From Oscillospiraceae bacterium (GTDB lineage Bacteria > Bacillota > Clostridia > Oscillospirales > Ruminococcaceae), in contig JAEEIA010000042.1 of NCBI GenBank assembly GCA_016281125.1, positions 1 to 42,334 of the forward strand: a stretch of 42,334 bases of DNA. The letters are read 5' to 3'. This document shows, one piece after another, positions 1 to 42,334 of the stretch. Positions within the stretch are counted from its first letter, which is position 1; the number at the start of each line of letters is the position of its first letter. The position numbers were made by a program, and so were the translations under genes. Below the pieces are notes generated by a model, which saw nothing but the letters and a program-made list of their open reading frames with translations, was not told the origin of the DNA and ran no database searches.

Positions 1-745
1 CCAACGCTCCCCTCACCTTTTCCGCAGAGCTGAAATTGAGCGCACAGAGAGGAGAGAGTCAGGAAAGAGAGCGCGCGAGAGGGAAAACCTAAGAGAGAGG
101 GGAGATAAGCGACCGTAGGGAGCGCCTCCCCTCTTTCCTGGGTTGTCCCTCTCGCATTCGCGCCCCGCGCCCAGCCAAAATATACATCGGACGAAAGGAT
201 AAAGAACGGGGGGCAATTTTTTTGCATTTTCTCCCATTCAGCATCATAAAAAAATAAAAGTTCATTTCTCCCCGCGAAACGGGGGTGACAACCCAAGTGG
301 AAAGGGAGAGCGCTCACTGACGTTCGCTTATTCTCCCTTTCCCCTTAGGTTTTCGCCCCCGAGCCCCCGCTTTCCTGAACCCCTAACCCTCTATGCTCCG
401 CAGAACCCTAATGAAGCGCAAATAAAAAGAGGCAAAAATCAAAAAAGGCGCACGCAAACGGATGGGAGCAGTCACGCCAAAAAAGCCGCGTTCAGCGGCG
501 TGTACTTATGTAAATTGGGAGCGTTTCGCAAAATGTCCCCGAAGGAAAATGGAGGCGGGCAATGCCCGCCCGCTGTGCAGTTTTTTGCACATGTAAATGT
601 TAAAACAAAATTATTTCTCGGAAAGTTGTACGCAAACGTGCAACTTTTTGCCGTTTCTGCACCCCTTACAGATGGCATGCCGCTCCCTCGCAGGTCATCG
701 CACCGTTTCATCCGACTGCTTCACCCGAAAGGAGATGATCACTTC
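1..745. other. Gene-free, hairpin-rich region ahead of the capsid locus
   Basis: No convincing gene is visible here. Positions about 30-115 are a purine-rich GA tract. Several strong dyads follow: an 11-bp perfect stem (299-309 with 332-342), CCCCG/CGGGG near 269-283, GCCGC/GCGGC at 485-499, and a GGCGGGC/GCCCGCC stem at 554-570 followed by a T run near 581-586. The stretch could be an untranslated leader, remnants of intergenic repeats, or the decayed left edge of the phage-like locus. I see no clear sigma-70 promoter for the downstream genes. Confidence 0.5.
622..649 (+). terminator. Terminator-like hairpin upstream of terS
   Basis: An 11-bp stem (622-632 with 637-647, one G-U type pair) has a CAAA loop and runs into five T residues. 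It would stop plus-strand transcription about 100 bp before the small terminase gene. It could insulate the capsid locus or act as an attenuator. Confidence 0.6.
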
Positions 746-1288
746 ATGAAACAAAAACAGGATCCTTACAAGGGCAAACGGATCCCCTTCTGCCGCTGGT
801 ATCTCACACTCGGCAACCCCACCGAAGCCGCGCTCCGTGCAGGCTGCCCGCCCGCTACCGCCGAACAGGACGGCATCGAGCTGCTGCACTCCGCCTACTG
901 CCGCACCTACCTCAAAAAGCTCGCGGAACAGCCCGCACTCCCCCTGCGCAGCCTCGTCATTGCAGGGCTCGCAAGGCTCGCGTTCGGCTCTGCAAACGAC
1001 GCCGCCGTGCTCGCCTACTCCGGCGAAATCTCCGGCGACGCCATCCGCGGCCTCGATCTCTTTCACGTCGCAAGCATCAAACAGGACCGCGGCGGCGGCT
1101 TTGAGGTAAAGCTCGCTGACCGCCAGCGCGCCATGGAAAAGCTGCTGGAATGCGCCGACAGCGCCGAATCTGAAAAGGCTGCCGCCTCCCTGCTCGCGGC
1201 CCTGCACGGGGAGGTGAACGCCGATGACGCGGACGATGCCGTTTTCCCGCAAGCAGCGGATCGCAATGGCGTGGTGGAAGCATCCTGA
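746..1288 (+). CDS. Phage terminase small subunit (Terminase_2-like)
   Basis: This 180-residue protein should recognise DNA for packaging and load the large terminase. Residues about 13-60 match the Terminase_2 pattern: an FCRWYLTLGNPTEAALRAG block followed by a second helix ending in YLKKL. The C-terminal half has the usual aspartate-rich DRQRAMEKLLEC helix. The ATG at 746 is chosen because GAAAGGAG lies just upstream; the open frame extends further 5' but without a ribosome site. Its 3' end overlaps terL by 65 bp, which suggests coupled translation. Family assignment is strong; the DNA target is unknown. Confidence 0.85.
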   Translation: MKQKQDPYKGKRIPFCRWYLTLGNPTEAALRAGCPPATAEQDGIELLHSAYCRTYLKKLAEQPALPLRSLVIAGLARLAFGSANDAAVLAYSGEISGDAIRGLDLFHVASIKQDRGGGFEVKLADRQRAMEKLLECADSAESEKAAASLLAALHGEVNADDADDAVFPQAADRNGVVEAS

Positions 1289-2489
1289 CACGCAAAACCT
1301 TGACGCAGTCATCTGCGACGGCGCCGTGCGCTCCGGCAAAACGACCGCCCTCGCAATCGGGTTCTTCCTCTGGGCATGCAGCTGCTTCCATCAGCAGAGC
1401 TTCGCCCTCTGCGGCAAAACCCGCACGGCGCTGCGCAGAAATCTGCTGACGCCCGTCTTTCCGCAGCTGAAAGCGCTCGGTTTTCAGATCCGCGACAAAC
1501 CGAGCTACGGCTATGCCGACATCTCTTTTTCCGGACACACCAACCGTTTCTACTGCTTCGGCGGCAAGGATGAAGCCTCTGCTTCGCTGATCCAGGGAAT
1601 CACGCTTGCGGGTGTCCTGCTGGACGAGGTCGCGCTGATGCCGCGCTCCTTCGTCGATCAGGCGCTGGCAAGATGCTCCGTGCCGGGCTCCAAAATGTGG
1701 TTCTCCTGCAATCCCGACAAGCCATCCCACTGGTTTTACCGCGAATGGATTCTTCATGCCGACGAAAAACACGCGCTGTATCTGCATTTTACGATGAAGG
1801 ACAATCTCTCCCTGACACCGAAGATCCGGCAGCGCTATGAGCGGCTTTATCACGGGCCGTTCTATCAGCGCTATGTGCTCGGGCAGTGGGTTGTCTCGCA
1901 GGGGCTTGTGTATCCGATGTTTCAGCCGGATATTCACATTGCGGAGATTCCCGGAACGCCGGAGCGCTGCATCATTTCCTGTGATTACGGCACGGTGAAT
2001 CCGGCGTCGTTCGGACTGTGGGGACTCTTCCGCGGCGTCTGGTACCGCATGCGCGAAAGCTATTACGATGCGCGCAAAACTGGTCTGCCGCGCACCGACG
2101 AGGAGCACTACGCCGCGCTGGAACAGCTCGCAGGGAATCTGCATATTGAGCAGGTCATTGCCGATCCGTCCGCTGCGAGCTTTATCGCATGTATCCGCAG
2201 ACACGGGCGGTTCCCCGTTGTTCCGGCAAAAAATGACGTGCTGACCGGCATTCTCAGAACCGCCGACGCGCTCCGCAGCGGCGAGCTCCGGTTCAGCGAA
2301 ACGTGCAGGGATACGCTGCGCGAGTTTACGCTCTACGTCTGGGACGAAAATGCGCCGAAGGATGCGCCCGTCAAGGAATATGACCACGCGATGGACGATA
2401 TCCGGTATTTCGTTGCAACGGTGCTCGACACGCCGCAGGAGGACGCATTCTTTGCGGTATCGCTCCGGCGGAACGCGGCGGGCGCATAA
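1224..2489 (+). CDS. Phage terminase large subunit (PBSX XtmB-like)
   Basis: This 421-residue packaging motor joins an ATPase to a nuclease. Walker A is GAVRSGKTT (33-41), Walker B is VLLDE (131-135), and an SCNP coupling motif lies at 161-164. The C-terminal RNase H-like nuclease shows the expected acidic residues D254 (CDYG), D314 (IADPS) and D391/D392 (HAMDDIRY), so both activities look intact. The start at 1224 has GGGGAGGTG seven bases upstream. Length is typical of the PBSX/SPP1-like group. Intact catalytic sites argue against simple decay. Confidence 0.93.
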   Translation: MTRTMPFSRKQRIAMAWWKHPDTQNLDAVICDGAVRSGKTTALAIGFFLWACSCFHQQSFALCGKTRTALRRNLLTPVFPQLKALGFQIRDKPSYGYADISFSGHTNRFYCFGGKDEASASLIQGITLAGVLLDEVALMPRSFVDQALARCSVPGSKMWFSCNPDKPSHWFYREWILHADEKHALYLHFTMKDNLSLTPKIRQRYERLYHGPFYQRYVLGQWVVSQGLVYPMFQPDIHIAEIPGTPERCIISCDYGTVNPASFGLWGLFRGVWYRMRESYYDARKTGLPRTDEEHYAALEQLAGNLHIEQVIADPSAASFIACIRRHGRFPVVPAKNDVLTGILRTADALRSGELRFSETCRDTLREFTLYVWDENAPKDAPVKEYDHAMDDIRYFVATVLDTPQEDAFFAVSLRRNAAGA

Positions 2490-2506
2490 CAAAAGGAGGT
2501 GATGAT

Positions 2507-3661
2507 TTGGCAATCCGATTTTTCAAACGCAGAAACAATCCGTCCGCGCCGGTTCTGCTCCCCGCAGCCCTTCCGCAGAATGCACAGCTTCCGCTGAAAA
2601 CGCCGCCGGATCCGCGCTGCGAATGGCCGCTTTACGACGCACTGCGCTATGCAGTGCCGGTGGTCGATGCGGCGCTCCGCAAGATTGTCCGGCTGAGCGG
2701 CGGGTTCCGCCTGACCGCGGACAATCCGGACGCACAGGCCGTCCTTGACCGCTTTGCCGATACAGTGCCGGTCAACGGGGCAGGCGTTTCCCTGCAGCTG
2801 TTCGCGGATCAGATGCTCGACAGCCTGCTGACCTACGGCAATGCCGTCGGCGAGATGCTGCCGGATGAAAACGGCGCGCCTGCGGCTCTGCTGACGGCGC
2901 ATCCGGGCGTGCTGCGGATTCTGCCGGAGCCGGACGGCACATGCAGGCTGTACCGGCGCTGCAAACACGGCGGCGAGCAACTGCTGACGGCTCCTGAGCG
3001 CATCCTCTTTGCGGCACTCGATCCGCCGGCGGGCGAAGTCTGCGGCGTATCCGTCCTGCGCGGGCTCCCGGCCGTCGCGTCGATTCTGCTGCGGATCTAC
3101 GACTGCATCGGCAAGAACTATCAGCGCGCGGGCAATGTCCGCTACGCCGTGACCTATCAGCCGGACAGCACGTCCGCGGCCTTTGCGAAGGATCATGCCA
3201 AGGAAATTGCCGAGGCATGGCAGAGCGGCATCCGCGCGGCCGAATACGGCGAGGTGCAGGATTTTGTCGCGGTCGGCAATGTCGGGATCAAGGTCATCGG
3301 CGCGGAAAATCAGCTGTTTGATACGAATGTCCCTGTCCGGCAGCTGCTGGAGCAGATCGTTTCCAAGCTGTCGATTCCGCCGTTCCTGCTCGGCTTTTCA
3401 TGGGCGACAACCGAACGCATGTCAACACAGCAGGCAGATATTCTGACCTCGGAGCTGGAATATTTCCGCAGAGTCCTGACGCCGCTGCTCAAAAAAATCG
3501 GCGCAGCGGTGCTCCGCGGCGCAGGCTTTGACTGCGTGCCGGAGGTCGTCTGGGACAATATCAATTTGCAGGATGAAAAGGAGCTCGCTGAGGCAAGGCT
3601 CCGCAACGCACAGGCCGCCGCGGTTGAACAGAATACCGCGGACGCGGCCGATCCGGAATGA
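2507..3661 (+). CDS. Phage portal protein
   Basis: This 384-residue protein should form the dodecameric portal at one capsid vertex. It has the portal-family layout: a central YGNAVGE segment (about 110-116) and a helical C-terminal part with IPPFLLGFSWATTERMS near 290-306, then a long helix with LLKKIGAAVL. Translation starts at a TTG (2507) preceded by a near-perfect AAAGGAGGTGAT site, and no better ATG exists. It lies 17 bp after terL and its stop abuts the next frame. The assignment rests on family resemblance and gene order. Confidence 0.85.
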   Translation: MAIRFFKRRNNPSAPVLLPAALPQNAQLPLKTPPDPRCEWPLYDALRYAVPVVDAALRKIVRLSGGFRLTADNPDAQAVLDRFADTVPVNGAGVSLQLFADQMLDSLLTYGNAVGEMLPDENGAPAALLTAHPGVLRILPEPDGTCRLYRRCKHGGEQLLTAPERILFAALDPPAGEVCGVSVLRGLPAVASILLRIYDCIGKNYQRAGNVRYAVTYQPDSTSAAFAKDHAKEIAEAWQSGIRAAEYGEVQDFVAVGNVGIKVIGAENQLFDTNVPVRQLLEQIVSKLSIPPFLLGFSWATTERMSTQQADILTSELEYFRRVLTPLLKKIGAAVLRGAGFDCVPEVVWDNINLQDEKELAEARLRNAQAAAVEQNTADAADPE

Positions 3662-3720
3662 GCATGAACAGAATGTTCTGTCAAAACGCGGCGGAATTGT
3701 CCGCCGGAAAGGATGTTATT

Positions 3721-4692
3721 ATGTACGATCAGATCAAACTCGAAAAAGGCATGTATCACCTCGCAAACCGCAGCTTCACGCAGGCGCTGGAGGCGGCAGA
3801 CCCCTCCGCGCAGTACGCAGGCACCGACCTCGCCGCGCTCGACGCCTTTGAGCGTCAGCTCAAGCGCTTTGATATTCACGTTTCCGGCGAGCACTGCGAC
3901 AAGGTCGAAAAGTTCTTCACCACGACCGAAAGCGCCGTGCTGTTCCCCGAATTCGTCCGCAGGGCAATCCTCCGCGGCATGGAGGAATCCATCCTCCCGG
4001 AGCTGACCGCCGCGTCCTCCAGCGTCCATGCGACCTCCTGCAAGGGCTTCTCCGTGGACGAAACCGACGGCGCATATTCCGTCACGACCGCTGAGGGCGA
4101 CGTCATGAAAAAGACCGTCATCACCGAGTCCGATGCGGTTTCGCTGCCGAAATACGCAAGACTGATTTCCGCCTCCTATGAGGCCGTCCGGCAGCAGCGC
4201 ATTGACGTCTTTGCCGTGATGCTCCGTGCAGTCGGTCACAAGCTGGCGGGCGCAGCCGCCGGTGCCGCACTCACCGTCATCAGGAATGCTGTCACGCCGT
4301 TCAGCTCCGCGGGAACTGCCATTGCTTACGCCGATCTGGCAGCGCTCTACGGCAAATTTGCAGACTACGACCTCACCACGGTCATCGCCTCCCCTGCGAA
4401 TGTCGCCGCCATCCTCGCCATGACCGAAATGCGCGACCGCTCCCTCGGCACGGACGGTCAGGTGCAGCTGCCGTTCGGCGCAAAGCTGCTCAAGGACGCC
4501 TCTCTCGGCGACCGTACCGTCATCGGCATCTCGAAGGATTTTGCGCTCGCCTGCTTCAAGGGCACAGACGTCGTGCTGGAATCTGACCGCCTGATTGACT
4601 GCCAGCTTGACCGCATCGCGGTATCCGTCCGCCTCGGCTTCCAGCCGCTGATGTCCGGCGCCGCTGCCGTCCTCAGCATCCGGGAGGAATAA
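3721..4692 (+). CDS. Major capsid protein, HK97-fold-like
   Basis: This predicted 323-residue protein follows the portal gene and has the size and feel of a capsid subunit: an acidic helical N-terminal arm, then a mixed domain with PEFVRRAILRGMEES and, near the end, RIAVSVRLGFQPLMSGAAAV, a typical closing strand pattern for coat proteins. I take the ATG at 3721 because GGAAAGG lies about eight bases upstream. An in-frame ATG at 3658 overlaps the portal stop but has no ribosome site. No separate scaffold gene is seen, so the N-terminal arm may act as an internal scaffold (inference). Confidence 0.75.
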   Translation: MYDQIKLEKGMYHLANRSFTQALEAADPSAQYAGTDLAALDAFERQLKRFDIHVSGEHCDKVEKFFTTTESAVLFPEFVRRAILRGMEESILPELTAASSSVHATSCKGFSVDETDGAYSVTTAEGDVMKKTVITESDAVSLPKYARLISASYEAVRQQRIDVFAVMLRAVGHKLAGAAAGAALTVIRNAVTPFSSAGTAIAYADLAALYGKFADYDLTTVIASPANVAAILAMTEMRDRSLGTDGQVQLPFGAKLLKDASLGDRTVIGISKDFALACFKGTDVVLESDRLIDCQLDRIAVSVRLGFQPLMSGAAAVLSIREE

Positions 4693-4858
4693 GGTATCGC
4701 TCCGCGATGATTCATAATGGGCTCTGCCCAAACCCGCTTAAGGGACATATGTCCCTTAAGAATCCCGTTTTATGTGTATTCAAAAAAACGGGGTGCGGGG
4801 ATATATAAAATTCGCGGTGATTGATAACGGGCTCCGCCTGAACCCGCCGGGCTTTTTC
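4692..4858. repeat. Dispersed palindromic intergenic repeat, copy A
   Basis: This copy starts with AGGTATCGCTCCGCGATGATT, then has a GGGCTCTGCCC dyad, an AAACCCGC block and a perfect 24-bp palindrome at 4737-4760 (core GGGACATATGTCCC), followed by AATCCCG. A second, diverged half follows at about 4790-4858. The same order of blocks occurs at 13448-13656 and 19270-19385. It fills the only sizeable gap inside the capsid locus. Confidence 0.75.
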
Positions 4859-4911
4859 AAAAGCGCACGGGGCGAGGGCGGAGCCGCATACCATGCAAAA
4901 GGAGGAATCAT

Positions 4912-5817
4912 ATGGAACAGGATCAGAACAAGCTGCTCTGTCAGCTGAATGCATTTACCCGCAGAAATCACACGCTCGACGAGGTCTATCTCTTTGACCT
5001 CATCCTCTGCGACAACGAAATCGACCGCGACGGCGACTGCTTTTCCGACGCGGCGCTCGCGGAACTACAAAAGCGGTTCGTCGGCGTGACCGGCATTTTC
5101 GACCACGACGCAAGATCCGGGAATCAGACGGCACGCATCTTCCGCACGGAAATCCGCACCGACCCGGAGCGCAAAACCAAGAGCGGTCAGCCCTACCGCT
5201 GTCTTTGCGCGAACGCCTACATGGTGCGCACGGACGGCAATGCCGACCTCATCCGCGAGATTGATGCGGGCATCAAAAAGGAGGTCAGCATCTCCTGCGC
5301 CGTCGGGCGGCAGATCTGCTCGGTCTGCGGTTCCGACCGGCTCAAATCGCCCTGTCATCACATCAAAGGGCGCTCCTACGGCGGGGTACTCTGCTACACG
5401 ACGCTTGACGGGATCAATGACGTCTATGAATGGAGCTTTGTCGCCGTCCCGGCACAGCGCGGCGCCGGTGTCACCAAGACGCTCGGCGGGGTGCAGACCG
5501 ATCCCGAAAAGGAACTGCTCCGCAAGGCCTACGGCGAGGCGAGTGCGCTGCTCGATCAGCTGACGGAGGATCTCAGAAAGGACGTCATCCGGCTGTGCTA
5601 CCGCTACGGCGAAAACGCCTGTGCAAAGGCGCTTGCGGATTCGACGATTCACATGGATGCGGGCGCGCTCAGCAGGCTGAAGCAGTCGCTGCTGACCGGC
5701 ATCCGGACAGTCGAGGCGCAGCACGCCGCACCGCAGCTGACGCAGCCGGATACTGCAAAGCAGAAGGCGCAGCTCACCGATTACCGCATCGGCGGAAACG
5801 CCAAAACGGAGGGATAA
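4912..5817 (+). CDS. Prohead-protease-like protein (S78/XkdF-like) with a Cys/His cluster
   Basis: This 301-residue protein has features of HK97-type head proteases: an N-terminal strand leading to EIDRDGDCFSDAAL (36-49), a candidate catalytic histidine in FDHD (H65), a serine in KEVSIS (126 or 128), and the late WSFVAVPAQRGAGV segment (174-187) typical of the family. Unusually, C136, C139, C148 and H149/H150 form a zinc-ribbon-like cluster just after the serine motif. The C-terminal 110 residues are helical and could be a scaffold. The gene lies after the capsid gene, not before it as is usual. The ATG follows AAAGGAGGAATCAT. Catalysis is inferred. Confidence 0.6.
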   Translation: MEQDQNKLLCQLNAFTRRNHTLDEVYLFDLILCDNEIDRDGDCFSDAALAELQKRFVGVTGIFDHDARSGNQTARIFRTEIRTDPERKTKSGQPYRCLCANAYMVRTDGNADLIREIDAGIKKEVSISCAVGRQICSVCGSDRLKSPCHHIKGRSYGGVLCYTTLDGINDVYEWSFVAVPAQRGAGVTKTLGGVQTDPEKELLRKAYGEASALLDQLTEDLRKDVIRLCYRYGENACAKALADSTIHMDAGALSRLKQSLLTGIRTVEAQHAAPQLTQPDTAKQKAQLTDYRIGGNAKTEG

Positions 5818-5818
5818 C

Positions 5819-6181
5819 ATGGAAAAAGCGAAGGTCATGCAGCTGTTCCGGCTGTTCGCGTTCCTCGAGGACGCAAGGCCGTGGCAGGATCTTGCAGACG
5901 CGGCGATGATGCGCGTTTCCGCGGAGCTGAAACCGGACGCCGATCCGGACGATCCCCGGCTCTGCTATTATACGGCGGCGGAGGCGAATCTCCAGTACCG
6001 CAGGCTGATTGCGGCGCGCTCCGTCACGCCGACCTATGCGGGCACCGATGTCGCACAGCACTGCGCGGACGGTCAGTGTGTACTCGCGGAACGGCTGCGG
6101 AACGCATACAGAGAGAATGCGGCAGATCTGCTGAAAGACGATACATTCGTATTTGCGGCGATTCCGGAGCAAGCGGGGTGA
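5819..6181 (+). CDS. Small head-tail connector-like protein
   Basis: This 120-residue, largely helical protein starts at an ATG two bases after the previous stop, with GGAGGG upstream. Its size and position (after head genes, before a second small gene) match the adaptor slot taken by XkdH-type proteins in PBSX-like phages. Motifs are weak: an N-terminal FRLFAFLEDARPWQDL helix and LCYYTAAEANLQYRRLIAAR in the middle. The function is inferred from synteny and is unproven. Confidence 0.55.
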   Translation: MEKAKVMQLFRLFAFLEDARPWQDLADAAMMRVSAELKPDADPDDPRLCYYTAAEANLQYRRLIAARSVTPTYAGTDVAQHCADGQCVLAERLRNAYRENAADLLKDDTFVFAAIPEQAG

Positions 6182-6186
6182 TCGCC

Positions 6187-6600
6187 GTGACAGAAACACT
6201 TTGCACAAGGCTCATTGCGGCGCTCGAAGAACAGGGCATCCGCGCATTCCCGGAATTCCCTGAGCGGCTTCTGCCGATCCCCGAAAACCGCTGCTTTGTC
6301 ACGGTCAGCGCGGAGCAGACCGAAACCGGTGAGCCGATCCTCCTGCCGGAGCAGGGCGATGCCGTTCCGGTCAGCATCCGGCTGCGGGTGCGCAGTCATG
6401 CATGTGCATGGGAGAACATCCGCGCGGTGACGGCACAGGCGGAGCACTGTATGCAGGCGCTGTTCGATGAAATGCAGCTCGACGTCCGGCGGACAGTACG
6501 CGGGGAAATCACTTATCAGAAGGCGCTCGGCCGGCTCGAACAGGAGCTCATGGTCATGATTCACGGAATGCTGTACAGAGAGGATGACGATGCCGATTGA
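6187..6600 (+). CDS. Small tail-completion/stopper-like protein
   Basis: This 137-residue protein begins with an amphipathic helix (TLCTRLIAALEEQGIRAF) followed by strands and a long C-terminal helix. Position and size fit a tail terminator or stopper (XkdI/XkdJ-like slot). I chose the GTG at 6187 because AAGCGGGGTGATC, a good ribosome site, precedes it; a GTG at 6178 that overlaps the previous stop is the alternative. No catalytic motif is seen. The role is an inference from gene order. Confidence 0.5.
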   Translation: MTETLCTRLIAALEEQGIRAFPEFPERLLPIPENRCFVTVSAEQTETGEPILLPEQGDAVPVSIRLRVRSHACAWENIRAVTAQAEHCMQALFDEMQLDVRRTVRGEITYQKALGRLEQELMVMIHGMLYREDDDAD

Positions 6601-6970
6601 CGCAGTCAGACGGGAAACGCGCGTCACGCTCGGAAATACCGTGCTGCCCGTCGGGAAATGCGAGGCGGTTTGCAGCACGCCGGTCGTCCGGAAAACCTGC
6701 ATCGGCGGGGAGGCGCACACGGCGCTGATGGAGGAAATCCCCTGCACCGTCACGCTGACCGGAACGCTGTTGCGCAGATCGCTCTGCGTGATTATCCCGG
6801 CACTGCACGAGGCACTGACAGCGCATACCGCATTCGCGTTCACGCTGGACGGCGTAGACTATTCACAGATGACGGTGACGGAGCTGCATGTCACCTATCA
6901 GGGAGAGGCACAGACGGCGGACTACGCACTGACAATGCTCGGGAGGATGCAGTATGCAGATCCGGTGTGA
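6590..6970 (+). CDS. Small beta-rich tail protein, possibly tube-like
   Basis: This 126-residue protein looks rich in beta strands (CTVTLTGTLLRR, FAFTLDGVDYSQMTVTELHV). A tail-tube or tube-initiator role is possible from its position just before the hub-like gene, but no motif proves it. ATG at 6590 has GAGAGG seven bases upstream; ATG at 6584 is also possible. It overlaps the preceding gene by 11 bp and the next by 17 bp, so the module is translated as a unit. Confidence 0.45.
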   Translation: MPIDAVRRETRVTLGNTVLPVGKCEAVCSTPVVRKTCIGGEAHTALMEEIPCTVTLTGTLLRRSLCVIIPALHEALTAHTAFAFTLDGVDYSQMTVTELHVTYQGEAQTADYALTMLGRMQYADPV

Positions 6971-7892
6971 GTGCATCGCCGCGGACGGCAGCATCACCGT
7001 GCTGTATGATGTCCTGCACTTTTCCCTGCTCCGCGACCGCTATCTCCCCTGCGCATCGCTGGCAATCCGGCTGCTGACGGCATCACAGCAGCCGGTTCCG
7101 GTGGCAGTCAGGCTCTGTCTGGACGGGCTTCTCGTCCATGAGGGCTGTGTCCGGAAATGTACGTGTATGCTGGAAAAGAAGCAGCATATCATGCAGATTT
7201 CGTCGCAGGGCTATTCCGTACTGCTGACGCAGAATCAGCTTGTGCCGGGGCTTTATACGCAGGTGACGCTTGCGGGGCTCATGGAAACCTACGCGCTGCC
7301 GCATATCACCTATCAGGATGTGCCGGGCATCCGGTACGTCTACGTTAAGGAGAACGCGAACATGTGGGATACCATTGTCGCGTATAATTACAAGCTGTGC
7401 CGCGGGTATCCGTATATCCGCGTGCCGAATCTGCTGTGCATGATGCCGCAGACCGGTACGGAGGCCGTCGTGCTGCCCGCAGACAGGCTGCTCCGCAGGG
7501 GAAACTGCGGCGAAACCGGCGGGATCATCAGCCGGATTGACATGGCAAACGCCGTCGGGGAATACGGCAGCTATTCCATGGATAACCCGGAGGCTGCCGC
7601 CCGCGGGATCGTGCGGGTGCGGCAGATTCTCTTCGACCGGCAGTATGCCTATGACCCCGAGGACGCGCTGCGGTTCCGGATTGCCGTCAGCAACCGCAGG
7701 CTGAACGGGCAGGTGCTCCGCTATATCGGCTACTGCGGCGAGGATCTGGAGGATCTTGCCGTATGCGGGGATTTCTCCGCGCGCGTCAGCAGAATTCTCA
7801 TCACCGGCGACAGCGCCGGCATCGTCACCGAGGATACATTCTATGCGGATCCGTTCTGCAACTGTGAGGCATCTCCGGCGGATTTGAATTGA
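6954..7892 (+). CDS. Baseplate-hub-like tail protein (XkdQ/gp27-like)
   Basis: This 312-residue protein has two beta-rich parts joined by a LysM-like segment at about 126-160 (ENANMWDTIVAYNYKLCRGY, then IRVPNLL). That layout resembles late-control/hub proteins that cap contractile or siphovirus-type tails. The ATG at 6954 has GGGAGG seven bases upstream, inside the end of the previous gene. It is the last gene of the locus and is followed by a strong terminator. With no sheath or tape-measure gene present, a hub-like protein here is surprising. Confidence 0.5.
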   Translation: MQIRCECIAADGSITVLYDVLHFSLLRDRYLPCASLAIRLLTASQQPVPVAVRLCLDGLLVHEGCVRKCTCMLEKKQHIMQISSQGYSVLLTQNQLVPGLYTQVTLAGLMETYALPHITYQDVPGIRYVYVKENANMWDTIVAYNYKLCRGYPYIRVPNLLCMMPQTGTEAVVLPADRLLRRGNCGETGGIISRIDMANAVGEYGSYSMDNPEAAARGIVRVRQILFDRQYAYDPEDALRFRIAVSNRRLNGQVLRYIGYCGEDLEDLAVCGDFSARVSRILITGDSAGIVTEDTFYADPFCNCEASPADLN

Positions 7893-7941
7893 GGGCTCCA
7901 TCCCCGAAAACCGTTTTAAATGAGATCCTGATCAGCAGACG

Positions 7942-7980
7942 AAGGGGACGCCCTGCAATCATGGGCGTCCCCTTTGTTTG
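7942..7980 (+). terminator. Intrinsic terminator closing the capsid locus
   Basis: A 12-bp GC-rich stem (7942-7953 with 7963-7974) has a nine-base loop and a T-rich tail (TTTGTTTG). It lies 50 bp after the hub-like gene and meets the end of the convergent scaffoldin gene. Confidence 0.85.
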
Positions 7981-7988
7981 TCTGTGAG

Positions 7989-10601
7989 TTATCCTTTTTT
8001 CCTTGAGAGCAGTTCCTCCCATGTCAGAACCTTGCCTGCGACCGTGTTGTTGACATAGTAAATCAGGATGTTCTGCGCGTCGTCTACCGACAGCTCGCCG
8101 TCCTCGTTGACGTCCGCATTCTTCGTCTGCGCGGCGTTCAGGCCGGTCGGGTTGCCCGCAATCCGGTTCGCATACGCACGGAGCGCAAGCTGCGCATCGT
8201 CCACGCTGACCGCACCGTCCAGATTCACGTCGCCCTTGAGCGGCTTCTGCTCCGGTGCAGGCGATGCAGTCACCCCGCCGCTGACCGTCGCAAACGCAAC
8301 ATCATCCAAATCGACGTTGAACGTCGAGCTCTGGTTGACCGTGACGCTGACCGGCAGCGTGCCCTCTGCGAGCACTTCAAATTTCAGCACGGCGACCGTG
8401 CCGTTTCCGGTGTTGTTCTCTGTGGAGAGGTCGTCCCAGTTCATCATGAACGGGATTGCGGACAGATCTCCGCCCGGCGTGAATGCCGAGGAACCGAGAA
8501 TTTTGCCGTCCGTGACCTCCAGCAGCTTCAGCTGTGCGGGATCATACGTTACGTTCAGGCTCAGCGCGGCAATGCCTGGATTATTCTCCAGCCGGACAGG
8601 TACCTCAACGGTGCCGCCCTTTTCCGCACTGGCCGTACCGACGATCACGGCTGCGCCGGTCGGAGCCGGTGCCGTCGTTGTCATCACAGGCACGGTCGTC
8701 GTAACGGGCTGCGCGGTCGTGGTGACCGGCTTAGCTGTTGTGGTGACCGGCTTGGCTGTAGTCGTGGCCGCTTTGGTCGTAGTCGTCACTGCTTTGGTCG
8801 TTGTGGCGACCGGTTTGGTTGTTGTGGTGACCGGTTTGGCTGTTGTGGTGACCAGCTTGGCCGTAGTCGTGGCCGCTTTGGTCGTAGTCGTGACCGGTTT
8901 TGTGGTTGTCGTCACCGCTTTGGCCGTTGTGGTAAGCGGCTGGGTGGTCGTAGTCGCAGGCTGCACCATGACCATGCCGTAAAGCACATCAAACGGAACC
9001 TCCTCCAGATTCACATTGAAGGTCGATTTCTGGTTGAGGCTGAGGTCGATCGGGATATTCCCCTCCGCATCCTCCGGGACGCGCACCTGAAGATATGCCA
9101 GAATGCCGTTTGCGGTCATGTTGCTCCGTGAAACGCTGTCCCACATCACTGTATACGGAACCGCTTTCAGATCACCGCCGGCCGTGAAATCCGCACCGGC
9201 GAAAACCCCGCCGTCCTCCACGCCGAGCAGCTCCAGCTTCGTGCTGTCATAGCTGAAACTGAGGCTCAGTGCCGTAATGCCCGGATTATTCAGCAGGAAC
9301 ACCGGAATCCTGACCGTTTCACCCGGATTTGCCCGAACTATCTGCGCATAGATCTGCGCCGAAGGATACGTGACGGTTGTTGTGACCGGCTTTGTGGATG
9401 TAACCGGCTTGGTTGTTGTCACAGGCTTTGTCGATGTGACCGGTTTGGTCGTTGTGGTAACCGGTTTCGTCGTTGTGATAACCGGTTTGGCCGTGGTCAC
9501 AATCGGGGCATTCGGATCGGTCACGAACTGCCCGTTCTTGTAGTACAGCTTCACATTCACGCCGCTGACGGTTTCCGGTTCTCCGACATAGGATGTATAC
9601 TGATACTTCGAAACCTGCGCGGGAATCCCGTTCACGGTCGCGGTGACATCCGGGAAGTCGTATGATTCCCGGAAGACGTATCCCGCATCGGCCAGCAGGG
9701 CGATCTGGACGCTGTACACCTTCCCCTGCTGGTAATACTGTCCGTTATCCATGACCTCGCTGTCGGTTTCATTCCACCACGTTACGCCCTGAACGGTCAT
9801 CTTCCAGTGATTTCCGTCCCGCGTGATCAGGCCGTTCGTATCGTGTGCGTGATACGGCCCGAGGGAACGGAACGTATACGAGGGATGCTGACCGATTTCC
9901 GGCAGCGCAAGGCTGTCCAGTGCGATTTCCCTGATCAGCGTATCCGCCGACGCTGCGGCCGTCGTGACTGTGGTTGTCGCAGTAACTGCGGCCGTGGTCG
10001 CAGACGGTGCTGCGGTGATACTCGCTTCAACCTGATCATCCAGGAACTGACCGTTCCGCCAGTGCAGCTCAATGCCGACGGTATCGTTCAGGTCTTCCTT
10101 GAACTGACGGGCATAGTCCATATTCACCTGATTCACGACAACCGGGATGCCGTTCATGGTCGCGGTCATCGAAGCTGCATTTTCCGGAAAGCTGTATCCG
10201 TCATCCGCTGTCACCCAGATCACAACAGCATAGGTGATCCAGTTTTCAAATACGCCTGTCACGCTCTCCACGTTCTGATATCCGCCGACCCAGTTGATAC
10301 CCTGTACCATCAGGTACGGATCATCCGGCGGTGTCATATCAATCCCGGCGGCATGGTAATGTCCGTGCATTTCACAAGTATACACGGGCTTTTCACCGAC
10401 AGCAGGCAGCGGAATGCCGTCTACCTCCAGATGCGTGATCACATTCTCCCCCTGCTGCGGCGCGGCCGAAACCGCCGTTTCGCCGGGGGCTGCTTCACAG
10501 GAGCCGACCGCAATCTGGCCGTGCGGTCCCGCATAGGCGCTCAGCCCGAGCCCCTGCACCGCAAGCAGCCCTGCCGTCAGACAGGATAATATTTTTTTCA
10601 T
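7989..10601 (-). CDS. Scaffoldin: two cohesins, C-terminal dockerin, duplicated N-terminal domain
   Basis: This 870-residue secreted protein would hold dockerin-bearing enzymes and itself dock to a larger scaffold. Order: signal peptide (1-25), two copies of an unrecognised domain (about 54-188 and 225-360, each with a YH.A histidine motif, an L.VQG..W block and a W/Y-rich end), Thr/Pro linker, cohesin 1 (about 412-545), long Thr-rich linker, cohesin 2 (about 648-775), and a dockerin (about 790-870) with two DVN.DG calcium loops. GGAGG sits 7 bases before the ATG at 10601; an adjacent ATG at 10604 is possible. The cohesin and dockerin calls are strong; the binding partners are unknown. Confidence 0.9.
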   Translation of the reverse strand: MKKILSCLTAGLLAVQGLGLSAYAGPHGQIAVGSCEAAPGETAVSAAPQQGENVITHLEVDGIPLPAVGEKPVYTCEMHGHYHAAGIDMTPPDDPYLMVQGINWVGGYQNVESVTGVFENWITYAVVIWVTADDGYSFPENAASMTATMNGIPVVVNQVNMDYARQFKEDLNDTVGIELHWRNGQFLDDQVEASITAAPSATTAAVTATTTVTTAAASADTLIREIALDSLALPEIGQHPSYTFRSLGPYHAHDTNGLITRDGNHWKMTVQGVTWWNETDSEVMDNGQYYQQGKVYSVQIALLADAGYVFRESYDFPDVTATVNGIPAQVSKYQYTSYVGEPETVSGVNVKLYYKNGQFVTDPNAPIVTTAKPVITTTKPVTTTTKPVTSTKPVTTTKPVTSTKPVTTTVTYPSAQIYAQIVRANPGETVRIPVFLLNNPGITALSLSFSYDSTKLELLGVEDGGVFAGADFTAGGDLKAVPYTVMWDSVSRSNMTANGILAYLQVRVPEDAEGNIPIDLSLNQKSTFNVNLEEVPFDVLYGMVMVQPATTTTQPLTTTAKAVTTTTKPVTTTTKAATTTAKLVTTTAKPVTTTTKPVATTTKAVTTTTKAATTTAKPVTTTAKPVTTTAQPVTTTVPVMTTTAPAPTGAAVIVGTASAEKGGTVEVPVRLENNPGIAALSLNVTYDPAQLKLLEVTDGKILGSSAFTPGGDLSAIPFMMNWDDLSTENNTGNGTVAVLKFEVLAEGTLPVSVTVNQSSTFNVDLDDVAFATVSGGVTASPAPEQKPLKGDVNLDGAVSVDDAQLALRAYANRIAGNPTGLNAAQTKNADVNEDGELSVDDAQNILIYYVNNTVAGKVLTWEELLSRKKG
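8669..8962 (-). repeat. 21-bp tandem repeats coding a Thr-rich linker
   Basis: About 13 tandem 21-bp units encode seven-residue repeats of the form TTTAKPV/TTTTKAA between the two cohesins. A shorter linker of the same type is encoded near 9363-9505. Such threonine-rich linkers are often glycosylated in cellulosomal proteins. The repeat count probably varies between strains by slippage (inference). Confidence 0.85.
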
Positions 10602-10647
10602 CATATGTCCTCCGTTTTTTACCGCTGTTTCATACAGCTGATGGCAT

Positions 10648-12723
10648 TCAGTCCAGCGTGACACCCCAGCCGCCGACCAGATACCGGCGCAGGACGGTCA
10701 CGTCCTTCAGGTCAATGCTTCCGTCTTTGTTGACATCAGAGTTGGCTTCATTGATCACGGCATCCCAGCCGCCGACCAGATACCGGCGCAGAACGGTCAC
10801 GTCCTTCAGATCAATGCTGCCGTCATCGTTGACGTCGCCGAGCCTGGTCGCCTGAACGGGGGCAGTCGTTGCGGTTGTCACAGTCGTCACGGTTGTCTGA
10901 ACGGCTGCCGTTGTCTGAACAGGCTCCGTTGTCACGGTCGTGGAGGACGGCGGGGCTTCCTTGCTGAATACAAAGGAATTGACCTGCGAGCACTCACCGC
11001 CGGACGCGCTTCGGAACACCAGATACAGATCATGCACGCCGGTCACGGTCGGAATCTGAACCGTGTAGTCGATATATTTACCGTAGTTGCCGGAAACACT
11101 CAGCATGCACTCGCCGATCGGCGGATTTGTCAGCGCATCCAGATACAGCTCCACGCTGCTGTCCGTGTAGGCGCTGATGCCGTTCAGCGTGAAATACGAA
11201 GCGCCGTCCCCGAAATCCAGATTCTGATACAGCGCCCAGTCGCCTTCCCGCGTCCAGCCGAGAACATGGTAGTCGTCCTCTTTCAGCGTACCCTTTTTGT
11301 CATTCAGATCCAGGCCGCTGATCGGCTCAAACACGGAGCGCACGGGCGGCTTCTGAGAAACCGTCAGCGTGCAGAATGCAACCTCCACCGCGCCGTCATA
11401 TTCGCCGTCATACATGCGGATATCATAGACGCCCTCCACGCCCGGCGCGCCCAGCGTCGTGACGCCATCCTGAATATCCTTGACGCGGCACCAGCTGCCG
11501 TTGTGATCGTCGCCGTCCTTTTCGGTATGCGCGATCTCTGTCGGCACGAATGCGATCCACGCGTCATCCGGATATTCGCCGGTGACGTTCACGCGAACCG
11601 TCACGCTCTTGCCGGGCTTCACCCATGCTTCATCCGTGCTGATTTTGCCGCGCATCGTGCTGTATATGACGCGGAACGGCTGACTGGCGATTTCCTTTGC
11701 GGTAAGCTCGTCCTCGCCGTCATACACGCGGATGTCGTAATTGCCGACCTGCTCCGGTGCAGTCAGCGTCAGTTCGCCGTCCTGAATATCCTTCAGTCTT
11801 GCCCAGTCACCGTTGTGATCGTCGCCGTCCTTTTCGGTATGGGCAACCTCGGACGGTATCACCGCGATCCACGCATCTTTTGAGATTTCACCGGTCATGC
11901 TGATTTTGATCGGGATTTTCGCTTTGCGGAACACAGCATCCGGAACCTCCAGATCCACATAGAGCCCCTTCGGCTCCTCGTCTGCGGTCACATAAACCGG
12001 AACGCGTGCAACCTCATAGGCATGGTTGTTGTCACCGTCAAAAATACGGATATCGTAATTGCCCTCCGTATTCGGCGCCTTGATCACATAGCCGCCGTCC
12101 GAAATATCCTTCGCCCAGCTCCAGTCGCCGTTGACGGCGTCGCTTTCGTCCTCAGAATGTCCGGCATCCGACGGAATAAATCCGATCCACGCATCGTCCG
12201 GGATCTCGCCGGAAAGCGACGCGGAAATCTTCACCTCGGAACCCGGCGCGACATAGCGGTTTTTCACGCTGAGCTGCGCACCCATACAGCCGCGGTACGT
12301 TGTCCGGATCGGAATACAGGCCACTTCCTTTGCTACACCGTCATCCGCGTCAAAGCAGCGGATCTCATATTCGCCGATCGTATTGGGCGTGTTCAGTGTG
12401 ACTGCACCGTCCTGCACATTTTTCAGCCATTCCCAGGATACGTCGTAATTGTCGCTGTCGCGCTCGGTATGCGAAACGCCGGCCGGCACAATGCCGATCC
12501 ACGCCTTGCCCGGGATCTCTCCCTCAATCTGCACCGAAACCGTCATCTCTGACGCACGCGGAACCACGGATTCCGCCGCAATCTGAACCGTCAGCGGCTG
12601 CGCTGCGGCATCGGCGCGGAGGCCGGTTCCTGCGGAAAATGCATCGGGCAGAACCCGGATGCAGACCGCTGCCAGCGCCGCAGACAGGAGTGCTGCGGTC
12701 AGGCGTACTGTTGTATTTTTCAT
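10648..12723 (-). CDS. Secreted four-repeat protein with CBM6-like module and dockerin
   Basis: This 691-residue protein has a signal peptide (1 to about 38), four tandem repeats of about 100 residues (about 42-460), a CBM6-like beta-sandwich (about 470-590, with GWTREGDWALYQNLDFGDGA), a Thr-rich linker and a C-terminal dockerin (about 630-691). Each repeat contains DAWI..IP, H.E.D.D, W..., DG and YDIR.(Y/F)DG, an acidic layout that could bind calcium. The two dockerin halves share a run of almost identical codons. No catalytic domain is visible, so a binding or structural cellulosome part is likely. The ATG at 12723 follows AGGAGGT. Confidence 0.85.
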   Translation of the reverse strand: MKNTTVRLTAALLSAALAAVCIRVLPDAFSAGTGLRADAAAQPLTVQIAAESVVPRASEMTVSVQIEGEIPGKAWIGIVPAGVSHTERDSDNYDVSWEWLKNVQDGAVTLNTPNTIGEYEIRCFDADDGVAKEVACIPIRTTYRGCMGAQLSVKNRYVAPGSEVKISASLSGEIPDDAWIGFIPSDAGHSEDESDAVNGDWSWAKDISDGGYVIKAPNTEGNYDIRIFDGDNNHAYEVARVPVYVTADEEPKGLYVDLEVPDAVFRKAKIPIKISMTGEISKDAWIAVIPSEVAHTEKDGDDHNGDWARLKDIQDGELTLTAPEQVGNYDIRVYDGEDELTAKEIASQPFRVIYSTMRGKISTDEAWVKPGKSVTVRVNVTGEYPDDAWIAFVPTEIAHTEKDGDDHNGSWCRVKDIQDGVTTLGAPGVEGVYDIRMYDGEYDGAVEVAFCTLTVSQKPPVRSVFEPISGLDLNDKKGTLKEDDYHVLGWTREGDWALYQNLDFGDGASYFTLNGISAYTDSSVELYLDALTNPPIGECMLSVSGNYGKYIDYTVQIPTVTGVHDLYLVFRSASGGECSQVNSFVFSKEAPPSSTTVTTEPVQTTAAVQTTVTTVTTATTAPVQATRLGDVNDDGSIDLKDVTVLRRYLVGGWDAVINEANSDVNKDGSIDLKDVTVLRRYLVGGWGVTLD

Positions 12724-12783
12724 GAAATACCTCCTCTTGATACAGTTCGGAAAGCCGGATTTTCTTTTCCGGTTTACACTGCT

Positions 12784-12812
12784 ATCATAGCATACATACC
12801 GCAAAATCACAA
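12784..12812 (-). promoter_or_regulatory. Sigma-70-type promoter for the CBM6/dockerin gene
   Basis: On the minus strand TTGTGA (12812-12807) and TATGAT (12789-12784) are separated by 17 bases, about 60 bp upstream of the start codon. A small CCGGA/TCCGG hairpin lies in the leader. Confidence 0.65.
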
Positions 12813-12874
12813 GAAGCAGCAATTATTTTTTACAGAAAATTAACATTGCAGGCTGCGCGGTTCCGGCCGCGGGA

Positions 12875-12903
12875 TTGACTTGCACCGGGCGATGTGGTAT
12901 AAT
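12875..12903 (+). promoter_or_regulatory. Sigma-70-type promoter for the adenosyltransferase gene
   Basis: TTGACT and TATAAT are separated by 17 bases. The leader to the ATG at 12951 is only about 40 nt, too short to hold a cobalamin riboswitch. Confidence 0.8.
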
Positions 12904-12950
12904 TTCTGTAACAGAAACAGCATGCGGAATCGGAAAGGCGGTGAACCGGA

Positions 12951-13448
12951 ATGATCCATTTTTACTACGGAGGCGGCAAGGGCAAGACCTCTGCGGCAGT
13001 CGGTGCATGCGTGCGCGCGGCGGGCAGCGGGATGTCCTGCGTGTTTGTGCAGTTTTTCAAGAACGGCACCAGCGGCGAAATCCAGCCGCTGCGGACGCTG
13101 CGCGTTCAGGTGCTCGCCTGCTCATTTGCGGGCAGACGCTTTTTCCGCGATATGTCGCCCGCGGAACAGGCGGCGGTCATCGCGGAGCACAATGAAAATC
13201 TGCGCGCGGTGCTGCAAACGGAGGCGCAGATGATCGTGCTGGATGAGCTCGGGGACGCGCTGGCAAAAAAAGCGGTTGATCCGGAGCTGGTGCGGCAGAT
13301 GCTCGCAAAAAAGGACTGCGAGCTGATTCTCACCGGGCACAGGCCGTCGGACATGCTCTCTGCGGCGGCGGATTACGTCACCGAGTTCCGATGTGTCGCG
13401 CACCCGTACCAATCCGGCATTCCCGCCCGCCGCGGCGTCGAATATTAA
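12951..13448 (+). CDS. cobO: Corrinoid adenosyltransferase (CobO/BtuR family)
   Basis: This 165-residue cytoplasmic enzyme transfers the adenosyl group of ATP to reduced corrinoids to make adenosylcobalamin or its precursor. It shows the family P-loop GGGKGKTS (7-14), a MIVLDELGD acidic motif (about 93-101) and the conserved LILTGHRP segment. It ends in AHPYQSGIPARRGVEY, the usual CobO tail. The length is normal. A promoter lies just upstream, AAAGGCGGTG precedes the ATG, and the gene stands alone between two minus-strand dockerin genes. No other cobalamin gene is in the window, so it probably serves salvage (inference). Confidence 0.92.
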   Translation: MIHFYYGGGKGKTSAAVGACVRAAGSGMSCVFVQFFKNGTSGEIQPLRTLRVQVLACSFAGRRFFRDMSPAEQAAVIAEHNENLRAVLQTEAQMIVLDELGDALAKKAVDPELVRQMLAKKDCELILTGHRPSDMLSAAADYVTEFRCVAHPYQSGIPARRGVEY

Positions 13449-13656
13449 GGTATCTCCGGTGGATTTCCAGAGGTATCTCCGATGGATTCAGAATGAGGGC
13501 TCTGCCCTCAAACTCCCGCTGGGGACATATCCCCAGACCCCATTTTGTATAAAAGAATGCATTTGCTTCATTTTTATATTGCGGGATTCCAAAGGGATTC
13601 TATCCCTTTGGCAGGGTTTGGGACGGAACCCCATTATAAATCAATCGGAGATACCT
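13448..13656. repeat. Dispersed palindromic intergenic repeat, copy B, with inverted ends
   Basis: The unit 13471-13656 begins AGGTATCTCCGATGGATT and ends with the inverted form (CGGAGATACCT at 13646-13656). Each half carries a GGGCTCTGCCC-type dyad, and a GGGGACATATCCCC-type or AAGGGATTCTATCCCTT-type dyad. A partial extra end copy lies at 13448-13468. It therefore looks like two units head to head, similar to a MITE with terminal inverted repeats. It fills the 270-bp gap after cobO. Confidence 0.75.
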
Positions 13657-13662
13657 TTCACA

Positions 13663-13704
13663 ACAAACAAAAAGCCGCTTCCCCATTCGCATGAGGAAGC
13701 GGCT
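13663..13704 (-). terminator. Intrinsic terminator of the dockerin gene
   Basis: A ten-base perfect stem (AGCCGCTTCC at 13673-13682 with GGAAGCGGCT at 13695-13704) is followed on the minus strand by a T-rich run. It lies 16 bp past the stop of the 13720-15117 gene. Confidence 0.85.
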
Positions 13705-13719
13705 GTGTTCATATTCACA

Positions 13720-15117
13720 TCAGTGCATCAGGTCGCGCTTCATCAGCGCAAGATCCGTCGAATCCAGCGAATTATCCTTGTTCAGGTCGCCGCATTTCCA
13801 GTTCGCAATCGTGCTGTTCTCCGAGCCGACCCAGTTCTGCATCAGCTTCAGATCATCCGTGTTGAACTTGCCGTCGCCGTTGACGTCACCCTTCACGCCG
13901 GAGCCGGAACCGGATGCCAGCTCTGTGCAGGCCTTCGTATCAAAATTGTACATCCAGATGCTGCCGTCCGTGCGCAGGAAATACAGGCAGACCTTGCCCG
14001 AAACGGTATCCGCATGAAGCACCGTTTCAACATTCGTCACCGTGAACTGCTTGCCGGAGCAGGTACCGCTCAGCTGACGGTTCCGCGTGATGACGCAGCT
14101 GACCGTCTTGCCGGAGCCCGCGCTCAGCTCTTTTCTCAAAATCACAGACGGATCCTCTGCCTTGACGTTGGATACCACCTCGCCCGTGCGGTTGTTGGTC
14201 AGCGTATACCGGAACAGCTTGCAGCCGTTCTTCTCACCGATGCACTCCAGCGATTTGACATAATTCGTAATCCAGTTCAGCTTGATGTCCGGTTCCGTAT
14301 CCAGCCGGTACAGAACATCGAGATTATCCACGAACAGGTCGCCCGCAACGATGCGCGGCGCAACAATGCCGACACTGGAACGCGTCGCACGGATGGCGCC
14401 GGTATCGCTGTAATTGACATGGAACGCGACAACGCCATCCCCCATCGAATAATACAGCTGCGGAATCTCCTGATCGGGCAGGAACCGGCTGAAGCTGTCG
14501 GTCACAAATGTATTGATAAACATATCAGTGTAGGGGATAAACGCATACAGCTCGTGATTATCCGTGCTGCCGCAGCCGTATTCCAGCGACGTGATGCCGC
14601 ACTGCTTCTGCTCCTTGCCGTTGGCCAGGAGCGTGCCGTCCTTTTTCAGCACAAGATCGCCGTGCGTATAGACGCCCTTCTCGTTCTGCGCATACACATG
14701 CGTAAAGTCCGCGACATCCTTCAGCGCTGCGGTTGCCTTTCCCTTGCCGACGACATACATCGTGCCGTTCAGCAGCACGGCACTGCCGACGGATCCGCCG
14801 TTATAATATGTACAGGTGTCATAGACGGCGGTGTCCAGCCATGTGTTGTGCAGCTCCGGGTTATAGACAGAAACCGCGGTCGTCGCAGCAGCCGGAAACA
14901 GCGAAACAAAGTCGCAGTCAGGCGCCTCCTCAATGTCTTCCACATCTTCCGTGAGCAGCTCTGCTTCGGATGTATCGTCGCAGAGTGTGTCCGAAAGCAC
15001 GGGATCGGTCACGGTGCCGGCATCCGGTTCGGTGTCGGCAGAGGCAGCGCGGGACAGGTTCATTCCGCCGATGAGCACGGCGGCGGCGCAGCATACGGAA
15101 AAGCGGCGGTACTTCAT
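13720..15117 (-). CDS. Secreted dockerin protein of unknown function
   Basis: This 465-residue protein has a signal peptide (1 to about 28), an acidic low-complexity stretch (about 29-70), a central region of about 300 residues and a C-terminal dockerin with two calcium loops (GDVNGDGKFNTDDL and GDLNKDNSLDSTDL). The central part has repeated strands such as GTMYVVGKGKATAAL and GVYTHGDLVLKKDGTLLANG, which suggests a beta-propeller-like or all-beta fold, but I do not recognise a family. AAGGGG precedes the ATG at 15117, and a clear promoter lies 150 bp upstream. The dockerin implies cellulosome attachment; an enzymatic role is open. Confidence 0.8.
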   Translation of the reverse strand: MKYRRFSVCCAAAVLIGGMNLSRAASADTEPDAGTVTDPVLSDTLCDDTSEAELLTEDVEDIEEAPDCDFVSLFPAAATTAVSVYNPELHNTWLDTAVYDTCTYYNGGSVGSAVLLNGTMYVVGKGKATAALKDVADFTHVYAQNEKGVYTHGDLVLKKDGTLLANGKEQKQCGITSLEYGCGSTDNHELYAFIPYTDMFINTFVTDSFSRFLPDQEIPQLYYSMGDGVVAFHVNYSDTGAIRATRSSVGIVAPRIVAGDLFVDNLDVLYRLDTEPDIKLNWITNYVKSLECIGEKNGCKLFRYTLTNNRTGEVVSNVKAEDPSVILRKELSAGSGKTVSCVITRNRQLSGTCSGKQFTVTNVETVLHADTVSGKVCLYFLRTDGSIWMYNFDTKACTELASGSGSGVKGDVNGDGKFNTDDLKLMQNWVGSENSTIANWKCGDLNKDNSLDSTDLALMKRDLMH

Positions 15118-15271
15118 GGATAATAATCCCCTTTCAAGCGAATGTTTACGGCAGGAACACCGGATTCCCGGGAAGGAAAAATCAACAATTTCCAGCATGA
15201 TCCGTTCCGGTGTATAATCTGCACATAACATTCCGATTTGTATAGAAATGTTTTAGAACCCTTCCAAATAT

Positions 15272-15300
15272 ATCATAGCACATAATTTGAAAAATGTCAA
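15272..15300 (-). promoter_or_regulatory. Strong sigma-70-type promoter for the 13720-15117 dockerin gene
   Basis: On the minus strand TTGACA (15300-15295) and TATGAT (15277-15272) are 17 bases apart. The transcript would have a leader of about 150 nt. The rest of the 15118-15530 gap holds only this leader, a terminator and AT-rich sequence without a gene. Confidence 0.85.
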
Positions 15301-15395
15301 TGATTCACAAGAAATTTTTTCGATTTTTTGAACAGATTATGAAGTTGTATTGCTCTCCGTATAATCTGCTCGCGCGATAATAGTATATGATATGA

Positions 15396-15431
15396 TAAAA
15401 ACCGTACCGGAGAACAATCCGGTACGGTTTT
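15396..15431 (-). terminator. Intrinsic terminator of the ispE operon
   Basis: A perfect stem (AAAACCGTACCGG with its complement) has an eight-base loop and is flanked by A and T runs, so it can act in both directions. On the minus strand it ends the operon that finishes with ispE. Confidence 0.8.
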
Positions 15432-15530
15432 GAGGGCTTTTTCCGGAATGCAGTGCAGCGATTGGTAAGATGTAATTGTTTAACGATTTGGTGCGATAAA
15501 GAGTAAAGCAAAGGAAGATTAAAGATTATT

Positions 15531-16424
15531 TCAGATTTCAGGGTGGATGATTGACAAATCCGCGCACCGGATCCCGTCCGGGACGGTTTCGCAGACCGTC
15601 ACAAACGGCAGGCCGGCAGCACGCAGCGCATCCGCACAGCGCTCCGCCTGCTCCATATCGGCGCATCCGGCATACACGGCGGCGCCGCTGCCGGAGAGCA
15701 CGGGGTTCAGTCCCCTCTCCCGTATGACACGCCGGATCGTATCCACCTCCGGCAGATCGGTGACAGCGTCAAAGTGGCAGCCGCAGACGGAAAACAGCGC
15801 CTCCGCGCCGCGGCTGAGATTTTCAAGCACATGATCGGTATCCGGCGGCAGCGGCTCACTGACCGCGTCAATGCGGCGGTAGGCCTCCGGCGTGGAGATG
15901 CCCTCGCTGCCCTTGGCAATCACGAGCGGATACGGGGGCAGCGGCGCAAGCGGCGTCAGCTGCTCTCCGATGCCCTCCGCAAGGACGGTGCCGCCCCGCA
16001 GAAAGAAGGCGCAGTCTGCACCGAGCGCGGCGGCGTGCGCATGAAGCGCCGCATCCGTGACGGGCAGTGCCAGCAGTTTCCGGATGCCGACAAGCGCCGC
16101 GGCACAGTCCGAGCTGCCGCCGCCCATGCCCGCCTGCGACGGGATGCGCTTTTCCAGATGCATCGAAATGCCGCAGGGATTCTCTCCGAGCAGCCTGACG
16201 GCGGCTTTCCACACAAGATTTCGCGCATCGCACGGGACGGCCGCGTCATTGCAGGTCAGCGTCAGCGGCTGCTCCGGCGCGGTTTTCGTCACCGTCAGCG
16301 TGTCGTATATGCCGACTGCCTGAAAAACGCTCCGCAGCGTATGATAGCCGTTCGGCAGCTTTCCGGTAATATCGAGCGAAAGATTGATCTTCGCAGGTGT
16401 TTGCAGGATCACGGTTTCATTCAT
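15531..16424 (-). CDS. ispE: 4-diphosphocytidyl-2-C-methyl-D-erythritol kinase
   Basis: This 297-residue GHMP kinase phosphorylates CDP-methylerythritol in the non-mevalonate (MEP) pathway of isoprenoid synthesis. It shows the N-terminal PAKINLSLDITGKLPNGYH motif (10-28), the ATP-binding PSQAGMGGGSSDCAAA segment (95-110) and a late VLSGSGAAVYAG motif. The length is normal. It is the last gene of a minus-strand run, 25 bp after the CYTH gene. The ATG at 16424 has only a weak ribosome site, so translation may depend on coupling. Confidence 0.95.
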   Translation of the reverse strand: MNETVILQTPAKINLSLDITGKLPNGYHTLRSVFQAVGIYDTLTVTKTAPEQPLTLTCNDAAVPCDARNLVWKAAVRLLGENPCGISMHLEKRIPSQAGMGGGSSDCAAALVGIRKLLALPVTDAALHAHAAALGADCAFFLRGGTVLAEGIGEQLTPLAPLPPYPLVIAKGSEGISTPEAYRRIDAVSEPLPPDTDHVLENLSRGAEALFSVCGCHFDAVTDLPEVDTIRRVIRERGLNPVLSGSGAAVYAGCADMEQAERCADALRAAGLPFVTVCETVPDGIRCADLSIIHPEI

Positions 16425-16449
16425 AACAGATACCTATTGATAACCCCTT

Positions 16450-17067
16450 TCAGCATGGTGCATTTGCTGCGGCAATGGCGCGGGCCAGCTTGGAGAGCGG
16501 CTGCGGAATCAGTGCAAAGCGGCGCTCCAGTGACCGCGCATACGCATCAAACGCATCGGCGTCCCCGGATTTCAGCTCCAGCTCCAGCTCCTCAAACGGC
16601 TGCATATGCTCCGGCGAACCGAGCGCGCCGACATCAAATGCCAGCTCTGCCGTGAACGGCGCATCGCCGTCAAATGCAAACAGATAACAGTTCCGGAGAA
16701 AATCCGTCCGTCCAAGCTCGCGGAACGTCTGATGCGAAAGGAAAATACAGAATTCCTTCGGCGCACCCGCCTCCGGGAGCTTTTGCAGCCCCTCGGTCAG
16801 CGTTTCCGCCTCTGCCTCGTATTCCTCGCGGATAGCCTGCGCGCCTTCGCGCTTCAGCGTGCGCTTCATGCAGCAGACCGAACGGTCATTCTCTCTGCGG
16901 ATCCGCAGTGCGCCGCCCTGCTGTTTCAGCAGACCTTCCGGCGTGTCGTAATAGACTGCCGCCATGTGCAGCGTATCATGCCGCTGCCGCCCGGGCAGTC
17001 CGTGCAGATACGCCGCAAGCGCCGACAGCGTATGCAGCGGAATCTGCCATTTGTATTCCTGCTCCAT
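16450..17067 (-). CDS. CYTH-domain protein (triphosphatase-like)
   Basis: This 205-residue protein has the CYTH signature EQEYKW at its N-terminus (the ExExK motif that binds triphosphate via metal). Alternating acidic and basic strands follow: ALRIRREND, CCMKRTLKR, EEYEAE, TAELAFDVG and EELELELKSG. CYTH enzymes hydrolyse triphosphates such as inorganic triphosphate or thiamine triphosphate; some make cAMP. The substrate cannot be read from sequence. It starts five bases after the HEPN gene stop, in the same operon. The C-terminal LERRFALIPQPLSKLARAI helix is common in bacterial members. Confidence 0.8.
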   Translation of the reverse strand: MEQEYKWQIPLHTLSALAAYLHGLPGRQRHDTLHMAAVYYDTPEGLLKQQGGALRIRRENDRSVCCMKRTLKREGAQAIREEYEAEAETLTEGLQKLPEAGAPKEFCIFLSHQTFRELGRTDFLRNCYLFAFDGDAPFTAELAFDVGALGSPEHMQPFEELELELKSGDADAFDAYARSLERRFALIPQPLSKLARAIAAANAPC

Positions 17068-17072
17068 GCTGC

Positions 17073-17513
17073 TTATCCCGCCTTCTTTGCGTGATAGCTC
17101 GAAAAATCAAACTTCACCAGACTGTTGACAAAGGTCAGCATATCGCTGGTTTCCACAATCAGCCGCTGGACACCCTCCTCATCGAGAGAGAGCAGGAAGT
17201 CGGCCGGGTAGCGCGATTCAATATAGTAATGGTTGATCTCACTGCACAGCTGGATACGCTCGCGGAAATGCGGATCCTCGCTCATCGCCTGCTTGCAGAG
17301 AAACGGCAGGTTGTGGCCGTCATACAGATGATGCTTCCGCCACAGCAGATAGCCTTTCAGCGCCTTTTCGACACATTGCTGGCAGTGGAACGAGATGATG
17401 TTGTAGCAGCGCGCATCGTCCAGCAGCAGCTTGGCCGCCCGCAGATCAATGGCGGCGTAATACAGCCAGTCGAAATAGCGCTTGCTGTCACCGTCACGAA
17501 AGCCCCTGCTCAT
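17073..17513 (-). CDS. HEPN-domain protein
   Basis: This 146-residue helical protein matches the HEPN family found next to minimal nucleotidyltransferases: WLYYAAIDLRAAKLLL, FHCQQCVEKALKGYLLW (about 43-59), a HNLPFLC motif and the RYP segment. The classic R-x4-6-H ribonuclease motif is not evident, so activity is uncertain. The ATG at 17513 follows AGGAGGTG, and the start overlaps the upstream gene by 20 bp. In HEPN/MNT toxin-antitoxin pairs HEPN is the toxin; here the partner looks inactive, so a different role is possible. Confidence 0.8.
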   Translation of the reverse strand: MSRGFRDGDSKRYFDWLYYAAIDLRAAKLLLDDARCYNIISFHCQQCVEKALKGYLLWRKHHLYDGHNLPFLCKQAMSEDPHFRERIQLCSEINHYYIESRYPADFLLSLDEEGVQRLIVETSDMLTFVNSLVKFDFSSYHAKKAG

Positions 17514-17814
17514 ATAATACACCTCCTGTTTCACGGATCGACCATGCAAATGTACGCGGATCCTGCGAAAGCACATCCCACTCTGCCTGCTTGTACAGCA
17601 CGAGATCATAGGGATAATCGCAGTCCACGGCGGTATAAAGAAAGCATTCCAGCTCCGAAATGCTCGGCGTATCGTTCTTCACAATCAGCGCCAGCTTGAA
17701 GCTGATCAGCTCCCCCGTCCCCGGGTTGGACTTTGAACTGATGAGATAGACCTTCAGCGGTTTGCCGAGCTTCACGATGGAAGCAGCAGTTTCCTGAATT
17801 TCAGGGTAGATCAT
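17494..17814 (-). CDS. Degenerate minimal nucleotidyltransferase-like partner of HEPN
   Basis: This 106-residue protein occupies the MNT antitoxin position directly upstream of, and overlapping, the HEPN gene. It has the expected strand order (KVYLISSKS, then LISFKLALIVKND, then YDLVLYKQAEW). However, the GSxxxG loop reads SSKSNPG, and the metal-binding D-x-D strand reads FKLAL, so the catalytic aspartates are missing. It may be a binding-only antitoxin. The family call rests on context plus weak similarity. About 80 bp, with a 9-bp-stem hairpin at 17854-17875, separates it from rlmH. Confidence 0.55.
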   Translation of the reverse strand: MIYPEIQETAASIVKLGKPLKVYLISSKSNPGTGELISFKLALIVKNDTPSISELECFLYTAVDCDYPYDLVLYKQAEWDVLSQDPRTFAWSIRETGGVLYEQGLS

Positions 17815-17892
17815 GGTACACGCTCCTTTTCTGCAATCTTGTACGGTATGAATCCGTCACCGCTTTCGGTGACGGTCTGCGGCATACTATTA

Positions 17893-18366
17893 TTACTTAT
17901 GATACTTTCCGCCGGTGCTGATCTGGAATGCGCGATAAAGCTGTTCCGCCAGCAGCACGCGGGCGATCTGATGCGTAAAAGTCATTGGGGACATCGAAAA
18001 GCGCAGGTCGGCAGCTTTTTTGACCTCGTCCGAAAGCCCGAAGCTCGAACCGATCACAAAGCTGACGGTACTGTCGCCGGAAACCGCCGCCTGTTCCAGC
18101 ATCTCCGCGAATTCTTCGCTGCTGCGGAGCTTTCCCTCGATGCACAGCGCGATGATCTTTCCGCGGCAGGCAGCGAGAATCGCCTTGCCCTCCTGCGTCA
18201 GTGCCGCCGCAATTTCCGATTCTGCCGGGGATTCCGGCAGCCGCGATTCGGGCAGCTCGGTCAGCGTCAGACGGCAGTAACGCTGCAAACGCTTTTCGTA
18301 TTCGGCGTAGGCGTCGCGGAGCCATTTCTCCTTGAGCTTGCCGACCGTAATCAGACGGATCTGCAT
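17893..18366 (-). CDS. rlmH: 23S rRNA pseudouridine-1915 N3-methyltransferase
   Basis: This 157-residue SPOUT-class enzyme methylates pseudouridine 1915 in helix 69 of 23S rRNA. Diagnostic parts are the N-terminal IRLITVGKLKEKWL, the central FVIGSSFGLSDEV loop that binds SAM, and the C-terminal YRAFQISTGGKYHK, the family hallmark. Its ATG (18366) overlaps the TGA of the upstream hydrolase by one base; a TTG one codon earlier is also open. The association with a YycJ-type gene is common in Bacillota. Confidence 0.96.
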   Translation of the reverse strand: MQIRLITVGKLKEKWLRDAYAEYEKRLQRYCRLTLTELPESRLPESPAESEIAAALTQEGKAILAACRGKIIALCIEGKLRSSEEFAEMLEQAAVSGDSTVSFVIGSSFGLSDEVKKAADLRFSMSPMTFTHQIARVLLAEQLYRAFQISTGGKYHK

Positions 18367-19148
18367 CAAAACACGATCATCCTCCCGTCCGTTTCCGGCG
18401 CCGCAATGCGCAGGGTATAATCCTGCCCGCGGACATAGCCTGCCAGCCCCGCCTCAGCGGTCTGCCCGGCCAGTTCCGGTGTATTGTTATGCTGACTCAG
18501 ATGCCCGAGCACGAAATGCGCCGTGCCGGTACCGGCGAGCGTCCGGAGCGCTGCGGCACAGTCGTCATTGGAAAGATGCCCGACCTGCGACGCAATCCGC
18601 ATTTTGAGCTGCGCGGGATACGGCCCCGTGCGGAGCATGTTTTTGTCGTAATTCGATTCCAGCAGCACGAGGTCACAGCCTGCAAGCGCCGCCGAAACCT
18701 CCTCCGACACATATCCGAGATCCGTGCAGACCGCGCAGGTTCTGCCGTCGGGCAGTTCCATGCGGTAGCCGCAGCTCTGCGCCGTGTCGTGCGAGGTCGC
18801 AAACGGTGTGATGCGGATGCCTGCGCACTCCGCGGCGCCGTCCAGAACCGTACAGTCCTGCTCCGGTTCCAGCCAGCCGCAGCTGTAAAGACACTGCCGC
18901 GTCATCTGCTGCGCAAAGACCGGTGTGCCGTATTTCTTCGTGAACACGCGCAGCCCCTTCACATGGTCGGAGTGGTCGTGCGTGATGAAGATGCCCTGCA
19001 CCGCCTCCGGACGGATGTCGCAGCGTTCCAGTGCCAGCGTCAGCCGCCGCGCCGATACGCCGCAGTCAATAAGAATCCCGCCCTCCGGCGTGCCGATGTA
19101 TTCGGCATTGCCGCTGCTCGAACTGAACAGCGGATAGATCCGAGCCAA
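18366..19148 (-). CDS. Metallo-beta-lactamase-fold hydrolase, YycJ/WalJ-like
   Basis: This 260-residue protein has the YycJ start pattern FSSSSGNAEYIG, the metal motif THDHSDH (about 55-61), later LGYVSEE and LESNYD metal-ligand segments, and a GHLSN/LGHLSQHN ending. Relatives are single-domain nuclease-like hydrolases linked to cell-wall regulation (WalJ in Bacillus). It starts with TTG at 19148, supported by AGGATGTGATC upstream and the absence of an ATG. A promoter lies 50 bp upstream. It forms an operon with rlmH. Confidence 0.88.
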   Translation of the reverse strand: MARIYPLFSSSSGNAEYIGTPEGGILIDCGVSARRLTLALERCDIRPEAVQGIFITHDHSDHVKGLRVFTKKYGTPVFAQQMTRQCLYSCGWLEPEQDCTVLDGAAECAGIRITPFATSHDTAQSCGYRMELPDGRTCAVCTDLGYVSEEVSAALAGCDLVLLESNYDKNMLRTGPYPAQLKMRIASQVGHLSNDDCAAALRTLAGTGTAHFVLGHLSQHNNTPELAGQTAEAGLAGYVRGQDYTLRIAAPETDGRMIVF

Positions 19149-19198
19149 GCGATCACATCCTGTTTCCTGATTTGCAGCACAGACTGCGCCGCAGACTT

Positions 19199-19227
19199 AT
19201 TATAGCATATTAAGCTGTAAAATGCAA
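19199..19227 (-). promoter_or_regulatory. Promoter for the yycJ-like/rlmH operon
   Basis: On the minus strand TTGCAT and TATAAT are separated by 17 bases, about 50 bp upstream of the TTG start codon. Confidence 0.7.
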
Positions 19228-19269
19228 TGGGAGAAGCGCAAAAAAGCGACCGCTGTGTAAGATGGGAGA

Positions 19270-19385
19270 AATAACAGAGCCGGGCACTGCCCTCATCCCC
19301 TTCTTTGTATTTGCATATTGCGGGATTCCAAAGGGATTTGGCGGGGTATGGGGCAGCACCCCATTCTAAATCCGTCGGAGATACC
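19270..19385. repeat. Dispersed palindromic intergenic repeat, copy C
   Basis: Read on the minus strand it starts GGTATCTCCGACGGATTTAG (from 19385), then shows a GGGGTGCTGCCCC dyad, CCCCGCC, a CCAAATCCCTTTGG block and AATCCCGCAATA. This is the same order as in copy B. The other half is decayed. It fills much of the 19149-19546 gap. Confidence 0.7.
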
Positions 19386-19411
19386 ACTTTCAGGGCGGCA
19401 CTGCCGCCCGC

Positions 19412-19449
19412 AAAAAAACAGAGCCCGCCGATGAGGCGAGCTCTGCTTT
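19412..19449 (-). terminator. Intrinsic terminator of the secreted-paralog genes
   Basis: An 11-base stem (19419-19429 with 19435-19445, one mismatch) is followed on the minus strand by seven T residues. Neighbouring dyads at 19393-19409 and 19451-19477 (ten-base perfect arms) make a cluster of three hairpins. Confidence 0.75.
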
Positions 19450-19546
19450 TGGAACGCAGGGTGCCTTCCTGCGTTCCTTGTTGGCATCCATCCAACGTTT
19501 GAAAAGGAATAATGAGGTATATGAAGAATGGGGGGATGTCTGTTCA

Positions 19547-20482
19547 TTAACAACCGGTCGTTTCGGGATAAATGATATTCCGGAACGCATTGGTCGTATA
19601 CGGCGTGGTGCAGCCGTTGTAATTGACCGTGAGGCCGGAAAGAATCGGATAATCCTCGAATCGCTTGAATTCATGGAAACCGACTGCTTCCAGTTCACAA
19701 TATTCATCAAATTCCTCGCGTGTCATGATTTTGTCGAACATGCCTTCAAAGACAGGGCGATTCGGATTCAGGGCACAGCCGCTGAAATCAACGTAGACCA
19801 GCGGCCAGTCATATTCTTCATCCCATGTCAGTACTGGTACGCTGAATTCGGTGATTCTGTCGGTGGAGCTGACACGCATGCCTGCAACATAGAGGTCATC
19901 AAAGTACAGTCTGCCGGAATACTCGCCGGTCGTGTAGTTAACTGTGAAGTCATCAAGGTACATGTTGCTTGAGAACTCGTTTCTCAGATAGTAGTCATTC
20001 AGATATCTGAGTCCGAATTCCTTGAGGTTTGAACCGCTGTCTTCCTGGAATTCCAGCTTCAGGCCGAACTTTGTGCCGTCTTTTTTGGCTTTGGCGCTGA
20101 TTTTGTCGATCTTCTTGCGTGCATTCAAAGCCTGCTGTGTGTTTTGCAGCCTGGTTCTGGAGATGACGTCTGTATCCAGTAAGGCGCACATCCTCGTATT
20201 GAGAGAGTAAGTACCGCCGATATCGGGCCTGGCCTCGTCACCGGCACCCTTGACTGTGACCTTGTTTCTGGAATTCAGGAAACTTGCCTTGATCAGCGGC
20301 ATGGAATTCTGCTGTGCAGCGGTGCTCCAGCAGTACCCGCCGTAGGTGAGGCTGTAATTGTATGTCAGATTGGTGTAATTGCTGCTTGTCACGTTGTACG
20401 CGGATGCGGGGATTGCGGCAACGGACAAAAGGGTGACTGCTGCGGATGCGAGCGCTGTCAGTCTGCGGAATGTGTGCTTCAT
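19547..20482 (-). CDS. Secreted protein of unknown function, paralog 1
   Basis: This 311-residue protein has a clear signal peptide (1-28, cleavage after ASA), then a region with YCWSTAAQQNSMP, DVISRTRLQNTQQAL, GLKLEFQED, YSGRLYFDDLYVAGMRVS and WPLVYVDFSG blocks. All of these recur in the neighbouring paralog. It ends in a lone cysteine (PETTGC). I recognise no family, metal site or catalytic triad. AAAAAGGAGG precedes the ATG. No promoter is seen directly upstream, so it is probably read through from the 20618-21520 gene. Confidence 0.75.
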   Translation of the reverse strand: MKHTFRRLTALASAAVTLLSVAAIPASAYNVTSSNYTNLTYNYSLTYGGYCWSTAAQQNSMPLIKASFLNSRNKVTVKGAGDEARPDIGGTYSLNTRMCALLDTDVISRTRLQNTQQALNARKKIDKISAKAKKDGTKFGLKLEFQEDSGSNLKEFGLRYLNDYYLRNEFSSNMYLDDFTVNYTTGEYSGRLYFDDLYVAGMRVSSTDRITEFSVPVLTWDEEYDWPLVYVDFSGCALNPNRPVFEGMFDKIMTREEFDEYCELEAVGFHEFKRFEDYPILSGLTVNYNGCTTPYTTNAFRNIIYPETTGC

Positions 20483-20508
20483 TCAAATATTCCTCCTTTT
20501 TACAAATA

Positions 20509-20561
20509 TATTTATGGATCTGTGTGGATTGCGGGGGTTGGCTTGCAGGGTGGGCGTCCTG
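20509..20561. repeat. 53-bp leader repeat, copy 1 (upstream of paralog 1)
   Basis: This segment is identical at all 53 positions to 21547-21599, which lies at the same place before paralog 2, just upstream of each ribosome site. The proteins themselves have clearly diverged. Confidence 0.9.
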
Positions 20562-20617
20562 TTTTCCACCGCTGAAAAGAAATCAGAAGGTATCTGAAGA
20601 ATGGGAGGTGCATGCTG

Positions 20618-21520
20618 TCAGCAGCCTACCGGCTCCGGCAGGTAATAACCGAAGCTGAGCTGATCGGTCTGATAACGGCCGGTTCCGTCGTAGTTATAAG
20701 TGACGGTGAGCCCGGTCAGAAGGTTGTAATACGAGTTTTCGTATGCCTGGAGCCTGCCGCCGTTCGGCCGATAGAATCCAAAATAAAAATCGAATTGATT
20801 CTGTGTCATGATCCTGTCATAGACGCCTTCAAAAACCGGGCAGTTCGGGTCCGGCAGACGGCCGCTGAAATCAACGTATACGGTCGGCCATCCGTCCTCC
20901 CAGGTCAGCACCGGCTCACTGAACGTGGTATAGCCGTCATTGCAGCTGACGCGCATGCCTGCAATATAAAGGTCATCAAAGTACAGTCTGCCGGTGTATG
21001 TCGCAGTGCGGGTGTTATAATCGAACGAATCTTCATCCAGATACATATATTGACTGAGATAGAAGTTCAGATCGGAACTGTGCATCACTCTGAGGCCGAA
21101 TTCATTGAGGTTGCGCTGCTCCTGAAATTCCAGCTTCAAACCGTAAAGCCGGTCGTATACGCCTCTGACTGAAATTTTGTCGATTGCCTGTCGTGCCCGT
21201 AAAGCGGTTTGCGTATTTTGCAGCCTGCTTCTGGAGATGATGCTTGTGTCCAGTGTTCCGAGCATCTGCGTCGGGCCGAAGTCACACTTGACTGTGACCT
21301 TGCTTCTGGGATTCAGGAAACTTGACGTAAACACCGGCATGCCCTGCTGCTGTTCAGCAGTGCTCCAGCAGTAGCTGGCACCGGCGCCGTGATAGTAGTT
21401 TTTCAGCTGTTTGTAATTGCTGCTTGTCACCTCATACGCGGATGCGGGGATGCTGACAACGGATAAAAGCGTAATTGCTGCGGATGCGAGTGCTGTCAGT
21501 TTGCGGAACGTATGCTTCAT
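20618..21520 (-). CDS. Secreted protein of unknown function, paralog 2
   Basis: This 300-residue paralog of the 19547-20482 protein shares the signal peptide (MKHTFRKLTALASAA...), YCWSTAEQQQGMP, IISRSRLQNTQTAL, GLKLEFQEQ, YTGRLYFDDLYIAGMRVS and WPTVYVDFSG blocks, and a C-terminal PEPVGC. The shared final cysteine suggests a functional residue. AAAGGAGG precedes the ATG. A promoter (21617-21645) and a repeat array lie upstream, divergent from a LacI/LytTR-type regulator, so regulation by that protein is likely. The function is unknown. Confidence 0.75.
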   Translation of the reverse strand: MKHTFRKLTALASAAITLLSVVSIPASAYEVTSSNYKQLKNYYHGAGASYCWSTAEQQQGMPVFTSSFLNPRSKVTVKCDFGPTQMLGTLDTSIISRSRLQNTQTALRARQAIDKISVRGVYDRLYGLKLEFQEQRNLNEFGLRVMHSSDLNFYLSQYMYLDEDSFDYNTRTATYTGRLYFDDLYIAGMRVSCNDGYTTFSEPVLTWEDGWPTVYVDFSGRLPDPNCPVFEGVYDRIMTQNQFDFYFGFYRPNGGRLQAYENSYYNLLTGLTVTYNYDGTGRYQTDQLSFGYYLPEPVGC

Positions 21521-21546
21521 TCAAAAAGTCCTCCTTTGTGTAAGTG

Positions 21547-21599
21547 TATTTATGGATCTGTGTGGATTGCGGGGGTTGGCTTGCAGGGTGGGCGTCCTG
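21547..21599. repeat. 53-bp leader repeat, copy 2 (upstream of paralog 2)
   Basis: This is the second copy of the identical 53-bp segment. It lies between the promoter at 21617-21645 and the start codon at 21520, so it would be in the 5' untranslated RNA. Confidence 0.9.
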
Positions 21600-21616
21600 A
21601 TTCCCTCCGCAATATT

Positions 21617-21645
21617 ATCATATCACATCCGCGCGGAAAATGCAA
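21617..21645 (-). promoter_or_regulatory. Promoter of the secreted-paralog operon
   Basis: On the minus strand TTGCAT (21645-21640) and TATGAT (21622-21617) are 17 bases apart, next to the repeat array. The leader would be about 90 nt. Confidence 0.7.
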
Positions 21646-21653
21646 CGATTTAC

Positions 21654-21814
21654 GACGAAATGCACAATATTGCGATGAAATGCCGGATACGGCGACGAAA
21701 TGCCGTTTTTCGGTACTGAGTTGCCAGTCTGCGACGAAATGCCACCCTGGCATTTCGTCCTCCAAAAACGGGATTTCGTCGCGGACGAAATGCCGTCATC
21801 CGCGACGGGTTGAC
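21654..21814. promoter_or_regulatory. Operator array: 11-bp GACGAAATGCC repeats with about 20-bp period
   Basis: Direct copies start at 21654, 21674, 21694, 21733 and 21784 (consensus GACGAAATGCC). A weak copy lies near 21715, and another at 21804 runs into the -35 box of the regulator gene. Inverted copies lie at 21749-21759 and 21770-21780. Spacing is 20, 20, 39 (about two turns twice), then 21 between the inverted copies and 20 at the end. The array sits between two divergent promoters. LytTR proteins are known to bind short direct repeats about two helical turns apart, so these are probably binding sites for the adjacent regulator. Confidence 0.75.
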
Positions 21815-21838
21815 AAGTCCGTGCGTACATGTTATAAT
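21810..21838 (+). promoter_or_regulatory. Consensus sigma-70 promoter of the LacI/LytTR regulator gene
   Basis: TTGACA and TATAAT are separated by exactly 17 bases. The last degenerate repeat of the array overlaps the -35 box, which suggests autorepression. Confidence 0.9.
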
Positions 21839-21879
21839 GAGCACAGGCGAAAAAACGCGCACAAAGGGGGGGAGTTTTG

Positions 21880-23598
21880 ATGCACGGACAGATCGCAGTC
21901 ATATTTTCTGATTTCAAAAACGATTATAATGACGGGTACATCTTAGGCATCCAGAAGCAGGCCAATCTGAGTGGCCTGCGGACGTTCACATTTTCCATGC
22001 CGCAAACCAGCGAACTTTATACCAATGACGAAGAATGGGTGTTCAGCCTGATCGACTTTGACCGCTACGACGGCGTCATTTTTGTGGAACACAGCTTTTA
22101 TGCGCACAAGAATCTGATTCTGCCGATCGAGGAAGCGCTTCGCAGCCGATGCAGCTGCCCGGTTGTCGTCATCGGAAACTCCAACACACTGCCGCATGTG
22201 CTCCGGCTGGAAAACCGGGAGCGCTTTGAAAAGGTTGCGGAGCATCTGCTCGATGTTCACGGCTGCAAAAAGGTCTACTGCCTGGGCGGTGACCGCAACA
22301 TCTGCGACGAACGCATTGACGGCTTTATCCGGGTGATGCAGCGTCACGGGCTGCCCTGCGGGGAGCAGAATGTTCTCTACGGCGGCTACTGGATTCCGTG
22401 TGCCGAGGCGCTTGCAAAGGATATTGCATACGGCGCCGTCGAAAAACCGGACGCAGTCATCTGCGTCAATGACGAGATTGCCTATGCGCTGATCAAGAAG
22501 CTGTTTTTCTACGGCCTGCGCGTGCCGGAGGATCTGCTGGTTGCGGGCTTTGACAATGCACCGTATGCGTCCAACGGCGCCGTGACCATCACGACCTATG
22601 CCGCCGATACCGAGCACTGCGGACGCCGTGCGGCGGCGCTGCTGGTTTCGCTGATCAACGGCACGGAGCCCGAAACGATTCCGCAGAAGCCGCAGGGGCT
22701 GATTACCGGCGCGAGCTGCGGCTGCGGCACAAAGCCGCTTCTGAACATCCGCGCCAAGCTGGACGAGCTCCAGAAAACCGAAACCGCCAACATGGAGTTC
22801 CGCAATTCCCGGTTTGAGGAGAAGCTCTATAAGGTGCAGTCGCAGGAGGAGCTTTCGCAGTTCATCAAGAATCACAAGTATCTGATCCGCGACCAGATCA
22901 GCGTCAGCGTCAACCTGATGGAGCGCGACGAGGACGAGGCGTGCTGCATCTATCTGAAGGATTATCTGATCAACGGCGAAAGCGTGAACTTCCGCGCCCG
23001 GAATATCTATCCGGATGTGTTCTCGTTCGGCGCAATCAAAAATGTGCATGTGATGCCGCTTGTCTTTGACAAGCAGGTTTACGGCTTCATGACAATCGGC
23101 TACGGTGAGGAGAATGTCTATTCGCTGCACGCCAAGCAGTTTGCAAACCGCGTGGCCATCGGTGTGGAGATTCTGCGCGTCCGGCAGAATGCGGCGGCGC
23201 TGCGGGCATCCCACGCCGCGGAGCAGCCTGCGGATCTGCTCTCGGCCAATCTGGATCTGAAACGCTCAGCCGCGGCGATTCTCGTTGTTCACAACGGCTC
23301 CATGACCAAGGTGCCGCTGGAAAATGTACTCTATTTTGAAGCGTATGAAAAAAAGGTGTTTGCCGCGCTCAAAAGCGGGAAATATGAGATCAAGCAGCGG
23401 ATCTGCGAGCTGGAGGACATGCTGGAGGGGCGGAACTTCATCCGCATTTCCAGATCTATTCTGGTCAATATGAAGCGGGTGGTCGGCTACCGCACCGGCA
23501 ATGACCGCACGCTGACGGCGGTGCTCGCTGACAAGCAGGAGCTGCGCGTTTCCAGAATGCACAGCGAGGATTTCAAAAAGCAGCTCGAGAAGCCGTGA
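21880..23598 (+). CDS. Transcription regulator: LacI-type sensor domain plus C-terminal LytTR domain
   Basis: This 572-residue cytoplasmic protein starts directly with a LacI/periplasmic-binding-protein-like sensor (about 1-285: IAVIFSDFKNDYNDGYILGI, DGVIFVEHS, DAVICVNDEIAYALIKKL, LLVAGFDNAPYAS). A GAF-like middle (about 300-440) and a LytTR DNA-binding domain (about 470-572: VLYFEAYEKKVFAAL and FIRISRSILVNMKRV) follow. The helix-turn-helix and hinge of normal LacI proteins are absent. There is no signal peptide or membrane segment, so the ligand is sensed inside the cell. The ATG at 21880 follows GGGGGGAG. It probably acts on the repeat array between itself and the secreted paralogs. Confidence 0.85.
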   Translation: MHGQIAVIFSDFKNDYNDGYILGIQKQANLSGLRTFTFSMPQTSELYTNDEEWVFSLIDFDRYDGVIFVEHSFYAHKNLILPIEEALRSRCSCPVVVIGNSNTLPHVLRLENRERFEKVAEHLLDVHGCKKVYCLGGDRNICDERIDGFIRVMQRHGLPCGEQNVLYGGYWIPCAEALAKDIAYGAVEKPDAVICVNDEIAYALIKKLFFYGLRVPEDLLVAGFDNAPYASNGAVTITTYAADTEHCGRRAAALLVSLINGTEPETIPQKPQGLITGASCGCGTKPLLNIRAKLDELQKTETANMEFRNSRFEEKLYKVQSQEELSQFIKNHKYLIRDQISVSVNLMERDEDEACCIYLKDYLINGESVNFRARNIYPDVFSFGAIKNVHVMPLVFDKQVYGFMTIGYGEENVYSLHAKQFANRVAIGVEILRVRQNAAALRASHAAEQPADLLSANLDLKRSAAAILVVHNGSMTKVPLENVLYFEAYEKKVFAALKSGKYEIKQRICELEDMLEGRNFIRISRSILVNMKRVVGYRTGNDRTLTAVLADKQELRVSRMHSEDFKKQLEKP

Positions 23599-23625
23599 TA
23601 TCTCACCCGGAAAGGAACCGAACCT

Positions 23626-26169
23626 ATGAAAATGATGATCGTGGACGGGAACAGCATCCTGAACCGCGCGTTTTACGGCGTCAAGCCGCTGTCCAATCAC
23701 AAGGGCATTTTTACGAATGCAATCTACGGTTTTTTCAATATTCTGCTGCGTGCAGCGGAGGATACAAAGGCGGAGCAGATCGTCATTGCCTTTGACCGTA
23801 AGGAAAAGACCTTCCGCCACAATGCCGTGGAAAGCTATAAGGCCAACCGCAAGGGCATGCCGGAGGAGCTTGCGATACAGCTGCCGTATACGCAGCAGAT
23901 TCTTGCGGCGATGGGCTATCCGGTTGTGACCTGCGCCGGATGGGAGGCCGACGATATTCTCGGCACGCTCTCAAAAAAATGCACGGAGGCCGGGGAAGAC
24001 TGCGTTCTGCTGACCGGCGACCGCGACAATTTGCAGCTGATCGGGGAGCATGTGACCGTGCGCCTTGCAACGAATAAAGAGCCGGTGCTCTATGACGCCG
24101 AAAAATTCCGGGCGGATTACGGCTTTGAGCCGATCCGGCTGATTGACCTGAAAGCGCTGATGGGCGACAGCTCGGACAATATCAAGGGTGTTGCCGGAAT
24201 CGGTGAAAAGACCGCATCTGCGCTGATTCAGCAGTACGGTACGATTGAGGCGCTCTACGCCGCGCTGGAGAAATCGGATCTCAAGCCTGCGGTGCGAAAA
24301 AAGCTCGAGGCCGGTGCGGAGGACGCACGGCAGAGCAAATGGCTTGCGACAATCGTCACGGATGCGCCGATTCCGGAATCACTTTCAGAATATGATAAAA
24401 AGCCGCAGGATACAGAGCAGCTTTCCGCGCTGCTGACCGAACTGGAGCTGTATAAGCTGATGGAGCGTCTGCATGTGGAGCCGTCCGCGGCTGTGCCCGT
24501 GCAGGCAGATGCTGTGCAGCCGGAGATCCGTCCGGCAGAGATCGTGAAGGCCGATGCGGATCTGCTGGAGCAGCTCTGCCATGCAGAGGCGCCGGTCGAT
24601 TTCCTGTATCAGAAGCCGGTGCTGTATCTGGCGCAGGATAACAAAGTCACCCGCCTGACCGATCCGGCGCAGATCATGCGCTTTCTGAAAAGCGATGCGC
24701 CGAAGCGCACCTTTGACGCCAAGCCTGTCTACCGGGAACTGATGGAGCAGGGCGATACGCTGCGGAATCTGGTGCTGGATACCGTCATCTGTGCGTATCT
24801 GCTCGATCCCTCGACGCCGGAGTATACTATTAAAAAGCTCTGTGCAGGAGAGTCGCTCCCCTATCAGGAGGAGCTCGGGGAATATGCGGACGCCGCGGCA
24901 CTGCCTGCGCTTTCGGAACGGCTGGAGCAGCTGGTCACGGAGCAGGGCATGGAAATGCTGCTGCGGGAGATTGAACTGCCGCTGGTTGAGGTGCTCGCGG
25001 ATATGGAGCATACCGGCGTGCGCGTCGATCAGGAGGGCGTGCAGAAATTCGGTGAGATGCTGGAAACGGAGATCACGGATCTGCGGGAGCGGATCTACGG
25101 GCAGGCGGGACGGGAATTCAATATCCTGTCACCCAAGCAGCTCGGCGTGATCCTGTTTGAGGAGCTGGCGCTGCCCGCGGGCAAAAAGACCAAGACCGGA
25201 TGGTCTACGAATGCGGAAGTGCTGGACGGGCTCCGCGGCAGGCATCCGATTGTGGAAATGGTTTTGCAGTACCGGCAGCTGACAAAGCTCAGCTCGACCT
25301 ATGTCGAGGGACTGCTGAAAACGGTCGCGCCGGACGGGCGCATCCACACCTGCTACCGGCAGACCGAAACACGCACCGGACGCATCTCGTCCACAGAGCC
25401 GAATTTGCAGAATATTCCCGTGCGCACGCCGCTCGGCCGGGAAATGCGCCGGTTCTTCATCGCGGCGGAGGGCTGCACGCTGCTCGATGCCGATTACAGT
25501 CAGATCGAGCTGCGGCTTGTCGCGCATCTCTGCGGGGATGAGAATATGCGCCGCACCTTTGCCGAGAACCGCGACATCCACCTGACGACCGCCGCACAGG
25601 TATTCAACATGCCGGAGGACATGGTCACCAAGGAGATGCGCTCGGCGGCGAAGGCGGTCAACTTCGGCATTCTGTACGGCATCGGCGCATTCTCGCTGTC
25701 CAAGGACATCGGCGTGTCGGTTGCCAAAGCGGATCAATATATCAAGGACTATCTGCACTCGTTCCCGCGCGTGGAGCAGTTCATGAACGATACGGTTGAC
25801 CGCGCAAAGGAAACCGGCTATGTCACGACGCTGTTCGGCAGAAAGCGCTATGTGCCGGAGCTGAAAATGTCCAATAAGAATATGCAGGCGGCAGGCCGCC
25901 GCATCGCAATGAACACACCGGTGCAGGGCACTGCCGCGGATATCATCAAAAAGGCGATGGTGCGCGTCTGGAAGCGGCTGAAAGAGGAAGTTCCGGAGGC
26001 GAAGCTGATTCTCCAGATCCATGACGAACTGATCGTGGAAACGCCTGCTGCATATGCAGCGCAGGCCGGAGAAATCCTGCATACGGAAATGGAACAGGCC
26101 TGTGAGCTTTCCGTGCCGCTGACCGCTGACGTGCAGGAGGGACAGAGTTGGTATGACGCCAAGGGATGA
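23626..26169 (+). CDS. polA: DNA polymerase I, probably without 3'-5' proofreading
   Basis: This 847-residue family A polymerase fills gaps and removes RNA primers. The 5' nuclease domain (about 1-290) contains VDGNSILNRAFYG, AFDRKEKTFRH, WEADDILGTL, LTGDRDNLQL and GDSSDNIKGVAGIGEKTA. Polymerase motifs are A (DADYSQIELR, about 622), B (RSAAKAVNFGILYG, about 672) and C (QIHDELI, about 797). In the middle domain the first exonuclease motif (D-x-E) is replaced by VDFLYQKPVLYLAQ, so proofreading is probably lost, as in other Gram-positive and thermophile members. The ATG at 23626 is 27 bp after the regulator gene. It overlaps rimI by 17 bp. Confidence 0.96.
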   Translation: MKMMIVDGNSILNRAFYGVKPLSNHKGIFTNAIYGFFNILLRAAEDTKAEQIVIAFDRKEKTFRHNAVESYKANRKGMPEELAIQLPYTQQILAAMGYPVVTCAGWEADDILGTLSKKCTEAGEDCVLLTGDRDNLQLIGEHVTVRLATNKEPVLYDAEKFRADYGFEPIRLIDLKALMGDSSDNIKGVAGIGEKTASALIQQYGTIEALYAALEKSDLKPAVRKKLEAGAEDARQSKWLATIVTDAPIPESLSEYDKKPQDTEQLSALLTELELYKLMERLHVEPSAAVPVQADAVQPEIRPAEIVKADADLLEQLCHAEAPVDFLYQKPVLYLAQDNKVTRLTDPAQIMRFLKSDAPKRTFDAKPVYRELMEQGDTLRNLVLDTVICAYLLDPSTPEYTIKKLCAGESLPYQEELGEYADAAALPALSERLEQLVTEQGMEMLLREIELPLVEVLADMEHTGVRVDQEGVQKFGEMLETEITDLRERIYGQAGREFNILSPKQLGVILFEELALPAGKKTKTGWSTNAEVLDGLRGRHPIVEMVLQYRQLTKLSSTYVEGLLKTVAPDGRIHTCYRQTETRTGRISSTEPNLQNIPVRTPLGREMRRFFIAAEGCTLLDADYSQIELRLVAHLCGDENMRRTFAENRDIHLTTAAQVFNMPEDMVTKEMRSAAKAVNFGILYGIGAFSLSKDIGVSVAKADQYIKDYLHSFPRVEQFMNDTVDRAKETGYVTTLFGRKRYVPELKMSNKNMQAAGRRIAMNTPVQGTAADIIKKAMVRVWKRLKEEVPEAKLILQIHDELIVETPAAYAAQAGEILHTEMEQACELSVPLTADVQEGQSWYDAKG

Positions 26170-26602
26170 GCTGCGCACCGAGCTGTTCTCTGCGGAGAAT
26201 CTTCATGCGGTTTCGCAGCTGACAAAGCGCTGCTTCAAAGCGCCGTGGTCAGAGGAGATATACCGCCGGGAGCTGGACAATCCGCAGTCGGTCGGATTCG
26301 TCTGCATGGCAGGGGCAGAGGCCGTCGGGATGATTCACTGCAATTTCGTCCTGGACGAGCTGACGCTGAATACGCTCTGCGTGGACGAAGCATACCGCCG
26401 CCGCGGGATTGCGCGGATGCTCTGGAATGCGGTCACGGAGATGATGCGCGGCGTCTGCACGGTCTGTTATCTGGAGGTGCGGGAGAGCAATACGCCCGCG
26501 CGCACGCTGTACGCATCGCTTGGCTTTGAACAGAACGGATACCGCCCGCGGTATTATTCCGATCCGGAGGAGGCTGCCGTGCTGATGGCCGTGCAGCTCT
26601 GA
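26153..26602 (+). CDS. rimI: Ribosomal-protein-alanine N-acetyltransferase-like
   Basis: This 149-residue GNAT enzyme probably acetylates the N-terminus of ribosomal protein S18. It has the acetyl-CoA loop YRRRGIARMLW (about 82-92), the preceding LNTLCVDEAY strand and the RimI-type VRESNTPARTLYASLGFEQNGYRPRYYSDP ending (split across about 107-136). The ATG at 26153 lies within the end of polA, with AGGAGGGA about 10 bases upstream, which indicates coupled translation. The acceptor substrate is inferred from family. Confidence 0.88.
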   Translation: MTPRDELRTELFSAENLHAVSQLTKRCFKAPWSEEIYRRELDNPQSVGFVCMAGAEAVGMIHCNFVLDELTLNTLCVDEAYRRRGIARMLWNAVTEMMRGVCTVCYLEVRESNTPARTLYASLGFEQNGYRPRYYSDPEEAAVLMAVQL

Positions 26603-26736
26603 GAATACAAAAAGCAGAACGCGCATGCCAAAAGGCGTGTGCGTTTCCGCTGCAACCGGCAAGGGTTCACGTTTTGTAATGAACGCTTTATGCAGTTTGA
26701 TCTGCAAAAGATGTAAGCCATACATTTCAATCAAAG

Positions 26737-26774
26737 AAAGTGCCGCCTTCATGACTGAAAGCGGCACTTTGATA
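26737..26774 (+). terminator. Terminator-like hairpin after the polA-rimI operon
   Basis: A ten-base perfect stem (AAAGTGCCGC at 26737-26746 with its complement at 26761-26770) has an inner TTCA/TGAA pair and a short T-containing tail. An imperfect hairpin with G-U pairs lies earlier at 26615-26644. The rest of 26603-27053 holds no gene. Confidence 0.6.
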
Positions 26775-26795
26775 TTGGGGATCAATAAGCAAAAC

Positions 26796-26823
26796 AGGTT
26801 GTAAACCTTTCGATTTACAACCT
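26796..26823. repeat. Perfect 10-bp inverted repeat next to the element junction
   Basis: AGGTTGTAAA (26796-26805) and TTTACAACCT (26814-26823) flank an eight-base centre. It lies 17 bp left of the tRNA-like junction and could be an integrase arm or excision-factor site, or a terminator; no T run follows. Confidence 0.5.
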
Positions 26824-26839
26824 ATCAGCGTAATTATCG

Positions 26840-26863
26840 TGGTCGAGGTGACAGGACTTGAAT
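26840..26863 (-). other. tRNA 3'-end fragment, probable attL site
   Basis: Read on the minus strand the segment ends ...TTCAAGTCCTGTCACCTCGACCA: T-loop, T-stem 3' half, acceptor 3' half, discriminator A and CCA. The sequence that should complete the T-stem and the rest of a tRNA is not present, so this is not a whole gene. It sits where base composition changes, 190 bp before a tyrosine recombinase gene, as expected for an integration site in a tRNA 3' end. Confidence 0.7.
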
Positions 26864-26944
26864 CAGTCGCCTAGTCCACTAAATAAAAGTCAAACAGTAT
26901 TATTTTACCATATATCATGTGAAAAGTCAAGTTGTTTGAAAAAT

Positions 26945-26992
26945 AGTATCCATATCAACCTGAGTTTATTGGATTGGTATGGATGCTTTTTT
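26945..26992 (+). terminator. Terminator just upstream of the integrase gene
   Basis: A 14-base stem (26945-26958 with 26974-26987, two G-U type pairs) ends in six T residues. It would block read-through from the chromosome into the integrase. Confidence 0.75.
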
Positions 26993-27053
26993 GTCATTAT
27001 GCTATATAATATATATGTCCGCAGGACTACTATATATAATAAGGAGCATACAA

Positions 27054-28118
27054 ATGACGTTGAAAAAGCCTGAAAACAACCCTGATTTTGATGTTTTGGA
27101 ATTCATGCGGTCGCTCTCCCCTGTTCTCAACGAGAAATACGAGTGCGTGACCGTGGCTGACTGGACAGCTTGCTGGCTGCTGCACTATTGTAACGAACTC
27201 AAAGACTCCACGAAGTTAGAGTATCAAAAGACAATTCATCAGCATATCAACCGAGTTCTCGGCAATGTAATGTTAAATGAATTGTCACACGAGGATGTTC
27301 AGCTATTTATCAATAGCCTGAACATGGGGGTTGGGATCGAAAACAAGTTAAGTCCAAAGAGTATCAAAAATATACATGGCGTTCTGCATAGTTGTTTGAA
27401 AACCGCCGTTGACTTCGGATATATCAATGCAAATCCGGCTGACAAAATCCGACTTCCAAAGAAAGCAATCCCGGAAGTCAAGCACCTTGAACCGGAGATT
27501 ATGCATGATTTCTTTGCTGCTATTCAGAATCATCCAAAAAAATTTCTTTTTACGGTTTCCATTTTTACGGGAATGCGCGAAGGCGAAATTCTTGCTCTAA
27601 CATGGGACTGCATCCGGTTCGATATTGGAGAGATCTATCTGTATCGGCAGCTTTCCAATAAGAATGCCGAGAAAGAGTACCGGTTTACTTCTTTGAAAAA
27701 CGGGAAAACGAGAACCTTGCGTCCTGCCCCGTTTATTATAAAACTGTTAAAAGAACAATATGATGCTGCAAATCCTGATCTATCCGACTTCGTTTTCAAA
27801 AACGCAAAGGGTGAGCATTATACGCATTCAGCTCTGTATAATGCCTTTCAGCGCGTTATGAAACGCCTTCGCTATCAACAGCACCTTCGGTTTCATGATT
27901 TGAGACACACATACGCCGTCCTTTCGCTTCTTGCCGGTGACGATATTAAGACGCTGCAAATGAATCTCGGTCACTATTCCGCAGCATTCGCACTGGACGT
28001 TTACGGGCATAGAAATGATTTAATGATGAAACAATCGGCTGACAAAATGGAACGATTGATTCATAATCAATTTCCGGAACTGCTTGAACCAGACGATACC
28101 GAGTCTGCTTCAATGTAA
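27054..28118 (+). CDS. Tyrosine recombinase (integrase) of the element
   Basis: This 354-residue phage-type integrase has an N-terminal SAM-like core-binding domain (about 35-125) and a catalytic domain with R in TGMREGEILAL (about 190), K in TSLKNGKTRTL, H-x-x-R in FHDLRHTYAVL, H in LGHYSAAF and Y in DVYGH. It should cut and join at the tRNA-like site 190 bp upstream. The ATG at 27054 follows AAGGAG; the longer frame lacks a ribosome site. The AT-rich ACTATATATAATA just before the gene recurs at two other places in the element. Four genes follow closely, so integrase and partition genes may be co-expressed. Confidence 0.93.
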   Translation: MTLKKPENNPDFDVLEFMRSLSPVLNEKYECVTVADWTACWLLHYCNELKDSTKLEYQKTIHQHINRVLGNVMLNELSHEDVQLFINSLNMGVGIENKLSPKSIKNIHGVLHSCLKTAVDFGYINANPADKIRLPKKAIPEVKHLEPEIMHDFFAAIQNHPKKFLFTVSIFTGMREGEILALTWDCIRFDIGEIYLYRQLSNKNAEKEYRFTSLKNGKTRTLRPAPFIIKLLKEQYDAANPDLSDFVFKNAKGEHYTHSALYNAFQRVMKRLRYQQHLRFHDLRHTYAVLSLLAGDDIKTLQMNLGHYSAAFALDVYGHRNDLMMKQSADKMERLIHNQFPELLEPDDTESASM

Positions 28119-28145
28119 ATTCATATTCAGAAAGGAGCCATTCCA

Positions 28146-28439
28146 ATGATTAAGCCCATTGATTGTAGCCGTGATGATCGTACACTGCTGGAGTACGTCA
28201 ATCAATCGGTAATCCGCGCCGGTATCACAAATCTGGTTGTCAACTATTTTTTCTTTTCAGAAATTGACGATCCCGATGCCGAGCCGAGCGAGCATTTCAG
28301 CTTTTCCGGCAAGGCTAAGCAGTTTGAGGAAACGATGCGTCAGTACGCTTTCATTTTCCAGTACCGCATGAATGTCGAGATTCAGCGTGTAGAGATTGAT
28401 TCGGACAAGGATCAATGCTACATCGAGGTATGGGTATAA
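28146..28439 (+). CDS. Small element protein of unknown function
   Basis: This 97-residue protein begins at an ATG with AAAGGAG upstream, 27 bp after the integrase. It looks like a compact alpha/beta protein (ITNLVVNYFFFSEI, then a helix QFEETMRQYAFIFQYRM, then strands). I recognise no family. It is followed 11 bp later by another small gene and then parA, which suggests a role in partition or element maintenance (inference). Confidence 0.65.
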   Translation: MIKPIDCSRDDRTLLEYVNQSVIRAGITNLVVNYFFFSEIDDPDAEPSEHFSFSGKAKQFEETMRQYAFIFQYRMNVEIQRVEIDSDKDQCYIEVWV

Positions 28440-28450
28440 GGAGTGATGGT

Positions 28451-28870
28451 ATGGACGATTATGATCTTGATCTTGCATTTAAAGACAGCGTGGATCTCTT
28501 TGACGAGAAGATCGCTGCCGTATTTGCTCCCGAAGAACCTTCGCTGCAAGCCTTTACCGCGAACGTGCTCATTGGTAACATTCCGGCAAAGCGTCTGAAT
28601 GATTGCGTAAGTGACAGTTTCCGGCTGTTCAGTTACTATTCCAAGACAATCAAAATGCCGGACGGAAAGCAGGGCAAGCTGATTACGCTTTTCGGGAAAA
28701 AGCAGTCGCAGCCTTGCGCATACACAACCACATCCCTGAAAGTCTACGATGCCCTGAAAAAGATCGCTATGGTCTACGGGCAAAGCCTTCCGGAAAAAGG
28801 AGTGGAAGTCCGCATCCGAATGAACAAACTCGATAACGATTCCAAAGCATATACGCTGGAAGTTGTCTGA
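28451..28870 (+). CDS. Small element protein upstream of parA
   Basis: This 139-residue protein starts with an acidic segment (MDDYDLDLAFKDSVDLFDEK) and ends in strands (VEVRIRMNKLDNDSKAYTLEVV). It is not recognised. The ATG at 28451 has AAGGAGTGAT upstream; the open frame extends 12 codons further without a better site. The spacing of 11 bp to parA, with the parA ribosome site right after its stop, indicates one operon. Confidence 0.65.
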   Translation: MDDYDLDLAFKDSVDLFDEKIAAVFAPEEPSLQAFTANVLIGNIPAKRLNDCVSDSFRLFSYYSKTIKMPDGKQGKLITLFGKKQSQPCAYTTTSLKVYDALKKIAMVYGQSLPEKGVEVRIRMNKLDNDSKAYTLEVV

Positions 28871-28881
28871 AAGGAGAAAAC

Positions 28882-29553
28882 ATGAGAAAAATCGCGCTTT
28901 ACAACAATAAAGGCGGCGTGGCGAAAACCACTTCCGTTATCAATCTGGCATACTGCATTCAGAAAGCTGGGTTCAAAGTCCTCGTGGTAGACTGCGACTC
29001 GCAATCAAACTGCTTTGATTTCTTTCTTACTGAGGAGCCGATCGAGAATGCGGACAGCATTCTGCCGACAGACTTTGAGAAAATCAGCAGCACAACATGG
29101 ACGCGGTATATTGAGGTTCCTGAATCTGAGCTGACCGGCTATGACTACATCTTGTTCGATCTTCCCCCGGTTATGACCGAGGAAGTAAAACAGATTATCC
29201 GTCATGCCGGTTTCGTGTATGTGCCGACAATGCTCGGAGAGTTTGAAATCTCCGGTCTACAAAAGGTAACGCTTGAGATTGCACACCAGAATGCACAACT
29301 TGGCGGCATCTTCGTGACAATGTTCCAGAAGCAGAATGATGAAGAACTGTTACAGCAGTTCCGGGCTGCGCTGGCATCGCAGCTGATGCAAACGATTATT
29401 CCCTACTCGCGCACGGTGCGCGAGAGCCAGAAAGCTGGGCTTCCGATTGAAGCCTACTTCATCGACAGAAAAGTACCGCATAACGGGAGTAGCTGGAAGA
29501 TCGTTAATGCTTATGAGAGCCTTGCGGCTGAAATCCTGAGTGTGAGCGCGTGA
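28882..29553 (+). CDS. parA: ParA/Soj-type partition ATPase
   Basis: This 223-residue protein has the deviant Walker A KGGVAKTT (10-17), the VDCDSQ motif (about 37-42) and the DYILFDLPP Walker B region, the features of ParA ATPases that move plasmids or elements along the nucleoid. It lacks an N-terminal HTH, so it belongs to the short ParA type. It pairs with parB 15 bp downstream. Partition genes on an integrated element suggest that it once had, or transiently has, a circular replicating form (inference). Confidence 0.9.
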   Translation: MRKIALYNNKGGVAKTTSVINLAYCIQKAGFKVLVVDCDSQSNCFDFFLTEEPIENADSILPTDFEKISSTTWTRYIEVPESELTGYDYILFDLPPVMTEEVKQIIRHAGFVYVPTMLGEFEISGLQKVTLEIAHQNAQLGGIFVTMFQKQNDEELLQQFRAALASQLMQTIIPYSRTVRESQKAGLPIEAYFIDRKVPHNGSSWKIVNAYESLAAEILSVSA

Positions 29554-29568
29554 GAAAGGAGTGAGAAA

Positions 29569-30510
29569 ATGGCTAAAACAATGCTGAGTAACCTTGCGGC
29601 GATTGCGCAGAACACAGCTTCCAGCAATATCCGCATGATTGACATTGATGAACTTCATCCGTCCTCCGGCAACTTCTTTGAAGTCAGGAACATTCCGGAG
29701 TTTGCATCTACGATTCTCGGACAAGGCGGAGTAAAGGACAATTTACTCGTCACTCCTTTGGAATCCGGCGGTTATGAGATTATCAGCGGACACAGACGTA
29801 CAGCTGCCGTCCGCTATTTGCTAGACAACGGCAAAGCAATCTCACGCTTGCTCCCCTGCTTGGTGCAAAGCTACGACAACGATGCAGACAAACAGCTCGA
29901 TCTGATTCTCTGTAATGTCGCAACCCGGCAGATCTCCGATCAGGAGTTGTGGCGTTCCTACGAGGAACTGGATAGCCTTCTGAAAGAAAGAAAAGAAGCC
30001 GGAGAAAAATTCGGAAGTATCCGTGATTATCTTGCCGGTCTTCTACATGTGTCCGCTGCACAGGTCAGCAAAATGCAGAACGTGACACATAATGCAATCG
30101 CCCCGGTCAAGGAAGCCGTTGCAAACGGTGATATTTCGATTCATACGGCAAATGAAATTGCGAAGCTCCCGGAACAACAGCAGGAAGAACTTGCTGCCGG
30201 TGATCTGAGCGAGGTCAAGCCGAAAGAAGTCAGGAAGAAAAAAGTTGCTACTAGTAGCAACTTTTCAGAGGATACCGCCGAGCATTTCAACAACCAGAAA
30301 CTTGAGGAACAGGTAACATCCACTGAAGCGATTGCGCAGGAAGAATCATCCAGTGCAAACAGCAATCTGTCCATCGAACTTGATCCGCGAGAAGCTGCGC
30401 TGCTCTCAATGACACTCACCGGATACCTTTCTGAGTGCAAGGAGTCAGAAAGTGTTAAAGACGAGCTTCGTGGGATTATCAAGAAGCTAGATACCGCGGT
30501 TACGTTTTAA
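29569..30510 (+). CDS. parB: ParB-like centromere-binding protein
   Basis: This 313-residue protein has the ParB N-terminal domain (IDIDELHPSSGNFFEV, ISGHRRTAAVRYLL as the nucleotide-binding arginine box, about 77-90) and a helix-turn-helix segment LAGLLHVSAAQVSKM (about 148-162). A charged linker and a C-terminal helical region follow. Together with ParA it would segregate the circular element. A perfect 26-bp palindrome lies inside the coding sequence at 30240-30265, in the linker. AAAGGAGTGAG precedes the ATG. Confidence 0.88.
   Translation: MAKTMLSNLAAIAQNTASSNIRMIDIDELHPSSGNFFEVRNIPEFASTILGQGGVKDNLLVTPLESGGYEIISGHRRTAAVRYLLDNGKAISRLLPCLVQSYDNDADKQLDLILCNVATRQISDQELWRSYEELDSLLKERKEAGEKFGSIRDYLAGLLHVSAAQVSKMQNVTHNAIAPVKEAVANGDISIHTANEIAKLPEQQQEELAAGDLSEVKPKEVRKKKVATSSNFSEDTAEHFNNQKLEEQVTSTEAIAQEESSSANSNLSIELDPREAALLSMTLTGYLSECKESESVKDELRGIIKKLDTAVTF
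30240..30265. promoter_or_regulatory. Perfect 26-bp palindrome inside parB, candidate parS
   Basis: The core is GTTGCTACTAGTAGCAAC, extended by AAAA and TTTT to 26 perfectly symmetric bases. Chromosomal ParB proteins bind 16-bp palindromic parS sites, and in Bacillus subtilis one lies within the parB (spo0J) gene itself. A similar role here is an inference. Confidence 0.55.
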
Positions 30511-30586
30511 GAATAAGTAAGTACATAAGAATGAAAAAAGATGACCAAGATTAGAATAGAATTATTTTTTAGTAGCTATTTGCACC

Positions 30587-30616
30587 TTGACAACACTCAG
30601 CGCTTTGTGATATACT
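30587..30616 (+). promoter_or_regulatory. Promoter for the 30746/31106 gene pair
   Basis: TTGACA and TATACT are separated by 18 bases in the gap after parB, giving a leader of about 120 nt before the ATG at 30746. Confidence 0.7.
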
Positions 30617-30745
30617 GATATATAATCTCTTCTTAGAAACTGCAATACATTAAAATATCGTGGACTCAGGAGAGAATATTCCCAAGTGTGTTAGCCAGTC
30701 TTTCCACAGCTTGCATAATGAACTGTAACTTGGAGGTGCCATTTT

Positions 30746-31030
30746 ATGGGAATAGCAGATATGATGTCTGATTATAGAGAAGTTGCTTTTGAAGTGCTTA
30801 AATCTATAGGAGTTATTGCTTGTTGTGACGCGCATGATGATTATTGGTACAATACTGGATCGTTCGATAACGATGAAATCTATGCGCGAGCAACAACAAA
30901 GGTGCAAATGTCAGCGGAATACTCTTCGTATACTGATATGAAAGTGTTTCATGAGGCTATAAAAGACATACTTGACAATGCGGGAATCGATAGTGATTGC
31001 CCGTTTTGCGAAAAGGCATATAACGCATAA
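30746..31030 (+). CDS. Small cargo protein of unknown function
   Basis: This 94-residue acidic protein has a good ribosome site (GGAGGTG) and ends with a Cys-x-x-Cys pair (DCPFCEKAYNA). No family is recognised. It has its own promoter and stands 75 bp before an HNH-like gene, so the two may be a small cassette. Its base composition is AT-rich like the rest of the element. Confidence 0.6.
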   Translation: MGIADMMSDYREVAFEVLKSIGVIACCDAHDDYWYNTGSFDNDEIYARATTKVQMSAEYSSYTDMKVFHEAIKDILDNAGIDSDCPFCEKAYNA

Positions 31031-31105
31031 ATACATTGTAGGCTGTGGAAGGACTACTTTTCAAATGAGAAAGATCAGTATAGAATAGAACCTGGAAGTG
31101 ATAAA

Positions 31106-32146
31106 ATGAAATTACTACAAACGCCCAAAGGTACTGATCCAATAGCGGTACGCAAAAAACTGAGTGATATTCTACGCCAAGCGCAAAATGATTCAAAACC
31201 TGATTCGTGTATTTTATGTGGACGGAAGGTTACCAGCTTTTGTAATTCGCACTCTGTGCCGCAGATGGTTTTAAAAAATATCGCCGATAATGGAAAGATT
31301 CTTCAATCAAATTTATTGGTTGGAGTTGAGATGCTAGATATTGAAAAAGGAATTAATAATTCAGGTACCTTTCATTATATTTGTAACGACTGTGATAGTA
31401 AGTATTTTCAGGACTATGAAAACCCGGATAATTTGAAAAGTTGCCCAACAGATAAGATGATGGCGGAAATCGCCTTAAAAGATTCATTGATTCAACTATG
31501 GAAGCGCATGCAAGAGATGGAGATTTTCAAAAAGGCCAAAGAATCCGGTGTCTATGTTAATCCAAGTTCATATGAGTATGCCAGAAAACTCGATATAAAT
31601 GAGAATAAAGAAGAGATTGTTTTCTATAAAAACATAATTGAAAACGACATCCAAAACGGTTTTCAAATTCTTTTCTGGGATGTCTTACCCTTTAAAACGC
31701 ATATTGCTGCTGAAACGGAACTAGCCTTATCTGAAGATTTGAATGGACATCAAGTTAATAATTTATTTGATTATCGTCCTGATATTAGAATCCAAAACAT
31801 GCATCTGTGTGTGTTCCCTCTAGAAAATGAATCTGTAGTATTGGCTTTTTACCATAAACGTGATAAAAAGTATCAAGCTCTTCGGCATCAGTTTAATTCT
31901 GTTTCAGCGGAAATTGTTCTAAAACATCTTAATTGGCTTATTTTTAAATATTCAGAAAACTATTTCATATCAAAAGATATCAGAAAACTTATAGAAGAAA
32001 ATGAAAAGTTGCAAGAATTAAGCCAAGAAAATGCAGGATACCCAAATATGGGAATGGTTACTCCACTTACACTATTAACTGGATATCAATCCGTGAATCA
32101 AGACGAAATACCAAATTTTTTGTCTCCTAATTTTGAGAGCGAATAA
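31106..32146 (+). CDS. HNH-like zinc-motif protein, possible nuclease
   Basis: This 346-residue protein has an N-terminal Cys/His cluster: CILCG (35-39), then FCNSHSVPQMVLKNI (47-61), then YICNDCDSKYF (about 92-102). The CxxC...SHxVPxxxLK...CxxC layout resembles HNH/zinc-finger endonuclease-like proteins often seen near defence genes. The rest (about 110-346) is unrecognised and rich in charged helices. No catalytic H-N-H triad can be confirmed by eye. It is preceded by a 94-residue gene and a promoter. A defence or addiction role is speculative. Confidence 0.6.
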   Translation: MKLLQTPKGTDPIAVRKKLSDILRQAQNDSKPDSCILCGRKVTSFCNSHSVPQMVLKNIADNGKILQSNLLVGVEMLDIEKGINNSGTFHYICNDCDSKYFQDYENPDNLKSCPTDKMMAEIALKDSLIQLWKRMQEMEIFKKAKESGVYVNPSSYEYARKLDINENKEEIVFYKNIIENDIQNGFQILFWDVLPFKTHIAAETELALSEDLNGHQVNNLFDYRPDIRIQNMHLCVFPLENESVVLAFYHKRDKKYQALRHQFNSVSAEIVLKHLNWLIFKYSENYFISKDIRKLIEENEKLQELSQENAGYPNMGMVTPLTLLTGYQSVNQDEIPNFLSPNFESE

Positions 32147-32270
32147 GAGTAAATCTTAAATCAAATCTGTTTGCGTGTGACAATAGTTGAGCGTAATGAC
32201 ACGGAGAAGTCTAGTATCATAGCCATTGTGTAATATCATCAGGGAGAATCCTTTCAGGAGGTAGATTATC

Positions 32271-32990
32271 ATGAAAAAAATCATGGTCGCAGCAATCATT
32301 CCATTTACACTTCTGCTTACGTCCTGCGGAGAGAAGAAAATCAATCCGAATGACTATCTCACGATTGTCTATGACGGGGCATCCGGCAATGCGACCGCAG
32401 TCGCTTCTTTGGATGCAAACAAGATGGTTACGGACTATCCTGATGCCTTCCGGCTTGGGAAAGACTATAAGCAAAGCGATCTGAACAAGGTTGTGAATGC
32501 GATCAATCAATCCGCACTAGGCACTCTGAGCAAAACCGAAGGTATCAGTAACGGCGACGAGATCAGTTTCTCTTGGGACAAGAACGCTCTGTCAACGCTG
32601 GAAGGAAGCTACAAGATCAAGTGGTCTGGATATAAGGATGTGACGGAAACAGCTTCCGGCATTCCGGAACTTGAAAAGCTCAATCCTTTTGACTACTATG
32701 ATATTTCTTTTCAAGGAACAGCACAAAAAATGACATTGAGCCAAGATACATCCAAATTTATGGAACTTCCTCTCGACAGCGATATTCGTGAAAAAAGCGT
32801 TATGTGCTATTACCCTAGTTTTCAAATAGTAGATTATCAGTCCGATTACAAAAAAGGCGATACTATTACGGTTCGCTTTATTATAATGGATCGAGGTTTG
32901 AATAAGCCTTCGGATGAAGATCCTATTGAACTCTGTAAACAGTCTGGTTATCTGATTACCCAAACCGAAAAGGAATACACAGTAGAATAA
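32271..32990 (+). CDS. Putative lipoprotein
   Basis: This 239-residue protein has a lipoprotein signal (MKKIMVAAIIPFTLLLTSCG; lipobox LTSC, Cys19), so it is exported and anchored to the membrane. The mature part has repeated strand blocks (YLTIVYDGASGNATAVASLD, DEISFSWDK, YKIKWSGYKDV, YYDISFQGTAQKM, DTITVRFIIMDRG) that look like two Ig-like or beta-sandwich units. AGGAGGT precedes the ATG and a strong terminator follows the stop. It is common for Clostridia to carry such lipoproteins on elements. The function is unknown. Confidence 0.8.
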   Translation: MKKIMVAAIIPFTLLLTSCGEKKINPNDYLTIVYDGASGNATAVASLDANKMVTDYPDAFRLGKDYKQSDLNKVVNAINQSALGTLSKTEGISNGDEISFSWDKNALSTLEGSYKIKWSGYKDVTETASGIPELEKLNPFDYYDISFQGTAQKMTLSQDTSKFMELPLDSDIREKSVMCYYPSFQIVDYQSDYKKGDTITVRFIIMDRGLNKPSDEDPIELCKQSGYLITQTEKEYTVE

Positions 32991-32995
32991 TAACC

Positions 32996-33023
32996 AAAGC
33001 CCATGAAATAATCATGGGCTTTT
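32996..33023 (+). terminator. Intrinsic terminator of the lipoprotein gene
   Basis: An eleven-base perfect stem (AAAGCCCATGA with its complement) has a five-base loop and runs into TTTT. A second, similar hairpin with AGCCCATGA arms lies at 33048-33080. Confidence 0.85.
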
Positions 33024-33111
33024 GCATACACTCAATTACATAGGAAAGCAGCCCATGATTCTTTCAGATTCGTGGGCTTTATTATTGGAAACATAAAGGA
33101 GGTTGATGAAC

Positions 33112-33713
33112 ATGCCAATGAGTGAGGACGTTGCCAGTGCTGCTGTATCAATGGCAGGAAAAACAGTTTCCGGCAGCGTGGACATGACGGCAAAGGTGCT
33201 TGATGCGCTGCTTCGGCTGCTGCGCGAAATGAATGAGGTTGCTGCAAAGCGAGCTGAAAGAAAAGATGCCAAAAAGCAGCAAAAGCAGCATTCAAAAGGT
33301 GTCGTGCAAAAAGATCTGATGCAAAGCCTGAAAATGAAAGGTAGGGTGTCGCTTCCGGATCTCCGCAAACATGCCGTCCAGACCGGAGATCAGATCGTAT
33401 ATTCCGATCAGGGACTATCAAAGGATGACGTTTCAATTTTATCGAAGAACGCAAAAGCAATGGGAATTCCCGTTGCTTTTTCTCGTGCTGCCGATAAAAC
33501 AACGTATTATCCTTGCGTCAGCTCCGCAGACTCACAGATGTTCAGTTTGGTGCGAATGAGTATGACTTCGCAGAGATCAAGAAGGCTGTCGAAACTGACT
33601 GCAAGAGCAAGGTCAAGGGCAAGATCAAGAGCATCGAAATCTACATCAAGCCGGAGGACAAGGCTGTTTACTATGTTGTCAACGGCGACTTCTCCGATAA
33701 GATCAACCTTTGA
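33112..33713 (+). pseudogene. PcfB-like (DUF3801-type) gene fused out of frame to a DUF6465-type gene
   Basis: The first part (33112 to about 33540) encodes a PcfB-like conjugation accessory protein: MPMSEDVASAAVSMAGKTVS, ALLRLLREMNEVAAKR, then VQKDLMQSLKM and SILSKNAKAMGIPVAFSRA. From about 33537, in the next frame, the sequence reads DVQFGANEYDFAEIKKAVET and ends YIKPEDKAVYYVVNGDFSD, the typical C-terminus of DUF6465 proteins. The original frame continues as an Arg/Ser-rich stretch to 33726. A deletion or frameshift has joined two element genes. RBS AAAGGAGGT supports the start at 33112. Confidence 0.65.
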
Positions 33714-33773
33714 TTTTTCTGATTAACCAAATGAAGTGCTTACAATACTATATGAGAGTTATGGAGGAATATC

Positions 33774-33944
33774 ATGTACGAATATAAAGTAGAAACTTAT
33801 CGTTATGACCGTTATGACCAGTATGCTGAAATTGAAAAACAGATGAATATTCTCGGCAGAATAGGTTGGCATGTGGTAGCACAAAGCTATATTCCAAACT
33901 GTGGCGGACTTCTGTTGGTAACATATGAGAGAAGAATTCAATAA
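33774..33944 (+). CDS. Small DUF4177-like protein
   Basis: This 56-residue protein starts with YEYKVETYRY and contains LGRIGWHVVAQSYI, which fits the small DUF4177 pattern (YKV..., L..LG..GW..V). GGAGGAAT precedes the ATG and a terminator follows. Such proteins are common and of unknown role. The short length keeps confidence moderate. Confidence 0.6.
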   Translation: MYEYKVETYRYDRYDQYAEIEKQMNILGRIGWHVVAQSYIPNCGGLLLVTYERRIQ

Positions 33945-33974
33945 TAGTTATGGTTCGTTGGGCGCGGTAACACT

Positions 33975-34009
33975 AGAGGGAACGGGTGAGAATCTTGCTC
34001 CCTCTTTTT
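33975..34009 (+). terminator. Intrinsic terminator after the DUF4177-like gene
   Basis: AGAGGGA (33975-33981) pairs with TCCCTCT (33999-34005) and the hairpin is followed by five T residues. Confidence 0.75.
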
Positions 34010-34184
34010 CTTTTCAGCAAAGCATCCTTTCTCCGGACAGCTCTTTATTGGCATTGCAATAGTATCAGAATGTGATAGGATTATCACATTTCGACTCACG
34101 GTGCTTTCACATTCAGTCGTGTTTTTTCATTTTCATCTGCCTGAATTTTCACAAACTGCTTGTTTGCTTTTCATATTGCCGCGC

Positions 34185-34258
34185 TATAATAAAGCCATAC
34201 AAACGAACCGGTAATCCCGATTCGGGACAGGAAAGGAGTCTTGCCGATGAATCACTAG
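34185..34258 (+). pseudogene. Gene start remnant: promoter, ribosome site and a three-codon frame
   Basis: A TATAAT box (34185-34190), a TCCCGATTCGGGA dyad (34214-34226) and a strong AAAGGAG precede an ATG at 34247 that meets TAG after two more codons. No coding continuation is seen in any frame. It looks like the upstream end of a deleted gene, or a leader peptide. The gap 33945-34487 holds no other gene. Confidence 0.4.
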
Positions 34259-34370
34259 CTTCGATTATTACGAGTAAAGTGCTGAACAGTACGCGGCATT
34301 TTACCTTGCAATTTCTTTATGACTTCTTGAATCCCCCTTTTTAATCCCCCTCTCTATTATCATATTTCAG

Positions 34371-34406
34371 CCCGAAAGTCAATTTTGCTTTCGGGTGTTT
34401 TGTTTT
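34371..34406 (+). terminator. Intrinsic terminator
   Basis: CCCGAAAG (34371-34378) pairs perfectly with CTTTCGGG (34388-34395) and is followed by a T-rich tail. It is probably the surviving terminator of the deleted gene whose start remains at 34247. Confidence 0.8.
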
Positions 34407-34417
34407 ATGCGACTCTA

Positions 34418-34446
34418 TTGACAAAGCTGCTCTATTGTGGTATAAT
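34418..34446 (+). promoter_or_regulatory. Consensus sigma-70 promoter of the SRAP gene
   Basis: TTGACA and TATAAT are separated by exactly 17 bases, about 35 bp upstream of the ribosome site GGAGGTG. Confidence 0.85.
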
Positions 34447-34487
34447 CAAAAGAGAATATATGTTCGCTTAGATCGGAGGTGACTGTC

Positions 34488-35186
34488 ATGTGTACTTGGT
34501 TCTATGCTGATTCGCATTCCTTATCCTATTTCATATCAAAAGCGCAGCAGCTGCCGCTTACAGACGAAATGATGAGGAAGCTCGGAAAGAATATGGCTAT
34601 GTCCGGTAATATCCGTCCAACTGACACGGCTGCGGTGCTTGCGCCGAATAAGCAGGGAAACATGGCGGTATTTCCTATGGTGTGGGGATTCACGCACGAA
34701 GCCACGCCCAAGCCAATTATCAACTGCCGCATCGAAACTGCCGACCAGAAGGCGCTATAGAAGGATTCTTGGTTCAGACGGCGGTGTATTATCCCTGCTT
34801 CATGGTATTATGAATGGGGCATCCCGCCCTCCGAAGTCGGTTTTCGGTATGCAAATGAGCAGCGCAGCATCAAGAAGGAAAAGTATGCGATCCAGCCGGA
34901 AGGGGCAGAAATCACCTATCTTGCCGGTCTGTACCGCTTTGAGGAGCATCGGGGGATGCAAGTACCGATGTTTGCTGTGCTGACAAGGGAAGCGGTTGCT
35001 CCTGTCAGGACAATTCATGATCGTATGCCATTGATACTTGGTAAAGAAAACCTGAACGACTGGATTCGCCCTGATGGTGATCCTCATAGTATCGCCGAAT
35101 GTGCTTTGACAAATATGGTGATGGAGAAGGATATCCCGCTGCCAGTGCCTGCATTTATGCAGATAGGGAATGAGCTTGCACAGTGA
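34488..35186 (+). pseudogene. SRAP/HMCES-type (YedK-like) gene with one in-frame amber codon
   Basis: If the TAG at 34758-34760 (codon 91) were sense, the gene would encode 232 residues of a SRAP protein, which crosslinks abasic sites in single-stranded DNA. The ATG at 34488 gives the obligatory Cys2 (MCTWF). The other family residues are present: Asn in INCRIE (about 83-88), Glu in WYYEWG (about 105-110) and His in HDRMP. The frame continues unchanged after the TAG. A perfect promoter, ribosome site and strong terminator remain. So this is either a very recent pseudogene, an assembly error, or read-through. Confidence 0.85.
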
Positions 35187-35205
35187 ACGCAGTCGACAAT
35201 TATTC

Positions 35206-35243
35206 AGGGAACACTTCAGTTTGAAGTGTTCCCTGTTCTTTTT
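35206..35243 (+). terminator. Intrinsic terminator of the SRAP gene
   Basis: A 13-base perfect stem (35206-35218 with 35222-35234), a three-base loop and a T-rich tail lie 20 bp after the SRAP stop. Confidence 0.9.
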
Positions 35244-35283
35244 ATTTGTAATTGTAAAGATCGGAATAACACGAATATATACA

Positions 35284-35314
35284 GAAAACGCCGCCGCAGG
35301 CACTCTGCGGCGGC
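35284..35314 (-). terminator. Intrinsic terminator of the dockerin/peptidase gene
   Basis: GCCGCCGCAG (35290-35299) pairs with CTGCGGCGGC (35305-35314) and on the minus strand leads into TTTT. It lies 33 bp past the stop of the convergent gene. Confidence 0.85.
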
Positions 35315-35346
35315 ATTATTATAGATGCTGTTTTTATGCGGTTGAC

Positions 35347-37602
35347 TTAGTTGTTGTCATACACAACCGGTGTCTGAATAAGGTCTTCATAAGAGTAATA
35401 GGTCACCATGACCGTCTCTGTATTGCGGCCAACCTCAAACCAAATGCAACCGTTATCGAAGTTGTACCCTACTTTTCCGCTGCGGTTGTAGCCCCACTGA
35501 TCGCCATAGGAGCGCTCATTGTTCTGGATCTTTGTTGCCTGTTCGACCTCGGCAAGAGACTTGGTGATGTAAGGAACACCGAACACATTTTGAGTTGTAT
35601 TCAACCCATATCCCGTGTCAAGATCGAGAGCCACGACATCAACCGGATCCTTATAAAACTGGCGGATTTTGTCTCCTTTGGTACGAGCACAGCAATAAGC
35701 AAAGTTAATGCTGATAACTTGCGGCTCCGGCTTTACATCTGTAGTCACTCTTCGAGTGTCACTGCCCTCAATCGGCGTTTTATCCCATTTGGAGGGTTCC
35801 GACCAAGATTCAGTGAAAGCGGTGATTACCTCTACAGAGCACGCCAGGCTCTCGCCGTTTACGTTAGCGGTTACTATAACCTTGCCGTCTTTCTGTGCGG
35901 TAACAAGTCCATTAGCCGAAACCGTTGCAATTGACGGATTTGAAGACTTCCACACAACATCTTCAGGGCTGATATAGGACGTCGAAAGTTGATAAGTCTT
36001 GCTCTCGCCTTGGGTATTCAGCTTGATCGAAGACTTGTTCATCGTAATGACGATGCTTTCATCAATCAGAATCTGCCTTTTCAGCAGTGTAAGATCAATT
36101 CCGTTCAATGCTCCGTCACCGTTGAAATCAGCAGCGTTCGGATCCGCGATTGTAACAGTACTATCTCCGAGCAAACATTTCGTGAGAAGATCAAGGTCGG
36201 TATAATTGACCTTATCATCTTCATTGAGATCTCCTCTCTGACTAACTCGAGTCCAGATAGCATATACCTTGATAGTCGTATCTTTGCTCAAGTCAGGACA
36301 CAAGTTCTTGGTGGTGAGGGATGTATCGTCTTGGTCAAATATGGTTGAAGACCCATCCTTTGAGAGACTCCATCCGACAAATGAGTAATGTTCGCGCTGG
36401 AGACCGAATGAGGATGCATTACGTAATCCGTTAACTGACCCTTTACCCAGTTCCCAGATGGTTGAGTATTGCTTTTTGCTGTCATTCTGGTAAATCAGGC
36501 TGTCGTTGTCAGCAACATAGTATGCGGAGTCTGTTGCTGTTCTGCCGCCGTTACTGTGGTATGTAATCGTCAGCTTGGGGGCAGGAGGAATAGGAGAAAT
36601 CAACCGGAACCGTTGAGAAAGGGTGTCGTTTCCCTCGCATACCTGTAAATTGTTACCTTTTTCTGCTTTTCCGTCTTGGACATCAAGAAAGAAACCGTTT
36701 CGTTTGGACTGAATCGAGTAACCAGTGTCTGTTTTCCTCACAGACCACTGCTGGGCACTCGACTGGTTCGATTCGTACATCCAAACATTCGTTCCAGAGC
36801 ATTGCTCACCGTTGTATACATCAAGGCACATTTCTCTGCCCTTCTCGGCACTCCGATACTGCGAGATCGTATAGAAGCCGTTGTTGTAAGTGAAGGCCCA
36901 TTGATCTTGTACATCGGGAAGTGTACCTGCGTCATAGGACCACAGAGCAACGTTCGCTGTCGAAGGAGCCGGAATATCAGATCCGGGGGCGGGGTCAACA
37001 AAGAGGGTGTCACCCAATGCCGAACCAATGCAATAGACACCGTCCGGAATTGTGCGGCCTGCTGCTTCAGATTCATTCATTTCGTGACCAATAGGTCTAT
37101 CCAGAGTCAATGATATGCCGCCATGAATACCCCATCCCCAGTATGTATAACCATGGTTTTCAACCGTACTAATCAGCATTTTCTGAATTTTGCTGCTGTA
37201 TGCATGGACTATATATCCATCTCCGACATACACACCAATATGACCGCTATGATGACCATTGCCGTCAATATAATCATATTTACAGCCTTCACTCGAAAAG
37301 AATACATCAGCTCCGATAGGAATATCTCTTGATGTAGATGTTAGATATTGTGTACCGTAGTTCCATGCACAACAAGCACTACTACGCGTCCCACCTAAAG
37401 CAGCAAAGCCATCGGCAACAAATGCCAGACACATATTGGAAGCATAGGATTCTCCGACTCTGTTGCTGAAATAATTAGCAATTTGCTCGGGCGTCAGTTC
37501 AACAGCAGCATGGGCAGTTTGTGTTTGAATTATATCAGGGCGATAAATCAAAATGCTGAATGCGAAAACTATCGCCGTGAATATGGAAATTATCTTTTTC
37601 AT
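35347..37602 (-). CDS. Secreted NlpC/CHAP-like cysteine peptidase with ricin-type lectin, dockerin and Big2 domains
   Basis: This 751-residue secreted protein has a signal peptide (1 to about 30) and a cysteine-hydrolase domain (about 35-165: Cys in SNMCLAFVADGF, His in GHIGVYVGDGYIVHAYS). A ricin-type beta-trefoil (about 185-345, with DQWAF, AQQWSV and SQRFRL repeats) and a Listeria-Bacteroides-type repeat (about 350-455) follow. Next come an internal dockerin (GDLNEDDKVNYTDLD and DFNGDGALNGIDLT), a Big2 Ig-like domain and an unrecognised C-terminal 150 residues. It may cleave peptidoglycan or proteins and bind sugars. AAAGGAG supports the ATG at 37602. It is convergent to SRAP and its AT-richer codons fit the element. 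Confidence 0.8.
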   Translation of the reverse strand: MKKIISIFTAIVFAFSILIYRPDIIQTQTAHAAVELTPEQIANYFSNRVGESYASNMCLAFVADGFAALGGTRSSACCAWNYGTQYLTSTSRDIPIGADVFFSSEGCKYDYIDGNGHHSGHIGVYVGDGYIVHAYSSKIQKMLISTVENHGYTYWGWGIHGGISLTLDRPIGHEMNESEAAGRTIPDGVYCIGSALGDTLFVDPAPGSDIPAPSTANVALWSYDAGTLPDVQDQWAFTYNNGFYTISQYRSAEKGREMCLDVYNGEQCSGTNVWMYESNQSSAQQWSVRKTDTGYSIQSKRNGFFLDVQDGKAEKGNNLQVCEGNDTLSQRFRLISPIPPAPKLTITYHSNGGRTATDSAYYVADNDSLIYQNDSKKQYSTIWELGKGSVNGLRNASSFGLQREHYSFVGWSLSKDGSSTIFDQDDTSLTTKNLCPDLSKDTTIKVYAIWTRVSQRGDLNEDDKVNYTDLDLLTKCLLGDSTVTIADPNAADFNGDGALNGIDLTLLKRQILIDESIVITMNKSSIKLNTQGESKTYQLSTSYISPEDVVWKSSNPSIATVSANGLVTAQKDGKVIVTANVNGESLACSVEVITAFTESWSEPSKWDKTPIEGSDTRRVTTDVKPEPQVISINFAYCCARTKGDKIRQFYKDPVDVVALDLDTGYGLNTTQNVFGVPYITKSLAEVEQATKIQNNERSYGDQWGYNRSGKVGYNFDNGCIWFEVGRNTETVMVTYYSYEDLIQTPVVYDNN

Positions 37603-37778
37603 AATACAATCTCCTTTTTCAGTGGTCAACTATAGGTGGTGGCAATCATAGAATCCGAGAAGGGGTTCGGGTACTATATAATTGCCTTCGGACTTATGTC
37701 ACTTAGGTGTTCTGTAATTAATCAATTGTCTGGCTTCTTGCTAGTCGTGGAATCGGCTTTTCTTTGATCGAATAGATT

Positions 37779-37919
37779 GTGACAGCAGCCGATTACTGCC
37801 TTTATAACGCCAAGCAGCTTGATTCGCATATGGAGAATATAAAGGCGGAGCAGGATTCTGATGTAGCACACGCTTTTTCTATTACTCGCTTGTATCACCT
37901 CTCTCTGATATACTCTTGA
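37779..37919 (+). pseudogene. Short gene remnant
   Basis: A 46-codon open stretch reads VTAADYCLYNAKQLDSH, then MENIKAEQDSDVAHAFSI. Its composition is protein-like and more GC-rich than its surroundings, but it has no ribosome site and is cut at both ends. It is probably the C-terminal scrap of a lost element gene. I do not recognise the family. Confidence 0.35.
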
Positions 37920-37944
37920 CCTTCGAAACAGTTTGTGCTATACT
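37916..37944 (+). promoter_or_regulatory. Promoter of the 38074 gene
   Basis: TTGACC and TATACT are separated by 17 bases, about 130 bp upstream of the start codon. Confidence 0.7.
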
Positions 37945-38073
37945 TAAAATACAGCATTAACTGCGCTGATTTTTGTAAGGTCATCCCTTACTGTCTAAAT
38001 TCTAGCAGATTTAGAAAAATAATGCTTTCGTAAAAATTGAGTGTTTTTTGAGTAGAAAATGGAGATTGATCTT

Positions 38074-40197
38074 ATGAGTGAATTAGTGTTTGCTACGATA
38101 GCAGAGGAAATATCTAAATCTTTACGCATTAGAAAAACTAAATCTGATCTGATCAATGAGTTGTATGATATTGTCACACTCCCTTTGGATCATAAAAAAA
38201 TACAACAGACTAATATTACGCCAGCGCAAGCTACTCGCATTTTTGATCGACATGAAGGCGTGAAAAAGTTAATTAGTAGCCATGCTTATGATCAAGAAGT
38301 TATTGAGAGTTTAGAAGAAAACATAGAGGACATGTTGCTCAATAAAATGATAGAGAGAAAGAAAAATATTTTTATTCAATGGCTCAAAGACACGATCATA
38401 GACGATTTATCGATTCCAAATGAAGAAAGAAATAGACTACTTTCATTTGCAGAAGCTGGTAATAATGGAATGTTTGTAGGATATTCTTTGTTATATGCTT
38501 TTACTGTAAATAATATCGTTGACTCAAATAAAGTGTTTGATGGATTTAAAAAGCGATTTGGAGAATTCTTATACGGTGATAAGAATAGAGCTCCAAGAGC
38601 TCAAAGAAAAACATGTTTAGAAATGGCGAAAACGCTTTCGTTGAGTGAAATTCGAAAATCATGTGCTAAACAAATAGCAGATGCACAAGAAAAGAAAAAA
38701 TCCTTGTTGAATGAGTGTATTAAAGAGTTTGAAGCAGTAAAACGGAAGATGCCAAAGGAATTAATGGCGAAGATAGAACAGTGTATACAGAACAAAGATA
38801 ACAGCCAAGCAATTATGCTGCTTGGCTGCTGGATGCAATTTCGTGAAAATATTGATCTGATTTCTTTCATATATACAGATGATGAAAAACAGAAACCTCA
38901 AAAAGAAGTTCCGGCAACGTTATTTGTACCCTCCACAAACAGTAATCCTTTCAATTCTGATAATGAGGCCGAGCGTTTTTGGAGGACAACAATGTCAAAG
39001 GAATTCTCTAGTTTCACTTCTAAAGTATTGATGATGTACTATGGAGATGCCTTTTTTACTACAGTTGTTGGAGAACAGTATCCTGCTTTGGGTATTGAAT
39101 GCATAGATTTACCTCGTGCTAAATCTATTAGGGACTATGACGTAATTTGTGATGTCCCGAATTCATCTTTGAGTAACTTTAATATCAGTGCGCATCGTGG
39201 ATACACACAGTATGACTGGTATTCTGAATATAGTAAAGTATTAGCGGAAAAAGTGCGCTTTCCCGATCGTCCAGGATATATGTTTGACAAAATACTAACT
39301 AATGAAAAAGGGCAACTTGAAAAAATAAGAGTTCATGTTGGTACATTTGCAGAAAACATATATTCTTCTCATGTCCTGGAGTATGAGATGTATCAAGTAT
39401 TTTTAGAATTCGGTGATAAAGAATTTTCTGACCCTTCAATTCGGCAAAAGATCAGAAACAGCTTGAAAGTTCGGAATCAGATACATAGCGGAATAGTTTT
39501 TGGAGATAATTCAAGTTATATTGATTGTATGAGAATGTCCCTTCTTCAAGGAAAAGGAAGGGAAGCACTGTTAGGTGTTCAGATGATTGTGATTATTTAT
39601 TCTGAACGTGCGAAACAATATGAAGTTAAGCTTATTCAGCGTTCTAGAAATGTTGCTATTAAGCCGGGGGTATTTCAGTTTATCCCGTCTGGTGGATTTG
39701 AGATTATTAATGACTCTGATGATTATGAGTATGATGATCTTGAACTGAAAGAAAACTTTTCTCCTGGATGCGCTATATTTCGAGAATACCTAGAGGAATT
39801 TTACAATCTGCCCGAATTTGACGGAAGTGGAACAGGGAGCTTAGAAGATAGACTGCTGAAAGATCCGAGGATTGTTGAAATAGAAGAAATGCTTACTAAT
39901 GGGGACGCGGAATTTCATTTTCTGGGAAGTGTGATTACTCTTGAAAATCTGAGACATGAGTTATCTTTTGCACTCGTAATACATGACAAGGAATATAATA
40001 ATAGGCAGTTTTTTGGCAATAACGAATCGAAAAAAGGACGTATTATTGGGGTGAATTTAACTAATTTTGAAAACAGCAAAACCATATGGGAGAATATTCA
40101 TACTCCGAGTGCAGCAATGTGGGCGCTTTTTAAACGATCATCGTTATATAATGAACTTCTTAATCGTATTAATGCAAAGCAGTGTTCCAAAATATAA
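38074..40197 (+). CDS. Large cytoplasmic protein with C-terminal Nudix-like region
   Basis: This 707-residue protein has no signal peptide or membrane segment. The first 300 residues are helical and highly charged. A middle block (about 305-420) has FWRTTMSKEFSSF and RDYDVICDVP, and the C-terminal third (about 520-650) has PGVFQFIPSGGFE followed, after an acidic insert, by IFREYLEEFYNLPEF. That matches the R-E-x-x-E-E helix of a Nudix box, but with Tyr in place of the usual Gly. Similar C-termini occur in some HTH regulators. It may sense or hydrolyse a nucleotide. The ATG at 38074 is chosen for GGAG nine bases upstream. Very AT-rich; an isolated cargo gene. Confidence 0.7.
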   Translation: MSELVFATIAEEISKSLRIRKTKSDLINELYDIVTLPLDHKKIQQTNITPAQATRIFDRHEGVKKLISSHAYDQEVIESLEENIEDMLLNKMIERKKNIFIQWLKDTIIDDLSIPNEERNRLLSFAEAGNNGMFVGYSLLYAFTVNNIVDSNKVFDGFKKRFGEFLYGDKNRAPRAQRKTCLEMAKTLSLSEIRKSCAKQIADAQEKKKSLLNECIKEFEAVKRKMPKELMAKIEQCIQNKDNSQAIMLLGCWMQFRENIDLISFIYTDDEKQKPQKEVPATLFVPSTNSNPFNSDNEAERFWRTTMSKEFSSFTSKVLMMYYGDAFFTTVVGEQYPALGIECIDLPRAKSIRDYDVICDVPNSSLSNFNISAHRGYTQYDWYSEYSKVLAEKVRFPDRPGYMFDKILTNEKGQLEKIRVHVGTFAENIYSSHVLEYEMYQVFLEFGDKEFSDPSIRQKIRNSLKVRNQIHSGIVFGDNSSYIDCMRMSLLQGKGREALLGVQMIVIIYSERAKQYEVKLIQRSRNVAIKPGVFQFIPSGGFEIINDSDDYEYDDLELKENFSPGCAIFREYLEEFYNLPEFDGSGTGSLEDRLLKDPRIVEIEEMLTNGDAEFHFLGSVITLENLRHELSFALVIHDKEYNNRQFFGNNESKKGRIIGVNLTNFENSKTIWENIHTPSAAMWALFKRSSLYNELLNRINAKQCSKI

Positions 40198-40334
40198 TAT
40201 TTAGTGGTTCCATAAACTTTGCATAATAGGGCGTATGATAATAACTCACATCCTAACTATTTATCTAACTGATATGAAATCTTATCATTACATCCCTGAA
40301 GAAGAAAAGAAAGAAGTCGAGCAGTAAGTGTGCT

Positions 40335-40438
40335 GATAGGGTACACCCTAACGACACATTCAAAATAGCTTGAAATGTGTGTCATATAAGTCCTGTTTTG
40401 CAATTAGGGATATGTCAAAACTCAAAGTATACCCTATC
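40335..40438. repeat. Nested inverted repeats
   Basis: GATAGGGTA (40335-40343) and TACCCTATC (40430-40438) flank an imperfect inner pair, GACACATTCAA with TTGAAATGTGT. This could be an operator pair, a recombination site or a structured RNA. Confidence 0.45.
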
Positions 40439-40462
40439 GGTATTTTCCTTTCAGAAATGTTA

Positions 40463-40491
40463 TTGTTTTATTCGATATAATCTGCTATACT
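40463..40491 (+). promoter_or_regulatory. Possible promoter of the 40606 gene
   Basis: TTGTTT and TATACT are separated by 17 bases, followed by ATATATAATA. The same ACTATATATAATA string precedes the integrase (27028-27040) and the serine recombinase. Confidence 0.5.
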
Positions 40492-40605
40492 ATATATAAT
40501 AGTGCTGTTGAAGCAGCGTTTGTTATAATGCCAATGGATAGTATGATGTAAAATAGCCTTTCGTGAAATCTTTATTGAATAATGGATGAATTATGGAGGT
40601 GGGTT

Positions 40606-41721
40606 ATGAATCAAGATAATCTTCGGACAATAATTGATAATTATCTCCAGGAATTTGATTCCCTGAATAATGAAACTAATAAGGAATATGTAAAGTGGAC
40701 GGCTGTTTTTCATTTTCAAAAGCATTGGAACATTCATGCTTCAGACTTTGCGAGTATGTTTAAAAAGGCGGTTTCCAAAACAGAAATGCTTATTAATAAC
40801 CGAATGGTTCAGCCGACTGCCGGTATCGTAAAATTAGCGGAAAGACCGGAACTGACTGAAACGATTCGTGAGTTGTTTGCAGAGCTGTTTGAGGAGGATC
40901 AAGGCGATTTAACGAAACGGCAGTATCGGATTGAGAATTTTGTAAATAAAATCAATGCCCTGCTTTTGCAATACGAATCCGGAAAATGGAAGTATACACA
41001 TGATTTTAGAACAGCACTTGCATATTTGAATTTATATCAGCCCGCTCAGAATTATATGCTGAAATCTACGCAGGCGCATCAGTTCAGATACTATATTGAG
41101 TATGGCGATGACTTTGGCTATGGTTCGCAGTTCTCGCTTGCGAAATATTATCATATGTGTGACCAAATCGCGGAGATTATCCGAGAGAATCATGATCTTC
41201 GTGAAAAGCATGCGAGTCGTTTAACTGAGCTTATGTGTAGAGACGATGATTTTCACTTGCTGGTTTTTGACTTGATTTATTGTACAGCAGTTTATCGGTT
41301 ATACGATAACATTACATATACCAAACCATCAAAGCCAAGCAAAACAAAAAAGAAACCTGGTTCAACAGATATAGCGGAAGTGAAAGAGCAAGTCGAGGAT
41401 GAATTGCGAAAAGAAAAAGAAATGTTGCTTTCCGTTTTGGAAGAACGAGGTAAGTATGATGATTTTTCCATTACTGGTTTACAGGTTAAGCATCGTAAAT
41501 ACGGAACAGGTGTGATTATTGAACAGGGACAAGATCGCGTGAAGGTTGCGTTCGATCAAACTCAGCAAATTTTTATGTTGCCAAGTGCGTTTCAAGATGG
41601 CTATCTGAAGACAGATGATGAAGAAATCATGCAAACGATGCACGATATCTATGATCTTGATCGTCAGATTGACAGAATGCGTACTTCTATCCGAATGAAA
41701 GAAACTAAACTGAAAAAATGA
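40606..41721 (+). CDS. Uncharacterised helical protein with SH3-like C-terminal domain
   Basis: This 371-residue protein is mostly helical (about 1-245). It then has a Lys/Pro-rich linker (KPSKPSKTKKKPGS, about 247-260), a coiled-coil-like segment (VKEQVEDELRKEKEMLLSVL) and an SH3/Tudor-like part (VKHRKYGTGVIIEQGQDRVK, VAFDQTQQIFMLPSAF). That last part resembles the C-terminal tail domain of UvrD/PcrA-type helicases. It ends in another charged helix. GGAGGTG supports the ATG at 40606. No enzymatic motif is seen. Binding to RNA polymerase or nucleic acid is a guess from the SH3-like part. Confidence 0.7.
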   Translation: MNQDNLRTIIDNYLQEFDSLNNETNKEYVKWTAVFHFQKHWNIHASDFASMFKKAVSKTEMLINNRMVQPTAGIVKLAERPELTETIRELFAELFEEDQGDLTKRQYRIENFVNKINALLLQYESGKWKYTHDFRTALAYLNLYQPAQNYMLKSTQAHQFRYYIEYGDDFGYGSQFSLAKYYHMCDQIAEIIRENHDLREKHASRLTELMCRDDDFHLLVFDLIYCTAVYRLYDNITYTKPSKPSKTKKKPGSTDIAEVKEQVEDELRKEKEMLLSVLEERGKYDDFSITGLQVKHRKYGTGVIIEQGQDRVKVAFDQTQQIFMLPSAFQDGYLKTDDEEIMQTMHDIYDLDRQIDRMRTSIRMKETKLKK

Positions 41722-41746
41722 ATGCTTTATAATATGGAGATTAACT

Positions 41747-42010
41747 ATGAAAGTTCGCTGGAAGGGTAAAACAGAGGTTACAGGCCTTATACATGACAAA
41801 GTGTACGAAGTAATCTCTATTGAAAAAGACTGGTATCGCATTATAGATGAAAGCGGAGAAGACTACCTTTATCCGCCGGATTTGTTTGAAATCGTAGAAG
41901 AGTTGACAGAGTTCGTATATACTATATATAATAGTACTATCCTTCCTGATGAAAAAGGAGGAACAGCGCATGCAAAAGACATTTATCGGCTATGCCCGTG
42001 TATCGACTGA
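41747..42010 (+). CDS. Small SH3-like protein
   Basis: The first 52 residues form a compact strand-rich unit (MKVRWKGKTEVTGLIHDKVY, EVISIEKDWYRIIDESGEDY, LYPPDLFEIVE), a pattern of small SH3-like proteins common in Clostridia. The final 35 residues look unrelated and run into the serine recombinase gene, so the natural gene may have ended earlier and the tail may result from a fusion. It lies 25 bp after the 40606 gene, with TATGGAGAT upstream, so it is probably in the same operon. Confidence 0.6.
   Translation: MKVRWKGKTEVTGLIHDKVYEVISIEKDWYRIIDESGEDYLYPPDLFEIVEELTEFVYTIYNSTILPDEKGGTAHAKDIYRLCPCID
41903..41932 (+). promoter_or_regulatory. Promoter of the serine recombinase, inside the preceding gene
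   Basis: TTGACA and TATAAT are separated by 18 bases. The -10 region is the recurring ACTATATATAATA string. Confidence 0.75.
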
Positions 42011-42334
42011 AGAACAGAATGAAGCCCGGCAGCTTGAATCCTTCCGGACATTCCGCGAACCGATCTCCAAGACGTTTATCGACAAGTGCAGCGGCAAGAA
42101 CATGAATCGTCCCCAGCTGAAAGCAATGCTGGAATATGTGCGCGAGGGTGATGTGGTCGTGGTATCAGACTTCTCCCGGCTTGCCCGCAGCACGAAGGAC
42201 ATGCTGCAAATCGTGCAGGACCTCACTGATAAAGGTGTCGGTCTGATCAGCATGAAGGAGAATCTGGATACGGAAACGCCGCAGGGCAAGTTTATGTTGA
42301 CTGTCTTCGCAGCTCTGGCGGAACTGGAACGCGC
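41970..42334 (+). CDS. Serine recombinase (resolvase/invertase family), 3' end outside window
   Basis: The visible 121 residues are the catalytic domain of a small serine recombinase: FIGYARVSTEEQ (nucleophile Ser in the RVST motif), TFIDKCSGKNMNRPQ, VVVVSDFSRLARS and the start of the long helix (FMLTVFAALAELER). AAAGGAGGAACAGC precedes the ATG. The DNA is more GC-rich than the genes just before it, so a new module may begin here. It may be a resolvase/invertase of this or a neighbouring element; the DNA-binding part is not seen. Confidence 0.92.
   Translation, partial: MQKTFIGYARVSTEEQNEARQLESFRTFREPISKTFIDKCSGKNMNRPQLKAMLEYVREGDVVVVSDFSRLARSTKDMLQIVQDLTDKGVGLISMKENLDTETPQGKFMLTVFAALAELER

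Follow-up and report, generated by a model that had tools for sequence, protein, structure and literature searches.

A putative multi-box LytTR operator between the divergent promoters of a regulator gene and a secreted-type protein gene in an Oscillospiraceae bacterium

What is a dense cluster of short repeats between two divergent genes for, and which protein would read it? The question is raised by positions 21654-21814 of a 42,334-bp stretch of DNA from an Oscillospiraceae bacterium, the whole of which is referred to here as the window. A first-pass annotation described this region as an operator array between divergent promoters, with seven clear copies (five direct and two inverted) and two weak copies of an 11-bp box, GACGAAATGCC, on a period of about 20 bp. 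Seven copies with at most one mismatch do lie within 141 bp of the region, five on the + strand (21654, 21674, 21694, 21733, and 21784) and two on the - strand (21749 and 21770), whereas no 11-mer exceeded two copies in 300 dinucleotide shuffles of it. Both weak copies are also present (21714-21725, TACTGAGTTGCC; 21804-21814, GACGGGTTGAC). The rest of the window holds a single further copy at one mismatch or fewer, at 32102. When two mismatches are allowed, 24 matches are found in the whole window against 17.5 expected, which is not unusual (9 of 100 shuffles reach 24). Because this count is not significant alone, clustering and genome-wide pairs were used instead; the unusual feature of the copies is their clustering, not their number in the window.

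The boxes, together with the divergent promoters that flank them, support the description of an operator-like array; yet the array is not uniform, and falls instead into two sets of boxes that face opposite ways, together with a head-to-head pair (Table 1). Five boxes form a ladder that faces left, toward a gene for a secreted-type protein, and other boxes face right, toward the regulator gene. The proposed period of about 20 bp is correct for the left-facing run (steps of 20, 20, 20, and 19 bp) but not for the two right-facing boxes, which are 21 bp apart. The copy at 21714, previously called weak, makes better sense as a canonical LytTR-type box (GCAACTCAG). Boxes of this form occur in 11 of 23 arrays, and the one here departs by a single letter from GCAACTTAG, a published LytTR box. 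The other weak copy does overlap the -35 element of the regulator gene, as the annotation had noted. Across 5 bp, the right-facing box at 21749-21759 stands tail-to-tail with box 5. The copy at 21784 was considered as a sixth step of the ladder, a reading that was rejected because this copy does not keep the register and belongs with the head-to-head pair. The 12-bp LytTR form is seen in box 4 and the 11-bp form in the other ladder boxes, with a period near 20 bp in both; the 12-bp form dominates in one relative (G012).

Table 1. Features of the array and of the genes that flank it, in window coordinates.
Feature	Positions	Strand	Description
Paralogue of secreted protein	19547..20482	-	311 aa; signal-peptide-like start (by eye); no Pfam match
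Secreted-type protein	20618..21520	-	300 aa; signal-peptide-like start (by eye); no Pfam match; predicted target
Core promoter, secreted gene	21617..21645	-	-35 TTGCAT 21640-21645; 17-bp spacer; -10 TATGAT 21617-21622
Box 1	21654..21664	-	Proximal box of left-facing ladder; TGCATTTCGTC on - strand; 8 bp from -35
Box 2	21674..21684	-	GGCATTTCATC on - strand
Box 3	21694..21704	-	GGCATTTCGTC on - strand
Box 4	21714..21725	-	12-bp form; GGCAACTCAGTA on - strand; includes GCAACTCAG
Box 5	21733..21743	-	Distal end of left-facing ladder
Right-facing box	21749..21759	+	GGCATTTCGTC on + strand; ends 50 bp before regulator -35
Right-facing box	21770..21780	+	GGGATTTCGTC; ends 29 bp before regulator -35; left half of head-to-head pair
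Right half of head-to-head pair	21784..21794	-	Pair is GGGATTTCGTC-gcg-GACGAAATGCC
Weak box	21804..21814	-	GACGGGTTGAC; over regulator -35
Core promoter, regulator gene	21810..21838	+	TTGACA 21810-21815; 17 bp; TATAAT 21833-21838
Regulator	21880..23598	+	572 aa; LacI-type periplasmic-binding sensor; weak GAF-like middle; C-terminal LytTR

The gene to the right of the array begins at an ATG behind a GGGGGGG run that resembles a ribosome site, and its product bears out the earlier assignment to the LytTR regulators. The LytTR domain (PF04397; 74.9 bits, cut-off 22.6) occupies residues 474-569 of 572, and the sensor (PF13377, Peripla_BP_3; 84.4 bits, cut-off 26.5) indicates a LacI-type periplasmic-binding fold. 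The region between them is weakly GAF-like (E 0.1, below cut-off), and the AlphaFold model of the protein is poor (pLDDT 48.7). No receiver domain is found in the regulator at E values up to 1, so it is not a two-component response regulator by domain content; nor is it a typical LacI repressor, since it has no N-terminal helix-turn-helix (HTH) match and its sensor domain begins at residue 5. An inhibitory membrane protein of the kind found in LytTR regulatory systems (LRS) is absent from its neighbors: the next gene encodes DNA polymerase I, and the divergent gene encodes a protein of the secreted type. In the same genome, three proteins (L124, L125, and L127) resemble the regulator in their LacI-type sensor and middle region (24-27% identity), but have an AraC HTH output, one also with GGDEF, instead of LytTR. 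To the left of the array, no GACGAAATGCC box was found upstream of the paralogue of the secreted protein in the window scan, and the paralogue is possibly on the same transcript as the predicted target.

The boxes can be compared with published LytTR repeats, which are 9-mers such as GCAACTTAG-11 bp-GCAACTTGA at SMU_1070c and GCATCTTAG-12 bp-GCATGTTAC at lmo0984. According to the available text of PMC6193735, the direct repeats are mostly 12 (11 or 13) bp apart and stop 4-11 bp (mostly 10 bp) short of the -35. The repeats described here have 11-12-bp boxes mostly 20 bp apart, within the LytTR period of about 19-22 bp, and likeness to LytTR boxes is seen both in box 4 of the window and in G012. 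In the window's clade the main box, GGCATTTCGTC, has 11 bp, one base fewer than the 12-bp form, and is less like the published LytTR boxes. In G012, whose regulator orthologue is the most diverged (60% identity), two left-facing GGCATCTTAGTC boxes 20 bp apart contain GCATCTTAG; a right-facing GGCAACTTAGTC is followed 20 bp on by GGCATCTTGTC, and the published 9-mer GCAACTTAG is contained here as well. Through these published 9-mers in G012, the link between the boxes and LytTR recognition does not depend on gene neighborhood. The annotation had made conservation of repeat position and spacing in related strains the test of its reading, and in the orthologues box position and spacing are kept as the letters drift; two of them, at 71-72% identity, retain steps of 20 bp although their box letters differ.

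The array is probably the operator, of unusual length, of the adjacent one-component LytTR protein acting as an autoregulated activator. From the arrangement of boxes, promoters, and domains, we infer that this regulator binds the array cooperatively, responds to a ligand, and activates both the secreted gene and its own. One LytTR domain would sit on each 11-12-bp box, with boxes every two helical turns and 8 bp between the last box and a -35 that is usually poor (TTGC..). The ligand-bound regulator, its LacI-type domain sensing a sugar or other small ligand, would recruit RNA polymerase to the secreted gene, and the right-facing boxes would do likewise for the regulator's own gene. The half-palindrome over the regulator TTGACA would probably limit regulator expression. 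Repeated at eight further genome sites, the same promoter-operator module would define a regulon of mostly secreted proteins.

A genome search for further box pairs, proposed in the first-pass annotation, used the pattern GACGAAATGCC-N9-GACGAAATGCC (at most 3 mismatches in 22 positions) with the reversed pattern as a control. The window's genome (G000) gives 17 pair matches and no control match, and the 17 pairs make up nine arrays on nine contigs (C11, C17, C19, C34, C50, C61, which is the window, C71, C72, and C76). Among 24 arrays, same-strand boxes (at most two mismatches) are spaced by 20 bp in 40 cases, by 19 bp in 3, by 21 bp in 4, and by 18 bp in 3. Up to 34 bp, a spacing of exactly 20 bp accounts for 40 same-strand pairs and all other spacings together for 18, and same-strand boxes 39 or 40 bp apart are found in 30 cases. 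L094, a near-copy of L091, is omitted from the spacing, palindrome, and box-form counts, and L039 additionally from the box-form counts; L042 (G012) is omitted from box, spacing, and palindrome counts because its boxes have the 12-bp form. The array set keeps close relatives (e.g., L038/L039 and L088/L090), so its fractions do not represent independent cases. Perhaps only the two proximal boxes of each ladder matter, the others being decaying by-products of slippage or of the spread of a promoter cassette; the distal boxes differ between arrays in how many there are and how good they are, and spacers such as GTATAC recur between arrays and hint at copying. Such an account is nonetheless unlikely, given that boxes beyond the second still hold the 20-bp register in orthologues with changed box letters and that a box of distinct sequence, the GCANCTYAG form, is kept as one copy each in the 11 arrays mentioned above.

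The boxes also stand in a fixed register to promoter elements. Read toward the target gene, the arrays consist of GGCATTTCGTC-type boxes at 20-bp steps, an 11-bp proximal box (often GGCATTCTGTC), 8 bp, TTGNNN, 17 bp, and a TATAAT-like element. The 8-bp gap between the last box and the TTGNNN -35 is found at 24 of 26 loci in this genome and its relatives, and 23 of the 24 loci that have it also have the 17-bp spacer. Box-1 places were set by hand from the 20-bp register, after which a script sought the best -35 at 4-18 bp; at L087 the script took another alignment, although inspection by eye shows a TTG at the 8-bp distance. The secreted side of L042 does not fit the 8-bp register. The -35 reads TTGC.. 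in 19 of 24 cases and TTGA.. in 5 of 24, with one perfect TTGACA, at L079, which for that reason does not look activator-dependent. A further array in G003, found with a triple-box pattern, has the order GCATTCTGTC, 8 bp, TTGCAT, 17 bp, and TATGAT before a secreted-type gene.

Boxes are present at the regulator's own promoter in all eight orthologues, the window's included, which is consistent with the predicted autoregulation. In the seven others, a right-facing box (0-4 mismatches) ends 9-12 bp before the regulator TTGACA; this nearest box has no mismatch in two of the seven and four in one, and further right-facing boxes upstream are 19-22 bp apart. The distance is unclear on the regulator side of the window, where boxes lie at 50 and 29 bp and no clear proximal box is seen; nearer than 29 bp there is only a four-mismatch match at 12 bp, which passes the threshold and is out of the 21-bp register. 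The motif GCGACG stands directly before the regulator -35 in seven of eight orthologues (window included), so that a half-palindrome overlaps this -35 and might perhaps cap regulator expression.

LacI-type sensors mostly serve repressors, and the regulator could be one: its ladder would coat the promoter region until a ligand released it, as CO releases CoxC. CoxC, a LytTR repressor with three repeats that overlap the -35 (available text of PMC11347149), offers a precedent, and the weak box over the regulator -35, the conserved GCGACG before that -35, and the perfect TTGACA of one target promoter would fit. Repression is nevertheless quite unlikely, as target boxes leave 8 bp free before the -35 (24 of 26 loci), a distance in the range published for LytTR activators (PMC6193735, as far as available), and the prevailing TTGC.. 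is the -35 expected for activated promoters.

A head-to-head pair with a 3-bp center (GTC-NNN-GAC) accompanies many arrays, in addition to the ladder that would serve activation. It is found in 13 of 24 arrays at no more than 5 mismatches in 22 positions, against 5 of 24 for the next gap, and in 40 rounds of shuffling the 3-bp gap had a mean of 0.03 and a largest value of 1. At 6 mismatches this preference narrows, the 3-bp gap being seen in 20 of 24 arrays and a 6-bp gap in 19 of 24. Two of the 13 (L038 and L039) carry the pair over the regulator -35 rather than as a distal element. At the same 5-in-22 threshold, 11 of 24 arrays have a tail-to-tail pair separated by 5 bp (next gap 5 of 24), the shuffles covering the head-to-head arrangement only. 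Both are present in the window, head-to-head at 21770-21794 and tail-to-tail at 21733-21759. Stand-alone head-to-head pairs, GGCATTTCGTC-cgc-GACGAANTGCC, lie more than 200 bp from the proximal box at L081 (7084-7108) and L092 (6110-6134), 32-40 bp beyond the 3' end of a lipoprotein-like gene.

The distribution of arrays among related genomes bears on the identity of the binder. Box pairs are found in 6 of 30 genus genomes (G000, G025, G020, G003, G024, and G006), with one reversed-control match each in G025, G003, G024, G022, and G016. Regulator orthologues of at least 60% identity are likewise found in 6 of 30: G000, G024 and G020 (85%), G025 (82%), G003 (72%), and G012 (60%); in the other genus genomes, the best among the matches listed cover the sensor or the sensor and middle region at 22-37% identity. 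Pairs and orthologue occur together in 5 of 30 genomes (Fisher 2.4e-4, kinship ignored), and shared descent could mimic this co-occurrence since the genomes with an orthologue are related to one another. At the promoter of its regulator gene, G012 carries a variant of the box pair. G006 has box pairs and no detected regulator orthologue; this bin is 81% complete with 5% contamination, and its 4-kb array contig is 97.8% identical to G024. Alignment against genome contigs gave nine loci, seven of them orthologues, from rumen or gut metagenome bins of Ruminococcus, Oscillospiraceae, or Clostridiales, and two weak partial matches. A triple-box pattern (at most 2 mismatches) occurs in 5 of 297 family genomes versus 15 of 297 for its reversed control (manual count); these are G000, G003, and three genomes of other genera with one match each at 2 mismatches, which look like chance. 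The number of arrays per genome ranges from nine (G000) through five (G024), four (G025), three (G020), and two (G003) to one each in G006, G061 (L102), G062 (L100), and G012, which suggests that the set grew outward from the regulator's own promoter.

The boxes could instead be read by one of the other five LytTR proteins or by an unrelated factor, the regulator gene being merely one target, and both the six LytTR domains in the genome and the array without a detected orthologue in G006 leave room for this. It is nonetheless improbable: only this regulator's LytTR site among the six has an adjoining box pair, and regulator orthologues track the pairs in 5 of 6 genomes, which LytTR domains of any kind, present in 27 of 30 genus genomes, do not. 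That the array is a non-regulatory repeat (origin iterons, a CRISPR-like array, or a satellite), as short direct repeats in tandem might suggest, is scarcely credible and was rejected, given nine dispersed arrays in a fixed register to -35 and -10 elements at genes of several unrelated families and no Rfam match above gathering scores in the window or at the C19 and C34 loci.

An activator acting through a long ladder has partial counterparts among known systems. Divergent promoters with LytTR repeats that serve both sides, including autoregulation, are found at staphylococcal agr P2-P3 with AgrA; unlike the regulator here, AgrA is a two-component response regulator and has two repeats per promoter. 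The earlier remark that LytTR proteins usually bind only two repeats is true of most known sites, although three-repeat operators are known (RcoM, CoxC). LytTR operators of four to five boxes would be unusually long, and ladders of three to five boxes set these arrays apart from operators built of a single pair. The HdrRM/BrsRM-type LRS of Streptococcus mutans and others share LytTR, spaced direct repeats, and autoregulation (predicted here), but differ in having two repeats and an inhibitory membrane protein in the same operon, as described in the available part of PMC6193735. RcoM and CoxC resemble the regulator in joining a sensor and a C-terminal LytTR domain in one protein and in using more than two direct repeats, but sense CO through other sensor domains and use three 8-bp repeats, all three of which CoxC needs for efficient binding; the available text of PMC11347149 mentions neither a palindrome nor a multi-promoter set, both of which are present in the arrays here. 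BldC of Streptomyces, bound head-to-tail as a multimer to direct repeats of varying number, offers an analogy for a possible ladder, but has a MerR-like winged helix rather than LytTR and no sensor domain (PMC5859096, as far as available). Within the literature covered, which is partial, no LytTR operator is described that combines four or five boxes with a second, palindromic element and with many target promoters, and there is no Ruminococcus, cellulosome, or many-repeat LytTR system except CoxC/RcoM. It is possible, if doubtful, that the arrays follow a grammar of their own, in which three to five domains bound cooperatively head-to-tail as a ladder, held in an 8-bp register to RNA polymerase, would be accompanied by a separate head-to-head pair read by the same protein. 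The module would then have spread from the regulator promoter to a secretome regulon, and the box would have lost one base with selection keeping the two-turn period.

The genes faced by the arrays are mostly of the secreted type. A gene with a signal-peptide-like start (by eye) is faced at 22 of 26 loci, L100 having a short frame only, and at 7 of 9 arrays in the window's genome (C19 and C76 being the exceptions); loci without a facing secreted-type gene are L079, L084, L041, and L042 (by eye). Pfam was run on ten target proteins and the window's, several of the other targets being BLAST-similar to these. In the window's genome, the C11 target is a papain-type peptidase with lectin-like and dockerin domains, the C17 target is a BspA-type leucine-rich repeat (LRR) protein with a transglutaminase core, and C72 has a dockerin, as does C71 below cut-off; relatives' targets include an M4 peptidase with CBM2, LRR_5, and dockerin. 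Four scanned targets (the window's, C34, C50, and L092) have no Pfam match. The genome has at least 150 dockerin matches (150 of 308 candidates scored), so the arrays mark a small subset of the cellulosome-type secretome, and the regulator would not be its main regulator. If the proposed activation holds, the dockerin-rich genome of a rumen or gut fiber degrader would have an identified regulator and operator and a regulon of nine sites for secreted, partly cellulosome-type proteins. The arrays would also offer a natural series (species with one to nine arrays, 11- and 12-bp boxes, two box geometries) in which to study the use of more than two sites by LytTR proteins and the building of a regulon through the spread of a promoter cassette.

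Two arrays of the window's genome lead to other sequences. At L079 (C19, 6490-6587) the full promoter grammar (8 bp, TTGACA, 17 bp, TATCAT) points to eight CRISPR-like repeats with a 66-bp period (6905-7469) that start with GTTTGAGAG, and no secreted-type gene was seen between the array and these repeats; the arrangement is possibly an assembly effect on a short, 8.8-kb contig, or real. At L084 (C76, 6482-6587) a good promoter has no signal-peptide-like gene within about 570 bp, and the next long frame encodes what we take to be a MoxR-like ATPase (NCBIfam matches all under cut-off). Dockerin-bearing proteins are encoded within the window at 7989-10664, 10648-12822, 13720-15231, and 35347-37629 (- strand), with no box cluster near these four. 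Downstream of the DNA polymerase I gene and an acetyltransferase gene, the window also contains a gene for a phage-type tyrosine integrase (26979-28118, + strand), a possible start of a mobile element.
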